NCBI GenBank assembly: GCA_016780775.1
Contig: JADHLI010000014.1
Coordinates: 1-51,993 of the forward strand
DNA length: 51,993 bases
Source of the DNA: Alphaproteobacteria bacterium
GTDB taxonomy: Bacteria; Pseudomonadota; Alphaproteobacteria; Puniceispirillales; Puniceispirillaceae
Direction: 5' to 3'
In this document: one piece after another, positions 1 through 51,993 of the stretch
Position numbering within the stretch: the stretch's first letter is position 1
Layout of the letters: the number at the start of each line of letters is the position of its first letter
The notes under the pieces: generated by a model
What the model saw: only the letters and a program-made list of their open reading frames with translations
Told to the model about the DNA's origin: nothing
The model's database searches: none
Program-made: the position numbers and the translations under genes

Positions 1-178
1 TAGATGGGTTGGTCAGGGTATAGATAAACCCTGCCGGAATATGTATAAATGGATGCCAGTCTGGTGGCCCAGCTTCAAGCAGGCATACAGAATATTTACC
101 ATCTTCGGATAGACGGTTAGCCAGAACACATCCCGCAGAACCAGCACCAACAATGATATAATCAAACTTTTCTGCCAT
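1..178 (-). CDS. GMC-family flavin oxidoreductase (choline/alcohol dehydrogenase-like), N-terminal fragment
   Basis: The 59 residues visible before the window edge begin [16 protein letters not shown]. They carry the N-terminal FAD-binding motif of the GMC family at residues 11-25 ([15 protein letters not shown]), followed by a conserved LLEAGP stretch. GMC enzymes oxidise alcohols, including choline, with bound FAD. The ATG ending at 176 is the only sensible start, and no signal peptide precedes it, so the protein is probably cytoplasmic. The gene reads out of the window and is divergent from the ketopantoate-reductase-like gene. The substrate cannot be told from this fragment; choline dehydrogenase (BetA) and other alcohol dehydrogenases share the motif. 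Confidence 0.85.
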
Positions 179-303
179 CACCCTATGCCTATCTGCGAAA
201 TTGAAAAAAAGTCTCAGCCTCCAACGTCCAAATCTGGGCCGTATTTGTCAAGTAAGATTTACTGGAAAAAATATACAACAATACTGTAAAATTTAAATAA
301 ATT

Positions 304-333
304 TTTACATTTTCAGTTTTAGCGTTTTATAAT
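304..333 (+). promoter_or_regulatory. Candidate sigma-70 promoter for the ketopantoate-reductase-like gene
   Basis: A -35 box TTTACA (304-309) is followed by 18 nt and a perfect -10 box TATAAT (328-333). Transcription would start near 340. This places the upstream in-frame ATG at 339 at or before the transcript start and favours the ATG at 399 as the real start, leaving a leader of about 60 nt. It was found by reading only. Confidence 0.5.
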
Positions 334-398
334 TTGATATGTCTTTGGCTATTTCAAATGGTCAATTCCAAAAATATGTAAAAAGGGCGGATAGTGAG

Positions 399-1319
399 AT
401 GAAGATCGCAATCGCAGGAACAGGTGCAATGGGTTCTGTCTATGCTGCATTATTAAAGGATGCAGGGAATGAGGTATGGGCCGTTGATACATGGCAGGCG
501 CATGTCGAGGAGATCAACAAAAACGGCTTGCGCGTTGAAGGGGCTAGCGGCGACCGCACCGTATCAGACTTAAATGCAACGACCGATATTGCTGATGCAG
601 GTTTATGCGATCTGTATATTATCGCCACCAAAGCCGATGGCGTCGGTGCTGCAGCCCAAGAAATTTCGAAAATTATGGGCAAGGACAGCCTTATCCTAAC
701 TATCCAGAACGGGCTTGGCGCTGGTGAGCGCATTGCCCAATTCATCAGCACAGAAAATGTTCTTTTAGGGGTGGCTGAAGGGTTCGGCGCATCTATGAAG
801 GGCCCTGGCCATGCCCATCACAATTCTATGCGGCAAGTGCGGCTAGGCGAAATGGAAGGCGGGCTAACAGACCGGCTAAAGGCGGTAGAAAAAGTCTGGC
901 AAGAGGCCGGATTTAATGCAAACGCCTTTGGCGATATTCACCAGCTGATCTGGGAGAAATATATCTGCAATGTCTTTTTAAGTGCGCCTTGCACCGTATT
1001 TGACTGCCCTATTGGCGGTATTCTGGACAATCCAGACAGGCTAAACATTGCTCTGGGCTGTATGCGCGAAGCCTATCAGGCAGGTAAAGCAAGAGGCATT
1101 AATTTTTCTTTTGATGATCCAGATGATTATGCCATGAAATTTGCCCGAAATATGCCAGATGCCAGCCCGTCTATGCGCCTAGACCATCTGGCCAAACGAA
1201 AGTCTGAAATAGATGCCATTAACGGCATGGTGCCAGTGGTTAGCGCCGAGTTAGGTCTGAGCGCACCCTATAATGAAACACTATCGGCCGTCGTGCGCAA
1301 AATTGAGGCCAACTTTTAG
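399..1319 (+). CDS. Ketopantoate reductase family protein (PanE/ApbA)
   Basis: This 306-residue protein has the length and layout of ketopantoate reductases: an N-terminal Rossmann domain (GTGAMG at 7-12) and a helical C-terminal domain. Residues matching the family's active site are Lys78 (in TKAD), Asn104 (in QNG), Lys187 (in WEKYICN) and Glu270 (in SEIDAING). Characterised members use NADPH to reduce ketopantoate to pantoate for CoA synthesis, but many paralogues reduce other 2-oxo acids. No pantothenate gene lies nearby, so a role in 2-oxoacid metabolism is equally likely. An in-frame ATG at 339 would add 20 residues. I prefer 399 because the Rossmann strand starts there, AGGG-like purines lie about 10 nt upstream, and the candidate promoter ends near 340. 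Confidence 0.8.
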   Translation: MKIAIAGTGAMGSVYAALLKDAGNEVWAVDTWQAHVEEINKNGLRVEGASGDRTVSDLNATTDIADAGLCDLYIIATKADGVGAAAQEISKIMGKDSLILTIQNGLGAGERIAQFISTENVLLGVAEGFGASMKGPGHAHHNSMRQVRLGEMEGGLTDRLKAVEKVWQEAGFNANAFGDIHQLIWEKYICNVFLSAPCTVFDCPIGGILDNPDRLNIALGCMREAYQAGKARGINFSFDDPDDYAMKFARNMPDASPSMRLDHLAKRKSEIDAINGMVPVVSAELGLSAPYNETLSAVVRKIEANF

Positions 1320-1373
1320 GAATCAACTTTTGGCTTTCAATTTTAGGGGCCAGTAATTCGTTTTTAAAGGCTT

Positions 1374-3674
1374 TTATCTATTGGCCTTATCTATTTTGGG
1401 CGGCTGATGGGCGCTTACCTCTGGCAAGCCAGCCTCTGGTGCAATCGCTATTTCCACAAGGCAAGAATGTGCCGCTGGACCTTGCGCAAGGCGTGAGGTT
1501 GGCCTGTCTGGTGCTAGCACGTTCGGGTTGCCATGTTTGCATAAGCCCGGCCTGTTTGGATCGGGATCAAACCATGATCCTGTTGGCATCAAAACGACGC
1601 CTTGACGGATCGTATGGCTTAAGGTTACCCCAGCAAGAAGGGTGCCGCGCTGATTGAAAACGCGCACAATATCCCCTTCTTTAATCTGGCGGCTTTCTGC
1701 ATCATTCGGATTCAAGGTTACGACTTCCCGCCCCTTTATTTTTGCTGCCGCAGATACCGGTCCTTGATCAAGCTGGCTATGTAATTTTGTGCGCGGCTGA
1801 TGCGAAATAAGATGTAAAGGATAGGATGTGTCCTTTGCACCCAACCATTCCAGCGGGGCGCGCCAGACCGGATGGCCCGGACAATCCTCATACCCAAATC
1901 CCGCTACCGTTTCAGAATAAATCTCTATCTTGCCAGATGGTGTCTTTAAAGGATGCTGGTGGGGGTCTCTGCGAAAATCTTGAAAGAGTATTTCAGGGGT
2001 CTGACGCTCTGGCAATTTATGCCAACCTGCTTCACGGAAATCTGTATAGGACGGCATCTCAAAGCCTGATTTAGACAATCTCTGGCGGCTAACATCATAC
2101 AGCCATTGCTGCCATTCTTCGGCGCTGCGCCCTTCGGTAAAACGCTCTTCTACGTCGCATTTTCTGGCTAAATCGGCAAAGATCTCAAAATCATCACGCG
2201 CACCGGCAAAAGGGGCAATCGCTGGTTCCATCGAAATCATATAGTTATCTAACGGGGCAAAGCCTAAATCGCGGCGCTCCAGCGGCGTGGTCACGGGCAA
2301 GACAATATCAGCATGTTTGGCCAGCGCATTCCAGCACCATTCATGCACAATCACAGTTTCAGGTTTCTGCCATGCATCAACCAGACGGTTTAAATCCTGA
2401 TGATGGTGAAAGGGGTTGCCCCCTGCCCAATAAACCAGCTTTATATCCGGATAATGATAGTGGCCGCCATTATATTCAAACTCCGCCCCGGGCTCTAGCA
2501 GCATATCGGCAATACGGGCCACAGGAATAAAATGGCTGACCGAATTAATACCCTGCGGCAGGGCAGCAAAGGGAAGGCGTTCCAGATTATGACCAACCCT
2601 ATTTACCGCTGAATAGCCTAGCCCTATGCCACTGCCCGGAAGGCCTAGTTGCCCAAGCATCGCGGCGAGGACAATCCCTGCCCAAATAGGCTGCTCGCCA
2701 TAGGCTTGACGCGTTAACGACCAGCTCAGCGAAATCATTGTCGGGCGGCTGGCCATCTTGCGGGCAAGAGAAGTAATTGCCTGTGATGGTATTCCGCAGA
2801 TTGCAGATGCCCATTGCGGGGTTTTGGGCTGTCCATCTGCCTTGCCTGTCAAATACTCTGCAAAACGGGGGAAGCCTGTGCAATGGCTCGCCAAAAACGC
2901 TTTATTATGCAGCCCTTCTTCTAGCAGAACATAACATAAGCCTAGAATAAGAGCGGTATCTGTATTTGGCCGAATAGCCATCCATTCTGCGCCCAAATCA
3001 GTCAGCATATCTTCTTGCAAAGGCGAGATATTAACAAACTCAATACCTGCTTGATGCGCTTCTAATACGCGCTGCCGCTGAATATGTTTACCCGTACCCC
3101 CTTGATTAATTTGTCCATTTTTTAGGGGCACCCCACCAAAACCAACAAACAGACTACCGTCACGGATTATCGATTCCCAACTGGTCTGGTTGTAAATGAA
3201 GCCTCTGAAATCGCCTAGAACATGCGGGACAATTACTTCAGCGGCAGCAAAACTGTAAGTATTAACAGATTTTGTATAGCCGCCAATACAATTTAAAAAC
3301 CGGTGTATTTGGCTCTGAGCATGATGAAAACGCCCCGCACTTGCCCAGCCATAACAACCCGCGAAAATGGCCTGATTGCCATAATCGGTGCGCACGCGGT
3401 TAAGCTCACCTGCGACCAAATCAAGGGCCGTCTGCCAGTCAATTTCAACAAAGCTATCCTGCCCACGCTTTCCTGCCGGGATCAGGCCTTTGCGCTCTAG
3501 CCACCCTTTACGCACCATCGGGGCAGTAATCCTAGATGGCGCGTCTAGCACCCCCACAAATCCAGCCCCTATTGCAGACGGGTCTGGATCCTCTGAAAAA
3601 GGCCGCATTTCGGTAATGCGCCCCTTTTCAACTTGAGGGTGATAGGTACCCCAATGCGTAGTAGTCAGCCCCAT
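1374..3674 (-). CDS. Molybdopterin-dependent reductase, biotin sulfoxide/TMAO/DMSO reductase type
   Basis: A 766-residue molybdopterin oxidoreductase of the DMSO-reductase family, closest in pattern to BisC/TorA/TorZ. It starts MGLTTTHWGTY without a twin-arginine signal and without the N-terminal Cys cluster of the Fe-S-containing subfamilies, so a cytoplasmic BisC-like enzyme is likely. The motif CYGWASAGRFHHAQ (107-120) matches the active-site segment in which a serine, here Ser112, ligates molybdenum. The C-terminal third holds the molydopterin dinucleotide-binding domain (LISHQPRTKLHSQ, VLMPTGSWFDP). Such enzymes reduce S- or N-oxides such as methionine sulfoxide, biotin sulfoxide, DMSO or TMAO. 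It is the last gene of a minus-strand run, 15 nt after the aldehyde dehydrogenase. The actual substrate is not determined. Confidence 0.85.
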   Translation of the reverse strand: MGLTTTHWGTYHPQVEKGRITEMRPFSEDPDPSAIGAGFVGVLDAPSRITAPMVRKGWLERKGLIPAGKRGQDSFVEIDWQTALDLVAGELNRVRTDYGNQAIFAGCYGWASAGRFHHAQSQIHRFLNCIGGYTKSVNTYSFAAAEVIVPHVLGDFRGFIYNQTSWESIIRDGSLFVGFGGVPLKNGQINQGGTGKHIQRQRVLEAHQAGIEFVNISPLQEDMLTDLGAEWMAIRPNTDTALILGLCYVLLEEGLHNKAFLASHCTGFPRFAEYLTGKADGQPKTPQWASAICGIPSQAITSLARKMASRPTMISLSWSLTRQAYGEQPIWAGIVLAAMLGQLGLPGSGIGLGYSAVNRVGHNLERLPFAALPQGINSVSHFIPVARIADMLLEPGAEFEYNGGHYHYPDIKLVYWAGGNPFHHHQDLNRLVDAWQKPETVIVHEWCWNALAKHADIVLPVTTPLERRDLGFAPLDNYMISMEPAIAPFAGARDDFEIFADLARKCDVEERFTEGRSAEEWQQWLYDVSRQRLSKSGFEMPSYTDFREAGWHKLPERQTPEILFQDFRRDPHQHPLKTPSGKIEIYSETVAGFGYEDCPGHPVWRAPLEWLGAKDTSYPLHLISHQPRTKLHSQLDQGPVSAAAKIKGREVVTLNPNDAESRQIKEGDIVRVFNQRGTLLAGVTLSHTIRQGVVLMPTGSWFDPDPNRPGLCKHGNPNVLAPDRPTSRLAQGPAAHSCLVEIAIAPEAGLPEVSAHQPPKIDKANR

Positions 3675-3689
3675 TTTGACGCCTTATTA

Positions 3690-5165
3690 TTATTTCATGA
3701 TGAACGGATTAGCCGCGCTCGTCTCGGTTGCAATCCAAACAGATTTTTGTTGCAGATAAGCCATAATAGCTTGCTGGCCATTTTCGCGGCCAAGCCCGCT
3801 GCGCTTATATCCCCCAAATGGCGTCATATAGCTAACCACCCGATAGGTATTGACCCAAACGGTGCCAGCACGAAGCCGCTCTGACATACGAATGGCGCGT
3901 CCCATATCAGAAGTCCAAACACCCGCTGCCAGACCAAAATCAATATCATTACCAATTTGCACAGCTTCTTCTTCATCCTCAAACGGGATTACGGAAAGCA
4001 CCGGGCCAAACACTTCTTCTTGCGCAATACGCATCTGGTTATTTACGCCTGTGAAAATAGTTGGCTCAACAAACTGTTTGCCCTTTGCGCCCTCCCCTGT
4101 ATAGGCGCCGCCCCCTAGCACACAATTTGCGCCTTCTGCTTTCGCAATATCCAGATAATCCATTACTTTTTGGAATTGCGGCGGTGTTGTAACAGGCCCA
4201 ACATGCGTATCCATAGACATCGGATCGCCTATCTTGGCCGTTTTCGCAACCTCTATCAGACGCGATACAAATTCATCATGCATACTGCGCTGAACCAGCA
4301 GGCGTGAGCCCGCAATACAGGTCTGACCAGTAGCTGCAAAAATACCTGATATCGCGCCCATTACAGCCGCTTCTCTATCTGCATCATCAAACACAATATT
4401 CGGGGATTTACCCCCAAGCTCCAGGGTTACAGGGATCAGCTTTTTCGCGCCATTTTCATAAATTTTCTGACCAGAAGCATCTGACCCTGTAAAGGCTATT
4501 TTCTCTACATCTGGATGTTCAACAAGCGGCGCGCCTACCTCTGCGCCATACCCTGTTACCACATTCACCACGCCATCTGGAAAGCCTGCTTCCTTAATCA
4601 GCGCCATCATCTCTACCGTTGAGGCAGAGGTAAATTCAGACGGTTTAATTACAGCTGTATTTCCGGCCGCAAGCGCAGGGGCCAGCTTGTAGGCCACCAG
4701 CAATAAAGGCGAATTCCACGGCGTGATAAGCCCAACAACGCCAAAGGGTTCATACCGCGTAAAATTAAACATATTCGGTTTGTCGGTTGGGATGACCGTA
4801 CCTTCGATCTTATCGGCAAGCCCACCAAAATAGCGGTACCATTCCCCAATATAGCGGGTTTGGCTACCCATCTCTGCCAGCAGCTTACCATTATCCTGCA
4901 CTTCCAGCTTGCCTAGCCTTTCTGCGTCACGTTCTAGCAATTCTGCCAGCTTGTTTAAAAGCTTGCCGCGATAGGTCGGGCTGCTGCGCCCCCAGCCATT
5001 TTCAAATGCCGCTTTGGCTGCCCCTACCGCTTTGTCTATATCAGCGGCATTGCCTTTGGCAATTTGTGCCCATACTTCACCTGTGTAGGGATTTTCACTA
5101 TCGAACCATTCACCGCTATCGGGATCTGTATATTCACCATTGATAAAATGTTGATATTTTTTCAT
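3690..5165 (-). CDS. NAD(P)-dependent aldehyde dehydrogenase
   Basis: A full-length 491-residue aldehyde dehydrogenase. It has the cofactor-binding PWNSPLL segment, the general-base glutamate in LELGGKSPN (Glu249) and the catalytic cysteine in GQTCIAG (Cys283). It oxidises an aldehyde to the acid with NAD(P)+ in the cytoplasm. I start at the ATG at 5165 because AGGAAAG (5171-5177) lies five bases upstream; an in-frame ATG at 5180 would add MRKEK and has no such site. The gene follows the alcohol dehydrogenase by 47 nt on the same strand, so the two probably take an alcohol to a carboxylic acid that the CoA-transferase of the same operon then activates. The substrate is unknown. Confidence 0.9.
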   Translation of the reverse strand: MKKYQHFINGEYTDPDSGEWFDSENPYTGEVWAQIAKGNAADIDKAVGAAKAAFENGWGRSSPTYRGKLLNKLAELLERDAERLGKLEVQDNGKLLAEMGSQTRYIGEWYRYFGGLADKIEGTVIPTDKPNMFNFTRYEPFGVVGLITPWNSPLLLVAYKLAPALAAGNTAVIKPSEFTSASTVEMMALIKEAGFPDGVVNVVTGYGAEVGAPLVEHPDVEKIAFTGSDASGQKIYENGAKKLIPVTLELGGKSPNIVFDDADREAAVMGAISGIFAATGQTCIAGSRLLVQRSMHDEFVSRLIEVAKTAKIGDPMSMDTHVGPVTTPPQFQKVMDYLDIAKAEGANCVLGGGAYTGEGAKGKQFVEPTIFTGVNNQMRIAQEEVFGPVLSVIPFEDEEEAVQIGNDIDFGLAAGVWTSDMGRAIRMSERLRAGTVWVNTYRVVSYMTPFGGYKRSGLGRENGQQAIMAYLQQKSVWIATETSAANPFIMK

Positions 5166-5212
5166 CTTTTCTTTCCTCATAACTAAAATAGTTTTCTAGA
5201 ACGCTATTTATT

Positions 5213-6286
5213 CTACAAGCCAGCTTGCGGGTTAAAAACAATCCTTCCTGTAACCTGCCCAGCTTGCAGAGCTTCTATTGCTTCATTAATTTCCGAGAGT
5301 GGGCGCACTTCTACTGGAATAGGTTTCAGCTTGCCGTTTTTATACATATCGATCACGGTGCGTAATTGTGACGCGTTACCCACATGGCTGCCGCGCACTG
5401 TCAGCGCTTTTTGTGGCAGCCAGATTTGCGGCATCGTAAAATCGCCGCCATGCTGGCCAACCACCACATAGCGCCCAGCTTTGGTTATAGCGGACACCGC
5501 CAGCGCACCTGTATCGCCGCTGCCAAAAGTGTCCAATACTGCAAATAGGCGGTTCTGGGTAATGTCTTTCAAGCTTTCATCTGCGTCATCGGCGCGGGCG
5601 TTCACACGCGCATCGGCGCCCATTTCCACGGCCGCATCTAGCTTAGTATCATCAATATCTACCGCGACAATATGGGCATACCCCATGGCACGCGCAATGG
5701 CGACAGCGTTTAAGCCTAACCCGCCTGCCCCTAAAATAGCCAGCCATTCATTATCACGCACCGGACCTAATTTTTCTAAGCCGTTAAATACCGTTAAGCC
5801 AGAACACGCATAAGGGGCTATCTCGGCTGCATCAAAGCCATCAATATCAATGACAAATTTTTCGTCCTCTACCACCACATGACTTGCAAAGCCACCATCC
5901 CGGTGTATCCCAATGATGCGCATAGAAGTGCAATCACTTTCCCTGTCTTCGGCGCAAGCAAGGCAGTTGCCGCAGCCAATCCATGGAAACACAACCACCT
6001 GTTGACCTACTTTCACACTGTTAACATCCCGGCCCACAGCTTCGATAACGCCAGCGATTTCATGTCCTAATGTAAGCGGCAATGTTGCTCCGCGCTGCGT
6101 GAATGTCAGCTTGCCCTTAGCGCCTAAATCCATAAATCCTTTTTTGATATGAAGGTCAGAATGACATAGGCCAGCAGCGGTAATTTTAACAAGAACCGCC
6201 TTTGCTGGTACGTCTGGAAGGGCGCGTTCCCGCCGTTCAAAAGGCTTTCCCCATTCCACCAGATCATAACTGCAACAAGTTGACAT
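5213..6286 (-). CDS. Zinc-dependent NAD alcohol dehydrogenase
   Basis: A 357-residue medium-chain alcohol dehydrogenase. Catalytic-zinc residues are Cys41 (GLCHSD) and His75-Glu76 (GHE). The structural zinc site is complete, with Cys105, Cys108, Cys111 and Cys119. The NAD-binding GAGGLGLNAV motif sits mid-protein. The start at 6286 has a strong ribosome-binding site (GGGGGAGGAG, 6291-6300); an upstream ATG at 6334 would read through that site and through a 15-bp tandem duplication. It lies between the acyl-CoA dehydrogenase and the aldehyde dehydrogenase in one minus-strand operon and probably supplies the aldehyde for the latter. It resembles secondary/allylic alcohol dehydrogenases, but the substrate is not shown. 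Confidence 0.9.
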   Translation of the reverse strand: MSTCCSYDLVEWGKPFERRERALPDVPAKAVLVKITAAGLCHSDLHIKKGFMDLGAKGKLTFTQRGATLPLTLGHEIAGVIEAVGRDVNSVKVGQQVVVFPWIGCGNCLACAEDRESDCTSMRIIGIHRDGGFASHVVVEDEKFVIDIDGFDAAEIAPYACSGLTVFNGLEKLGPVRDNEWLAILGAGGLGLNAVAIARAMGYAHIVAVDIDDTKLDAAVEMGADARVNARADDADESLKDITQNRLFAVLDTFGSGDTGALAVSAITKAGRYVVVGQHGGDFTMPQIWLPQKALTVRGSHVGNASQLRTVIDMYKNGKLKPIPVEVRPLSEINEAIEALQAGQVTGRIVFNPQAGL

Positions 6287-6297
6287 ATCGCTCCTCC

Positions 6298-6327
6298 CCC
6301 AGATATTTAGTGCCCAGATATTTAGTT
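6298..6327. repeat. 15-bp tandem duplication ahead of the alcohol dehydrogenase
   Basis: Two adjacent copies, cccagatatttagtg (6298-6312) and cccagatatttagtt (6313-6327), differ only at the last base. They sit directly upstream of the ribosome-binding site of the minus-strand alcohol dehydrogenase. This belongs to a set of short tandem duplications in the window. Confidence 0.9.
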
Positions 6328-6367
6328 TAGGCAAAACCCCACCCTGCTTGCAATAGGGCCAAGCGCA

Positions 6368-7525
6368 TTAGTAAGAACGCGGCATTTTTAAGACATGCTC
6401 GCCAATATAACTCAGAATAAGATTGGTTGATATCGGGGCGACTTGATATAAGCGTGCCTCTCTATATTTACGTTCTACATCATATTCACGGGCAAACCCA
6501 AATCCGCCATAGGTCTGGATACAGGCTTCTGCTGCTGCCCAAGATGCATCTGCTGCTTGCAATTTCGCTAGATTAGCTTCCTCACCTGGATTGCCGCCTT
6601 CTTCGTAAAGCTGCAAGGCTTTATCTAGCATCAATTCTGCTCCCCGCATCTTTGAATAGGCGCTAGCAATGGGAAATTGCACCCCCTGATTCTGGGCAAT
6701 GGGGCGGCCAAAAACCTCACGATCACAGCCATAATCTCGTGCTTTTTCAATAAACCATTTAGCATCGCCAATACATTCTGCGGCAATAAGCATTCGCTCA
6801 GCATTCATCCCACTTAAAATATATTTAAAGCCCTTGCCTTCCTCACCAATTAAGTTTTCAGCTGGCACTGGCATATCATCAAAAAATAATTGTGTTGTGG
6901 CATGGTTCATCATCGTCGGCACAGATGTAATGGTCAGCGTATCGCCGCGCACTTCCCGCATATCCACCAGCAACACAGACAGCCCATCTGTTTTGCGCCC
7001 CCCTGTCGGCACTGGGCTGGTACGCGCAAGCAACACCATCAGGTCAGAATATTCAGCACGGGAAGTCCAGATTTTCTGGCCATTGACAATAAATCTGTCG
7101 CCTTCCTGCTTGGCAGTAGTGCGCAGCGCACTCGTATCGGTGCCGCTACTAGGTTCGGTAACGCCAAAGGCTTGCAAGCGCAACTTACCCGCGGCGATAT
7201 CTGGCAGATATTTTTGTTTCTGCGCCTCACTGCCATGTCGCAAAATCGTCCCCATCGTATACATTTGCGCATGGCAAGCTGCCGCATTGCCGCCAGAGCG
7301 ATGAATTTCTTCTAAGATCGCCGCCCCTGCAGAAAGAGGCAAGCCCATCCCGCCATACGCCTCTGGTATAAGCGCGGCCAGATATCCTGCTTCGGTTAAC
7401 GCCTCAACAAAGGCAGAAGGATAGGCATCATCTGCGTCACATTCCTGCCAATAGCGACTTGCAAAATCGGCACAAAGCCTTTTTATGCCCGCACGAATTT
7501 CAGGGTGACCAAGCGGATAATCCAT
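6368..7525 (-). CDS. Acyl-CoA dehydrogenase
   Basis: A 385-residue acyl-CoA dehydrogenase with the usual N-terminal helical domain, the middle beta domain (FGVTEPSSGTDTS, FAD/substrate loop) and the C-terminal helical domain (TYGGFGFARE). It introduces a 2,3-double bond into an acyl-CoA and passes electrons to electron-transfer flavoprotein. The C-terminal segment reads LYQVAPISTNLI where short- and medium-chain enzymes usually have a catalytic glutamate in an (I/Y)EGT motif, so the base must lie elsewhere or the reaction differs. Its ATG shares one base with the stop of the upstream CoA-transferase gene (TAATG), which implies translational coupling and a shared pathway. The acyl substrate is unknown. 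Confidence 0.9.
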   Translation of the reverse strand: MDYPLGHPEIRAGIKRLCADFASRYWQECDADDAYPSAFVEALTEAGYLAALIPEAYGGMGLPLSAGAAILEEIHRSGGNAAACHAQMYTMGTILRHGSEAQKQKYLPDIAAGKLRLQAFGVTEPSSGTDTSALRTTAKQEGDRFIVNGQKIWTSRAEYSDLMVLLARTSPVPTGGRKTDGLSVLLVDMREVRGDTLTITSVPTMMNHATTQLFFDDMPVPAENLIGEEGKGFKYILSGMNAERMLIAAECIGDAKWFIEKARDYGCDREVFGRPIAQNQGVQFPIASAYSKMRGAELMLDKALQLYEEGGNPGEEANLAKLQAADASWAAAEACIQTYGGFGFAREYDVERKYREARLYQVAPISTNLILSYIGEHVLKMPRSY

Positions 7526-8652
7526 TAGCTAAATTCCTTGCGTATCATAGCACCATGCTCATCTAATACAGGGGCGCAGGTAACTGAACCCGCCGCACGC
7601 CGTACGGGTAAATCGGCAATATCAATAATTTTATCGCCCATCTGAACGGTACGATTTTGCAAAAATTCATGCTCCGAAACTTCCGCTACAGAATTCAGGC
7701 TAGCACAGGCGATGCGGGTATCTTCCAACATTTCGATAATGTCATCCTTATCATAGGCGGCAAAAGCGGCATTGATAATTTCAGCTAACGCCACACGGTT
7801 TTTATAGCGTTCAGGATTATGCTTATAGCGCGGGTCTTCTACCAGATCTGGCTGACGCAGCACCTGCAAACAAAAATCGCTCCATTCCCGGTCATTTTGG
7901 ATGGACAGCATAACTTGGCGTCCATCTTTGGACTGATAAGCGCCATAAGGGGCAACAAAACCATGCGTCAAACCATAGCGCTGCGGTGCAACATCTGAAT
8001 AGCGATAACCAAGCAGCGCCATATTCATCCAGTCTGTCATCACATCAAACATATTCACCTCTAGATCTACCCCCTTGCCAGTACGGTGGCGTTGATGCAA
8101 GGCACGCAAAATAGCTGAAAAAGCTGTTAAACCTGTTGATAAATCTGTCATAGAAATGCCGACCCGAACCGGCTCTTCTGGCGTGCCGGTAACAGCGACA
8201 ACCCCGCTTTCTGCCTGCACCAGAAAATCATAGGCTTTTTTGCGGCCTGCCTTGCCATCGCGCCCATAACCAGAAAGCATACAGGTTATCAGCCCGGGGT
8301 TAGCTTTGCGCAACTGCGCGCCAATTAGCCCATAACGTTCCATTGCACCGGGCGCAAGATTGCTAAGCAACACATCTGCCTTTGCCGCCATATTTTGCAA
8401 CAGCGCCATATCCTCATCAGACTTAATATCCAAACAGATAGATTCCTTACCCCTGTTCAGCCAGATAAAAATAGCGCTCTCGCCTTCTGCCCAGCGGTCA
8501 TAGATACGTGCAAAATCACCCCCCGGACGCTCAATTTTTATGACCCGCGCCCCTGCATCTGCAAGCAGCATCCCGCAATAGGGGCCAGCAACGGCCTGTT
8601 CAACCGAAATGACGGTTATGCCTCCAAGCTCATTTTCTAGTCCTGTGACCAC
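7525..8652 (-). CDS. CaiB/BaiF-type (class III) CoA-transferase
   Basis: A 375-residue family III CoA-transferase. The N-terminal segment has VAGPYCGMLLADAGA and a KIERPGGD motif, and Asp in MTDLSTGL is the likely catalytic carboxylate that forms the acyl-anhydride intermediate. These enzymes move CoA between carboxylic acids, often from succinyl-CoA. The start is a GTG at 8652 (MVTGLENE); I found no in-frame ATG upstream, and the nearby ATG at 8660 is out of frame. It is the first gene of the minus-strand operon and overlaps the acyl-CoA dehydrogenase by one base. It probably activates the acid made by the downstream alcohol and aldehyde dehydrogenases. Confidence 0.9.
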   Translation of the reverse strand: MVTGLENELGGITVISVEQAVAGPYCGMLLADAGARVIKIERPGGDFARIYDRWAEGESAIFIWLNRGKESICLDIKSDEDMALLQNMAAKADVLLSNLAPGAMERYGLIGAQLRKANPGLITCMLSGYGRDGKAGRKKAYDFLVQAESGVVAVTGTPEEPVRVGISMTDLSTGLTAFSAILRALHQRHRTGKGVDLEVNMFDVMTDWMNMALLGYRYSDVAPQRYGLTHGFVAPYGAYQSKDGRQVMLSIQNDREWSDFCLQVLRQPDLVEDPRYKHNPERYKNRVALAEIINAAFAAYDKDDIIEMLEDTRIACASLNSVAEVSEHEFLQNRTVQMGDKIIDIADLPVRRAAGSVTCAPVLDEHGAMIRKEFS

Positions 8653-8729
8653 GCTTTCATCCCCAATTTTATTTTCGGCTACCTATTTTTTAGCTTTATC
8701 TTTTAAATCATATTGGCGTTAGCAAAGGC

Positions 8730-8760
8730 TTGACAAGCATCATCAAAGGCTAATCATAAA
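8730..8760 (+). promoter_or_regulatory. Weak candidate promoter for the crotonase gene
   Basis: A perfect TTGACA (8730-8735) is followed 19 nt later by CATAAA (8755-8760), a four-of-six match to the -10 box. The spacing is long, so this is only a candidate. It lies in the 155-nt gap between the divergent CoA-transferase and crotonase genes. Confidence 0.3.
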
Positions 8761-8807
8761 AAACGGGAGAAAACCTCTCTCACCCTTTGAAAAAGAGCAC
8801 GAAAAAA

Positions 8808-9617
8808 ATGTCTAACCCGGCCAGTACACAAACTTATGAAACCCTGAAGCTTACCTTGCTTTCCCCGCATATTCTGAAACTAGAAATGCATCGCCCAGAA
8901 GCCGCTAATGCTTTTAACACCGCTATGGCGAGCGAAATGGTGCGCTTTTTTGAAGCTTTTAGTCTGAATTATGGCGATTGCCGTGTGGTTATTTTAACAG
9001 GTAGTGGCCAGAAAGCTTTTTGCGCGGGGGGCGATCTTAAGGAACGAAACGGCATGACCGATGCCCAGTGGCAAGCCCAACACCTGATTTATGAGCGGAT
9101 GGTCAGAGCGATTATGGGCTGTCCTGTGCCGATTATAGCCGCGGTGAACGGCGCTGCCTATGGCGGCGGGTGCGAGTTAGCCGCGATGGCTGATTTTGCC
9201 TATGCTGCCCGCCATGCCCGTTTTGCCCAAACAGAAGTAAAACTCGGTATTATCCCCGGTGCAGGCGGCACGCAAAATCTGGCACGCGCGGTTGGAGAGC
9301 GCCGTGCCAAGGAGCTGATCCTTTCTGGCCGCGTCTTTAGCGCGGAGGAAGCCTTAGAATGGGGGCTGGTTAATGCTGTTTTTGAGGCAGAAACATTGCT
9401 TGCAGAAACACAAGCTACCGCAGAGGAAATTGCCGCGAATGGCCCGATTGCGGTTCGACAAGCAAAACAGGCCATAACAAGAGGGTTGCAAATGTCGGTT
9501 GCCGATGGGCTAGCCTTTGAAATTGAGGCCTATAATCGCACGGTGCCAACCAAAGATAGGCTGGAAGGGGTGGCCGCCTTTAATGAAAAGCGTGTCCCGA
9601 AATTTAACGGGAATTAG
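8808..9617 (+). CDS. Enoyl-CoA hydratase/isomerase (crotonase family)
   Basis: A 269-residue crotonase. The oxyanion-hole segment is AFCAGGDLKE (70-79), and both glutamates used by true hydratases are present: Glu123 in GGGCELAA and Glu143 in QTEVKLGIIPGAGGTQ, spaced 20 residues apart as in the rat enzyme. It should hydrate a 2-enoyl-CoA to a 3-hydroxyacyl-CoA. The ATG at 8808 is used; a TTG at 8787 would add seven residues with no better ribosome-binding site. It is divergent from the CoA-transferase operon and its stop overlaps, tail to tail, the stop of the CitE-like lyase. Dehydrogenase, hydratase and lyase would form consecutive steps. Confidence 0.9.
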   Translation: MSNPASTQTYETLKLTLLSPHILKLEMHRPEAANAFNTAMASEMVRFFEAFSLNYGDCRVVILTGSGQKAFCAGGDLKERNGMTDAQWQAQHLIYERMVRAIMGCPVPIIAAVNGAAYGGGCELAAMADFAYAARHARFAQTEVKLGIIPGAGGTQNLARAVGERRAKELILSGRVFSAEEALEWGLVNAVFEAETLLAETQATAEEIAANGPIAVRQAKQAITRGLQMSVADGLAFEIEAYNRTVPTKDRLEGVAAFNEKRVPKFNGN

Positions 9618-10477
9618 GCACCAACCGCATCTGCAATCGCCAATATATATTGCATCTTTAAAATGACAGGTTTTTCCACTAGCTTGCCATCCACTACCAC
9701 CACCCCTCGGGGCGCATTAGCGTAAGCTGCCATTATTTTCTTGGCTTGGCTGATATCTTCATCTGTTGGGGTAAAAGCCTTATTTATCGCGGCTATTTGC
9801 TTTGGGTGAATGGCCGCTTTGCCGCCAAAGCCCATATCACGGGCGCGTATCGCTTCTTCTGCTAGTCCTTTTTCATCCTCTATCGCAAGATAGGGCATAT
9901 CCATGAGATCCAGCCCAGCTAACGCCCCCGCATGTGCAACCCGTCCACGCGCATATAATAACGCCTCCCATCCGGTAGTGGCCCGCAGCTCAGCTGCCAA
10001 ATCTACCCCGCCAAATAACAGCATCTTTATGCGCTGGCTAGCGCCCGCAATAGCACCCGCATTCTCCAGTGCCTCTGCTGTCTCAATCAGCAAATGCAGC
10101 GCCAGATCAGGGGCAGCGTTGGCAAGCTTTTTATCCAGCTCTATCACCTCACCTGCTTGCCTAACTTTGGGAATCATCACCGCAGCTGGTTTAACCGCCA
10201 AACGCAAAACAGCGTCTAAATCAGCTTTTCCTGTCTGCTCTTCAGGGGCATTTATACGCACCAGAATTTCAGGGTAGTTAGGCAGGCTTGGGCGTGCATT
10301 GAAAAACCTTACGATATTATCGCGGGCTATTTCTTTTTCAGCGCGCGCTACCCCGTCCTCTAGCTCAAGACAGACCATATCTGCCCCGCTCGCAAGCGCT
10401 TTTTCAAACCTGTCAGGCCGATTAGCCGGAATAAAAAGTAAACTACGGCGCGGCTTTGTCTTCATCTTTTGGTGCAT
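9614..10477 (-). CDS. HpcH/HpaI-CitE family CoA-ester lyase
   Basis: A 287-residue member of the citrate-lyase-beta/malyl-CoA-lyase fold. RRSLLFIPANRPDRFEKA opens the protein, LELEDGVA (37-44) holds the metal/substrate carboxylates, and ILVRIN supplies the conserved arginine. Near the C-terminus is GGKAAIHPKQ, typical of CitE-like proteins. These enzymes cleave beta-hydroxyacyl-CoA esters such as malyl-, methylmalyl- or citramalyl-CoA into two smaller acyl units. I start at 10477 because AAGGAACAG precedes that ATG; an ATG at 10465 and one at 10546 are alternatives. It converges on the crotonase gene with a four-base overlap. Substrate inferred only from context: a CoA-linked hydroxy-acid made by the neighbouring enzymes. 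Confidence 0.85.
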   Translation of the reverse strand: MHQKMKTKPRRSLLFIPANRPDRFEKALASGADMVCLELEDGVARAEKEIARDNIVRFFNARPSLPNYPEILVRINAPEEQTGKADLDAVLRLAVKPAAVMIPKVRQAGEVIELDKKLANAAPDLALHLLIETAEALENAGAIAGASQRIKMLLFGGVDLAAELRATTGWEALLYARGRVAHAGALAGLDLMDMPYLAIEDEKGLAEEAIRARDMGFGGKAAIHPKQIAAINKAFTPTDEDISQAKKIMAAYANAPRGVVVVDGKLVEKPVILKMQYILAIADAVGA

Positions 10478-10670
10478 CTGTTCCTTAAACCCTTTAGCCC
10501 TTATTTTATGAACCGCTATACCCATGCAAAACCGCAGAATTAGCAAGACCTATCTTGACGTTCGTTGGAAAAACCTTACCTGTAAAGAGATATTTTAAAC
10601 AGGGAAATAGTTATGATAAGGCGGTTCATAATATTTGGCCGTCCCCCCACCCCCCTTGATGGAGAGAAAT

Positions 10671-11156
10671 ATGATTAAAGGCTTACACCATGCCGCATTT
10701 AGATGCCGGAACTCCGAAGAAACCAGAGCCTTTTACGAAGATTTTTTGGGTCTGCCCCTTGCTGGTGCGCTAGAAATCAAAGAAACTAAAACAGGCCGGG
10801 AAACCTTTGTCCTGCACAGTTTTTATCAGCTAGATGATGGCTCTAACATTGCTTTTTTTGAAGCGCCTGAGCAAGAATTCTCCTTTACCCGCCAGCATGA
10901 TTACGATTTGCATCTAGCCTTAGAGGTCAGCATGGAGCATCTGCATGAGATGTTTGAAAAAGGTAAAACTGCAGAGATTGAAACTAGGGGCATTTCTGAT
11001 CATGGCTTTATTTCATCCATTTATTTTCGGGACCCAAACGGATATGTGGTAGAGCTAACCGCCCGCAAGGAAAACCATGATGATCACCTCCATGCTGGTA
11101 ATGTAAAAGCACGAAATATACTGGCAGATTGGACGTCACGTTTCCATGCAGAATAA
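10671..11156 (+). CDS. VOC-family (glyoxalase/extradiol-dioxygenase fold) protein
   Basis: A 161-residue single-domain VOC protein. It has the typical opening strand with His (GLHHAAFRCRNSEETRAFYED), a central LHLALEV strand and the closing DPNGYVVELTAR strand, giving His and Glu residues that usually bind a divalent metal. VOC proteins include glyoxalases, epimerases, dioxygenases and resistance proteins, so the reaction is not set. The ATG at 10671 follows GGAGAG; a TTG upstream at 10635 would add twelve proline-rich residues and is unlikely. It stands on the plus strand just before ccmE. Confidence 0.8.
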   Translation: MIKGLHHAAFRCRNSEETRAFYEDFLGLPLAGALEIKETKTGRETFVLHSFYQLDDGSNIAFFEAPEQEFSFTRQHDYDLHLALEVSMEHLHEMFEKGKTAEIETRGISDHGFISSIYFRDPNGYVVELTARKENHDDHLHAGNVKARNILADWTSRFHAE

Positions 11157-11186
11157 GATTTCGGTATAAAGGCTCCTGATACGAAA

Positions 11187-11627
11187 ATGAACGGCAAATC
11201 CCGGCGACTAATATTGGTTTTATTTTCTGGCCTTATTCTGGGCTTAGCAGGCTATCTTGTCTTAAACGCCCTAAATAGCAATATCATGCTATTTTATAGC
11301 CCATCAGAAATTACCGATGCTCAAAAAAATGGCCAGCGTTTGCGTCTTGGCGGTCTCGTTGAGGCTGACTCTGTTCAAATTGACGGCCTACAAGCCAGCT
11401 TTGCACTAGGCGACGGGGAAGGGGTTACCCAAGTTACCTTTGAGGGCGCGCTACCTGATCTGTTTAGAGAGGGTCAGGGGGTTGTGGCGCAAGGCGCGTT
11501 TGAGGGTAATATTTTCAAGGCGGATTCTGTGCTTGCCAAGCATGATGAAAATTATATGCCGCGCGAAGTTGCCGATAGCCTGAAAGAAAAAGGGGTCTGG
11601 CAAGGGGATACGGCTATTTCTAACTGA
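11187..11627 (+). CDS. ccmE: Cytochrome c maturation heme chaperone CcmE
   Basis: A 146-residue protein with one N-terminal membrane anchor (about residues 7-28) and a periplasmic OB-fold domain, matching CcmE in length and order. The heme-attachment motif HDENYMP holds the covalently heme-binding His119 and the heme-ligand Tyr123, with the same four-residue spacing as in E. coli CcmE. CcmE receives heme from CcmC and passes it to the CcmF/H ligase for cytochrome c maturation. No other ccm gene is within the window; a VOC gene and a hydrolase flank it. Gene order is therefore unusual compared with the compact ccm operon of many gammaproteobacteria, although ccmE is often separated in alphaproteobacteria. 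Confidence 0.95.
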   Translation: MNGKSRRLILVLFSGLILGLAGYLVLNALNSNIMLFYSPSEITDAQKNGQRLRLGGLVEADSVQIDGLQASFALGDGEGVTQVTFEGALPDLFREGQGVVAQGAFEGNIFKADSVLAKHDENYMPREVADSLKEKGVWQGDTAISN

Positions 11628-11654
11628 TAGGTTAGCTACTGAGGGGCGATATTG

Positions 11655-11684
11655 AAGCCCTAATAAAGCCCTAATAAAGCCAGC
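11655..11684. repeat. 11-bp tandem repeat downstream of ccmE
   Basis: The unit aagccctaata occurs twice in tandem (11655-11665 and 11666-11676), and a third partial copy (aagcc) starts at 11677. It lies in the 115-nt spacer between ccmE and the hydrolase gene. No coding function is apparent. Confidence 0.85.
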
Positions 11685-11742
11685 AGGCGGAATTCAGCAA
11701 AGCCGCGATAAACAAATATGCGGCTAAAGACAGGAGATGTTC

Positions 11743-12654
11743 ATGCCTTTTTTTAGCCGCGATAAGCTGCGCTTGCATTATCTAGATGAGGGACAAGAAG
11801 CGTCTGGAAACCCAGATAGCGCGCTGTTATTTTTACATGAGTTTGGCGGCGACACCCGCTCTTGGGCGCATCAGATTAGTTTTTTCAGCCAGCATCCCTT
11901 GCAGTCGCGGCGCTGTCTGGCCCTCTCTGCCCGCGGCTACCCACCCTCTTGCGTACCAGATGACGCATCCCGTTATGGCTGGCAGGAAAATCTTGAAGAT
12001 GCTATCGCGCTTATCCAGCATTTAGGATTAAAACAGGTAGATGTGGTTGGCCTATCTATGGGCGCTTATATCACTTTATTGATGAGCCTGCATGCCCCTG
12101 ATTTACTGGCTTCTTGTGTGTGCGCCAGCATTGGTTCTGGCAGCCATCCACCAACAAGACAGGCTTTTATTTCAGATGCTATACTAAGTGCTGATGCCAT
12201 AAAAAATAGTGGCAAACTGCCCGCTACAGAAATGGCAATGGCACCAAACCGTATTCAGCTTCTAGATAAGGATAAAGCGGCATGGCAGGAATTTCGAGAC
12301 CATCTTAGCGAACATCCAGCAATAGGCGCTGTCCATACGCTAACAGAAGTTCAAGCCAAAAGACCAAGCTTGCATGATTTCGCAGACAAATTAAAGGCCT
12401 CTGAGGTGCCCGCTCTGATCCTTTGCGGTGATGAGGACGAGCCTTGCCTTGATGCTAGCCTATGGCTAAAACGCCAGATGCCGCTATCCGGCCTGACTAT
12501 GTTCAAACGATCTGGTCATTTATTGAATTTAGAAGACCCAATTAGCTTTAATCAGGCCATTATGGATTTTCACACCTCGCTTGCGCAAGGCAAGTGGAAG
12601 CGGCGGGCTAAAACCCCTTTTACCTCGATGTTCGCGCCTGCAAAAGAAACGTAA
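11743..12654 (+). CDS. Alpha/beta hydrolase
   Basis: A 303-residue alpha/beta-hydrolase. The nucleophile elbow GLSMG places the catalytic serine at Ser105, ALILCGDEDEPC contains the acid, and the C-terminal SGHLLNLEDP contains the histidine. The oxyanion loop is LHEFGGDTRSW. Such enzymes hydrolyse esters, lactones (3-oxoadipate enol-lactonase-like) or C-C bonds; the motif set does not decide. The start at 11743 has AGGAG six bases upstream, whereas the ATG at 11737 abuts that site. The gene ends 15 nt before the convergent PhyH gene. No partner gene fixes its substrate. Confidence 0.85.
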   Translation: MPFFSRDKLRLHYLDEGQEASGNPDSALLFLHEFGGDTRSWAHQISFFSQHPLQSRRCLALSARGYPPSCVPDDASRYGWQENLEDAIALIQHLGLKQVDVVGLSMGAYITLLMSLHAPDLLASCVCASIGSGSHPPTRQAFISDAILSADAIKNSGKLPATEMAMAPNRIQLLDKDKAAWQEFRDHLSEHPAIGAVHTLTEVQAKRPSLHDFADKLKASEVPALILCGDEDEPCLDASLWLKRQMPLSGLTMFKRSGHLLNLEDPISFNQAIMDFHTSLAQGKWKRRAKTPFTSMFAPAKET

Positions 12655-12669
12655 AGCTATAAAAATAAA

Positions 12670-13548
12670 TCAGTCATAAAGGGTGCTGGATTTACTTGCC
12701 CCTGCCATCATAGCTTGCCTCTGTGCTTCCCGCATTTCTTCATAGAGTGCAAGATGGGACGGCGCAAAAAGAGATGGCGGCGGCGTGTAATGCACGAAAT
12801 GACGCGCCCTATCCGCCCCCCTGACCAGCATCGCATAGTCCTTTTGAGCAACTTCTTGCATGACCTCTGGACTGACATAGCGAATCACAAAGCCGATACG
12901 CCTATCCTCTGAGCTATTTGGGCCGGAGCCATGGATCATCCGGCCATGATGCAACGATAGCTGACCCGGGCGAAGCACAATATCGGTCTTATCCTCTTCT
13001 GCGACCTGAACCTGAATTTCCTGTCCTCTGGAGAGCAAATTATTATCTGCAAATGTATCTTCATGCGGCAAAATCTGATTGGCATGCGATCCGGCTACAA
13101 ATTGCATACAGCCGCTTTCAACATTAACCTCTGATAAGGCGATCCATGCAGTGACCAGATGATCGGTCGCGCCCAGACCCCAATAAGTTAAATCCTGATG
13201 CATACTCACAATTTGCTCAGACTGCGCCTCTTTAATAAAAAACTCTGCCCCATAAATCAGAATGTCTGGCCCCAAAATCGCTTCTATCATATCCAGTAAG
13301 CGTGGCTGGGTTGCTAGCTCATAAGCAAAGGGCATCACACATTGCGCATTTATCCGCTTATAGGTGCCAAGGGTGCGCTGCATTTTAGCCTCCCCATAAT
13401 TTTGTTCCATGTCTTCTAGGGTGTGCCGCCATCGAGCCGCCTCTTTGATAGACATCAGATTTAGGGGAAACAAATACCCATCACGCCAATATTGCGCGGC
13501 TTGTGCTGGGGTTAGCGCGTTTGCATTATGCATCTGGCCTTCAGGCAT
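12670..13548 (-). CDS. Phytanoyl-CoA dioxygenase (PhyH) family Fe(II)/2-oxoglutarate oxygenase, copy 1
   Basis: A 292-residue PhyH-family oxygenase. The iron facial triad is visible as His117-x-Asp119 (SMHQDLT) and His206 (GRMIHGSGPN), followed by Arg216/Arg217, which would bind 2-oxoglutarate. The family hydroxylates diverse small molecules with O2 and 2-oxoglutarate and is not limited to phytanoyl-CoA. The ATG is supported by AAGGAGG six bases upstream. It is a single gene, convergent with the alpha/beta hydrolase and divergent from malonyl-CoA decarboxylase. It is one of four PhyH genes in the window and differs clearly in sequence from the other three. The substrate is unknown. Confidence 0.9.
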   Translation of the reverse strand: MPEGQMHNANALTPAQAAQYWRDGYLFPLNLMSIKEAARWRHTLEDMEQNYGEAKMQRTLGTYKRINAQCVMPFAYELATQPRLLDMIEAILGPDILIYGAEFFIKEAQSEQIVSMHQDLTYWGLGATDHLVTAWIALSEVNVESGCMQFVAGSHANQILPHEDTFADNNLLSRGQEIQVQVAEEDKTDIVLRPGQLSLHHGRMIHGSGPNSSEDRRIGFVIRYVSPEVMQEVAQKDYAMLVRGADRARHFVHYTPPPSLFAPSHLALYEEMREAQRQAMMAGASKSSTLYD

Positions 13549-13559
13549 TTTATGCCTCC

Positions 13560-13581
13560 TTTTATCAGCATTTTATCAGCA
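13560..13581. repeat. 11-bp tandem duplication upstream of PhyH copy 1
   Basis: Two perfect adjacent copies of ttttatcagca (13560-13570 and 13571-13581) lie directly upstream of the ribosome-binding site of the minus-strand PhyH gene. The rest of the 236-nt divergent spacer up to 13784 shows no other structure I can support. Confidence 0.9.
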
Positions 13582-13784
13582 TTCTCTGGCCAATGTGGAA
13601 AAGGGCGGTGAACAAGCCCAGAAAAACAGGCTTTGCAACGCATATCAAGCAGTTTTTTCTCCCTGAATATCTGCCTAACTGGCTCGCTGTTTTGCTATAT
13701 GAATTTGAGCAAGCTAGCACTTGCCAAACTAGGCTGGGGTAGTGTTTGCTATAGAAGGGTAATGGGGTTGGAGCCAATACGGAT

Positions 13785-15071
13785 ATGAATTTCTTCTCAG
13801 GTCTTTTAAATAGCCTATTTGAGCGCACCTCAAACCTGCTGGAGGGGTATCAGGCAAGCGATGATAAACTAACCAGTTTGTGTGAAGCGCTGCTATCCAC
13901 CAAAGGAGAGGTATCAGGCATTGCCATTTCCGAGCAAATCCTGAATCACTATCGCCGGCTGGACAGAGAAGATAAACGCGCATTTTTCATTTACCTGCTA
14001 ACGGAAATGGATATCGATGTTACCGCCATAAGCAGCAGTATTGAGCGCTATCAGCGGAGCAAAGAAACAACAAATTACCGTGCTTTTATTGATGCCGCAC
14101 AGCCGCGACGGCGCGATTTTTTCCGCCGCCTAAATGAAGTGCCTGGCGCCACCTTTGAGCTGGTATCCATGCGCCGGGATTTACTATCGCTATTAGCAGA
14201 AAACCCAGAATTAGGTGTTCTGGATATTGATTTAAGAGAGCTATTTATCAGCTGGTTTAATCGTGGCTTTTTGGTTTTGCGCCCTATTGACTGGACCAGC
14301 CCTGCCCATATTTTGGAAAAGATTATCTCCTATGAAGCGGTGCATGAAATCAGCAGTTGGGATGATTTGCGCCGCCGCCTCGCCCCACCAGACAGGCGCT
14401 GCTTTGCTTTCTTCCATCCCTCCATGCCAGAAGAGCCGCTGATTTTTGTTGAGGTTGCTTTATGTGCAGAATTGCCCTCTTCGGTGCAGGATATTTTGTC
14501 AGACGGGCGCGAGCCTACACCAGAAAAAGAGATAGAATATGCTGTTTTTTATTCTATCTCAAACTGCCAGCAGGGGTTAGCGGGCATCTCTTTCGGCCAT
14601 TCTTTAATCAAAACAGTTGTTGCAGAATTAAGCCAAGAACGTCCGAAATTGAAACATTTCATCACCCTGTCACCCGTGCCTAATTTTGCCCGTTGGCTGG
14701 CGCGCCAAAATATACAAGACGGGCCAGATATGCAACCAGCAGAAGCTTTCTTAACCGCCCATCCAGAAGAGGTGCGTGCCCTAGGAGCCTATTATCTGCT
14801 GCAGGCAAAGCGCGAAAATGATATGCCCGTTGATCCCGTGGCTCGGTTTCATCTTGGCAATGGTGCCAGCCTATATCAAATTCATGAAGGAGCAGATCTC
14901 TCGCCGCGTGGACAAAAGCAGTCCTATGGCCTGATGGTGAATTACTTATATGAGCGCGAAAAGCTTATCGAATATCATGAGAAATTTGTGAAAGATGGGG
15001 ATATCAAAGCCCAGCCAAAATTACATGAGATTGCTAGAAAATATAAAGATAAGCTCAGTGAAAAATCATGA
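13785..15071 (+). CDS. Malonyl-CoA decarboxylase
   Basis: A 428-residue malonyl-CoA decarboxylase of the single-subunit (MLYCD/MatA) type. The N-terminal half is the helical domain; the C-terminal half has the GNAT-like catalytic domain with ISFGHSLIKTVV, HFITLSPVPNFARWL and ARFHLGNGASLYQIH. Ser296 and His356 in those motifs match the conserved catalytic Ser/His pair. It converts malonyl-CoA to acetyl-CoA and CO2 in the cytoplasm. The stop overlaps the start of the MttB-like gene by four bases (ATGA), so the two are translationally coupled. In rhizobia the enzyme is paired with malonyl-CoA synthetase and a malonate carrier; neither is here. Confidence 0.95.
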   Translation: MNFFSGLLNSLFERTSNLLEGYQASDDKLTSLCEALLSTKGEVSGIAISEQILNHYRRLDREDKRAFFIYLLTEMDIDVTAISSSIERYQRSKETTNYRAFIDAAQPRRRDFFRRLNEVPGATFELVSMRRDLLSLLAENPELGVLDIDLRELFISWFNRGFLVLRPIDWTSPAHILEKIISYEAVHEISSWDDLRRRLAPPDRRCFAFFHPSMPEEPLIFVEVALCAELPSSVQDILSDGREPTPEKEIEYAVFYSISNCQQGLAGISFGHSLIKTVVAELSQERPKLKHFITLSPVPNFARWLARQNIQDGPDMQPAEAFLTAHPEEVRALGAYYLLQAKRENDMPVDPVARFHLGNGASLYQIHEGADLSPRGQKQSYGLMVNYLYEREKLIEYHEKFVKDGDIKAQPKLHEIARKYKDKLSEKS

Positions 15072-16588
15072 CAGATAAAAATCTAAACAGGTCACGTCGA
15101 CGAAAAAACAAAGCGGCACCCGCCCCTATCAAGCCAAAAACAAGAGGACTGGCAGGCGGGTATTTAACTATCCTTTCTGATGCCGATATGGCGGCGATAG
15201 ATGCCGCCGCAAAGGCTATTTTATGGCAGACAGGTGTGGTTGGTGCACCGCATAGACTAGCGGAAAAGGCCTGTGACGAGGGCGCTGTTCTTACCCAAGA
15301 TGGGCGCTTGCAAATACCGCCAACCCTTACAAGTAAGGCGCTTTCTGCCTTTGCAAAGCCGCTTACGCTTTATGGACGCAAGGCTGGGCAGGAACTGCAT
15401 TTAGGTAGTGGACAAGTTTATACCGGCACAGGCGGGGCTGCCCCTTTGGTTCTAGATGAAGATGGTTCTACCTTCCGTGAGGCAGGCATATCAGACCTGT
15501 TTAAAGCAGCGCGTCTGGCAGATGCGCTAGAGCATATTCATTTCTTTAGCCGACCTGTGGTTGCACGCGATATTGAGACGCCGCGCGATATGGATATTGC
15601 AACGGCCTTTACCAGCCTGAAAGGCACATCAAAACACATCATGACTTCGGTAAGCGCCGCAGAGGATGTTGCGGCTATCGCAGATATTTGTTTCACCCTT
15701 GCGGGCAGTGAAGAAGCGTTTCGCGAAAAGCCCTTTTTATCGCTAAACATAAATCATATAACCCCGCCGCTACGGCTAGCAGAAGAAGCTGTTGAGGTGA
15801 TGGCAGAAGCAATAAAATTCGGCCTGCCTGTGCAGTGTAATACCTTTGGCCAGCTTGGCGCATCTAGCCCTGTACCCCTTGCGGGGTCACTGGCGCAAAC
15901 CTGTGCTGAAACGCTGGCCGGTCTGGTAATGGCATGGCTTATAGATGAGAACGCAAAGGCCATTTTTGGCCCTCGCCCAATGGTTACAGACCTGCGAACT
16001 GGCGCAATGTCTGGCGGGTCTGGAGAGCAAGCGCTTATCATGGCTGCAACCGCGCAAATGGCAAATTATTATCAGCTACCTAACTCGGTTATTGCTGGCG
16101 CAACAGACGCAAAAACAGCAGATGCGCAATCAGGGTTTGAAAAAAGCCTGAACATTACATTGGCCGCACAGGCTGGCGCTAATCTTATCACTCAGGCTTG
16201 CGGGATGCATGCGGGGCTTATGGCAGCGGCACTGGAAAGCTATGTTATTGATAGTGATATGGCCGGAGCGATATTGCGCAGCCTTGCCCCGATAGAGGTT
16301 AGCACGGATACCTTGATGATCGCGGCAATAGATGAAACCGCTAAAGGCGCAGGGCATTTTCTAGGCCATGCGGATACATATGCGCGTATGCATAGCGATT
16401 TTTTATATCCTGAATTGGCGTGCCGCCTGCCAGTTGAAACATGGACGCAGGCAGGGGCAGAAGATATCCATAGCCGCGCCCGCAAAAAAGTTACAGCGAT
16501 TTTATCCAACCCGCCAGAAACACATATTCCAAAGGCGATAGAAACTGCCCTTCGCCAAAAATATGCTTTGCCTGACTTAGATGGCTGA
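15068..16588 (+). CDS. MttB-superfamily (trimethylamine methyltransferase-like, non-pyrrolysine) methyltransferase
   Basis: A 506-residue protein of the trimethylamine-methyltransferase superfamily. It has the basic N-terminal tail (RSRRRKNK) common to alphaproteobacterial members, then a TIM-barrel domain with YTGTGGAAPLVLD, GTSKHIMTSV and FGPRPMVTDLRTGAMSGGSGE. There is no in-frame amber codon, so it is not a pyrrolysine enzyme. Characterised non-pyrrolysine members (MtgB, MtpB, MtcB) demethylate glycine betaine, proline betaine or carnitine and methylate a corrinoid protein. No corrinoid protein or corrinoid methyltransferase is nearby, so the acceptor is unknown. It overlaps malonyl-CoA decarboxylase by four bases. 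The specific substrate is not inferable. Confidence 0.85.
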   Translation: MTDKNLNRSRRRKNKAAPAPIKPKTRGLAGGYLTILSDADMAAIDAAAKAILWQTGVVGAPHRLAEKACDEGAVLTQDGRLQIPPTLTSKALSAFAKPLTLYGRKAGQELHLGSGQVYTGTGGAAPLVLDEDGSTFREAGISDLFKAARLADALEHIHFFSRPVVARDIETPRDMDIATAFTSLKGTSKHIMTSVSAAEDVAAIADICFTLAGSEEAFREKPFLSLNINHITPPLRLAEEAVEVMAEAIKFGLPVQCNTFGQLGASSPVPLAGSLAQTCAETLAGLVMAWLIDENAKAIFGPRPMVTDLRTGAMSGGSGEQALIMAATAQMANYYQLPNSVIAGATDAKTADAQSGFEKSLNITLAAQAGANLITQACGMHAGLMAAALESYVIDSDMAGAILRSLAPIEVSTDTLMIAAIDETAKGAGHFLGHADTYARMHSDFLYPELACRLPVETWTQAGAEDIHSRARKKVTAILSNPPETHIPKAIETALRQKYALPDLDG

Positions 16589-16605
16589 ACAAAGCTAGCC
16601 TGCTG

Positions 16606-17907
16606 TTAAGTGCCTATCTGCATTGATGCCCGCAACGCCAAGATATCGCTATCGGGGTGTTCGGTAACATCGCTCCACGTCACGGGCGCACCTTCCCCAA
16701 CATCACGGGTTAGTTTTAAATTATGGGCAAGGCCAATTGGGACACCGTCAATGGCACGCGCTGCTTGGGCTGGATAAAGCTGGCCCCAAACCGTAAAGCC
16801 GCCTTCCCCATCTAGCATCTCTCCCGCTTTCAAAGGTTTTTTTGCGGTCGCGATAACATCACTATTATAGGCTTTGGTCATACCCGTTGGCTGGCCAAGC
16901 AGGGCTGCGGATAAAATAGAAATATTCAGCTCCAACCCGATCAGGTGAAAAGGTTTATACATTGCAGAATAGCGTCCACTTGCATCAGTATTCATGCCAT
17001 ATTGTTTAAAACAGGCCGCTGCATAATCATTAGGGGCTTCGATAACCACATAAACGCCCCAGCGCAAATCTTTATGTACAGGCCGTCCATCGCGCTCAAG
17101 CGAAGAGACAACCTCTACCTGACCGCTTTCATCCAAACACCCGCCGGCTGTTTTAGGCCGAAGGATATGCGCTAAATCATCCATGCCAGCTGCCGGAAAT
17201 TTCAGTCCGCCATCAGGGGCTGAAAGCCCTGTTGCATTGGAAATTGCTGCCATTTCAAGAGCTGATTTCGTGCCATCCAGAAAGCTGTTAAACATCTGGC
17301 TATTCATACCTGCTGCGCCAGCCTCTGCGGCCGTTAATCCATAATGATCCCAAACAGTATCGGGGGTTGAGGCATGATAGATAGGCAGATATTTGGTTCC
17401 TTTACCCGCAGCCACCACGTTAAATCCGGTGCTTCGTGCCCAATCTACCATCTCTATCGTCAATGCAGGCTGGTCGCCATATGCCATGGAATAAACAGAC
17501 CCCGCCTGACGGGCTTTTTCAGCCAGTGCTGCCCCTGCTAATACATCAGCTTCTACATTCACCATCACAATATGCAGCCCATTGGCAATAGCGTGCTGGG
17601 CATGGCGGATACCGGCTATCGGATGGCCGGTCGCTTCGACCACCACGTCTACCGCACCAGAGGCCATCATCGCAAAAGCATCATCTGTGAAATGAGTCGC
17701 CTCAACCAGCGCCTCCGGCCAACCAGCCCCCCGGCAAGCGGCACGCGCATTATCAGGGCGCAGATCAGCTATCGCCGCAACCTTAAGACCGGGGGTTGTG
17801 GGCAATTGCGATAAAAACATCGAGCCGAATTTTCCGGCACCAATAAGCCCAACACGGACAGGCTGGCTGGTGGCTGCGCGTTCCAGCAACTTATCATAAA
17901 GATACAT
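16606..17907 (-). CDS. COG4091 homoserine-dehydrogenase-like oxidoreductase with C-terminal SAF domain, copy 1
   Basis: A 433-residue oxidoreductase with a Rossmann NAD(P)-binding domain (GLIGAGKFGSM at 20-30), a central domain with MVNVEADVL and MAYGDQPA, and a C-terminal SAF-like part (ATAKKPLKAGEMLDGEGG, VPIGLAHN). This is the architecture of COG4091, annotated as a predicted homoserine dehydrogenase with a SAF domain. I know of no threonine-synthesis context here, so literal homoserine dehydrogenase activity is doubtful. It begins 10 nt after the PhyH gene, in an operon headed by a GntR regulator. A clear paralogue at 35164-36501 also follows a PhyH gene. The two enzymes probably act on successive intermediates. 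Confidence 0.85.
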   Translation of the reverse strand: MYLYDKLLERAATSQPVRVGLIGAGKFGSMFLSQLPTTPGLKVAAIADLRPDNARAACRGAGWPEALVEATHFTDDAFAMMASGAVDVVVEATGHPIAGIRHAQHAIANGLHIVMVNVEADVLAGAALAEKARQAGSVYSMAYGDQPALTIEMVDWARSTGFNVVAAGKGTKYLPIYHASTPDTVWDHYGLTAAEAGAAGMNSQMFNSFLDGTKSALEMAAISNATGLSAPDGGLKFPAAGMDDLAHILRPKTAGGCLDESGQVEVVSSLERDGRPVHKDLRWGVYVVIEAPNDYAAACFKQYGMNTDASGRYSAMYKPFHLIGLELNISILSAALLGQPTGMTKAYNSDVIATAKKPLKAGEMLDGEGGFTVWGQLYPAQAARAIDGVPIGLAHNLKLTRDVGEGAPVTWSDVTEHPDSDILALRASMQIGT

Positions 17908-17917
17908 CCAGCTCTTC

Positions 17918-18718
17918 CTATTCTGCTGCGGCCAGTTGGGCTTTTACCAGCTCATCCAGACAATCATCTGGCATTGCTTCGATAGGCGTGAAATCACGGT
18001 GCGCAATCCATTCTGCACGATTAAAGGCACGGATATGGTTATCTACATGACAAAGAGATAGATAAACAATCGTTCTATCAAATGGCGATATATTGGCCGG
18101 GCTAGCATGCACAAGAAGGGAGGAGAACATTAACATGCTTCCCGCAGGGCCCGTTGGCGCCACACAGCCGCCCCTATCTGCCAGCTTTTTAACCAGATCA
18201 TTATCAAGCGTCCACAAAGGATAGCTGGTCGTGCTAAGGTCGTGACCTGCTTCGACAACGCCTTGCTTATGACTGCCCGGAATAAAAAGCAGGGGGCCAT
18301 TTGCCGCTGTCACATCATCCAGAAATACCGCAATATTCATGGCGCGCGGTTCGGGCATTTCATCATCCCGCTTCCACGTGCCATAATCTTGATGCCATTG
18401 CCATACATCGCCGTCAAAGGCCGCTTTGGCGTTCACCTTAAACTGATGCATATATAAATCGCCCTCCAACACTTGCGAGACAGGATCAATAAGGCGCGGA
18501 TGGGCGCCGAGACGGCGAAAACCTTCATTATAGGTATGGGCAGCAAAGGCGGTACGCGCAACACCGCTTGTCTCGCGCCAGACTTCTTCGCGCTCCATCG
18601 CATAAACATTATCTGCCTCGCTCTTTAGAAGCTGGGCTTCTTCAGGTGAAAACATGCTAGGGAAAAACAAATAGCCTTCCTCGTCAAACTGCTTTAGCTG
18701 CGCTTGTGATAATTTCAT
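17918..18718 (-). CDS. PhyH-family Fe(II)/2-oxoglutarate oxygenase, ectoine-hydroxylase-like, copy 2
   Basis: A 266-residue PhyH-family oxygenase. His109-x-Asp111 in WQWHQDYGTW and the downstream LLVHASPAN histidine form the iron triad. The segment MPEPRAMNIAVFLDDV and the IPGSH motif recall ectoine hydroxylase, but the EctD signature (WHSDFETWH) is not present, and no ectoine genes are nearby. The ATG at 18718 follows GGAGG; an in-frame TTG at 18730 is less likely. It lies between a GntR regulator and the COG4091 oxidoreductase on the same strand with short gaps. It probably hydroxylates the compound that the oxidoreductase then oxidises. Confidence 0.9.
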   Translation of the reverse strand: MKLSQAQLKQFDEEGYLFFPSMFSPEEAQLLKSEADNVYAMEREEVWRETSGVARTAFAAHTYNEGFRRLGAHPRLIDPVSQVLEGDLYMHQFKVNAKAAFDGDVWQWHQDYGTWKRDDEMPEPRAMNIAVFLDDVTAANGPLLFIPGSHKQGVVEAGHDLSTTSYPLWTLDNDLVKKLADRGGCVAPTGPAGSMLMFSSLLVHASPANISPFDRTIVYLSLCHVDNHIRAFNRAEWIAHRDFTPIEAMPDDCLDELVKAQLAAAE

Positions 18719-18742
18719 TTCTTCCTCCAATAATGTGTTTTA

Positions 18743-18756
18743 TCAAATCTGTTTGA
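18743..18756. promoter_or_regulatory. Small inverted repeat between gntR and PhyH copy 2
   Basis: TCAAA and TTTGA arms (18743-18747, 18752-18756) flank four bases just upstream of the PhyH ribosome-binding site. It could be an operator for the adjacent GntR regulator, but short AT-rich palindromes are common. Confidence 0.25.
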
Positions 18757-18776
18757 AAATACGTTACAGCCACTTT

Positions 18777-19448
18777 TCATGCTGATTTTGGCTGGTCTGT
18801 TAATAAAGTTTCAAAGGTTAGCTGGCCGCTGGTCTGGGCATGGCTGGTGGCTAATCTATGGGCGTTATCTGCATCCACATCACGAATAGCCTCAGCAATC
18901 TGTCGGTGCTCTGTCCAGATATCTTCCGCTAAGACAGCACCACTAAGAACAATATGCATGGCACGAACCATATGCGGCCACCCTGCCTGCACAGCATTAA
19001 AAATTTCAGGGTTTCCAGAATGCTTGTAAATGGCGGTATGAAAAGCGATATCAGCAGCGACCATCTGCGCGACATCCTTGCTTTTTGTAGCCGCAATTCC
19101 AGCCGCTAATAAATCATCAAAATTTATCTTGCCGCCCAGCGCTGGCTGGCTGGCACACAAACCAGCAGCTAGCCCGTCTAGCACAGCACGCACCTGATAC
19201 AAACTCAGCAGCTGATGATTGTCTAATGGCGCAACCATCCGGCCTTTACGGCCTTTTTCAACCACAAGCCCATCTTTTTCCAACAGAATTAATGCATGAC
19301 TTACCGGTTGCCGGCTAACCCCCAATTCCGCTGCTAGCGCTTCTTGAGCAAGGCTGGCAGATGGGCGCAAATCGCCTGTCACGATAGCCTGCTTTATCTG
19401 CGCATAGACCTGATCTATCAAGGCTGGTTTGGCATCAATTTGAAGCAT
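18777..19448 (-). CDS. GntR-family transcriptional regulator (FadR subfamily, FCD domain)
   Basis: A 223-residue regulator with an N-terminal winged helix-turn-helix (about residues 8-72, including LAQEALAAELGVSRQPVSHAL) and a C-terminal all-helical FCD ligand-binding domain (DIAFHTAIYKHSGNPEI, EHRQIAEAIRD), whose Asp/His residues usually bind a metal and a small acid. It precedes the PhyH and COG4091 genes on the same strand and is the likely local regulator of that operon. FCD regulators mostly respond to organic or sugar acids, which fits the paralogous PhyH-COG4091 pair in the sugar-acid island. No clear ribosome-binding site precedes the ATG. A perfect 15-bp palindrome sits 34 nt upstream. 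Confidence 0.9.
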   Translation of the reverse strand: MLQIDAKPALIDQVYAQIKQAIVTGDLRPSASLAQEALAAELGVSRQPVSHALILLEKDGLVVEKGRKGRMVAPLDNHQLLSLYQVRAVLDGLAAGLCASQPALGGKINFDDLLAAGIAATKSKDVAQMVAADIAFHTAIYKHSGNPEIFNAVQAGWPHMVRAMHIVLSGAVLAEDIWTEHRQIAEAIRDVDADNAHRLATSHAQTSGQLTFETLLTDQPKSA

Positions 19449-19481
19449 AGTAAAAGGAAATCCAGTAGCGGTTTAATTTTT

Positions 19482-19496
19482 TGAATTCAGAATTCA
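19482..19496. promoter_or_regulatory. Perfect palindrome upstream of gntR (candidate operator)
   Basis: TGAATTC-A-GAATTCA (19482-19496) is a perfect seven-base inverted repeat around one central base, 34 nt upstream of the gntR start. GntR dimers bind such sites and often autoregulate. No second copy was seen ahead of the PhyH gene, so this is a candidate only. Confidence 0.4.
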
Positions 19497-19601
19497 CAAA
19501 TCTTAGTAAAGGGAAAAAGAAAGAAGCCGTCAAGTCCGAAAAAAGGTCTAGTAAGCAAGATTTTTGGGTGATTAATCACGGTTGATCTATTATTGAGCAT
19601 C

Positions 19602-19631
19602 AGCCAATCTGGCATAAGCCGATCTGGTATC
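19602..19631. repeat. Degenerate 15-bp tandem duplication upstream of the asparaginase gene
   Basis: agccaatctggcata (19602-19616) is followed directly by agccgatctggtatc (19617-19631), matching at 12 of 15 positions. It lies in the 215-nt divergent spacer between gntR and the asparaginase gene. Confidence 0.7.
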
Positions 19632-19663
19632 GGCCGTTCTTGCTTATCGTTATAGAGTTTTTT

Positions 19664-20704
19664 ATGCAAAAGCCACTTATCTCCCTACCCTTAATTTCAA
19701 GCACCCCCCTAGAAATAGAGGTGCGCCGGGCAGGTGCGCGTGAATCCCTGCATTTGGTTGATATCGTGCTATGTGATGCAGAGGGCCGGCTTATCCTAGC
19801 GCTTGGCAACGAGGAAGCAGAAATATTCCCGCGCTCCGCTATCAAACCGTTACAGGCTATCCCCCTTATCGAAAAACTGTTGCGCGATGGCAAGGCAGAC
19901 ATTTTCAGCGATGAAGAGATAAGCTTTATTTGCGCTAGCCATAATGGCGAGCCGCATCATGTGACATGCGCCCGCAGCCTATTAAACCGATTTTCTATAG
20001 ACGAAGAAGCCTTGATTTGCGGGGCGCATTGGTCACTAGATACAGACATCCTAATAGAACAGGTACGAAGCCTTGCGCATCCCACTCGTGCGCATAATAA
20101 TTGCAGCGGCAAACATTCAGGCATGCTCGTCCTTGCCCATCTCGAAGGCCTGCCCCTAGCCGATTATCATCATCTAAGCCATCCCATCCAGCAAAATATT
20201 CTGGGCGTTTTGGAAATGATGATAGGACGCGATATTCTCAGCTTCACGCATGGCATAGATGGGTGCGGGGCGCCTGCCTATAGTGCGCCTTTGGGAAATT
20301 GGGCGCGCGGCCTAGCTCTGTTTACAGGCGATGATAGCTTGCCAGAAATACGGCGCCAAGCATGCCAGCGCATCACCCGTGCCATTGCTGCCGCACCGCA
20401 TATGATGGCTGGCCAAAACCGAGCTTGTTCAGCCGTCAACCAGTGTTATGGAACCGAAATAACCGTTAAAACCGGAGCAGAAGGCGTATTTGCTGCTGCG
20501 TTTCACGAATTGGGACTAGGCTTAATGCTAAAGGCGCGAGATGGGCATAAGCGGGCAGCAGAAGCCGCCTTAGGCGCGGTCATTCATACTCTTGGCTATC
20601 CCCATCACCCAGAACTAGACAGGTTTTTTCGGCCAATATTAAAAAATTGGGAAGGTGTGGAAGTAGGGGATATTAGGTGTGATCCCCGCCTGTGGACATG
20701 CTAG
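19664..20704 (+). CDS. L-asparaginase II family (Rhizobium etli AnsA type)
   Basis: A 346-residue asparaginase of the thermolabile rhizobial family (PF06089). Family active-site positions are recognisable: SxxK at Ser58-Lys61 (RSAIKP), a serine in CASHNGEP (Ser92), and the zinc-site residues Cys147 and Lys150 (CSGKH) and Cys201 (DGCGAPAY). The Cys147-Cys201 spacing of 54 matches Cys135-Cys189 of the R. etli enzyme. It hydrolyses L-asparagine to aspartate and ammonia. The ATG at 19664 is preferred over a TTG at 19640. It converges with an amino-acid permease and overlaps its stop by four bases. Confidence 0.9.
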   Translation: MQKPLISLPLISSTPLEIEVRRAGARESLHLVDIVLCDAEGRLILALGNEEAEIFPRSAIKPLQAIPLIEKLLRDGKADIFSDEEISFICASHNGEPHHVTCARSLLNRFSIDEEALICGAHWSLDTDILIEQVRSLAHPTRAHNNCSGKHSGMLVLAHLEGLPLADYHHLSHPIQQNILGVLEMMIGRDILSFTHGIDGCGAPAYSAPLGNWARGLALFTGDDSLPEIRRQACQRITRAIAAAPHMMAGQNRACSAVNQCYGTEITVKTGAEGVFAAAFHELGLGLMLKARDGHKRAAEAALGAVIHTLGYPHHPELDRFFRPILKNWEGVEVGDIRCDPRLWTC

Positions 20705-21969
20705 AGCCAGCGCCATTTTTGCCTTTGTGTACGGAAAAAAGCGAACCAGCCTATACACGCGATAAACAGCGGATAGCTAAGGGCAGGCAAAGATTGTGTC
20801 ATCAACAATATGGCGGCCACGCTTGCTATCGCTATTGCCGCTAATAGGCGCTGGAAATGCCTTTTCAATTGCAATAACCCTACAAAAGCCACCAGACCAT
20901 ACAGGCATAAAAAATTCAAACTGGCCAATGTAAACATGGTGTCTATGTCTATAAATCTGGCTTCATGCACGCCAATCATTATCAGCCCGATACTGCCAAA
21001 TAACAGCAGGGCACGCGCCGGCAGGCCGCGCGATAAAACCTTCAGCGAGGCAGGCAGAAACCCCTGTTCGCTTATCGAGAAAATCATCCGTGATACGCTC
21101 CAGATAGCGGCAAATAAATTGACCGCTAACAACCCGGCAATAAAACCCGCAATAAGCTGGCTTGAAAATACGCCAAAGACAGGGGCAAGCATGCCCACAA
21201 AAGGCGCTTCATTGAAGGCTGAGACCCCCGCATGTACCACTACCATTGCGCATAAAAGATATAAAATTGAGGCGATGATAAAAGAGGCGCCAATGGCTAT
21301 AGGCACGTTTCGTTTAGGTTTTTTAAACTCCCCGCCTAGCGATATCGCAACTTCCCATCCGGTAAAGGCAAAAAAGATAAGCGGAATGACGCTGAGGCCT
21401 ATACTGAACTCTGAGGTGAAGCTGCGCGACGAGAACACCTCTTCCACCGAAAGCAAGCCCGAAGATGGGGTCGCTACAAAGCCAAAGATAATCAGAGCCG
21501 CAAGAAGGGATATCGATAAAATTGAGGCGGTACTGCCAAGCTGGCTAGCCCGTTTTGGTGTCAGAAAATTTGCGGCCACAGCAAGGGTAATGATAAAACC
21601 TGCGCTAAGACCAGCATTCAGACCAAACCCTGCTTGCAACGCATAGCCCGCACTTAGCGCGATAGCGGGCAGGCCAAGCATCACCGCCCCTAAAAAAAGA
21701 TAGGAGGCCATAACAAAAAATCGTCTGCCAAAGGCGGCGCCAACGAGATGTGCAACACCGCCAGAGCTTGGGCGCTCGGCTGCCAACAAACAAGAAATGA
21801 CCAGCAAAGGAAGGCTAAGCAAAATCGCCAATAGCCAGTAAACTATCGAGGCGGGCCCGGTTTGCTGTGCGGCTAGTCCGGGCAAAATGAACAAGCTTGC
21901 CCCAAGCACGATATTCAACATCATCAAGGTGCCAGAGATAGGGCCAAGCGTTGCCTTTAGCTGATCCAT
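20701..21969 (-). CDS. APC-superfamily amino-acid permease (YjeH-like)
   Basis: A 422-residue inner-membrane transporter with about 12 hydrophobic segments. The first contains the APC-type unwound motif LGASLFILPG, and PSSGGVAHLVGAAFG resembles YjeH, the E. coli exporter of methionine and branched-chain amino acids. A lysine-rich loop (GGEFKKPKRNVP) follows TM6, as in the family. Whether it imports or exports cannot be read from the sequence. It is convergent with the asparaginase, with a four-base overlap of the stops, so the two are neighbours but not an operon. A LysE-family exporter lies just upstream on the same strand. Confidence 0.85.
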   Translation of the reverse strand: MDQLKATLGPISGTLMMLNIVLGASLFILPGLAAQQTGPASIVYWLLAILLSLPLLVISCLLAAERPSSGGVAHLVGAAFGRRFFVMASYLFLGAVMLGLPAIALSAGYALQAGFGLNAGLSAGFIITLAVAANFLTPKRASQLGSTASILSISLLAALIIFGFVATPSSGLLSVEEVFSSRSFTSEFSIGLSVIPLIFFAFTGWEVAISLGGEFKKPKRNVPIAIGASFIIASILYLLCAMVVVHAGVSAFNEAPFVGMLAPVFGVFSSQLIAGFIAGLLAVNLFAAIWSVSRMIFSISEQGFLPASLKVLSRGLPARALLLFGSIGLIMIGVHEARFIDIDTMFTLASLNFLCLYGLVAFVGLLQLKRHFQRLLAAIAIASVAAILLMTQSLPALSYPLFIACIGWFAFFRTQRQKWRWL

Positions 21970-22055
21970 TTGATTCTCATATATAGTTTTTCTTTCTTAA
22001 GTTGTTTCAGATATTCCTTTGCATTGATACAGAAAGAATTGAAACCTCTGCGGTT

Positions 22056-22682
22056 CTAGACTGCACTTAAAATGACGACCCCGACCAAAATCAAGACAAT
22101 GCCGCTTGCCTGATTAAGGCGTTTGCGCATGTGAATGGAAGAGATAAGCCTACGCGCACGCCCCACCAGCACCCCAAGACCTAAATTACCCGCAAATGGA
22201 ACAAGCGCAGAGCTAAGCGCAATCACGGTAATATCAGCGGCGGTTATTTTAGAGACATCAAAAAAACCAGGCAAGATGCCGATATAAAATAGCATCGCTT
22301 TGGGATTACCAATAATGACTGCCAACCCAGCCAGAAATCCAGCAAACGCGCCTTCACCTGTCAAACGGCTATTTGCCTCTAACTTTTGAACAGGCGCAAA
22401 ATATAATCCTATCCCCATTATCACAAATACCGCTACCGCCAGATATCGAAGCCAGAATAAAATATCCCCATGCAAGCTAACAATCTGGCCAAGCGACAAT
22501 AACGCTAATACTGGCCAGCAAATATCGCCTATTGCCACCCCTAGCGCGAGCGGCCAAGCGCCAGAAAATCCGCCCTTTAATGCACGCGCAATCAGCGCAA
22601 CCCAAACAGGCCCCGGCGTGATAAATAACAAAAAAAGCGCGAATAGATACAAGCCTAATTCAGGCAGGCTTAAGCTGAGCAT
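22056..22682 (-). CDS. LysE/RhtB-family amino-acid exporter
   Basis: A 208-residue membrane protein with about six hydrophobic segments. The first carries the family motif FITPGPVWVALIARAL, and GNPKAMLFYIGILPGF is the second hallmark. Family members export amino acids and homoserine lactones out of the cytoplasm. It lies upstream of the APC permease on the same strand with an 86-nt gap, and downstream of the 46-residue small membrane protein. The substrate is unknown. Confidence 0.9.
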   Translation of the reverse strand: MLSLSLPELGLYLFALFLLFITPGPVWVALIARALKGGFSGAWPLALGVAIGDICWPVLALLSLGQIVSLHGDILFWLRYLAVAVFVIMGIGLYFAPVQKLEANSRLTGEGAFAGFLAGLAVIIGNPKAMLFYIGILPGFFDVSKITAADITVIALSSALVPFAGNLGLGVLVGRARRLISSIHMRKRLNQASGIVLILVGVVILSAV

Positions 22683-22718
22683 GTCTTGGATAGAACCTGT
22701 CTGTTAGTGAAAAACAAG

Positions 22719-22859
22719 TCAGCTTTTGCGTTTTTCATGAAGATAGTCAAGCAGATAATACCCCGCCATAACAATAACAAACCAAGCCACAAACTGATCT
22801 TTTAGATGATCTGAAGCCATCTCGTCAGTCTCCTGCTTTTCTGTTTGCGGCGCGCGCAT
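22719..22859 (-). CDS. 46-residue single-span membrane protein, coupled to msrC
   Basis: A short frame starting MRAPQTEKQETDEM and ending DYLHEKRKS. It has an acidic N-terminal third, one hydrophobic span (FVAWFVIVMAGYYLL) and a positively charged tail, so an N-out or bitopic inner-membrane protein is likely. Its ATG shares a base with the TAA stop of the sulfoxide reductase gene (TAATG), which strongly suggests translational coupling. An internal ATG at 22820, with GGAG nearby, would give a 33-residue version. I do not recognise a family. The evidence is position, coupling and a clean hydrophobic span; conservation in relatives would be needed to prove it is a gene. Confidence 0.55.
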   Translation of the reverse strand: MRAPQTEKQETDEMASDHLKDQFVAWFVIVMAGYYLLDYLHEKRKS

Positions 22860-23344
22860 TATACCCCCTCCCCTTGATAGGCTTCTGCGTTATAAATAGG
22901 CGTAAGGATATCAGCCATCATTGCTGTTAGCGGTTCTATATCTGCGGGCGTGAAAAAGTCCGGCTGATCAGAATCAATATCCAACACCGCACGCACACCC
23001 CCAGCATTATCCATCAACGGTATCACCAATTCCGAGCGCGTGCTGGAGGCGCAGGCAATATGCCCATCAAACTGTTCTACATCTGCAACCAGCTGCGGTG
23101 TAGCGGTGCGTGCTGCTGCCCCGCACACCCCTTTATCAAAGGGGATGGTAAGGCAACCATGCCCGCCTTGATAGGGGCCAATTTTCAATATATTTGGGGA
23201 AACAACCCGGTAAAAACCCACCCAGTCAAAACCGTCAAAGCTTGCGAATAACTCTTGAGAAAAGGTTGCCATCAAAGCAATTTCATCGCGCTCACCCTGA
23301 CAAATTGCCCGCAGACGCGTCGCTACTTCCCGGTAATCGCGCAT
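22859..23344 (-). CDS. msrC: Free methionine-R-sulfoxide reductase (GAF-domain fRMsr)
   Basis: A 161-residue single GAF-domain protein. It has all three cysteines of the fRMsr/YebR family: Cys64 (HGCLTIPF), Cys74 (KGVCGAAA) and Cys98 (GHIACAS), with spacings of 10 and 24 residues identical to Cys84/94/118 of E. coli. The SELVIPL and VLDIDSD segments complete the substrate pocket. It reduces free L-methionine-(R)-sulfoxide using thioredoxin-type reductant. Its start overlaps the stop of the DUF6285 gene by one base, so it is the fourth gene in a coupled chain whose first three genes concern CoA-ester metabolism. Confidence 0.92.
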   Translation of the reverse strand: MRDYREVATRLRAICQGERDEIALMATFSQELFASFDGFDWVGFYRVVSPNILKIGPYQGGHGCLTIPFDKGVCGAAARTATPQLVADVEQFDGHIACASSTRSELVIPLMDNAGGVRAVLDIDSDQPDFFTPADIEPLTAMMADILTPIYNAEAYQGEGV

Positions 23345-23718
23345 TATTTCTGCCTTGCTTCTTGCTGTGCTAAAAATTTTGGATTGGTGATGGATAGCTT
23401 TGCTTTAACATACGCTAATAAATGGCTCTGTAACATTGTGCTGTCTGGAAAAATTTGCTGACCAGTGCGCAAGTTTGCCGCAAGTTCAGCACAGCTTTGC
23501 CCCATTGCTACGGCTAGCTTATCTTCTGGGCTATCTGCATTCTCTAGATTTTGCCGTAAAATATTCAATGCACGGCGCATCATGGATTTACGGAAATTTT
23601 GCTCTGGCGGCAAATTATCAGCTAGGTGGGTGTTAAATTCGGCTTCTATCGCCGCCGCTAGCCCAGCCAGTGTTGCCATCTCATCTGCGTTCTTATTATT
23701 ATTTTTCACACCTGTCAT
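23344..23718 (-). CDS. DUF6285/LvaB-like small protein
   Basis: A 124-residue, mostly helical soluble protein. A central arginine-rich helix (FRKSMMRRALNILRQNLEN) is its most striking segment. By size, composition and position directly after an APH-type phosphotransferase and an acyl-CoA dehydrogenase it matches the DUF6285 family, to which the small partner LvaB of the levulinate pathway appears to belong. LvaB is needed with the kinase LvaA to phosphorylate 4-hydroxyacyl-CoA in Pseudomonas putida. Its ATG overlaps the kinase stop (ATGA) and its stop overlaps the msrC start (TAATG). The family assignment is from recall, not a search. Confidence 0.65.
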   Translation of the reverse strand: MTGVKNNNKNADEMATLAGLAAAIEAEFNTHLADNLPPEQNFRKSMMRRALNILRQNLENADSPEDKLAVAMGQSCAELAANLRTGQQIFPDSTMLQSHLLAYVKAKLSITNPKFLAQQEARQK

Positions 23719-24818
23719 GCTCTAAAATCCTGCCATCTATCTTCGTCTATTTCGTTTATCAGGCTAAGCATATGATATTCCATTTCTGCAACCATCTGAC
23801 CAGATAGCGCCAATTGCAAGGCAGGTTCTTGCCCACTATCATTGCGGCGGGCCTGTTGCAGGGCAATGACCGCCCATCTTATCTCTGCCATCACTTGCCA
23901 GCATCCCAAAGCAGATAGATTAATTGTCTGCCCTGATGCCGTTTCATAAGCTTCACGAAACGGGGCAAAAGGCGCTAAGCCGCCAACGCTTAAATGGTCA
24001 TTGCCAAAACGCCAGCATCTAGCGCAAAGCCAGCCAATATCTTCATGGCTATCACTAAATCCAGCAAACTCCCAATCTAGAAGCGCTGTCATTTTTTCTG
24101 CTTCAATTAAAAAATTTCCGGCCCTGAAATCACGGTGACACAAAACAGGTTCTGTCCCTGTTTGCCAGATATCCATCCTGTCTTCCAACCAGTTTAGCGC
24201 AAATTCTAGAACTGGCTGAGAGGCGCCGAGCAGGTCTAAATAGCCACGCATTTGCGATAATATATGCGCTTGTGGATTGGGTTTTGGCTGGCCGAGGCGC
24301 TGGGTTAATTCTGCTGTGGGCAGACTTTTATGCAGACGCGCCATTTCTGTGCCAAGCTGACGTGCAAGTGCAGGAGAGCCATGTGCAAAGGCTGGCAAGC
24401 GAGCGAGCTTATGCGCTTGTGCTTGGCCTGCCATTGCCTCCATTATAAAAAAGGCGCTGCCAATTACCTGTTCATCCTCACATAAACAGATAGGCGTTGG
24501 CGTACTCACCCCATGAGCAAAAGCATGCGAGAGTATGGCAAATTCCATCACCCTGCTATTGGAAACACTCACACAAGAAGGGGCATCTTTACGTAATACC
24601 CATTTTTGTACCCCGTCATATTTTCCGCCATCAATCTGTAGGTTTAGAGACCAGTTTTCCTGAATAGCGCCTCCAGAAAGCGCATAGATATCTGTTATTG
24701 AAACCTGCTTTGCCTCAACCTTATCTGCCAGATATCGGCTGAGTTTTTCAGGACTGAACGGCACGTCTAGCAACACATCAGGCACCCCAATGCCAATAAT
24801 CGCTGCCTTGTGTGTCAT
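23715..24818 (-). CDS. APH-fold acyl-CoA kinase (LvaA/ACAD10-11 N-domain-like)
   Basis: A 367-residue aminoglycoside-phosphotransferase-fold kinase. The catalytic loop HRDFRAGN and the metal-binding aspartate in ALLDWEFAGFSD are intact. In mammals this domain is fused to an acyl-CoA dehydrogenase (ACAD10, ACAD11), and in P. putida it is LvaA, which phosphorylates the 4-hydroxyl of 4-hydroxyacyl-CoA. Here the separate acyl-CoA dehydrogenase lies immediately upstream with about 41 nt of overlap, and the small LvaB-like gene overlaps downstream by four bases. I start at 24818 (MTHKAAIIG); an ATG at 24860 would add 14 unusual residues. A resistance function is unlikely in this context. Confidence 0.8.
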   Translation of the reverse strand: MTHKAAIIGIGVPDVLLDVPFSPEKLSRYLADKVEAKQVSITDIYALSGGAIQENWSLNLQIDGGKYDGVQKWVLRKDAPSCVSVSNSRVMEFAILSHAFAHGVSTPTPICLCEDEQVIGSAFFIMEAMAGQAQAHKLARLPAFAHGSPALARQLGTEMARLHKSLPTAELTQRLGQPKPNPQAHILSQMRGYLDLLGASQPVLEFALNWLEDRMDIWQTGTEPVLCHRDFRAGNFLIEAEKMTALLDWEFAGFSDSHEDIGWLCARCWRFGNDHLSVGGLAPFAPFREAYETASGQTINLSALGCWQVMAEIRWAVIALQQARRNDSGQEPALQLALSGQMVAEMEYHMLSLINEIDEDRWQDFRA

Positions 24819-25977
24819 AATGCCGTGCCAGCACCATCTTATGTACCTCATCTGCACCATCTACCAGACGTGCCTGACGGGCATAGCGATAAATCCATTC
24901 TAGCGGCGTATCTTTGGAATAGCCGCGCGCACCATTTAACTGGATGGCGGTATCCACAACCTTATGCAAGGTATTAGCGACATGAATTTTTGCTGAGGAA
25001 ATTTCTTTGCGCGCAAAACTGCCTTGATCAAGGCACCATGCCGCATGCATCACCAGTAATCGGCCGATTTGTATGTCATGGGCTAGCTCGCCCATCATAA
25101 TTTGCACAGATTCCCTATCTGCTAGCCGCACACCAAATCCGTGCCGGTGGGCGGTATATTCTGCGGCTATTTCCATACACCGCTTGGCCAGCCCCAGCCA
25201 GCGCATACAATGTGTTAGACGGGCTGGCCCTAGACGAATTTGTGTTACCTTCAGCCCATCACCAATTTCCAACAATCTGTTTTCATCTGAAATTTCCAGC
25301 CCATCAAAAACCAGTTCACAATGCCCGCCATGCTCTTCGGGGCCCATAATCGGAATGCGTCGTTCTATGTGCCAGCCGGGCTGGTCTTTATGAAATAGAA
25401 AGGCCGTCAGGCCCTTTCGTGTATCATCGGACGTGCGCGCAACCAGAATAAAATGCGCAGCTTCTTCGGCGCCGGTAATATACCATTTACGCCCATTGAT
25501 AACCCATTTATCCCCCTTAAGTGTAGCCGTAGTAAGCATCATAGAGGGGTCAGAGCCGCTACCAGGTGCCGGTTCTGTCATAGCAAAGCTAGAGCGCACC
25601 TCCCCATCAATAAGCGGCTGTAGGAACCAATCCTGTTGCGCCTTCGTCCCAATTTTAGATAGCAGATTGATATTGCCATCATCAGGGGCGGCACAATTCA
25701 ACACCGCCGGCCCAAATATAGACCGGTTAGCTTCTTCATATAAAGCTGCCCAGCCGCGCACAGGCAAACCCATACCGCCGCGCATGATAGGGGCTTGCGG
25801 CGCCCACAAACCTGCCTCTTTTGCCTTAAGCCTTACTTTTTCTAGGACAGGAAGAGCGATATTTTCATGTGCATCATAATTCGCCGCATCTGCTTCAAGC
25901 GGTAGCACATTTTCAGCAATGAACGCTTTTGTCTTTATCCGCAGAGCTTCAAATTCTGCTTCAAGGGTAAAATCCAT
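24778..25977 (-). CDS. Acyl-CoA dehydrogenase, ACAD10/11-LvaC type
   Basis: A 399-residue acyl-CoA dehydrogenase. The middle domain has FAMTEPAPGSGSDP and WYITGAEEAAHFI, typical of the ACAD10/11 group rather than of classic beta-oxidation enzymes. The C-terminal segment RYARQARLVDGADEVHKMVLA also matches that group. In the Lva and ACAD10/11 routes this enzyme removes phosphate from 4-phosphoacyl-CoA and rearranges it toward 3-hydroxyacyl-CoA. The start at 25977 (MDFTLEAEFEAL) fits the family; an ATG at 26046 would add 23 residues. It overlaps the kinase gene, so it is the first gene of the coupled chain. Confidence 0.85.
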   Translation of the reverse strand: MDFTLEAEFEALRIKTKAFIAENVLPLEADAANYDAHENIALPVLEKVRLKAKEAGLWAPQAPIMRGGMGLPVRGWAALYEEANRSIFGPAVLNCAAPDDGNINLLSKIGTKAQQDWFLQPLIDGEVRSSFAMTEPAPGSGSDPSMMLTTATLKGDKWVINGRKWYITGAEEAAHFILVARTSDDTRKGLTAFLFHKDQPGWHIERRIPIMGPEEHGGHCELVFDGLEISDENRLLEIGDGLKVTQIRLGPARLTHCMRWLGLAKRCMEIAAEYTAHRHGFGVRLADRESVQIMMGELAHDIQIGRLLVMHAAWCLDQGSFARKEISSAKIHVANTLHKVVDTAIQLNGARGYSKDTPLEWIYRYARQARLVDGADEVHKMVLARHYDTQGSDYWHWGA

Positions 25978-26178
25978 TTCTTTCACACCTATCTTGGCCA
26001 AACTCTTATTTCTGAAACGCCAGCCTTGAGTCTGGCTAAATGCCACTTTAGATCCTCATGCTAAGACAGGGGGCGCAAAAAATAAAGGCAAGCAGCCGGG
26101 ATAATTTCATCAGCACGGCTCGTTTAATTTAAAAGCTAGCTATTGAAACAAGCCTAGTGCCTAGCTAAGATTATCCCT

Positions 26179-26691
26179 ATGGAAAAAGATAATGAAAAAC
26201 ACATGCCAGTTGACCAGCTAAACAAGACTATTGGTGTGCTGGCACGCAGAGAAACCGAAGCGCGGCTTATGGCGCCCCTGATAGACGCGCTATCGAAAGC
26301 TTTTGGGCGTGAGGAAGTACTGGCGGTTATCCGCGATACAGTTATTAAAATCGCGCATGATCAAGGGGCGGCTTTAGCAAAAGAATACGGTACCAGCTCA
26401 GACGCTTTCCTTGAAACCTTATCTTTCTGGCGTCAGGATGGCGCATTGGAAATAGATATTCTGAGCCATACTGAGGAACAGCTGGATTTTAATGTCACGC
26501 GGTGCCGCTATGCAGAGATGTACAAAGCGCTAGGGATGGAAGAATACGGGGCGGTTTTATCATGTAACCGCGATTTGGCGTTAATAGAAGGGTTTGATGA
26601 AGGGGTTAAACTTGACCGTGAGCAAACCATTATGGGCGGTGCCAGCTGTTGTACGTTCCGCTATGATTTCAACAATGCTGACAAAAGCTAA
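26179..26691 (+). CDS. L-2-amino-thiazoline-4-carboxylic acid hydrolase-like protein
   Basis: A 170-residue protein with a helical N-terminal half and a C-terminal half containing [32 protein letters not shown] and [16 protein letters not shown]. These motifs are characteristic of the ATC-hydrolase-like family (PF14196), named after Pseudomonas AtcB in the conversion of a thiazoline to L-cysteine. Conserved Cys residues (CRY, SCNRD, SCC) are all present. Many members have no tested activity. It stands alone on the plus strand and its stop directly abuts the convergent BKACE gene. The real substrate may be unrelated to thiazolines. Confidence 0.8.
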
Positions 26692-27618
26692 CTAGAAGCC
26701 GACCCTGTCCGCACCTTTTAGCTGCAACATCTCACGCGCCTCATCTGGGCTGGCAATTTCCAGCCCCATTCCTTCGATAAGACCGCGAACACGCGTCACC
26801 TGCTCAGCATTTGATTTTGCCAGCTGTTTTGGCCCGCCCCAAAGGCTGTCTTCTAGACCAACACGCACATTGCCGCCCATGCCTGCTGCCATAGCGGCGA
26901 TACGCATCTGATGCCGGCCAGCCCCCAACACAGACCAGCGATAGTCAGAACCAAACAGCCTATCTGCGGTGCGCTTCATATGGATAACATCTTCTTCATG
27001 GGTGCCGATGCCGCCTAGAATTCCAAAAACAGATTGCACAAAAAAGGGCGGTTTTACGATGCCTCTATCCGCAAAATGGGCAAGCGTGTAGAGATGTCCA
27101 ATATCATAACATTCGATCTCAAATCGCGTTTGATTTTCCGCACATGTGGTCAAGATATATTCAATATCTTCAAAGGTATTTTTGAAAATTAGGCTAGTAG
27201 AGTTGGCCAGATAGGGCTCTTCCCAATCATGGTTAAATTCCTTGAAGCGCTCTAGCATTGGATATAAGCCGAAATTCATCGACCCCATATTTAGAGAGGC
27301 CACTTCTGGGCGAAAGGTTTCTGCTGGACGCACTCTTTCTTGCACGCTCATGGTTGGCGCCCCACCTGTCGTGATATTAACCACAGCATTACTAGCCTGT
27401 TTCACGCGTTGCAAAATCGGTGCGAACGCTTCAGGTGACTGGTCAGGACGGCCAGTTTCCGGGTCTCTTGCGTGCACATGTACACACGCCGCCCCTGCCT
27501 CAGCCGCGCCAATAGCGGCATCTGCAATTTCTTGCGGCGTAACGGGCAAATAGGGAGACATGGAAGGGGTGTGAATAGCCCCGGTTACCGCACAAGTAAT
27601 AATAACTTTGTTTGCCAT
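26692..27618 (-). CDS. Beta-keto acid cleavage enzyme (BKACE, Kce family)
   Basis: A 308-residue (beta/alpha)8 enzyme of the BKACE family (formerly DUF849). Zinc ligands are His47 and His49 in VHVHARDP, with a third in VGLEDSLWGG. The family cleaves a beta-keto acid with acetyl-CoA, giving acetoacetate plus a new CoA thioester; members include 3-keto-5-aminohexanoate and dehydrocarnitine cleavage enzymes. The ribosome-binding site GAGGAA is well placed. It follows a hydroxyacid dehydrogenase gene on the same strand by 25 nt, which would supply the beta-keto acid. The substrate is not determined; carnitine is possible, but no cdhB thioesterase is seen. Confidence 0.9.
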   Translation of the reverse strand: MANKVIITCAVTGAIHTPSMSPYLPVTPQEIADAAIGAAEAGAACVHVHARDPETGRPDQSPEAFAPILQRVKQASNAVVNITTGGAPTMSVQERVRPAETFRPEVASLNMGSMNFGLYPMLERFKEFNHDWEEPYLANSTSLIFKNTFEDIEYILTTCAENQTRFEIECYDIGHLYTLAHFADRGIVKPPFFVQSVFGILGGIGTHEEDVIHMKRTADRLFGSDYRWSVLGAGRHQMRIAAMAAGMGGNVRVGLEDSLWGGPKQLAKSNAEQVTRVRGLIEGMGLEIASPDEAREMLQLKGADRVGF

Positions 27619-27643
27619 TTTCTTCGTTCCTCACCCAGAAATT

Positions 27644-28576
27644 TTAATTCTTATCTTGTTCATTCTTATGATAAGTCAAGGCAGCTAGTCGCTCATTACG
27701 CCAGTTTGATCGGCCAACAATATCTGATGCTGGCAAGCGCCCTTCCCAGTTTTCTGTTATTTTTTGTGTCCAGCCCTTATCAAACACATCTGCGCCAGCG
27801 GGGGTTTTTGCCATCTTGGCAAATACCGGGCCATAGCGGGAAAAATAGTCTTCGGCCCCTTCAGGCGCATTGAGCTCAATTGTCTCAAATGGGCCCATAA
27901 ATGCCCAACGCAAACCAAGCCCGTCTTTAACTGTTTTGTCTAAATCTTCTACCGAAATAATACCCTCACCTACCAGCTTTAGCGCTTCGGCCAATAATGC
28001 GCCCTGCAAACGGTTCAGCACAAACCCATCTATTTCTTTATGCACACGCACCGGCACCTGACCAATAGATGCATATATATCATAGGCCTTTATTAAAACC
28101 GCTTCCTTTGTCCAAGACGCGCCACATACCTCTACCAGCGGCACCAAATGCGGCGGATTCACTGGATGGCCAATCAGAACGCGTTCCCGCCCAGCAAGCT
28201 GTTCAGAAAAGAGCGAGGCGACAATCGAAGAGGTCGAAGAGGCTATCGGCACATCTAGCGGTACAAGCCTGTCAAGTTCAGCAAAAATATCTATTTTGGC
28301 ATCCAGCCTTTCTGGGCCATTTTCCTGCACAAAGTCAGCCCCGCTTAAGGCTTCCTGTAAATCATTACTATAGGCGATAGCGTTTACCAGTGTATCTGCA
28401 TTCTCTGCCAGCTTATGGCGCACCAAAATTTGGCTTTCTTCCTGCAGTTTTTCCGGTAATCCTGCCAGCAATTCTGCACTAATATCATACATCTTTACCT
28501 GCCAACCTGCTCTGGCAAATACAAGCGCCCATGCCCTGCCGATTAGCCCAGAGCCGATTATTGCAACAACAGACAT
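27644..28576 (-). CDS. 3-hydroxyacyl-CoA/3-hydroxyacid dehydrogenase family, lambda-crystallin/L-gulonate 3-dehydrogenase-like
   Basis: A 310-residue NAD-dependent dehydrogenase. The Rossmann motif is GSGLIGRAW (8-16), the catalytic-type histidine is in IGHPVNPPHLVPLVEV, and the C-terminal helical domain begins DGFVLNRLQGALLAEA. This pattern fits lambda-crystallin (L-gulonate 3-dehydrogenase) and L-carnitine dehydrogenase-like enzymes, which oxidise free 3-hydroxy acids rather than CoA esters. I start at MSVVAIIG (28576); an ATG at 28606 adds ten residues. It precedes the BKACE gene by 25 nt, so the two probably oxidise and cleave one 3-hydroxy acid. Confidence 0.85.
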   Translation of the reverse strand: MSVVAIIGSGLIGRAWALVFARAGWQVKMYDISAELLAGLPEKLQEESQILVRHKLAENADTLVNAIAYSNDLQEALSGADFVQENGPERLDAKIDIFAELDRLVPLDVPIASSTSSIVASLFSEQLAGRERVLIGHPVNPPHLVPLVEVCGASWTKEAVLIKAYDIYASIGQVPVRVHKEIDGFVLNRLQGALLAEALKLVGEGIISVEDLDKTVKDGLGLRWAFMGPFETIELNAPEGAEDYFSRYGPVFAKMAKTPAGADVFDKGWTQKITENWEGRLPASDIVGRSNWRNERLAALTYHKNEQDKN

Positions 28577-28717
28577 CTTTTTAAAAAACCCTATCTTGAT
28601 AACCACTTGTTACAGTGGAAGATGCGCCAAGAGAACTGTCAAGGGTTTGACTTTACAAAATTATCAGAACAGACTTTAGCGATAGTTTAACAGACCAGCT
28701 ACTAGAAGAGAGATGAG

Positions 28718-29494
28718 ATGGATTTAGCGCTTCAGGGCTTACGCGTTTTTGTCAGTGCGGGGGCTAGTGGCATTGGCCTTGCTATTGTGGAAAGTTTCCT
28801 GACGGAGGGCGCAGAAATTGCCACCTGTGATGTGGATGAGGCCAGTCTGAATGCGCTGGCGCAAAAATATCCCAACATCCATACCTATCTTTGTGATGTG
28901 TCTGACAGTGGCGCTATTCAGGGCGTTATCCATAGTGCGGCGGCACAAATGGGTGGACTTGACTGCCTTGTAAATAATGCTGGCATTGCTGGGCCTACGG
29001 CGAAGATCGAAGATATTGATGATGCGGCATGGCAAAGCTGCCTTGATATTTGTCTTAATGGGCAATTTTATTGTGTCAAAGCTGCGCTTAGCTATCTACG
29101 GGAAAGTAGTAATCCATCCATTGTCAATTTATCGTCTGCCGCAGGCAAATATGGCTTTGCCTTGCGCACCCCTTACGCCGCCGCGAAATGGGGCGTTATC
29201 GGCTTGACCAAATCCCTGTCGATAGAATTAGGAGAGGATAATATCAGGGTCAATGCGATACTACCCGGGCTAGTTGCAGGTGAGAGGCAGCGCCGCGTGA
29301 TGGAAGCCAAATCCCAGCAGCTCGGCGTACCGTTTGCTGAAATAGAAGCCGCAGCGTTTTCTTTTTCCTCGATGAAGGATTATGTAACAGCCCAACATCT
29401 AGCAGACCAGATCCTGTTTCTGGCGAGCCCGCGCGGCAAAATGATAAGCGGCCAAGCCTTATCGATTGACGGCGATACCAAAATGTTGCTTTAG
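28718..29494 (+). CDS. Short-chain dehydrogenase/reductase
   Basis: A 258-residue SDR. The cofactor motif is AGASGIG (14-20), the NNAG element is at 86-89, and the catalytic set is Ser140 (LSSAAGK), Tyr153 and Lys157 (YAAAK). It oxidises or reduces a hydroxy/keto pair with NAD(P). Divergent from the hydroxyacid dehydrogenase-BKACE operon and convergent with the HupE gene. A 16-bp inverted repeat (CCACT/AGTGG, 28603-28618) lies in the divergent spacer. The substrate is unknown. Confidence 0.85.
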   Translation: MDLALQGLRVFVSAGASGIGLAIVESFLTEGAEIATCDVDEASLNALAQKYPNIHTYLCDVSDSGAIQGVIHSAAAQMGGLDCLVNNAGIAGPTAKIEDIDDAAWQSCLDICLNGQFYCVKAALSYLRESSNPSIVNLSSAAGKYGFALRTPYAAAKWGVIGLTKSLSIELGEDNIRVNAILPGLVAGERQRRVMEAKSQQLGVPFAEIEAAAFSFSSMKDYVTAQHLADQILFLASPRGKMISGQALSIDGDTKMLL

Positions 29495-29500
29495 GACAGA

Positions 29501-30709
29501 TCAGAAATCCACCCATCCCAAACGCTCTGCTGTCCAGTAAAACCCTGTGGCCGCAATGGCAATAGAAGCTGGAATTTGAATTACACGCCGGTAAAAACGC
29601 GCTGAGGGGCGCTGCCATAAAAACACCAGATATAGCGGGGCAACAATGGCAAGCTGACCTATTTCAACCCCAATATTAAAGCTGATAAGGGCCGGCAAAA
29701 ACTGTGCGGTAGGCAAGCCAAAATCAGCTAAGACAGAGGCAAATCCAAGCCCATGTAATAGGCCAAAACCTGTAATTAATAAGCCCCGTTGCCAGCTGAA
29801 ACGGCCCTTTGCCCAAATCGTTTCCACCGCAACATAGGCGATAGAAAGCGCGATAAGCGGTTCCACAATTTGACCAGAAATGCGCACAATCCCCAAACTA
29901 GACAACGCAAGAGTAATCGTATGCGCAAGGGTAAATAAACTAATCTGATAAAGGAGAACACGGCCAGATAGGCTAAACAAAAACAGCCCTAAGACGAACA
30001 AAATATGATCAAGACCACGCGGAATTATATGCACAAAGCCCGAATGCACATAGCGGCGCACCACATCCAGCATGGAGACCTGTACAGGGCTGCTTAGGCT
30101 TATCACATCGCTCTTCTTACCAGGGGCGAGATAGGCAGCATATAAAGGCTCCGAGGATGTGTCGCTTGACGCTTGGCGCACAATCAACGGGCCGAGCGCA
30201 GATGCCCAATACAGAATAACGTCTTTATCCCCCTTAAGAGGGGCGGCGGTAAATCGTATCGTTGTTTGCCTTGCCTGACTTTCTTCAAGACCTGTTTCAA
30301 CGGTGACATCGCGCAAGCTAAGCGGCACTCTAGCCCCGCCATTTTCAACAAAGATTTGCGCGGCTAGCCGTGGCCAATTCGCGCGTACCTGCTGTGCTAG
30401 ATCAACTGCGCTCATAGCCCGGATTTGGTCATATTCATCAGACTTATCGCTGTCATCTGTATCGGTAAGGGCACCAACATCCATGCCAGACAAAAATATT
30501 TCCGCTGTCATATCCAGCGTTACATCCAATGAGGCGGGCGGTGTTTGTAAAACCTCAAATTCCATCAAAGAGGGTCTAATTTCATGGGCGTGTGACAGGC
30601 TTGAGCCGCCAGCGATTAGCGCCAGACAGCATAACGCAAGACAGCATAGCGCAAAAGAGGTATAAATTTTAACAAAGCTAAGGGTGTGCGCGAGCATATA
30701 AAGAACCAT
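29501..30709 (-). CDS. HupE/UreJ-family membrane protein
   Basis: About 402 residues. A signal peptide ends near SLSHAHEIRP, a periplasmic domain follows, and the C-terminal half has about six membrane spans with histidines (FVHIIPRGLDHILFVLG, TLAHTITLAL, GFGLLHGLGFA), the hallmarks of the HupE/UreJ_2 family. Members of the wider family move or bind nickel or cobalt. The start is uncertain; 30709 or 30697 give a proper signal peptide, while an ATG at 30826 would add 39 odd residues and overlap the divergent gene. Convergent with an SDR. The signal peptide contains an in-frame five-residue duplication (CCLAL twice). Metal specificity is not shown. Confidence 0.8.
   Translation of the reverse strand: MVLYMLAHTLSFVKIYTSFALCCLALCCLALIAGGSSLSHAHEIRPSLMEFEVLQTPPASLDVTLDMTAEIFLSGMDVGALTDTDDSDKSDEYDQIRAMSAVDLAQQVRANWPRLAAQIFVENGGARVPLSLRDVTVETGLEESQARQTTIRFTAAPLKGDKDVILYWASALGPLIVRQASSDTSSEPLYAAYLAPGKKSDVISLSSPVQVSMLDVVRRYVHSGFVHIIPRGLDHILFVLGLFLFSLSGRVLLYQISLFTLAHTITLALSSLGIVRISGQIVEPLIALSIAYVAVETIWAKGRFSWQRGLLITGFGLLHGLGFASVLADFGLPTAQFLPALISFNIGVEIGQLAIVAPLYLVFLWQRPSARFYRRVIQIPASIAIAATGFYWTAERLGWVDF
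30624..30653. repeat. 15-bp tandem duplication inside the HupE signal peptide
   Basis: agacagcataacgca (30624-30638) is followed by agacagcatagcgca (30639-30653). The duplication keeps frame and yields CCLAL twice in the hydrophobic core of the signal peptide. Confidence 0.9.
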
Positions 30710-30796
30710 TATTTTATAACAGGCGAAGAGATTTTGACAGAAACTTATCTTTGTGAACCCTATCCTCAGAACGGTATATTTTAAAGGTCTAATTTT

Positions 30797-31639
30797 GTGA
30801 AAATAGCTAGAGACAAGCCCCGCCAACTTATCCGCAAAACTCTCGTCTATAGCCTTATGTCTAGCGCTTTACTCTTCACCTATGCTGCGCTGGCACATGA
30901 AGTATGGCTAGCCCCGAAAACCTATCATGGGGAGCGGCAAAAACCCGTGCAAATTGACATTCGCCTTGGCCAGAATTTCATTGGGGATGCGCTGCGTTAT
31001 CGCCCCCGCACTATCGCGAAGCTTGCCTTTTTAACCCGCACTGCAACGGCGCCTGTCACTGGCCGCCTTGGCGACTTGCCTGCTATCCAGACCGCTGCGC
31101 CGGAAGATGGCCAGAATATTCTGATCTATCAGAGCCTGCCCGAAAAAATGCTCTATAAAAACTTTGATAAATTTGCTGAATTTGTGCAGGAGAAGGGGCA
31201 TGAAAAATTGCTGGATCAGCATGGTCAGCGCGGGCTGCCAGACAAGTACTTCACCGAGATCTATAGCCGCTTTGCAAAAACTATCCTGCTTCGCGGCGGC
31301 GGCGGAAAAGGCGTTCAAGATCGGCTGGCCGGATTAGAGGTTGAGTTTGTCTTGGAGAGCGGTTTGATGACAACAGATAGCCCCCTTCCTATCCGCCTAT
31401 ATTATCAGTCTGCGCCGCTAGCCAATGCAAAGATTACTATCTTTGATAAGGGCAGAGATGGGAAAATCTCCCAGCAAAAAACCTTTTCTGATGGGCAGGG
31501 GTATATCTATCTAACCCCTGTTAAGGGGCATGAATATCTCATCGACCATGTAACTATTCGTGCTATCCAACCAGAAGAAAATCCACATCAGGCGGTATGG
31601 GAATCACTTTGGGCGTCGCTGACCTTCAAAGCACCATAA
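30797..31639 (+). CDS. DUF4198 periplasmic protein
   Basis: A 280-residue secreted protein. The N-terminus is a signal peptide (basic MKIARDKPRQLIRK, hydrophobic core to about residue 31) cleaved before LAHEVWLAPKTY. The AHEVW start of the mature chain and the later RLYYQSAPLANAKITIFDK domain fit DUF4198, a family linked with nickel/cobalt uptake and TonB systems. The start is GTG at 30797, with TTGTGA-18-TATATT promoter-like boxes at 30751-30780. Divergent from the HupE gene across a short spacer, the pair probably serves one metal-handling task. No receptor or metalloenzyme gene is next to them. Confidence 0.75.
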   Translation: MKIARDKPRQLIRKTLVYSLMSSALLFTYAALAHEVWLAPKTYHGERQKPVQIDIRLGQNFIGDALRYRPRTIAKLAFLTRTATAPVTGRLGDLPAIQTAAPEDGQNILIYQSLPEKMLYKNFDKFAEFVQEKGHEKLLDQHGQRGLPDKYFTEIYSRFAKTILLRGGGGKGVQDRLAGLEVEFVLESGLMTTDSPLPIRLYYQSAPLANAKITIFDKGRDGKISQQKTFSDGQGYIYLTPVKGHEYLIDHVTIRAIQPEENPHQAVWESLWASLTFKAP

Positions 31640-31660
31640 TCGCTGCTGACCAAAGCCGCC

Positions 31661-32554
31661 CTATCGCGCCTTGCTGAGCGAGAGTTCACGAAACCAAATA
31701 ATCATCCCAGAACTAACAATAACCAGCGCGCCAATAATAGTCCATCTATCTGGCAGATGTTCAAACACCAGATAGCTCCAGCCGGTCAAAAACAGAATAA
31801 AGGAATAGCCAAACGGGCTCAGCACGCTAGCTGGGGCATAATTATGTGCAATGGTTAAAACCTGATGTCCAGCCCAGCCAAAAAACCCTAGCGATATCAA
31901 AATGGCCCATTCAAAAAGACTGGCAGGTGCTTGCCAGAAATAAATTGCAAATGGCAGCAAACAGACACTCCCTACCATCCCAGAGTGAAATTGCAGGACA
32001 TCGGTGCTGACCAAACCAGAGAGATGACGCGTTAAAATCGAATAAAGCGAAAAACAAAAAGCCCCACTTAAAGAAAGAAATACAGCGATGTGAAAACTTT
32101 CATCGAACGGGCGAATGGCAATAGCCACCCCAGCAAAACCAATCATAATTGCTGACCACCGATAGATACCTACCCGCTCGCCCAGCAATGGCCATGAAAG
32201 CAAACAGATAAAAATAGGGGCTGAAAAAAGAATAGTGGACGTTAGGGTTAGGGGCAGCCAGCGAATAGCAAAGAAATTAAAAACGGTGGAGCCCATCAGC
32301 AATGCCCCGCGTAACATGACCAACTTTAAATGCGGGCTAGTGTAACGGGACAGGGTAAAGCCGCCCCTGCCGACCAGCGCGGTAGAAATAGCAAAATGCC
32401 CAATATATCGCATAAAGGCTAATTGCGCTGAATGAAGACCCAAAAGAGCGAGCCATTTTGCGCCCGCATCAATGAAAGAAAACAACGCATAAGCGCCAAG
32501 CATCAATAAAATACCAAAGCGCACATTATCCTGATATTGGCCAGCAATTGCCAT
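31661..32554 (-). CDS. EamA/DMT-superfamily transporter
   Basis: A 297-residue inner-membrane protein with about ten hydrophobic segments arranged as two EamA repeats. The first repeat holds LLMLGAYALFSFIDAGAKW and the typical helix 3-4 boundary RWLPLTLTSTILFSAPIF. The second begins near AFCFSLYSILTRHL. The family exports or imports metabolites such as amino acids and nucleotides; the substrate is unknown. It converges with the DUF4198 gene with 21 nt between stops, and is followed upstream by the PhyH gene of the sugar-acid operon on the same strand with a 94-nt gap. Confidence 0.9.
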   Translation of the reverse strand: MAIAGQYQDNVRFGILLMLGAYALFSFIDAGAKWLALLGLHSAQLAFMRYIGHFAISTALVGRGGFTLSRYTSPHLKLVMLRGALLMGSTVFNFFAIRWLPLTLTSTILFSAPIFICLLSWPLLGERVGIYRWSAIMIGFAGVAIAIRPFDESFHIAVFLSLSGAFCFSLYSILTRHLSGLVSTDVLQFHSGMVGSVCLLPFAIYFWQAPASLFEWAILISLGFFGWAGHQVLTIAHNYAPASVLSPFGYSFILFLTGWSYLVFEHLPDRWTIIGALVIVSSGMIIWFRELSLSKAR

Positions 32555-32648
32555 TATTACCCACGCTCTTTCTTGCCAAACCGCTTTGGGCCGACAGCAG
32601 CTAGATAGCCCTTATTGAAAGAAAGGCACTATCTGTAAAATTTTTGAC

Positions 32649-33545
32649 TTAAATACCAGCCTGCTTTAGCTGCTTTTGAATTTCATAGATGGAGCCCTGC
32701 TGCGCTGGTTGTGGTTGCGGAATACGAACAGGGGTTGCAGATACGCGCGGGGCAATAGTCGGTTCACCGCACAACATCCGCTGATTATATTCTTCGATAT
32801 CGTTAAATTTGGTCATGCCGCCCATAATAGGAAAGGCGTCTGCTGCCATCATTTCAATAAATAACAAGCGGCGCGGGCGGTCTGAAATATTCTCAGCAGA
32901 CCCATGCACAATCCGGCCATGATGAATTGAAACTGAACCGGCAGGCCCATTTAATTCAACTGCCTTATCTGGGTCTAAACCATTATCTTCAAGAGACAGG
33001 CCACCTGCAAAAACACCCTCTACATGATGGTCATAAATGGGACCTTTATGAGAGCCAGCGAACACCTTTAAGGGGCCATTTTCAGTGCGCATATCATCGA
33101 TAATCACTGCTAATGCCAGCACATCATCATTAGTATGCGGGTAGAATGCAAAATCTTGATGCCAGTCTATTGGGGCGCCATAGCCCGCAGATTTCATATT
33201 CAATTTTGTTGTATGCAGGCGAATATGCGCGCCGATTAAATCGCGTATTGGGGCTAAGATCGCATCTGAATACATCAGATCGCGCACAATATCAGATTGC
33301 GTATGCGGCAATTTAATACGCCGAATACGCGGCTCGTCTGGTCTGTGGCTATCTTCCATATCAAGCTTTTCATCTGATTCGGTCATGCCATAGGCAGTGT
33401 GCTCAATACGCGCTATCTCACCACGCAACGCTTCAATAACAGACATATCCAGATGGTTTTCCAGCAACAGATACCCTTGCTCGTTATAAAAATTAGCCTG
33501 CGTGGTTGTCAGACATTCAAACTCTGGCTTTTTATCTATGTCCAT
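32649..33545 (-). CDS. PhyH-family Fe(II)/2-oxoglutarate oxygenase, copy 3
   Basis: A 298-residue PhyH-family oxygenase. Iron ligands are His129-x-Asp131 (DWHQDFAF) and His214 (GRIVHGSAEN), with Arg225/226 placed to bind 2-oxoglutarate. Its ATG follows GGGGGAG eight bases upstream. It is the last gene of the PhyH - COG4091 - UxaA - PhyH run on the minus strand, 57 nt after UxaA. A small GGGTTT/AAACCC hairpin sits in that gap. It presumably acts on a sugar acid or a derivative, unlike true phytanoyl-CoA hydroxylase; this is inferred from neighbours only. Confidence 0.9.
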   Translation of the reverse strand: MDIDKKPEFECLTTTQANFYNEQGYLLLENHLDMSVIEALRGEIARIEHTAYGMTESDEKLDMEDSHRPDEPRIRRIKLPHTQSDIVRDLMYSDAILAPIRDLIGAHIRLHTTKLNMKSAGYGAPIDWHQDFAFYPHTNDDVLALAVIIDDMRTENGPLKVFAGSHKGPIYDHHVEGVFAGGLSLEDNGLDPDKAVELNGPAGSVSIHHGRIVHGSAENISDRPRRLLFIEMMAADAFPIMGGMTKFNDIEEYNQRMLCGEPTIAPRVSATPVRIPQPQPAQQGSIYEIQKQLKQAGI

Positions 33546-33602
33546 TTTTTCAACTCCCCCGTTGCAAATTGCGATGCTGTCCTTCTGGGGTTTTTTAAAC
33601 CC

Positions 33603-35114
33603 TTACATGGTGGCGCCAATTTGCCACGGAACAAACTCATAGTCGCCCAAACCTTGCGCCTCTGATTTTGATTGCTTACCAGAAGCAACATCCAGCAATA
33701 GCTGATAAATCTCCTGCCCTTTTTCTTCTAAACTCTGGCCTTCTGTTAGCATGGCACCAGCATTGATATCCATATCCTCTATCAGCCTTTCATACATTTC
33801 TGTATTGGTAGCTATCTTTATACAAGGCGAAGGTTTAGAGCCAAAGGCAGAGCCGCGGCCAGTGGTAAAAGCCACCAGATTACAGCCGCTGGCAATTTGC
33901 CCTGTTACCGAAGCTGGGTCATAGCCAGGCGAATCCATGAAAGCAAAACCCTTCTTATTCACCGGTTCTGCATATTTATAAACGCCGGTTAGCGGGGTTG
34001 TTCCACCCTTCGCAGCCGCACCAAGGGATTTTTCTAAAATTGTGGTGAGCCCACCTTTTTTATTACCCGGACTAGGGTTGTTATCCATCGAGCCTTTATT
34101 GCGCTCTGTATAGTCTTCCCACCAGCGTATCAGTCCAACCAATCTCTCGCCGGTTGCTTTATCTGCTGCACGCCTCGTCAGCAAATGCTCTGCGCCATAA
34201 ATCTCAGGTGTTTCTGCCAAAACGCCTGTGCCGCCCTGTGCCACCAATAAATCACACGCATAGCCAAGAGCCGGATTTGCGGTGATACCAGATAGGGCAT
34301 CAGAGCCGCCACATTGCAAAGCAACGGTTAATTCAGATACAGGGCAAGGCTCACGCTCGCATTTATTCGCCTCTGGTAACATTTCGCGCACCATAGCAAT
34401 ACCCGCTTCAACTGTTTTTGCTAGACCAAAGCTGTCCTGAATATTCATCGCCTTAAAAAGAGGCCCCTGTTTCAGGCCATAAGCTTCTAAGAGCCAGTCA
34501 ATTTGGTTCATCTCACAGCCTAAACCTACCATTAAAATACCCGCATGGTTTGGATTTCGCGCATAGCCCCACATCACCCGCTGCAAAGCCTCAAACCCGT
34601 CTCCTTGCCCAGCCATGCCGCAGCCTGTGCCATGCACAAATGCCGTCACACCATCTACATTCGGATATTTTGCCATCTCCTCAGGCCCAAATGCAGACGC
34701 TATCATACGCGCAGCGGTGGCAGAGCAGTTCACAGAGGTCAAGATACCAATATAATTGCGTGTTCCCACCTGACCAGAAGGGCGACGATAGCCCATGAAG
34801 GTATCTATTTTATCCCGAGATACCTGCGCAATCGGGCGCAAATCAGTGGCAAATTCATAATCTAAATCAGTATTACGAAACTCAACATTATGTGTATGGA
34901 TATGGCTTCCTGCAGCAATATCTTCACAAGCATAGCCAATGATTTGGGCATATTTGCGAACTGCCTCTCCTTTGGCGATAGGGGCAGCAGCAATTTTATG
35001 ATTGCGCGGGATAAGCCCAGTGGTCGCAACCCCTTCAATATCCACACCAGCCTCAAGAGTTTGCGTGGCAGTAACAACATTATCTGCTGGGTCTAGACGA
35101 ATAAAATCAGCCAT
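33603..35114 (-). CDS. UxaA-family altronate/galactarate-type dehydratase
   Basis: A 503-residue full-length UxaA-family hydro-lyase with both parts: an N-terminal SAF domain (FIRLDPADNVVTA to GSHIHTHNVEF) and the C-terminal catalytic domain (GRRRPSGQVGTRNYIG-type start, HGTGCGMAGQGD, LQCGGSDALSGITANPALG). Conserved Cys and His residues in these motifs bind iron/manganese. The family dehydrates D-altronate, galactarate or related aldonates to 2-keto-3-deoxy acids. It follows the COG4091 gene by 49 nt and precedes a PhyH gene, which places a dehydration after an oxidation step. The exact sugar acid is not determined. Confidence 0.88.
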   Translation of the reverse strand: MADFIRLDPADNVVTATQTLEAGVDIEGVATTGLIPRNHKIAAAPIAKGEAVRKYAQIIGYACEDIAAGSHIHTHNVEFRNTDLDYEFATDLRPIAQVSRDKIDTFMGYRRPSGQVGTRNYIGILTSVNCSATAARMIASAFGPEEMAKYPNVDGVTAFVHGTGCGMAGQGDGFEALQRVMWGYARNPNHAGILMVGLGCEMNQIDWLLEAYGLKQGPLFKAMNIQDSFGLAKTVEAGIAMVREMLPEANKCEREPCPVSELTVALQCGGSDALSGITANPALGYACDLLVAQGGTGVLAETPEIYGAEHLLTRRAADKATGERLVGLIRWWEDYTERNKGSMDNNPSPGNKKGGLTTILEKSLGAAAKGGTTPLTGVYKYAEPVNKKGFAFMDSPGYDPASVTGQIASGCNLVAFTTGRGSAFGSKPSPCIKIATNTEMYERLIEDMDINAGAMLTEGQSLEEKGQEIYQLLLDVASGKQSKSEAQGLGDYEFVPWQIGATM

Positions 35115-35163
35115 TGCGGAACTACTTTCTTTAAAATTATGTGTATGTACCTATCGAAAGAAA

Positions 35164-36501
35164 CTAGCCCGCTAATAGAGCTGTCATCTCTTTACGATAA
35201 CTTATGATATCTTCTACATCCTCAAGCTCGACATCGCTGATGGTCACAGCGCTGTCTTTTTTTATAGGATGTTTTAGTTTTACGTTATGTGCAAGCCCTA
35301 TCGGAAGCGCATCTATGCTATGGGATATTCTAGCTGGCAGAGCATTTGCCCATACACAATACCCGCCCTCACCATCCAGCATTTCGCCTGCTTTTAAATC
35401 GCGCTTGGCAGTCGCCACTGCATCGCCGCGCCAGTAGCGCGAACAGCCGGTTGGCTCGTGCCGCAAAACAGCAGAGAGCACGCTGGTATTGGTCTCCAGC
35501 CCGATCATATGAAAAGGCCGCCACATGGAGCCATACCAACCAGAGGGGTCAGTTAGAAGCCCATATTGCTGAAAGCAATTTCTTGTATAGGCATTCGGGG
35601 CCTTGAAGGTAACAAACATTCCAAAACGGATATTATTTATCACCTCGCGCCCATCTGGTTCCTGACTAGCGGCAATTTCAACCAGCCCCGATTTTGCAAG
35701 CCTACCCCCCTCGCTGGCTGGCCTGAAAACAGACGCTAAATCATGCAAGCCTGCGGGATGAAAAGCTAGGCCTGTATCGGGGCAATCAAGGCCTGTTGCA
35801 TTAGCCACTGCAGCCATCTCGATAGCTGCCTTTGTGCCATCAGTAAAAGAGTTATACATCTTTGGATTAAAATCACCTTCCGCGACCTCTGCCTCTGACC
35901 AGCCGAAATAGCCCCATACTGTATCCGGCGTAGAATAGCGATATTCAGGTTGAAAATTCATCCCCTTACCTGCGGCAACCAGCTCAAAACCATTACTATG
36001 TACCCAGTCCACTAATTCGCAAATTGCAGCTGGCTGGTCGCCATACGCCATCGAATAAATGACGCCGCGCTCAGATGCCTTTTTAGCAATATAAGGGCCG
36101 CATAGAATATCGGCCTCCACATTTACCATTATTACATGCTTGCCACTTTCGATCGCCTGTAAGGCATGACGTACACCAAATAACGGGTGACCCGTCGCCT
36201 CAATAATACAATCAATTTCGGAAAAGTTGCACAACGCAGAAACATCGTCAGTAAGCCATGTTTTCCTCGCTGCTATAGCCTCTTTAGCGCTCGCAGAAAA
36301 ACAGGTTTTTGTATCCCACCCTACTCTTGCAAAGGCTGTCTTAGCCTTGTCCAAATTCAAATCTGCAACTGCAGCAACATGCAATCCTTTAATATGCTGA
36401 GCTTGGGCTAAAACCATAGAGCCAAACTTCCCCGCCCCAATAAGACCTATGCGCAGGGGTTTATTTTTAGCATATTCTGCTAGCAAGCGGCTGAGGTTCA
36501 T
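35164..36501 (-). CDS. COG4091 homoserine-dehydrogenase-like oxidoreductase with SAF domain, copy 2
   Basis: A 445-residue paralogue of the protein at 16606-17907. Shared landmarks in the same order are GLIGAGKFGSM (19-29), MVNVEAD, MAYGDQPA, KAAIEMAAVANATGL, the ATAKRDLKAGEMLDGEGGY segment and LPIGLAHN. The C-terminal SAF-like domain recalls the SAF domain of UxaA, encoded next door. Order here is PhyH, COG4091, UxaA, PhyH. The enzyme probably oxidises a hydroxy or aldehyde group with NAD(P), but no member I can name has a proven role in this setting. Homoserine is an unlikely substrate given the neighbours. Confidence 0.85.
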   Translation of the reverse strand: MNLSRLLAEYAKNKPLRIGLIGAGKFGSMVLAQAQHIKGLHVAAVADLNLDKAKTAFARVGWDTKTCFSASAKEAIAARKTWLTDDVSALCNFSEIDCIIEATGHPLFGVRHALQAIESGKHVIMVNVEADILCGPYIAKKASERGVIYSMAYGDQPAAICELVDWVHSNGFELVAAGKGMNFQPEYRYSTPDTVWGYFGWSEAEVAEGDFNPKMYNSFTDGTKAAIEMAAVANATGLDCPDTGLAFHPAGLHDLASVFRPASEGGRLAKSGLVEIAASQEPDGREVINNIRFGMFVTFKAPNAYTRNCFQQYGLLTDPSGWYGSMWRPFHMIGLETNTSVLSAVLRHEPTGCSRYWRGDAVATAKRDLKAGEMLDGEGGYCVWANALPARISHSIDALPIGLAHNVKLKHPIKKDSAVTISDVELEDVEDIISYRKEMTALLAG

Positions 36502-36512
36502 AGGTTTGTCTT

Positions 36513-36563
36513 TTTCATTTTCTTACTGGGTCTTTCATTTTCTTGGCGGGGTTTTTACCCGCC
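36513..36563. repeat. 20-bp spaced duplication and small hairpin upstream of COG4091 copy 2
   Basis: tttcattttctt occurs at 36513-36524 and 36533-36544, a 20-bp period. It is followed by a GGCGGG/CCCGCC hairpin (36545-36550, 36558-36563). The hairpin has no T-run on the minus strand, so it is not a clear terminator. Confidence 0.65.
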
Positions 36564-36644
36564 GCTAAGGACATGCTTCTTCTGGTCATGTGAGACATCA
36601 CCGCTTAGCCAAAAACATTTAGCAAACGACCACGCTAGGGCACA

Positions 36645-37616
36645 TTAGGCGCAGAAAGGGGCATCTGATTGCCAGCGATGGATGGGAATATGCGGCGCTG
36701 TGGATAGCCTGCTGCGTGCCTGCTCCCAGCTATGCCGCCATGCCTGCCAGTCGGTTAACACACCCTCAGGGTCAGCTTTGCTACGTGCAACAAATTCGGG
36801 GAAATGCCCACGCCCCGTTGGCTGACCAGTTCGATTAAAACGAATATCAAAAGACCATCTAAATGAATCTGTATGGTTTTCCAGCGATGCATGGGCTGTT
36901 AGCGGGTCTAGAATCACAATGCCCCCAGATTTGACCGGCAAGGGCACAACCCTATCCATATCAATAAAGCCTTCTGCTATAGCGGTCTGGCTTTTAGGGC
37001 AATGCGGCAACAGCCCTTGATCTGCTTTTTTAGGCAGGACTTGCAGGCAGCCATTTTCCAATGTTGCATCTGTTATCGCACACCAAATAGTGACCATATC
37101 TGTGTGATCTGCCTCATCATGGGCAACCCCCCTATCCTGATGCCAGTCTGTATGGGCGATATGGGCGCGTACCTCATCATCATACAGCTTGCGGGCAGGG
37201 GGTTTCAGGCGCACATGCTGAATAGGGTTGGACGTAATTTCCGGTCCTATCAGAGTTTCAACAATATCTAGGAGTTTTGGTGCGGTCAGAAGGGCAAAAA
37301 CAGCTGGACCAAAATGCATCGGCGTATCGGCACAGATACGCTCACCGGGAAGCGAAATATCCATCGGCTGAAACCAGTCACAACCCGCATCATAACAAGC
37401 CTCTAGCTGGGCAAAGAAATCAGCATCTTTCAGCTTTTTATCAATACGGCCTTGCGCTATCCAGTCATCCACCAAGCTTGCCAGCAATACCTGATATTCT
37501 GCCCGCACAGGGTCAAGGATGGTTTCTTGATCAAAGACATTCTCTACCACCAGATAGCCTTGCTTTTCAAAGAGCTCTTTTTGCGTATCAGATAGCAATT
37601 TCACTACCCCTCCCAT
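36645..37616 (-). CDS. PhyH-family Fe(II)/2-oxoglutarate oxygenase, copy 4
   Basis: A 323-residue PhyH-family oxygenase, the largest of the four here. Iron ligands are His159-x-Asp161 (TDWHQDRG) and His242 (LTAHASLENH), with an arginine in SFDIRFN for 2-oxoglutarate. The ATG at 37616 has AGGA seven bases upstream; a GTG four codons later is an alternative. It heads the PhyH - COG4091 - UxaA - PhyH run and lies downstream of the TRAP operon's terminator, so it may have its own promoter. The gene pair it forms with COG4091 is repeated at 16.6-18.7 kb. Confidence 0.9.
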   Translation of the reverse strand: MGGVVKLLSDTQKELFEKQGYLVVENVFDQETILDPVRAEYQVLLASLVDDWIAQGRIDKKLKDADFFAQLEACYDAGCDWFQPMDISLPGERICADTPMHFGPAVFALLTAPKLLDIVETLIGPEITSNPIQHVRLKPPARKLYDDEVRAHIAHTDWHQDRGVAHDEADHTDMVTIWCAITDATLENGCLQVLPKKADQGLLPHCPKSQTAIAEGFIDMDRVVPLPVKSGGIVILDPLTAHASLENHTDSFRWSFDIRFNRTGQPTGRGHFPEFVARSKADPEGVLTDWQAWRHSWEQARSRLSTAPHIPIHRWQSDAPFCA

Positions 37617-37667
37617 CGCGATGTCCTATGGATTGAGTAGAAAACAGCCGCCCTGAAATGACAAGAT

Positions 37668-37702
37668 AAAAAAACCCACCTGCAGGCGATACCGCAGGTG
37701 GG
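37668..37702 (-). terminator. Rho-independent terminator of the TRAP operon
   Basis: On the minus strand, a perfect nine-base stem CCCACCTGC/GCAGGTGGG (37675-37702 with a ten-base loop) is followed by seven T residues (37674-37668). It lies just past the stop of the TRAP large permease and separates that operon from the PhyH gene. Confidence 0.92.
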
Positions 37703-37740
37703 AGAAGGTATGTTTAACAACGTAACCTTAGTCTTGCGTA

Positions 37741-39339
37741 TTACCCCAAGAATACGGTTACAATTTCTGGCCAAATCAACAGAACAGATAGCGCTAGAAG
37801 CTGGATGCCGATAAAGGGCAAGAAGCCTCTGAAAATATCTGTCAAAGAGATATGTGGCGGGGCCACTGATTTCAGATAGAACGCAGCGGGGCCAAATGGT
37901 GGAGATAAGAAGGACACCTGCATATTCATACAGAAGACAACCCCAAACCATACCGCAATATAGCGCGGCTCAATCGAGCCAAGGAAGCCAATATCTTCGA
38001 TAGGCAGTTTCCGCACAATCGGCAGGAACACAGGCATAATCAACAGCACAATACCTACCCAATCCATAAACATACCCATGATGAGGAAGATCAGCATCAT
38101 AAACAAGATAACGCCCATTGCTGGCAGGTCATACCCAACGATTAGGTTCGCCACATAGGTTGGCCCCCCTACAAGCGTATAGGCCGCAGCAAGTGCCGCC
38201 GCACCGATGGTGACCCAAATAATCGTGCCCGTTGATTTCAGGGTTCGCATCACCGAATCCCAGACAATCTCAAACGTCATTTCGCGCCGAATAAGACCAA
38301 TAACAAACACCGCAATAACGCCCATACCCGCCGCTTCGGTAATACCCGTAATGCCGCCATAGATTGAGCCAAGTACCACGCCAATAACAATAGTTGGCGC
38401 TATCAGGCCCTTACCCATTTCCCAACCATTTTGCGTGCGCTCTTTGCCAACTACCAGATACATAATGGCAAGGCAGATGAAAAACGCCGCGCCAATATAT
38501 GGCATATCCGAGACCATGCCGAGGAAGATAGGGTCTACCCCTTCTTGGATAATATTCTCACCTGTAAGGGTGAAGAACACTGCCCGCAAGAACAGAACGC
38601 CAGTAATCCAAAGGCCAAAACGGGCAAGGAAACCAAGGAACATCAAAGATTTCTCAGAAGTTGGCGGATCGCTCGGATCGGGTTCTGGCAGAGGGGCATC
38701 CTGAGGGCGAAGCCTCGTGATGACCATAATATAGATGATGAAGAAAGAGGCCAACATAAAGCCCGGCAAGAATGAAGCCGTAAATAGCGCCTTAATAGAG
38801 GTCTCTGTAATCAGACCATAGAAAATCAAAACGATAGAGGGTGGGATCATTGTCCCTAGCGAGCCTGAGGCACAAATCGTACCAATGGCTAGGTTCTGAT
38901 TATAGCCCAGACGCAACATTTGTGGCAGAGCAATCAAGCCAAGCAAAACCACCTCACCGCCGATAATCCCTGACATCGCAGCCATAATCACGGCCATGAT
39001 AGAGGTCACAATCGCGATACCGCCGCGTGTCCGGTTAAGCCAGATATTTAGCGAGGAATACATATCGCGCGCAATGCCCGATCTCTCCAATAACGCCGCC
39101 ATAAAAATAAATAAGGGCACCGATATCAGAACGTAATTCGTCATCTGCCGGTAGACTGCCTGACTAAGCACGGAAAACGGCCCACGACCAAAATCCATAA
39201 ACATCAAATCAGGGCCAAATTTTAACACCAAAGCAACAACAGCTAGAAACGCTGAGGCAAAACCAAGTGGCATGCCAATCGCCAATAATACAAACATCCC
39301 CCCCAAGAGGATAAGGCTAAGGGTACCTACATCAACCAT
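37741..39339 (-). CDS. dctM: TRAP transporter large permease (DctM)
   Basis: A 532-residue polytopic membrane protein of the TRAP large-subunit family. Hallmarks include the opening LLGGMFVLLAIGMPLGFA, GGIAIVTSIMAVIMAAMSGIIGGEV and GTICASGSLGTMIPPSIV. The large subunit carries the sodium-driven transport path. It begins immediately after the small-subunit stop (TAA then ATG), with GGAGCGGAAG inside the small-subunit 3' end as its ribosome-binding site. A central hydrophilic stretch (RLRQDAPLPEPDPSDPPTSEK-like region) makes it longer than the usual 430 residues. Last gene of the operon, followed by a strong terminator. Confidence 0.92.
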   Translation of the reverse strand: MVDVGTLSLILLGGMFVLLAIGMPLGFASAFLAVVALVLKFGPDLMFMDFGRGPFSVLSQAVYRQMTNYVLISVPLFIFMAALLERSGIARDMYSSLNIWLNRTRGGIAIVTSIMAVIMAAMSGIIGGEVVLLGLIALPQMLRLGYNQNLAIGTICASGSLGTMIPPSIVLIFYGLITETSIKALFTASFLPGFMLASFFIIYIMVITRLRPQDAPLPEPDPSDPPTSEKSLMFLGFLARFGLWITGVLFLRAVFFTLTGENIIQEGVDPIFLGMVSDMPYIGAAFFICLAIMYLVVGKERTQNGWEMGKGLIAPTIVIGVVLGSIYGGITGITEAAGMGVIAVFVIGLIRREMTFEIVWDSVMRTLKSTGTIIWVTIGAAALAAAYTLVGGPTYVANLIVGYDLPAMGVILFMMLIFLIMGMFMDWVGIVLLIMPVFLPIVRKLPIEDIGFLGSIEPRYIAVWFGVVFCMNMQVSFLSPPFGPAAFYLKSVAPPHISLTDIFRGFLPFIGIQLLALSVLLIWPEIVTVFLG

Positions 39340-40152
39340 TTACTTCCGCTCCTCAAGCGTTTTGCGGATATTCTCAATCTCTGTCTGATCAATCTCATCC
39401 GCAGGCGTATGTTTTACATCCTCTTTGTTCCAATCTGCTATGAGGTTGGAAATCGCCTGAATACATACCATCGTGATGATGATCAGAATTGCCGGCTTAA
39501 CTGTTGCAGGTATCGGCGGGTCCCATGCTGTGCCAAACCTCTCAAACCGCTCAAATTTATCCACAGCCTCATCGAATGCACCCCAAATAAGGCAGAATGT
39601 AAAAATTGTTATAAGCAAAACAGAGACCGAATCAGCGAGCTTTTTGGCCCAACGCGGAAACATTTCATAAATAATAAAAATTCGTATATGGCTACGCTGT
39701 TGCATCGCATAAAGACCTGCCATCAAGAACAAAATAGAGGCAATCCATAACGTCATTTCATTTGCCCAAAGCGTAGGGCTAGCAAACACATAGCGTGATA
39801 TAACTTCATAAAGCATCGCAATTTCGATGAAAATAATTGACATCATTGCAATTCGAGAGGTTACCAAAGAAACAACATCAAAAAACCCAGATTTTTCAGG
39901 TTCGATAGCTCCCTTATTATCTGACAGATAAATGCCGACTATCAAAAGTGAAAAGGCCAACAGAAGCATAAAAGTTCGCGCTAAAACACCGCCCTCGGGG
40001 CGCAACATCTCATGCACGCCCACACCACTATCTAAAAATGCTTTGTTAAAAACCAGGATAGCGAAAACAAACAAGGTTAGGCATCCCGATACTATTGCTA
40101 TCTGCCTTACTGGCTGCCGGAATCGTCCTAGCCAAACGCTGTTGTCGTTCAT
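39340..40152 (-). CDS. dctQ: TRAP transporter small permease (DctQ), N-terminally extended
   Basis: A 270-residue small TRAP subunit. The C-terminal part has the usual four-span DctQ fold (EVISRYVFASPTLWANEMTLW, the typical YVFNSP-like signature). About 80-90 residues precede it and carry two further hydrophobic spans (IAIVSGCLTLFVFAILVF and FMLLLAFSLLIVGIYL), so it is longer than the common 160-200 residues. It works with the large subunit and the binding protein in sodium-coupled uptake. AGGGGT eight bases upstream supports the start. It abuts the large-subunit gene without a gap. Confidence 0.88.
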   Translation of the reverse strand: MNDNSVWLGRFRQPVRQIAIVSGCLTLFVFAILVFNKAFLDSGVGVHEMLRPEGGVLARTFMLLLAFSLLIVGIYLSDNKGAIEPEKSGFFDVVSLVTSRIAMMSIIFIEIAMLYEVISRYVFASPTLWANEMTLWIASILFLMAGLYAMQQRSHIRIFIIYEMFPRWAKKLADSVSVLLITIFTFCLIWGAFDEAVDKFERFERFGTAWDPPIPATVKPAILIIITMVCIQAISNLIADWNKEDVKHTPADEIDQTEIENIRKTLEERK

Positions 40153-40220
40153 TATTTTACCCCTAAAAATAAACTAGAGAATCAATTAAAGAAATTTATT
40201 CTTGCAAGCATTTTGAAAAC

Positions 40221-40248
40221 GAGAGAGCAAAAAGGTTTTTGCTCTCTC
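40221..40248. promoter_or_regulatory. Long hairpin between the TRAP binding-protein and small-permease genes
   Basis: GAGAGAGCAAAAA (40221-40233) pairs with TTTTTGCTCTCTC (40236-40248), a near-perfect stem. On the minus strand it follows the binding-protein stop but has only a short mixed T stretch after it. It may protect the binding-protein mRNA or partly attenuate transcription, giving more binding protein than permease. Confidence 0.7.
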
Positions 40249-40280
40249 ATTTAGATTTAGCCTTATTTTAACACCATACT

Positions 40281-41312
40281 TTAGTTTGAAGTCAAACCAA
40301 GTTGGCCTAGATATTCGCGGTGGCTCTTAACCAAGGCTGCGGCCTCTGGTGTTTTTGCAGCCCAACCATTCCACGCCTCTTGCGCGATCTGGCGAAACTT
40401 TGCACGGTCTTCAGTTGACCAGTCATAAAGCTTCACGCCTTTTGCTGATAACATAGCAGCAGCTTCTGCGTTCTTCTTTTCATTTGATAAGGCAGCATGA
40501 AGAGATACTTTTTGCATTGCTGTATCAATGATACGACGCTGTGATTCGGTTAAACCATCCCAAACTGCTTTGTTACAAGCCAAGTGATCGGATGGCATTG
40601 AGTGAAAGCCAGGATAGGTCGCATGGCTTACGAGGTCATATAGTCCCAAACCAACATTGTTGTTCAAACCAGAAGCATCGGCACCATCAATGATACCGGT
40701 TTCCAGCGCAGTGAAGATTTCGGTGAAGTCCATCACAATCGGTGACGCGCCTAGACCTGCAAAAATTTCTGTCTCCAAACCTGGAGGTGAGCGGAATTTC
40801 CAGTCTTTTAGATCTTCGAAACCTCTTAGAGGCTTGGATGAAGACAGGCTTTCCTGTCCATATACTGACCAGCCGATAAGTTGCATACCATACGCATTAT
40901 AAAGTTCCTGTGCAGCATCGTAACCACCACCATAATACAGCCAACTTAGCTGCTGATATGGTGTGTCATAACCACCCATGATATCACCAACAAACTGGAA
41001 TGCAGGGTTTTTGCCTGTCTGATAAGAGCCACCTGTCATGTCACAGTCTAGTATGCCATTTGCAGCAGCATCAAAAGTCTCTACTGAGCCGACAACTGAA
41101 GATGCCCAAAACATTTCTATGTCGAGTGTACCATTCGACATCGTCTCAACATCATTTTCCCATTCCTGATAAATCATGCCAGTGGGGTGGTCCATCGCAT
41201 AGTGTGTTTGAATCCGCAGCGTTGTTTTGCCGCCGTGTGAGCCAGCCAAAGCTGGACCCGCAAGCAAACTTGCAGCAACTGCAGCGCCCATTGCTATTTT
41301 TGTGAATTTCAT
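40281..41312 (-). CDS. dctP: TRAP transporter substrate-binding protein (DctP)
   Basis: A 343-residue periplasmic binding protein of the DctP type. It has a signal peptide (MKFTKIAMGAAVAASLLAG, cut near PALAG), then a mature chain with RSPPGLETEIFAGLGASPI and TALETGIIDGADASG, the segments that hold the arginine that binds the ligand carboxylate and the DctP fold. The ligand is therefore an organic acid; given the neighbours a sugar acid is likely. The ATG at 41312 follows GGAGGA; the GTG just before it is less likely. First gene of the TRAP operon. Confidence 0.92.
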   Translation of the reverse strand: MKFTKIAMGAAVAASLLAGPALAGSHGGKTTLRIQTHYAMDHPTGMIYQEWENDVETMSNGTLDIEMFWASSVVGSVETFDAAANGILDCDMTGGSYQTGKNPAFQFVGDIMGGYDTPYQQLSWLYYGGGYDAAQELYNAYGMQLIGWSVYGQESLSSSKPLRGFEDLKDWKFRSPPGLETEIFAGLGASPIVMDFTEIFTALETGIIDGADASGLNNNVGLGLYDLVSHATYPGFHSMPSDHLACNKAVWDGLTESQRRIIDTAMQKVSLHAALSNEKKNAEAAAMLSAKGVKLYDWSTEDRAKFRQIAQEAWNGWAAKTPEAAALVKSHREYLGQLGLTSN

Positions 41313-41723
41313 CACGTTCCTCCGTTACGTTAAAATAATAAGGAGGGCGTGATTATTATCTTCGCGAAGCGAAACGTTCCCCCCTTGCTAACAAAACAAA
41401 GTGAAGGATATTCTTTTACAAATGTCCAGAAAAAATTAACCTTTCAATATCGAATATTTTTCGTTATTCATCGTAATCTCTTAAATTAACGCTGAAAAAT
41501 TGCACCTAAACTAAGTGCGATCTCTATGATTCTGGATTATTTGAGTGGAGGACGCGCTATAATTGCAGTTGATAAGATTTAGGTGCTTTGCCCGTAGAAA
41601 GCTCGAATTCTGATTGGAAATCAATCAGGCTTTCCTCTTAGCTGAAGTTTCGTCACACTAAAAATAATTCAAGGCCATGCACCCAAAGACCTAAAAAAAA
41701 GACCTGTAAAAAGAGACCTAATA
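41313..41723. other. 411-nt divergent intergenic region
   Basis: This spacer separates the TRAP operon from the mandelate-racemase-type gene and must hold promoters for both. I see an inverted repeat AATAT-CGA-ATATT (41446-41458), an isolated TATAAT (41558-41563) without a convincing -35 box, and three imperfect agacct-rich units of 13-14 nt (41687-41719) just before the plus-strand start. No open frame with good support was found. Confidence 0.6.
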
Positions 41724-42872
41724 ATGAAGATTACCAACATCCGTGCGCATATCTTGTCCTCCCCCCTAGAAACGCCCTTTGCATTCTCGCAAGGCTGGGT
41801 TTCGACACGTTCAGCAACATTAATAGAAGTAACAACAGATACTGGTCTTACGGGCTGGGGAGAGGCGTTTTGTCAGGGTTTAGAGACCCCGCAAATTGCA
41901 GCTACCGCCACCGAGAGTTGCTTTGCGCCAATGCTGATAGGCCGCAACCCGTTAAGCACTGAAAAGCATTGGTTTAATATGTATAACCGCTCGCGCGATT
42001 TCGGCCGCAAAGGTGCCGTAATGGCAGCGATAAGCGGTATCGACATCGCTTTATGGGATATTGCTGGGCAAGCCTATAAGCAGCCTGTCTGGCAATTATT
42101 GGGCGGCGCGCATCGCCGGCAAGTTGAGCCCTATGCGACAGGTTTTTACCGCATCAAAGGGCAAGGCGAGGCAGAACGTCTGGCAGAAGAAGCACAAATG
42201 CATGCGCAAAACGGCTTTCGATATATGAAGGTGAAGCTGGGCTTTGGCGTCAGGGATGATATCTGTGTGATGCAAGCCATTCAAAAGGCTATTGACCCTG
42301 CTGAGATTACGCTGATGGTAGACAGTAATCACGCCTATGGCCGCAGTGAGGCGCTATATCTAGGGCAGGCTTTGGCAGATATGCATCTTCGCTGGTATGA
42401 AGAGCCCGTAGCCCCAGAAGATTACGAAGGCTATGCAGATTTGCGGCGCCGTCTACCCATGGCCATAGCGGGCGGAGAAAATGAGCATAGTTTATATGGA
42501 TTTAATGCCCTGTTCGAGGGGGCATGCGTTGATATCGCCCAGCCTGATATCGGCTCTTGCGGGGGCTTTACCGCAGCACGCCACATCACCGCCCTTGCGC
42601 AAGCCAAAGGTGTAGAGATAAATCCGCATGTCTGGGGCAGCGCGGTAGCGCAAGCGGCATCGCTTCACCTAATAGCCGCCCTTCCTAATACGCATCACTC
42701 CTTATTTGCCCGCCAGCCTATTCTTGAATATGACCAATCCTCTCATCCATTTCGGCGCGAGCTGACCCGCCACCCGATTCAGATGCAGGACGGCTTTGTG
42801 CAGATTAATGATGCGCCCGGCCTCGGCATAGAAATACGCAAGGATACGCTTGCGCATTACCGCATAAATTAG
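41724..42872 (+). CDS. Mandelate racemase/muconate lactonizing enzyme family sugar-acid dehydratase
   Basis: A 382-residue enolase-superfamily enzyme of the mandelate-racemase subgroup. All catalytic positions align at a constant offset of five with mandelate racemase: Lys169-x-Lys171, metal ligands Asp200, Glu226 and Glu252, and the Asp275/His302 dyad (NPHVWGS). Most members with this set and this context dehydrate acid sugars to 2-keto-3-deoxy acids. Divergent from the TRAP operon, so uptake and dehydration may be co-regulated. It ends 32 nt before the convergent DenD-like gene. Racemase activity or another acid-sugar stereochemistry remains possible. Confidence 0.9.
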   Translation: MKITNIRAHILSSPLETPFAFSQGWVSTRSATLIEVTTDTGLTGWGEAFCQGLETPQIAATATESCFAPMLIGRNPLSTEKHWFNMYNRSRDFGRKGAVMAAISGIDIALWDIAGQAYKQPVWQLLGGAHRRQVEPYATGFYRIKGQGEAERLAEEAQMHAQNGFRYMKVKLGFGVRDDICVMQAIQKAIDPAEITLMVDSNHAYGRSEALYLGQALADMHLRWYEEPVAPEDYEGYADLRRRLPMAIAGGENEHSLYGFNALFEGACVDIAQPDIGSCGGFTAARHITALAQAKGVEINPHVWGSAVAQAASLHLIAALPNTHHSLFARQPILEYDQSSHPFRRELTRHPIQMQDGFVQINDAPGLGIEIRKDTLAHYRIN

Positions 42873-42904
42873 CCAGAATTAGCTGTCAGCTTTTTTGAGC
42901 CAGA

Positions 42905-43885
42905 CTAGGGTTTAGGCAAATCATCTTCTAGATAGATTTTGATAATCTCTTCAAAACTTGCCTCACTTTCAAAGCCGAGAGCGTGCGCCCGGGCGGTATC
43001 AAAATTGCGTGGCCAACCAGCAACAATTTTCACAATCCGTTCTTCTAGCTGCGGTTTAATCAGCGCCACCACATCACTGCCTGCAACATTACGCAACGCT
43101 TCTATCTGCTCGGCAACCGTGCAGGAAACGCCCGGCATATTTAAAGAGCGTCTACTGCCAAGCTGAGACAGGTCAAGCGAAGCCGCATGGGTTAAAAAGC
43201 GGGCTGCTGAACGCGGCGAGGCATGCCAGTGGCGCACGTCATCGCTAACAGGTAGTATCGCTTCAACGCCGTTTAGCGGTTCTCTGATAATGCCAGAAAA
43301 GAAGGAAGATGCTGCCAGATTAGGCTTGCCCGGACGCACGCAGATGGTCGGCAGGCGAATAGATATACCCTCAATATACCCCTTGCGGCTGTAATCAGCT
43401 ATCAGCATTTCAACAATGGCTTTTTGTGCCCCATAGGAAGTTTGCGGCGCACATAAAAATTCATCCGAAATTTTATCTGGGAAAGGCGGGCCAAACACCG
43501 CTATCGAAGAGGTAAAGATGATTTTCGGCACATATGTGCCGCCGCTATCATCGTGATGCTGGCGCAGCGATTCTAAAAACGCCCAAGAACCCGCCATATT
43601 GACCTGCCAGCCTTTGCTGAATTCTAGCTCTGCCTCACCAGAAACAATAGAAGCGAGGTGAAAAATAACATCTGGCTTCAGATCTGCCAGCTTTTGCATT
43701 TCTGCAGCCTCAGCAATATTGCCGACCAACACTTCGCTAGCCCCGGACCAAGATGCAGTATTTGCGGGCACCATATCATGCAGGTAGATTTTGGAAATAT
43801 TTCCAAGACCTGTATCCGCATTTTGCAATCTGCTAAGCAGTTTCTGGCCAACCATCCCTGCTGCGCCCATAATCAGAACTCGCAT
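42905..43885 (-). CDS. D-erythronate dehydrogenase-like (DenD) NAD-dependent epimerase-family oxidoreductase
   Basis: A 326-residue extended SDR. GAAGMVGQKL marks the NAD-binding motif, FHLASIVSGEAE the substrate loop, and IFTSSIAVFG with SYGAQKAIVE supplies the catalytic Ser/Thr, Tyr and Lys. The GxAGMxG opening and the SGEAE and SIAVFG segments fit DenD, which oxidises D-erythronate to 2-oxo-tetronate in four-carbon acid sugar catabolism. I start at 43885, where GGGAGAAGAGGG precedes the ATG; an ATG at 43915 reads through a tandem repeat. The truncated LtnD-like gene at the right edge would fit the same route. No OtnK or OtnC gene is in the window. Confidence 0.8.
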   Translation of the reverse strand: MRVLIMGAAGMVGQKLLSRLQNADTGLGNISKIYLHDMVPANTASWSGASEVLVGNIAEAAEMQKLADLKPDVIFHLASIVSGEAELEFSKGWQVNMAGSWAFLESLRQHHDDSGGTYVPKIIFTSSIAVFGPPFPDKISDEFLCAPQTSYGAQKAIVEMLIADYSRKGYIEGISIRLPTICVRPGKPNLAASSFFSGIIREPLNGVEAILPVSDDVRHWHASPRSAARFLTHAASLDLSQLGSRRSLNMPGVSCTVAEQIEALRNVAGSDVVALIKPQLEERIVKIVAGWPRNFDTARAHALGFESEASFEEIIKIYLEDDLPKP

Positions 43886-43900
43886 CCCTCTTCTCCCACT

Positions 43901-43942
43901 ATCATTTATAAGCAATCATTTATAACCACATCATTTTTAACT
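43901..43942. repeat. 14-bp tandem repeat upstream of the DenD-like gene
   Basis: atcatttataagca (43901-43914) and atcatttataacca (43915-43928) are adjacent; a decayed third copy, atcatttttaac, starts at 43930. They lie upstream of the minus-strand DenD-like start. Confidence 0.85.
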
Positions 43943-44185
43943 GGTTTTTTTTGATGTGATGCTGTCATTATATTGAGGAACGCGAACAGGAAATCAAAAA
44001 GAAAAATAAAATAACATAAAAAATATAAAGACAGATTGCTGATATCATGGTGTAAATCTGCCAATATCTTTACCAGATTAGCGATACAGCGCTATCGCGG
44101 CAGAACGACGCGCATTTTGTTTTTATGCCAAATCAGGGTTAAAGACCAAAAGGCCAAATAGAATTAAAAGTAGGAAGATTAGAAG
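43943..44185. other. AT-rich divergent spacer with a weak minus-strand promoter
   Basis: Between the DenD-like gene and the IlvD/Edd gene. On the minus strand TATAAT (43972-43967) has TTGATT (43997-43992) 19 nt upstream, a weak promoter candidate for the DenD-like gene. A purine-rich AGGAAG lies before the IlvD/Edd start. I see no further structure. Confidence 0.4.
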
Positions 44186-45991
44186 ATGACCGATAAAAAA
44201 ATTACGCCCGAACAACTTCGCTCTCGCATGTGGTTTAACAACCCAAATGATGCTGAAATGACGGCGTTATATACAGAACGCTATTTGAATTATGGTCTGA
44301 CACGCGATGAGCTGCGCTCAGGCAAGCCTATTATTGGTATCGCGCAGACCGGCTCTGATCTATCCCCTTGCAACCGGCATCACCTAGAGCTGGCAAAGCG
44401 GGTGCGGGATGGCATTATTGCTGCGGGCGGTGTGCCAATGGAAATTCCGGTGCATCCGATTCAGGAAACAGGCAAACGCCCCACCGCAATGTTGGACAGA
44501 AACCTTGCCTATCTTAGCCTTGTAGAAACCTTGTATGGCTATCCAATAGATGGCGTGGTGCTGATGATCGGCTGCGATAAAACCACACCTGCTTTGTTAA
44601 TGGCGGCCTCTACGGTGGATATTCCGGCAATTGCACTATCTGTTGGGCCGATGCTAAATGGCTGGCATGATGGCGAGCGCACTGGCTCTGGCACTATTGT
44701 TTGGAAGGCACGTCAAATGATGGCCGCAGGCGAGATTGACGATGATGGCTTTTTGGATCTGGTCACATCATCAACCCCATCTACCGGCTATTGCAATACA
44801 ATGGGCACGGCCACAACCATGAATTCGCTAGCCGAAGCCCTAGGCATGCAATTGCCTGGTTCCGCTGCTATTCCTGCCCCGTATCGTGAGCGTGGCCAGA
44901 TATCTTATGAGACAGGCGCACGGATTGTGGATATGGTCTGGGAAGATTTGAAACCATCAGATATCATGACCCGCGAAGCCTTTGAGAATGCGATTGTTAT
45001 AAACTCTGCTATTGGCGGTTCCACTAACGCGCCTATCCATCTAAATGCTGTGGCGCGGCATTTGGGTGTCAGCCTAAATAATGATGACTGGCAGGCCATT
45101 GGGCATAAAATTCCGCTGCTGGTAAATCTGCAGCCAGCTGGGGAATATTTAGGAGAAGACTACCACCGCGCTGGCGGCGTTCCAGCTGTGGTGGCTGAAT
45201 TGATGCGTCATAATTTACTGCCACATCCGAACGCGATTACGGCAAATGGCGTGTCTATGGGTAGCAATTGTGAAACCGCAAAGATCAAAAATGATAAGGT
45301 GATTAAAACGGTAGATAACCCGCTGAAAACAGATGCTGGCTTTATCAATTTGAAGGGCAATTTATTCGATAGTGCCATCATGAAAACCAGCGTGATCAGC
45401 ACCGAATTTTCAGGTCGCTATCTATCAAACCCTGATGATCCAAACGCCTTTGAAGGCACAGCTTTTGTTTTTGATGGGCCAGAAGATTTCCACCATAAAA
45501 TTGATGATGAAAGTTTAAAGATGGATGCGCATTCTATTTTAGTGATGCGCGGGGCGGGGCCAAAGGGCTATCCGGGCGGTGCTGAGGTGGTAAATATGCG
45601 CCCACCTGCCTATCTGATAAAACAAGGGGTCTCAGAGCTTCCATGTATTGGCGATGGCCGGCAGTCTGGCACCTCTGGCTCCCCTTCTATCTTGAATGCC
45701 TCACCTGAGGCGGCCGATGGCGGCGGCCTTGCTCTGTTGCGTTCTGGCGATAGGGTGCGCATTGATATGAATGATTTTACTGCCGATATCTTGATAAGTG
45801 ATGAAGAGATGGAAGCCCGCAAAAAAGAGCTGCAAGAGGCAGGCGGTTATCCATCACCAGAAAGCCAGTCTCCTTGGCAGCAATATTTCCGGGAAATGGT
45901 AATGCCTTTCTCAGAAGGCATGGTGTTGAGAGACGCGCCAAACTATCAGTCTATAGCGCGAACCAAAGGGATACCTCGCGATAATCACTAG
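44186..45991 (+). CDS. IlvD/Edd-family sugar-acid (aldonate) dehydratase
   Basis: A 601-residue iron-sulfur dehydratase. The three cluster cysteines are Cys62 (SPCNRHH), Cys130 (IGCDKTTPA) and Cys203 (GYCNTMGTA); Asp131 and Lys132 are the usual magnesium ligands, the lysine being carbamylated in the family. The [14 protein letters not shown] form and the long N-terminus match pentonate dehydratases such as L-arabinonate and D-xylonate dehydratase rather than the branched-chain amino-acid enzyme IlvD. It turns an aldonate into a 2-keto-3-deoxy acid. It opens a plus-strand operon whose next genes fit the following steps. Confidence 0.9.
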
Positions 45992-46069
45992 GAACAAAAC
46001 ACCCAGAATAAAATACCCAGAATAAAACACTAGGAATAAAGTGCTTGGCTTGAAGTACTTGCAATAAAG
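45986..46069. repeat. Degenerate 14-nt tandem array filling the IlvD/Edd-FAH spacer
   Basis: Six consecutive 14-nt units run from the last codons of the dehydratase gene to the ribosome-binding site of the next gene: cactaggaacaaaa, cacccagaataaaa, tacccagaataaaa, cactaggaataaag, tgcttggcttgaag and tacttgcaataaag. Units 1-4 and 6 are clearly related; unit 5 is poor. The stop codon TAG lies in the first unit. Confidence 0.85.
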
Positions 46070-46082
46070 GAGTTGTAGAAAA

Positions 46083-46928
46083 ATGAAACTTGTTAGATTT
46101 GGCGCTTTAGGCGCAGAAAAACCCGGCATTCTAGATGCAGATTGGCAGATTCGCGACCTATCCGGCCATGTGGATGATATTAATGGCGCGACGCTTTCGC
46201 CTGCTGGTTTGGACGCAATTCGCGCTGTCGATCTATCTAGCTTGCCGGTGGTAAGCAGTCAGGAAAGGCTGGGGGCATGTGTTGGCGGCATTGGCAAATT
46301 TATGTGTATCGGGTTGAACTATTCTGATCATGCTGCTGAAACCGGCTCTGACATACCAGAACATCCTATCTTATTTATGAAAGCCACTTCAGCTGTGGTA
46401 GGCGCAAATGATACGGTAATGTTACCGCGCGGCTCAACCCAAACGGATTGGGAAGTAGAGCTAGGTGTGGTCATCGGAAAAGCAGCTAAGTATGTTTCTG
46501 TAGAAGACGCCCTAGATTATGTCGCCGGCTATTTTGTCTCTAACGATGTATCCGAGCGCCATTTTCAAGCAAAGCTAACCGGCCAGTGGACAAAGGGCAA
46601 ATCCTGCGACACCTTTGGCCCTATCGGCCCGTGGCTGGTAACCGCAGATGAAATTGCTGACCCCCAAAATTTGGATATGAGTTTGGATGTAAATGGTAAG
46701 CGGATGCAAACTGGCAATAGCTCGACCATGATCTTCAGCGTTGCGGAATGTATCTCGCACCTCTCACAATTAATGACCTTGCAGCCAGGTGATGTCATCT
46801 CTACCGGTACGCCGCCAGGTGTTGGCATGGGCATCAAGCCTGAGCCTGTCTATTTACGTGAAGGCGATGTAATGGATGTGTGGATTGATGGGCTAGGCAA
46901 GCAACGCCAGCACGTCGGTCAAGACTAA
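46083..46928 (+). CDS. Fumarylacetoacetate hydrolase family protein, probable 2,4-diketo-3-deoxy-sugar-acid hydrolase
   Basis: A 281-residue FAH-fold hydrolase. The signature CIGLNYSDHAAETG, the metal-binding glutamates in DWEVELGVVIG, the FVSNDVSERHFQ loop and the closing STGTPPGVGMG are all present. In the non-phosphorylative L-rhamnose/L-fucose routes, members (LRA6-like) cleave 2,4-diketo-3-deoxy acids into pyruvate plus lactate or glycolate. It sits between an IlvD/Edd dehydratase and an SDR in one operon, exactly the three enzyme classes of that route. AAGGAG supports the ATG. Acylpyruvate hydrolase activity is the main alternative. Confidence 0.88.
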   Translation: MKLVRFGALGAEKPGILDADWQIRDLSGHVDDINGATLSPAGLDAIRAVDLSSLPVVSSQERLGACVGGIGKFMCIGLNYSDHAAETGSDIPEHPILFMKATSAVVGANDTVMLPRGSTQTDWEVELGVVIGKAAKYVSVEDALDYVAGYFVSNDVSERHFQAKLTGQWTKGKSCDTFGPIGPWLVTADEIADPQNLDMSLDVNGKRMQTGNSSTMIFSVAECISHLSQLMTLQPGDVISTGTPPGVGMGIKPEPVYLREGDVMDVWIDGLGKQRQHVGQD

Positions 46929-46967
46929 GCAGAGAAGCCATTATCTAGCAGAGGGAGGCAAGGACAG

Positions 46968-47717
46968 ATGTACGCCAAATATGATATGTCAAAAGAGGTT
47001 GCCATCATTACTGGTGGGGCAATGGGTATCGGGCTTGTTTGCGCACAGCGATTAGCCGAAAATGGTGCAGAAATTATTCTCTGGGACCGTGATAGTGAAG
47101 CGTTAGAAGCAGCAAAGACTGCTTTTAATAAGCCTGTTGCCACTATTCAGGTTGATATTTCCGACCCCCAATCCGTAGCCGCGGCAATGGCTGCGAGCAC
47201 AAAACATCATAGCCGCATCACCCAATTGCTGAACTCTGCTGGTATTGCTGGCCCTGCGGTACCAACCCTTGATTATACTGCCGAAGATTGGTGCCAAGTT
47301 ATCGATATCAATCTGAATGGCACTTTTTATGTCAATCAGGCGGTATTGCCCACAATGAAGGCCCAAAATTATGGGCGAATTGTAAATGTTGCCTCTGTAG
47401 CAGGTAAAGAAGGCAACCCTAATGCAGGGGCATATTCTGCTTCGAAAGCGGGGGTAATCGGGCTGACAAAAACGCTTGGCAAGGAAATGGCAACCTATGA
47501 TATTGCGGTAAATTGCATCACCCCCGCAGCAGCACAAACCCGTATTCTAGAACAAATAACCCAGCAACATATTGATTATATGCTGTCTAAAATTCCGCGC
47601 GGACGCTTTGTCCTAACCGATGAGATTGCTTCGATGGTGGCGTGGCTATTAAGTGCTGAAAACAGCTTCACGACAGCAAGTGTTTTTGATATTTCTGGTG
47701 GCCGGGCAACTTATTAG
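46968..47717 (+). CDS. SDR, probable 2-keto-3-deoxy-sugar-acid 4-dehydrogenase
   Basis: A 249-residue SDR. The cofactor motif is TGGAMGIG (15-22), and the catalytic residues are Ser143, Tyr156 and Lys160 (YSASK). By position after an aldonate dehydratase and an FAH hydrolase it would oxidise the 4-hydroxyl of a 2-keto-3-deoxy acid, like LRA5 in L-rhamnose breakdown, giving the 2,4-diketo acid that the FAH enzyme cleaves. AAGGA precedes the ATG at 46968; an ATG at 46986 would remove six residues. The role is inferred from order; SDR substrates cannot be read directly. Confidence 0.85.
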   Translation: MYAKYDMSKEVAIITGGAMGIGLVCAQRLAENGAEIILWDRDSEALEAAKTAFNKPVATIQVDISDPQSVAAAMAASTKHHSRITQLLNSAGIAGPAVPTLDYTAEDWCQVIDINLNGTFYVNQAVLPTMKAQNYGRIVNVASVAGKEGNPNAGAYSASKAGVIGLTKTLGKEMATYDIAVNCITPAAAQTRILEQITQQHIDYMLSKIPRGRFVLTDEIASMVAWLLSAENSFTTASVFDISGGRATY

Positions 47718-47745
47718 GCCTGCCAATTAGAGGAGTTACACCAAA

Positions 47746-48627
47746 ATGAATGATAAACCGCACATTGCCTTTCTGGGCATTGGCCTGATGGGCAACCATA
47801 TGGCGCGCAATATGCTACAGGCAGGATATACCCTTAGCGCGTGGAACCGCACCATTAGCAAGGCAGAAGCGCTAGCCGTGGATGGCGCACAGATAGCCCA
47901 AAGCCCGGCCGAAGCGGTTGAAGGGGCTGATTATGTCATTACCATGCTAAGCGATGGGCCAACCGTGCGAGATATGTTTTTCACGCAAGGCCTTGCCCTG
48001 CAGATGAAAGAAGGCGCCTGCCTGATAGATATGAGCTCTATCAAAGCCAGCGAAGCGCGCGAGCATGCAGAAGAAATGCGCAAAATTGGCCGCAGTCATT
48101 TAGACGCGCCCGTATCGGGTGGCACCAAAGGCGCAGAAGCGGCAACATTGGCGATTATGGTTGGCGGCAATCCTGAAATATTTGATAAAGCTGAGGCTGT
48201 TTTTGCGCCAATGGGAAGGGCCGTTCGTGTTGGCCCAGATGGCTCTGGCCAGCTTTCCAAACTTGCGAATCAGACGATTGTAGCCGTGACCATTGGCGTT
48301 GTAGCCGAAGCGATGTTGCTCGCTGAAAAGGGCGGTGCAGACCCTGCGGCCATTCGCGATGCGTTAAAGGGCGGTTTTGCAGACTCCGTTATCCTGCAGC
48401 AACATGGAGAACGGATGACCACTGGTAATTTTACACCCGGCGGTCTAACCAAATTCCAGCTTAAAGATATAAATAATGCGCTTGAAGAGGCCGGCCATCA
48501 TAGCCTGAGCTTGCCCCTGACCGAACAAATCCAAGAGCGTTACACAGCCTTGGTAAATGAAATGGATGGTGCAGATACTGACCATTCTGCGATTTATCTT
48601 GAGCTGCTCCGCCATAATAACCTCTAG
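47746..48627 (+). CDS. 3-hydroxyisobutyrate/tartronate-semialdehyde reductase family dehydrogenase
   Basis: A 293-residue beta-hydroxyacid dehydrogenase. GIGLMG (11-16) is the NAD(P) site, DAPVSGGTKGAE the substrate loop, and Lys172 in GQLSKLANQ the catalytic lysine. The family interconverts 3-hydroxy acids and semialdehydes, such as tartronate semialdehyde to glycerate (GarR). In this operon it may finish the breakdown of a small aldehyde product of sugar-acid cleavage. A GAGGAG ribosome-binding site precedes the ATG. The stop codon lies in the first unit of a 17-nt tandem repeat. Confidence 0.88.
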   Translation: MNDKPHIAFLGIGLMGNHMARNMLQAGYTLSAWNRTISKAEALAVDGAQIAQSPAEAVEGADYVITMLSDGPTVRDMFFTQGLALQMKEGACLIDMSSIKASEAREHAEEMRKIGRSHLDAPVSGGTKGAEAATLAIMVGGNPEIFDKAEAVFAPMGRAVRVGPDGSGQLSKLANQTIVAVTIGVVAEAMLLAEKGGADPAAIRDALKGGFADSVILQQHGERMTTGNFTPGGLTKFQLKDINNALEEAGHHSLSLPLTEQIQERYTALVNEMDGADTDHSAIYLELLRHNNL

Positions 48628-48702
48628 AGAAAAATAACCTCTGGGGGAAATTAACTTCTGGGGGAAATTAACTTCTGGGGGAAATTAACTTCTGGGGGAA
48701 AC
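48624..48702. repeat. 17-nt tandem repeat starting at a stop codon
   Basis: Three perfect copies of ctgggggaaattaactt (48641-48657, 48658-48674, 48675-48691) are followed by a partial fourth (48692-48702). A diverged copy, ctagagaaaaataacct (48624-48640), precedes them and contains the TAG stop of the dehydrogenase gene. The array looks like serial duplication of a gene's 3' end. Confidence 0.95.
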
Positions 48703-48744
48703 ACCCTTTTTTAAGCCCTTCCAAAAAAGAAAGTAGAAACAAGA

Positions 48745-49707
48745 ATGAAACCTGAATTGCTCATTATTGGCGACATAACCCCGCGTATGGCAGCAGCGTT
48801 TGACGCTTCTTTTGTCTGCCATACTTTCACTGAAATAACAGACATAAACAGCTTTATCGCTGAAAAAGGCGAGGCAATTGAGGCTGTCGCCACCACGGGA
48901 CATGACGGGGTGCCTGCGCCGTTGCTGACCGGGCTTAGCCAGCTAAAAGTTATCTCTTGTTATGGGGTTGGGTATGATGCAATTGACGTAGGCGAAGCGG
49001 CTAGCCGCGGTATTATTGTTACCCATACACCGAACGTCCTAAACGATGAGGTCGCTACCACTGCGGTCATGCTGTTGATGGCCTGTTATCGCCAACTGAT
49101 CGTCAATCATAACTATATTCTGGCAGGCGATTGGGTAAATAAGGGCAATGCCCCGCTAAACCGCACCATTGATGGAATGTCTGTTGGCATTTTGGGATAT
49201 GGGCGCATTGGCCAGACGATTGCAAAAAAACTAGAAGCCTTTGGTTGCAAGATTTCCTATCATGCGCGCTCAGAGCGCAGCGATAGCCCGCATCGCTATT
49301 ATGCAAAACTCAATGATATGGCGCGCGATGTGCAAGCGCTTATTGCTATTACACCGGGCGGTGCAGCAACCAAGCATCTGGTTAATCAAGAAATATTAGA
49401 AGCCCTTGGGCCGAAAGGCTGTCTTGTTAATGTGGCAAGGGGCAGCGTGGTTGATGAGGCGGCTCTGGTGAACGCCTTGCAAAAAGGCACGCTTGGCTAT
49501 GCGGGCTTGGACGTGTTTGACAAAGAACCACAAGTACCAGAAGCTCTGTTTAATATGCCAAACGTGGTGCTAACCCCGCATATCGGTTCTGCAACGGTTG
49601 AAACGCGGCAAGCTATGGGCGATCTAACCGTTGATAATCTGGTGCATTTCTTTGAAAAAGGTGCCGTGTTAACCCCTGTTCCGGAATGCCAACATCTGAT
49701 TAAATAA
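48745..49707 (+). CDS. D-2-hydroxyacid dehydrogenase (hydroxypyruvate/glyoxylate reductase type)
   Basis: A 320-residue NAD(P)-dependent D-2-hydroxyacid dehydrogenase. GYGRIG (151-156) opens the cofactor domain; the catalytic set is Arg232 (NVARGSV), Glu261 (DKEP) and His279 (LTPHIGSA). It would reduce a 2-oxo acid such as hydroxypyruvate or glyoxylate, or oxidise the reverse. It follows the beta-hydroxyacid dehydrogenase after a 17-nt repeat array, on the same strand, and is the last gene of the plus-strand run. It converges with an SDR with ten nt between stops. Confidence 0.9.
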   Translation: MKPELLIIGDITPRMAAAFDASFVCHTFTEITDINSFIAEKGEAIEAVATTGHDGVPAPLLTGLSQLKVISCYGVGYDAIDVGEAASRGIIVTHTPNVLNDEVATTAVMLLMACYRQLIVNHNYILAGDWVNKGNAPLNRTIDGMSVGILGYGRIGQTIAKKLEAFGCKISYHARSERSDSPHRYYAKLNDMARDVQALIAITPGGAATKHLVNQEILEALGPKGCLVNVARGSVVDEAALVNALQKGTLGYAGLDVFDKEPQVPEALFNMPNVVLTPHIGSATVETRQAMGDLTVDNLVHFFEKGAVLTPVPECQHLIK

Positions 49708-49717
49708 AAAATAGCCC

Positions 49718-50482
49718 TCAGACCGTGGTGGTCATCCCGCCATCTACATAGATAATCTGGCCATGCACAAAATCAGAAGCAGGCGCAGCTAAATAGATAG
49801 CTGTGCCCACCAGATCTTGAACCTCTCCCCACCGGCCAGCTGGCGTATTATCTGTTAGCCACTGGCTAAAGGCCTGATCTGTAAACAGGCTTTGGGTTAG
49901 TTCTGTAGAGATATAGCCGGGGCCGATCGCATTACAGTTAATGCCATGTTCTGCCCATTCTGAGGTCATCGCCCGTGTCAGCCCAGCAACAGCAGCCTTT
50001 GAGGTGATATAAGCGCTGACATGATGACGCGCCATCTTGCTCATGATAGACGCAATATTAATGATCTTGCCCTGTCCGCGTTTTGCCATATGCCGCGCTG
50101 CCGCCCGCGACACATGAAAGACGCCTTGTGTGTTGGTAGCAAGCACCCTGTCAAAGTCAGCGGCATCAAAATCCATCAAACTAGAGCGATGCTGAATACC
50201 GGCATTATTAATGATAATATCTATCGGGCCATGGCTAGCCTCATAGCCATCTATGGCCGCGATACTCGCCTCATTATCAGCGACATCAAAGACAAGTTCT
50301 GATGCTGTGTAGCCCGCTTCGCGCAATGCAGCTACTGCACGCGCCGTTTTATCCTGACCGCGTCCATTAATCAGAATTTTCGCGCCTGCTGCTGCTAGCC
50401 CGCCAGCCAACGCGAAACCGATACCCCGCCAAGCGCCCGTTATCAGCGCCGTTTTACCTGTTAAATCAAAGAGCGTTTGCAT
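49718..50482 (-). CDS. Gluconate 5-dehydrogenase-like SDR
   Basis: A 254-residue SDR. The cofactor motif is TGAWRGIG (15-22), the NNAG element is present, and the catalytic residues are Ser145, Tyr158 and Lys162 (YITSK). INNAGIQHRSSLMDF and the C-terminal VDGGMTTTV ending are typical of gluconate 5-dehydrogenase (IdnO/Gno). It would oxidise the 5-hydroxyl of an aldonate. AAAGGAAG lies before the ATG. It follows the sugar isomerase-like gene at 50529-51392 on the same strand. Other polyol dehydrogenases are possible. Confidence 0.85.
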   Translation of the reverse strand: MQTLFDLTGKTALITGAWRGIGFALAGGLAAAGAKILINGRGQDKTARAVAALREAGYTASELVFDVADNEASIAAIDGYEASHGPIDIIINNAGIQHRSSLMDFDAADFDRVLATNTQGVFHVSRAAARHMAKRGQGKIINIASIMSKMARHHVSAYITSKAAVAGLTRAMTSEWAEHGINCNAIGPGYISTELTQSLFTDQAFSQWLTDNTPAGRWGEVQDLVGTAIYLAAPASDFVHGQIIYVDGGMTTTV

Positions 50483-50528
50483 AGCTCCAGCTTCCTTTCA
50501 AACTACTATTTTATGCACCCAAAAAGCT

Positions 50529-51392
50529 TCAAGAAAAGAGGGTTTTGAAACGCTCTATATTGCCGCGAAACCCTTCTTCAAAATTACCGTTGCCCGGATG
50601 ATAGACGCTCTCAAAAGACACTACCCCGGCATAAGGCATATCTCTTAGCCCTTGTGCGATAGGGGCAAACATTTCTGCTAATTGCCCCTCTCCCATAGGC
50701 CGAACTTCCAGCGTGGCTTTTGGGGTGTCCACTTGCACATCCTTGATATGGACATGCCCCAGATAGCCATCCTTTACGGCCGCAAAGCCATCTGGCCATG
50801 CGCGTTCATGGCACCAGCAATTATTAGCTGGATCCCATAATACCTGTAACACATCTTTGGCATCTAACGCATCTATCAGCTTCACGGCTGTATAGTTAGA
50901 ATTTACCATCGTGCCATTGCCCGTTTCAACCACAAGCGTGACGCCTTCCGCTCTGGCAAGCTCTATGGCGGGCGCGATAAGGGGCGGCAATGTATCCCAT
51001 GCCCCTTTGGCAACATTCCATTGTTCTGCTCCGTTCATCCCCCATAAAATTTGTTCTTTTTTAGAGGTCATAATGCGAACCAAAGGCGAGGATAGCTGAT
51101 GTGCCATATCTATTACCCGCTTTAACGCTTCCATATGGCGGGTATGATCTGGATCGCCCGGCCGATTGCCCGTGGTGAGACCAGCAAAAATATGACGAGA
51201 AAGACAGGAAACAGGTTTCTGATACTGTTTTAACAACTCTTTAATTTTGGCCATATCGCTGGCATCATGATCCCCAATTTCATGATCCCAGATAAATTGC
51301 AGCTCGGCATATTCCAGACCAAATTCATCCATAACTTTCAGCGCATGTTCAAAATCGCGGCTAATGCCGTCACAAATCACCCCTAATTTCAT
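50529..51392 (-). CDS. Sugar phosphate isomerase/epimerase-like TIM-barrel protein
   Basis: A 287-residue protein of the xylose-isomerase-like/AP-endonuclease-2 TIM-barrel superfamily. Metal-binding acidic and histidine residues appear in LVVETGNGTM, LWDPANNCW, GHVHIKDVQ and VSFESVYHPG, in barrel-strand order. Superfamily members isomerise or epimerise ketoses and keto acids. It lies between the truncated LtnD-like gene and the gluconate-dehydrogenase-like SDR on the same strand, within the sugar-acid island. AGGG-rich sequence precedes the ATG. The substrate is not determined. Confidence 0.85.
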   Translation of the reverse strand: MKLGVICDGISRDFEHALKVMDEFGLEYAELQFIWDHEIGDHDASDMAKIKELLKQYQKPVSCLSRHIFAGLTTGNRPGDPDHTRHMEALKRVIDMAHQLSSPLVRIMTSKKEQILWGMNGAEQWNVAKGAWDTLPPLIAPAIELARAEGVTLVVETGNGTMVNSNYTAVKLIDALDAKDVLQVLWDPANNCWCHERAWPDGFAAVKDGYLGHVHIKDVQVDTPKATLEVRPMGEGQLAEMFAPIAQGLRDMPYAGVVSFESVYHPGNGNFEEGFRGNIERFKTLFS

Positions 51393-51428
51393 TTGCCCCT
51401 ATCCCCCTTTAATATGGTCTCTTTTATG

Positions 51429-51472
51429 TATCGGCCAGTTTAACTATCAGCCAGTTTAACTATCAGCTAGCG
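51429..51472. repeat. 16-bp tandem duplication at the 3' end of the LtnD-like gene
   Basis: tatcggccagtttaac (51429-51444) and tatcagccagtttaac (51445-51460) are adjacent; a partial third copy, tatcagctagcg, runs to 51472 and contains the stop codon (51467-51469) of the minus-strand gene. Confidence 0.92.
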
Positions 51473-51993
51473 ATGGAGTTCAGCGCCGACAATTTCCTCT
51501 AGCACACGCGTTACCACCCAATTATCCCCATCTGGATATTTTGATTTCCCAGCATGGAATAACTGCATCGCTGTGGACGCTGTATGCAGCGGCACACCCA
51601 GCTGTTCTGCCATCGATAAACAAATCGTCAAATCCTTGTGCATCGTTGAAATATGGCTGCCTGTCCCTGCAAATTTACGGTCAATAATATTTTCAAGTGC
51701 GGTGCGCGCTACCCCGCACCCAGCCCCAGAAGTAGAGACCACCTTAAATAAGGTTTCCCCATCTATACCGGCCTTTGCAGCGAGCGAAGCGGCTTCGAAG
51801 GTCGCCGAGAAAATAGACCCTATAATAGATTGCAGACAAGCCTTGATCATTTGCCCCTTTGGGGCGGCATCCCCAACAATATGAATGGTAGATGAAACAG
51901 CTTCCATTATTGGGCGACTAGCAGTAAGGGCGGCCTCAGGACCTGCGGCCATCATAGTCAGTGTGCCAGATTGCGCGCCCGGAAACCCGCCAC
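51467..51993 (-). CDS. Beta-hydroxyacid dehydrogenase, LtnD-like, C-terminal fragment
   Basis: The gene enters from the right edge. The visible 175 residues begin GGFPGAQSGTLTMMAAG, the substrate-loop region that follows the Rossmann domain in 3-hydroxyisobutyrate-type dehydrogenases, and continue with the helical C-terminal domain (KACLQSIIGSIFSATFEA, FAGTGSHISTMHKDL). The family lysine is in GQMIKACLQ. Its N-terminal cofactor domain lies outside the window. Among family members, L-threonate dehydrogenase (LtnD) fits the nearby DenD-like gene, but the fragment alone does not decide. The stop lies in a 16-bp tandem duplication. Confidence 0.85.
   Translation of the reverse strand, partial: GGFPGAQSGTLTMMAAGPEAALTASRPIMEAVSSTIHIVGDAAPKGQMIKACLQSIIGSIFSATFEAASLAAKAGIDGETLFKVVSTSGAGCGVARTALENIIDRKFAGTGSHISTMHKDLTICLSMAEQLGVPLHTASTAMQLFHAGKSKYPDGDNWVVTRVLEEIVGAELHR

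Follow-up and report, generated by a model that had tools for sequence, protein, structure and literature searches.

We found that the window, the whole stretch of 51,993 nucleotides analyzed here from an alphaproteobacterium of the family Puniceispirillaceae, carries on its minus strand (25977-23344) three genes in the order C-A-B, coding for an ACAD10/11-type acyl-CoA dehydrogenase (ACAD), an APH-fold kinase and a DUF6285 protein. By protein family and by analogy, this C-A-B module is quite probably a two-step converter of 4-hydroxyacyl-CoA, via a 4-phospho intermediate, to enoyl- or 3-hydroxyacyl-CoA. This conversion, with the DUF6285 protein as partner of the kinase, is predicted because of the ACAD signature, the DUF6285 family and the linkage of DUF6285 to the kinase; families, residues, gene order and linkage were computed, and the reactions and the subunit role are modeled on LvaA, LvaB and LvaC and on ACAD10/11. 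The kinase, with DUF6285 as a subunit, would move the gamma-phosphate of ATP onto the 4-hydroxyl of the acyl-CoA. The ACAD10/11-type flavoenzyme would eliminate the phosphate without net oxidation, yielding 2-enoyl-CoA; this step would use an Asp and the HCMR residues, with an upstream Arg holding the phosphate. Partial hydration of the 2-enoyl-CoA to 3-hydroxyacyl-CoA would lead into beta-oxidation. The converter chemistry is already known from P. putida and mammals, and its genomic context is new. The features of the locus are collected in Table 1.

Table 1. Genes of the C-A-B module and its neighbors in the window.
Feature	Position	Strand	Evidence
GAF-domain protein, final gene in the run	22859..23344	-	PF13185/PF01590
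DUF6285/LvaB-like protein (B), 124 aa, all-helical; putative kinase partner	23344..23718	-	PF19802, model
APH-fold kinase (A)	23715..24776 likely; 23715-24860 longest frame	-	PF01636, catalytic D/N, model
ACAD10/11-LvaC-type acyl-CoA dehydrogenase (C), 399 aa; putative phospho-eliminating enzyme	24778..25977	-	Pfam, signature residues
L-2-amino-thiazoline-4-carboxylic acid hydrolase gene	26179..26691	+	PF14196 129.7 bits
BKACE	26692..27618	-	PF05853 367.4 bits; NF053538 550.7 bits; solved neighbors; dN/dS
3-hydroxyacid dehydrogenase, lambda-crystallin type (HCDH)	27644..28606	-	PF02737/PF00725; NF004783; solved neighbors
SDR oxidoreductase, divergently oriented	28718..29494	+	Pfam, NCBIfam, identity comparison

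The three open reading frames and their order were as described in the sequence-only reading, the Pfam domains were confirmed, and its interpretation of the module as lvaCAB-like is supported by the comparisons below. Its claim of overlapping frames held in part: the kinase and DUF6285 frames share 4 bases, but the 83-base overlap of ACAD and kinase was probably over-called. GTG codons are present in the kinase frame at 24785 and 24776, beside the ACAD stop (TGA, 24780-24778), and in the congener L034 the kinase frame begins only past the ACAD stop. The true overlap is therefore likely 0-8 bases, with the kinase likely starting at GTG 24776 or 24785. The ACAD itself starts at the ATG at 25977, and its longest frame opens at GTG 26046. 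Six genes (ACAD, kinase, DUF6285, BKACE, HCDH and GAF) were under purifying selection in comparisons with congeners where dS was unsaturated; dN/dS was 0.30 for DUF6285, 0.12-0.14 for the kinase, 0.04 for the ACAD and 0.01-0.04 for BKACE. The DUF6285 and GAF genes overlap by 1 base, and the GAF gene adjoins DUF6285 in all six module-bearing genomes of the genus and also in the genome's own second copy on C31. Directly upstream of the module (26692-28606) are the BKACE and hydroxyacid dehydrogenase genes, absent from the sequence-only reading.

The ACAD contains the domains PF00441, PF02770 and PF02771. When aligned to ACAD11 and to 15 relatives, it showed the signature R248, H256-C-M-R259 and D373, in agreement with its earlier assignment to the ACAD10/11 type, and it is predicted to be an ACAD10/11/LvaC-type enzyme. 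R248, located in RLGPARLTHCMR, is the Arg upstream of HCMR and the counterpart of mouse ACAD11 R626; an analogous Arg also occurs in glutaryl-CoA dehydrogenase according to the ACAD10/11 paper. The signature residues were absent, where alignable, from six other ACAD loci of the same genome. Identity to the lva-type ACAD was 46%, and in a tree built by a quick method (midpoint root, three lva-type rows, KT2440 LvaC left out) a long supported branch separated the lva-type ACADs and Thermus from the window ACAD. These two observations set it apart from LvaC proper, the levulinate enzyme.

The kinase matched PF01636 (APH) with 111.5 bits (cut-off 23.2) and shared 40% identity with its counterpart in an lva-type operon. 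The catalytic D and N of its HRDFRxGN motif were invariant in alignments of 16 and of 36 sequences. Among the antibiotic-phosphotransferase NCBIfam equivalog models listed, none had its cut-off reached by the kinase, the best being APH(3') at 27.2 of 205 bits. The nearest folds of its predicted structure (pLDDT 90) were 3dxp, a 25-hydroxysteroid kinase and Rv3168, ahead of any antibiotic APH. The equivalog scores and the fold ranking together contradict an antibiotic phosphotransferase; this and a lack of LvaB similarity in the small protein were the two outcomes that the sequence-only reading had named as refuting it, and both checks favored that reading. The fold neighbors are non-antibiotic APH-type proteins, one of which phosphorylates a 25-hydroxysteroid, and were counted for the converter. 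R86 of ACAD11, a modeled CoA contact placed next to the alpha-C glutamate, corresponds to M91 in the window kinase and to Q in the lva-type kinase; this Arg may be specific to ACAD11.

The 124-residue protein matched PF19802 (DUF6285) with 33.8 bits, above the cut-off of 28.1, and annotated LvaB belongs to the same family (85.3 bits), which bears out its description as LvaB/DUF6285-like. It was 24% identical to its lva-type counterpart, and no matching LvaB model was found in NCBIfam. No PDB entry matched the fold of its predicted structure (pLDDT 83) at E<=0.001 (54 did at E<=10), and Pfam at E 0.1 gave no match for the DUF6285 proteins of the congeners L035 and L037. A tblastn search of plasmids with the window protein returned nothing even at E 10; this reflects insensitivity, because plasmid records retrieved via the kinase do carry annotated DUF6285 genes.

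Linkage was assessed in 80 loci related by ACAD, of which 38 had an LvaA-type kinase, 8 had a divergent kinase and 34 had no kinase match. DUF6285 was present in 36 of the 38 loci with the LvaA-type kinase, both exceptions lying at contig ends, and in none of the 8 with a divergent kinase or the 34 lacking one. Besides, four loci showed the kinase and DUF6285 sharing a single open frame according to a profile built in this analysis; Pfam scored DUF6285 below its threshold of 28.1 bits in two of these fusions (24.7 and 27.0 bits) and returned no match in the other two. By analogy, DUF6285 is a putative partner subunit of the kinase. The kinase-free loci, one of which ends 679 bases past the ACAD, suggest that an ACAD with the signature may sometimes occur independently of a kinase. 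Twenty of the 34 corresponding genomes were searched; APH matches reached E<=1e-20 in 17 of them, each one distant (<=123 bits), and three had none. These loci, the 46% ACAD identity, the replacement of R86 by M91 and the weak Pfam scores of DUF6285 (L035, L037 and the fusions) were counted against the converter.

Comparison with known systems placed the module close to, and apart from, the lva (levulinate) system. Both have an APH kinase, a DUF6285/LvaB protein and an ACAD with the HCMR and Asp residues, and in both the genes for the kinase and the small protein overlap. In contrast, the order is C-A-B in the window and A-B-C in lva, HCDH and BKACE genes stand beside the window module, and the kinase, ACAD and DUF6285 are only 40%, 46% and 24% identical to lva-type sequences (those of KT2440 not being in the comparison). 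A Pfam scan of 40 ORFs of the window (small and end ORFs left out) found no LvaD, LvaE, LvaF/G or LvaR, which, with the separation of the ACAD from LvaC, rules out a levulinate operon at this locus. The SDR located 2.7 kb from the module was 27-28% identical to LvaD-type SDRs versus 41% to SDRs of HCDH-BKACE clusters; it is thus not LvaD, in line with the earlier statement that none is adjacent, and is probably a companion of the HCDH-BKACE module. An SDR 65% identical to it is found in L040 beside an ACAD and a kinase:DUF6285. The suggestion of a substrate possibly other than levulinate was strengthened by the ACAD clade, the lack of these lva genes and the unrelated upstream module; a different short or medium 4-hydroxyacyl-CoA seems more likely than levulinate-derived 4-hydroxyvaleryl-CoA.

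Mammalian ACAD10 and ACAD11 likewise combine a kinase with a phospho-eliminating ACAD bearing the same signature residues, whereas the window has separate chains plus DUF6285, and its kinase matched that of ACAD11 with only 38 bits (phmmer). LvaB is not mentioned in the main text of either ACAD10/11 paper. Plasmid clusters of Azospirillum (L044), Paroceanicella (L043) and Thermus (L046) share the C-A-B order with overlapping or nearly overlapping genes, and the window ACAD was 66-67% identical to the first two and 45% to Thermus. They differ in a different SDR directly upstream (Azospirillum and Paroceanicella), a histidine phosphatase gene downstream (Azospirillum and Thermus) and the lack of any HCDH or BKACE match in the 11-17 kb seen (all three).

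The neighboring genes bear on what feeds or follows the converter, and the three explanations considered first compete with one another rather than with the converter itself. BKACE exceeded the NF053538 equivalog cut-off of 430, and its closest solved structure was 3e49, followed by BKACE15 (8rio/8rip). HCDH, which starts 25 bases upstream of BKACE, scored 386.7 bits with NF004783 (cut-off 347) and, among solved structures, was closest to lambda-crystallins. There is about an even chance that these are two unrelated adjacent modules, C-A-B being a general 4-hydroxy-acid salvage system served by ligases encoded in trans, and another acid being degraded by HCDH-BKACE. Within the same family C-A-B is accompanied by an AMP-binding ligase in L038 and L039, by an SDR in L040 and by neither of these in L208. 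Two LvaE-like ligases, ~50% identical to lva-type LvaE, are encoded elsewhere in the genome, which makes a ligase in cis dispensable. Across sister genera the converter core adjoins a ligase, an SDR or BKACE. Arguing against separate modules, HCDH-BKACE and C-A-B form a tight run in three genomes of the genus, on one strand with gaps <=61 bases in L035 and L037, and kinase and BKACE are jointly missing from two of the eight genus genomes, a weak point given that these are just 77% and 76% complete.

The tight run and the joint absence also count for a ligase-free route, although we regard it as doubtful. Starting from a free acid of the 3,6-dihydroxy or 6-hydroxy-3-oxo type, HCDH and BKACE would produce acetoacetate plus a 4-hydroxyacyl-CoA for C-A-B and then beta-oxidation; with BKACE supplying the acyl-CoA, a CoA ligase would be unnecessary in the cluster. 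HCDH-BKACE adjoins C-A-B or stands one gene away in all six kinase-bearing genus genomes, and the family assignments of HCDH and BKACE fit. The oxidative deoxyribonate pathway, in the available text of PMC6365646, has a dehydrogenase and a proposed BKACE step from a free hydroxy acid to acetoacetate and a hydroxyacyl-CoA (glyceryl-CoA); its dehydrogenase is of SDR type and it lacks the kinase/ACAD converter, making it a parallel for this speculative route only. However, the ligases in trans weaken the argument from a missing ligase to BKACE, and the synteny of the genus reaches PhyH, so adjacency may be due to descent. BKACE and an HCDH-like gene also occur in other families of the order, where no LvaA-type kinase was found, and a BKACE 73-74% identical sits in a different cluster of a sister genus, which rules it out as an obligate partner of C-A-B. 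The run is interrupted by the plus-strand hydrolase gene in the window species, which, as in L033 and L034, has it between BKACE and ACAD (it is not in that gap in L035-L037), the low completeness of the two genomes again applies, and no report of BKACE acting on a 6-hydroxy-3-oxo acid was found in the available text of the sources. The acetoacetate CoA-transferase family PF01144 was found in none of five genomes searched (controls 6/14), so acetoacetate would need a synthetase.

The reverse order appears improbable: 3-hydroxyacyl-CoA from C-A-B would be hydrolyzed, HCDH would oxidize the free 3-hydroxy acid and BKACE would split the 3-keto acid, giving propionyl-CoA and acetoacetate in the case of beta-ketopentanoate. 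Beta-ketopentanoate and beta-ketohexanoate, the keto acids expected from 4-hydroxyvalerate and 4-hydroxyhexanoate, are confirmed BKACE15 substrates, but a thioesterase would be needed, none was seen in the cluster, and the thioester would be wasted where thiolysis is simpler. That the kinase, for all its membership in the APH Pfam family, inactivates antibiotics beside an ordinary fatty-acid dehydrogenase is very improbable in view of the equivalog scores far under the listed cut-offs, the fold ranks, the ACAD signature and the DUF6285 linkage.

For the converter as preferred here, the presence of BKACE nearby hints that the natural substrates belong to a class other than levulinate. DUF6285 accompanies one kinase type almost without exception, and this pairing, together with the apparent natural fusions, provides proteins for testing the role of LvaB.

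The proposed lvaCAB-like module was right in substance: an ACAD10/11-type acyl-CoA dehydrogenase (ACAD) with its signature residues, an APH-fold kinase and a DUF6285 protein are all present in the window, which derives from a 2.21-Mb draft genome of 44 contigs (99.56% complete). The sequence-only reading had also described overlapping frames. The kinase and DUF6285 genes do overlap, by four bases; for the ACAD and kinase genes, an overlap of 83 bases is probably too long, as it rests on the most upstream ATG of the kinase frame, and a GTG next to the ACAD stop, at 24785 or 24776, is the likelier start. The draft genome carries a second, diverged version of the region (G000:C44:1-9782, or L041, and G000:C31:1-1732, or L002; identity to the window copy 84% for the kinase and 95% for the ACAD), which is apparently split over two contigs and probably represents a co-binned strain. 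Elsewhere in the 52-kb window, the genes for malonyl-CoA decarboxylase and an MTTB-family (trimethylamine methyltransferase) protein overlap by four bases, and two of the four PhyH-family genes adjoin DRL-type oxidoreductase genes.

Positions of the run, its neighbors and other genes of the window
Feature	Coordinates	Strand	Remark
Malonyl-CoA decarboxylase and MTTB-family genes	13785-16588		
PhyH-family dioxygenase	12670-13548		
PhyH-family dioxygenase	17918-18730		
GAF-domain protein	23344-22859	-	after DUF6285 gene
DUF6285 protein, 124 residues	23718-23344	-	Pfam 33.8 bits, cut-off 28.1
APH-fold kinase	24860-23715	-	longest frame; PF01636 111.5 bits
ACAD	25977-24778	-	
ATC hydrolase	26179-26691	+	
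BKACE	26692-27618	-	NF053538 550.7 bits, cut-off 430
Hydroxyacid dehydrogenase (HCDH)	27644-28606	-	nearest to lambda-crystallins
SDR	28718-29494		divergent
HupE/UreJ-type and DUF4198 genes	29501-31639		divergent; overlap as longest frames
PhyH-family dioxygenase	32649-33545		
PhyH-family dioxygenase	36645-37616		

According to the accessible text of PMC12440821, only ACAD10/11 share with LvaC a predicted catalytic Asp and further residues of the active site, the HCMR motif is ACAD10/11-specific, and upstream of this motif lies a conserved Arg, which has an analogue in glutaryl-CoA dehydrogenase. Alignment of the window ACAD to ACAD11 matched RLGPARLTHCMR and LVDGADEVH, placing all three elements (R248, HCMR at 256-259 and D373) and bearing out the assignment to this type. 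The Arg and HCMR were absent from all six other ACAD loci found in the same genome, two of which look like near-copies of each other; the Asp position, alignable in four of the six, is A, E, G and E. The ACAD query yielded at least 559 confirmed relatives (at least 589 stretches matching the pattern), and all of the best 80 loci had an ORF with HCMR. A stricter pattern of Arg-HCMR and Asp was satisfied by 72 of these 80; all of the remaining eight showed the Arg and five the Asp, whose region was not located by pattern in L072, L113 and L125.

Kinase alignments of 16 and 36 sequences show no variation at the catalytic D and N, and the window kinase is 40% identical to its counterpart in the lva-type operon of plasmid p12939-PER, where the following gene is annotated LvaB. 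An AlphaFold2 model (pLDDT 90, pTM 0.88) matched 3dxp, 25-hydroxysteroid kinase and Rv3168 first, with spectinomycin APH(9) in the sixth row, and phmmer ranked 3dxp first and ACAD11 third. By alignment, ACAD11 R86 has no obvious counterpart in the window kinase or the lva-type kinase. The small protein, suspected to be LvaB/DUF6285-like, passed the family cut-off in the HMM check; annotated LvaB scores 85.3 bits in the same Pfam family, and LvaB is therefore a DUF6285 protein. Its counterparts in congeners L035 and L037, which occupy the equivalent position in the run, gave no Pfam match at E 0.1 and were detected by a purpose-built DUF6285 profile, in whose building set both were included. 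The modeled small protein is all-helical (pLDDT 83, pTM 0.61) and had no PDB match at E<=0.001; the literature search found no paper mentioning DUF6285.

Among the best 80 of at least 559 ACAD relatives, 46 loci had a kinase match: 38 LvaA-type by score (37 above 300 bits, plus a 110-residue fragment at a contig end, L113, counted as such) and eight divergent (109-140 bits). We found DUF6285 in 36 of the 38 loci with an LvaA-type kinase, the other two (L107 and L113) ending at a contig end, and in none of the eight divergent-kinase or 34 kinase-free loci of this set, one of the latter (L077) stopping 679 bases past the ACAD. The purpose-built profile also placed kinase and DUF6285 in one open frame in L052, L075, L101 and L117. 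Pfam recovered APH in all four; its DUF6285 scores were below the 28.1 cut-off in L075 (24.7 bits) and L101 (27.0 bits), with no match in L052 and L117. L052 lies on the same contig as L040, whose copy belonged to the building set, and frame errors can occur in draft contigs; the fusions are accordingly good evidence, though short of firm. The Pfam re-check weakened this evidence but left the linkage count standing. In the order, 10 of 136 genomes examined had an LvaA-type kinase. Nine of these have the small protein either after the kinase or fused to it; the tenth (L208) has a 129-residue frame that overlaps the kinase end and, judged by eye, shows the same pattern. The eight loci with a signature ACAD followed by a divergent APH kinase (L070, L073, L074, L095, L108, L112, L120 and L123) perhaps have a kinase type needing no LvaB. 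Besides, 34 of the best 80 ACADs had HCMR and no kinase match in the locus (e.g., L054, L060, L066, L097 and L129); a same-strand SDR precedes 27 of them, and 20 such genomes searched at E<=1e-20 had only distant APH kinases elsewhere (17) or none (3).

A gap of 25 bases separates the BKACE and HCDH genes, which share a strand. Lambda-crystallin-type dehydrogenases act on free 3-hydroxy acids, and the nearest solved relatives of the BKACE are 3e49, then BKACE15. Kinase and BKACE shared one neighborhood in six of eight genus genomes examined, the other two (77% and 76% complete) having neither. In congeners L035, L036 and L037 the order HCDH-BKACE-ACAD-kinase-DUF6285-GAF is on one strand, and no gap exceeds 61 bases in L035 or L037. 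An ATC hydrolase gene on the opposite strand separates BKACE from ACAD in the window as well as in L033, L034 and L041. Genus synteny extends to further genes, such as PhyH, and the adjacency may therefore reflect descent. In the sister-genus locus L038, an AMP-binding ligase and a BMP-type ABC transporter (Pfam) accompany this core, and the same holds for L039 by eye; L040 has the core with an SDR, and L208 lacks both ligase and SDR. The SDR beside the ACAD and the kinase:DUF6285 frame of L040 is 65% identical to the window SDR; those after HCDH-BKACE in another family are 41% identical to it. The HupE/UreJ-DUF4198 pair is flanked by the SDR gene and an EamA gene; in L037 these two flanking genes adjoin each other. 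HCDH-like genes flank 12 of 20 BKACE loci of 55-59% identity (L166-L185), and these short loci (2-4 kb each) contained no ACAD or kinase match to the run. A sister genus (L186-L188) has a BKACE with 73-74% identity to that of the window in another cluster, together with genes identified by eye as OsmC-like, molybdenum hydroxylase-like and TRAP transporter genes. A literature search joining the Lva and BKACE topics found one paper, which mentions neither BKACE nor keto acid cleavage, and neither this search nor the one on DUF6285 turned up a description of this operon context.

Judged by its ACAD and by the 40 window ORFs scanned with Pfam, the locus is not a levulinate operon. The window ACAD is 80-99% identical to those of its own family. 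In contrast, the two lva-type ACADs aligned (L042 and L048) are only 45-46% identical to it. In a quick ACAD tree (94 rows, midpoint root), a long, supported branch set the lva-type ACADs and Thermus apart, and the rows with BKACE, seven in all, formed one clade (SH-aLRT 97). As the sequence-only reading had noted for the adjacent genes, no LvaD or CoA ligase accompanies the run: the Pfam scan of 40 window ORFs contained no relatives of LvaD, LvaE, LvaF/G or LvaR. Two ligases about 50% identical to lva-type LvaE are present elsewhere in the genome, and a P. putida lvaE mutant retained growth on levulinate (accessible text of PMC6692424). The gene after DUF6285 encodes a histidine phosphatase in L042:8996-10113, L044:9068-9756 and L046:5926-6932. 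For P. citronellolis LA18T, the accessible part of the same source reports a phosphatase and no lvaB; both are present in the operon of the Stutzerimonas plasmid (L042), and lvaB may therefore have been overlooked in LA18T.

By analogy with LvaA/B/C and ACAD10/11, from which both reactions are transferred (accessible text of PMC12440821, PMC11342911 and PMC6692424), the kinase with DUF6285 would convert ATP and a 4-hydroxyacyl-CoA to 4-phosphoacyl-CoA, and phosphate elimination on the flavin enzyme, the ACAD, would give a 2-enoyl-CoA, part of which would be hydrated to 3-hydroxyacyl-CoA. The most novel idea that fits the data, though a rather doubtful one, is that the thioester comes from cleavage of a 6-hydroxy-3-oxo acid by BKACE. 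The module itself looks like a real LvaCAB-type converter, in a clade distinct from that of the lva-type ACADs.
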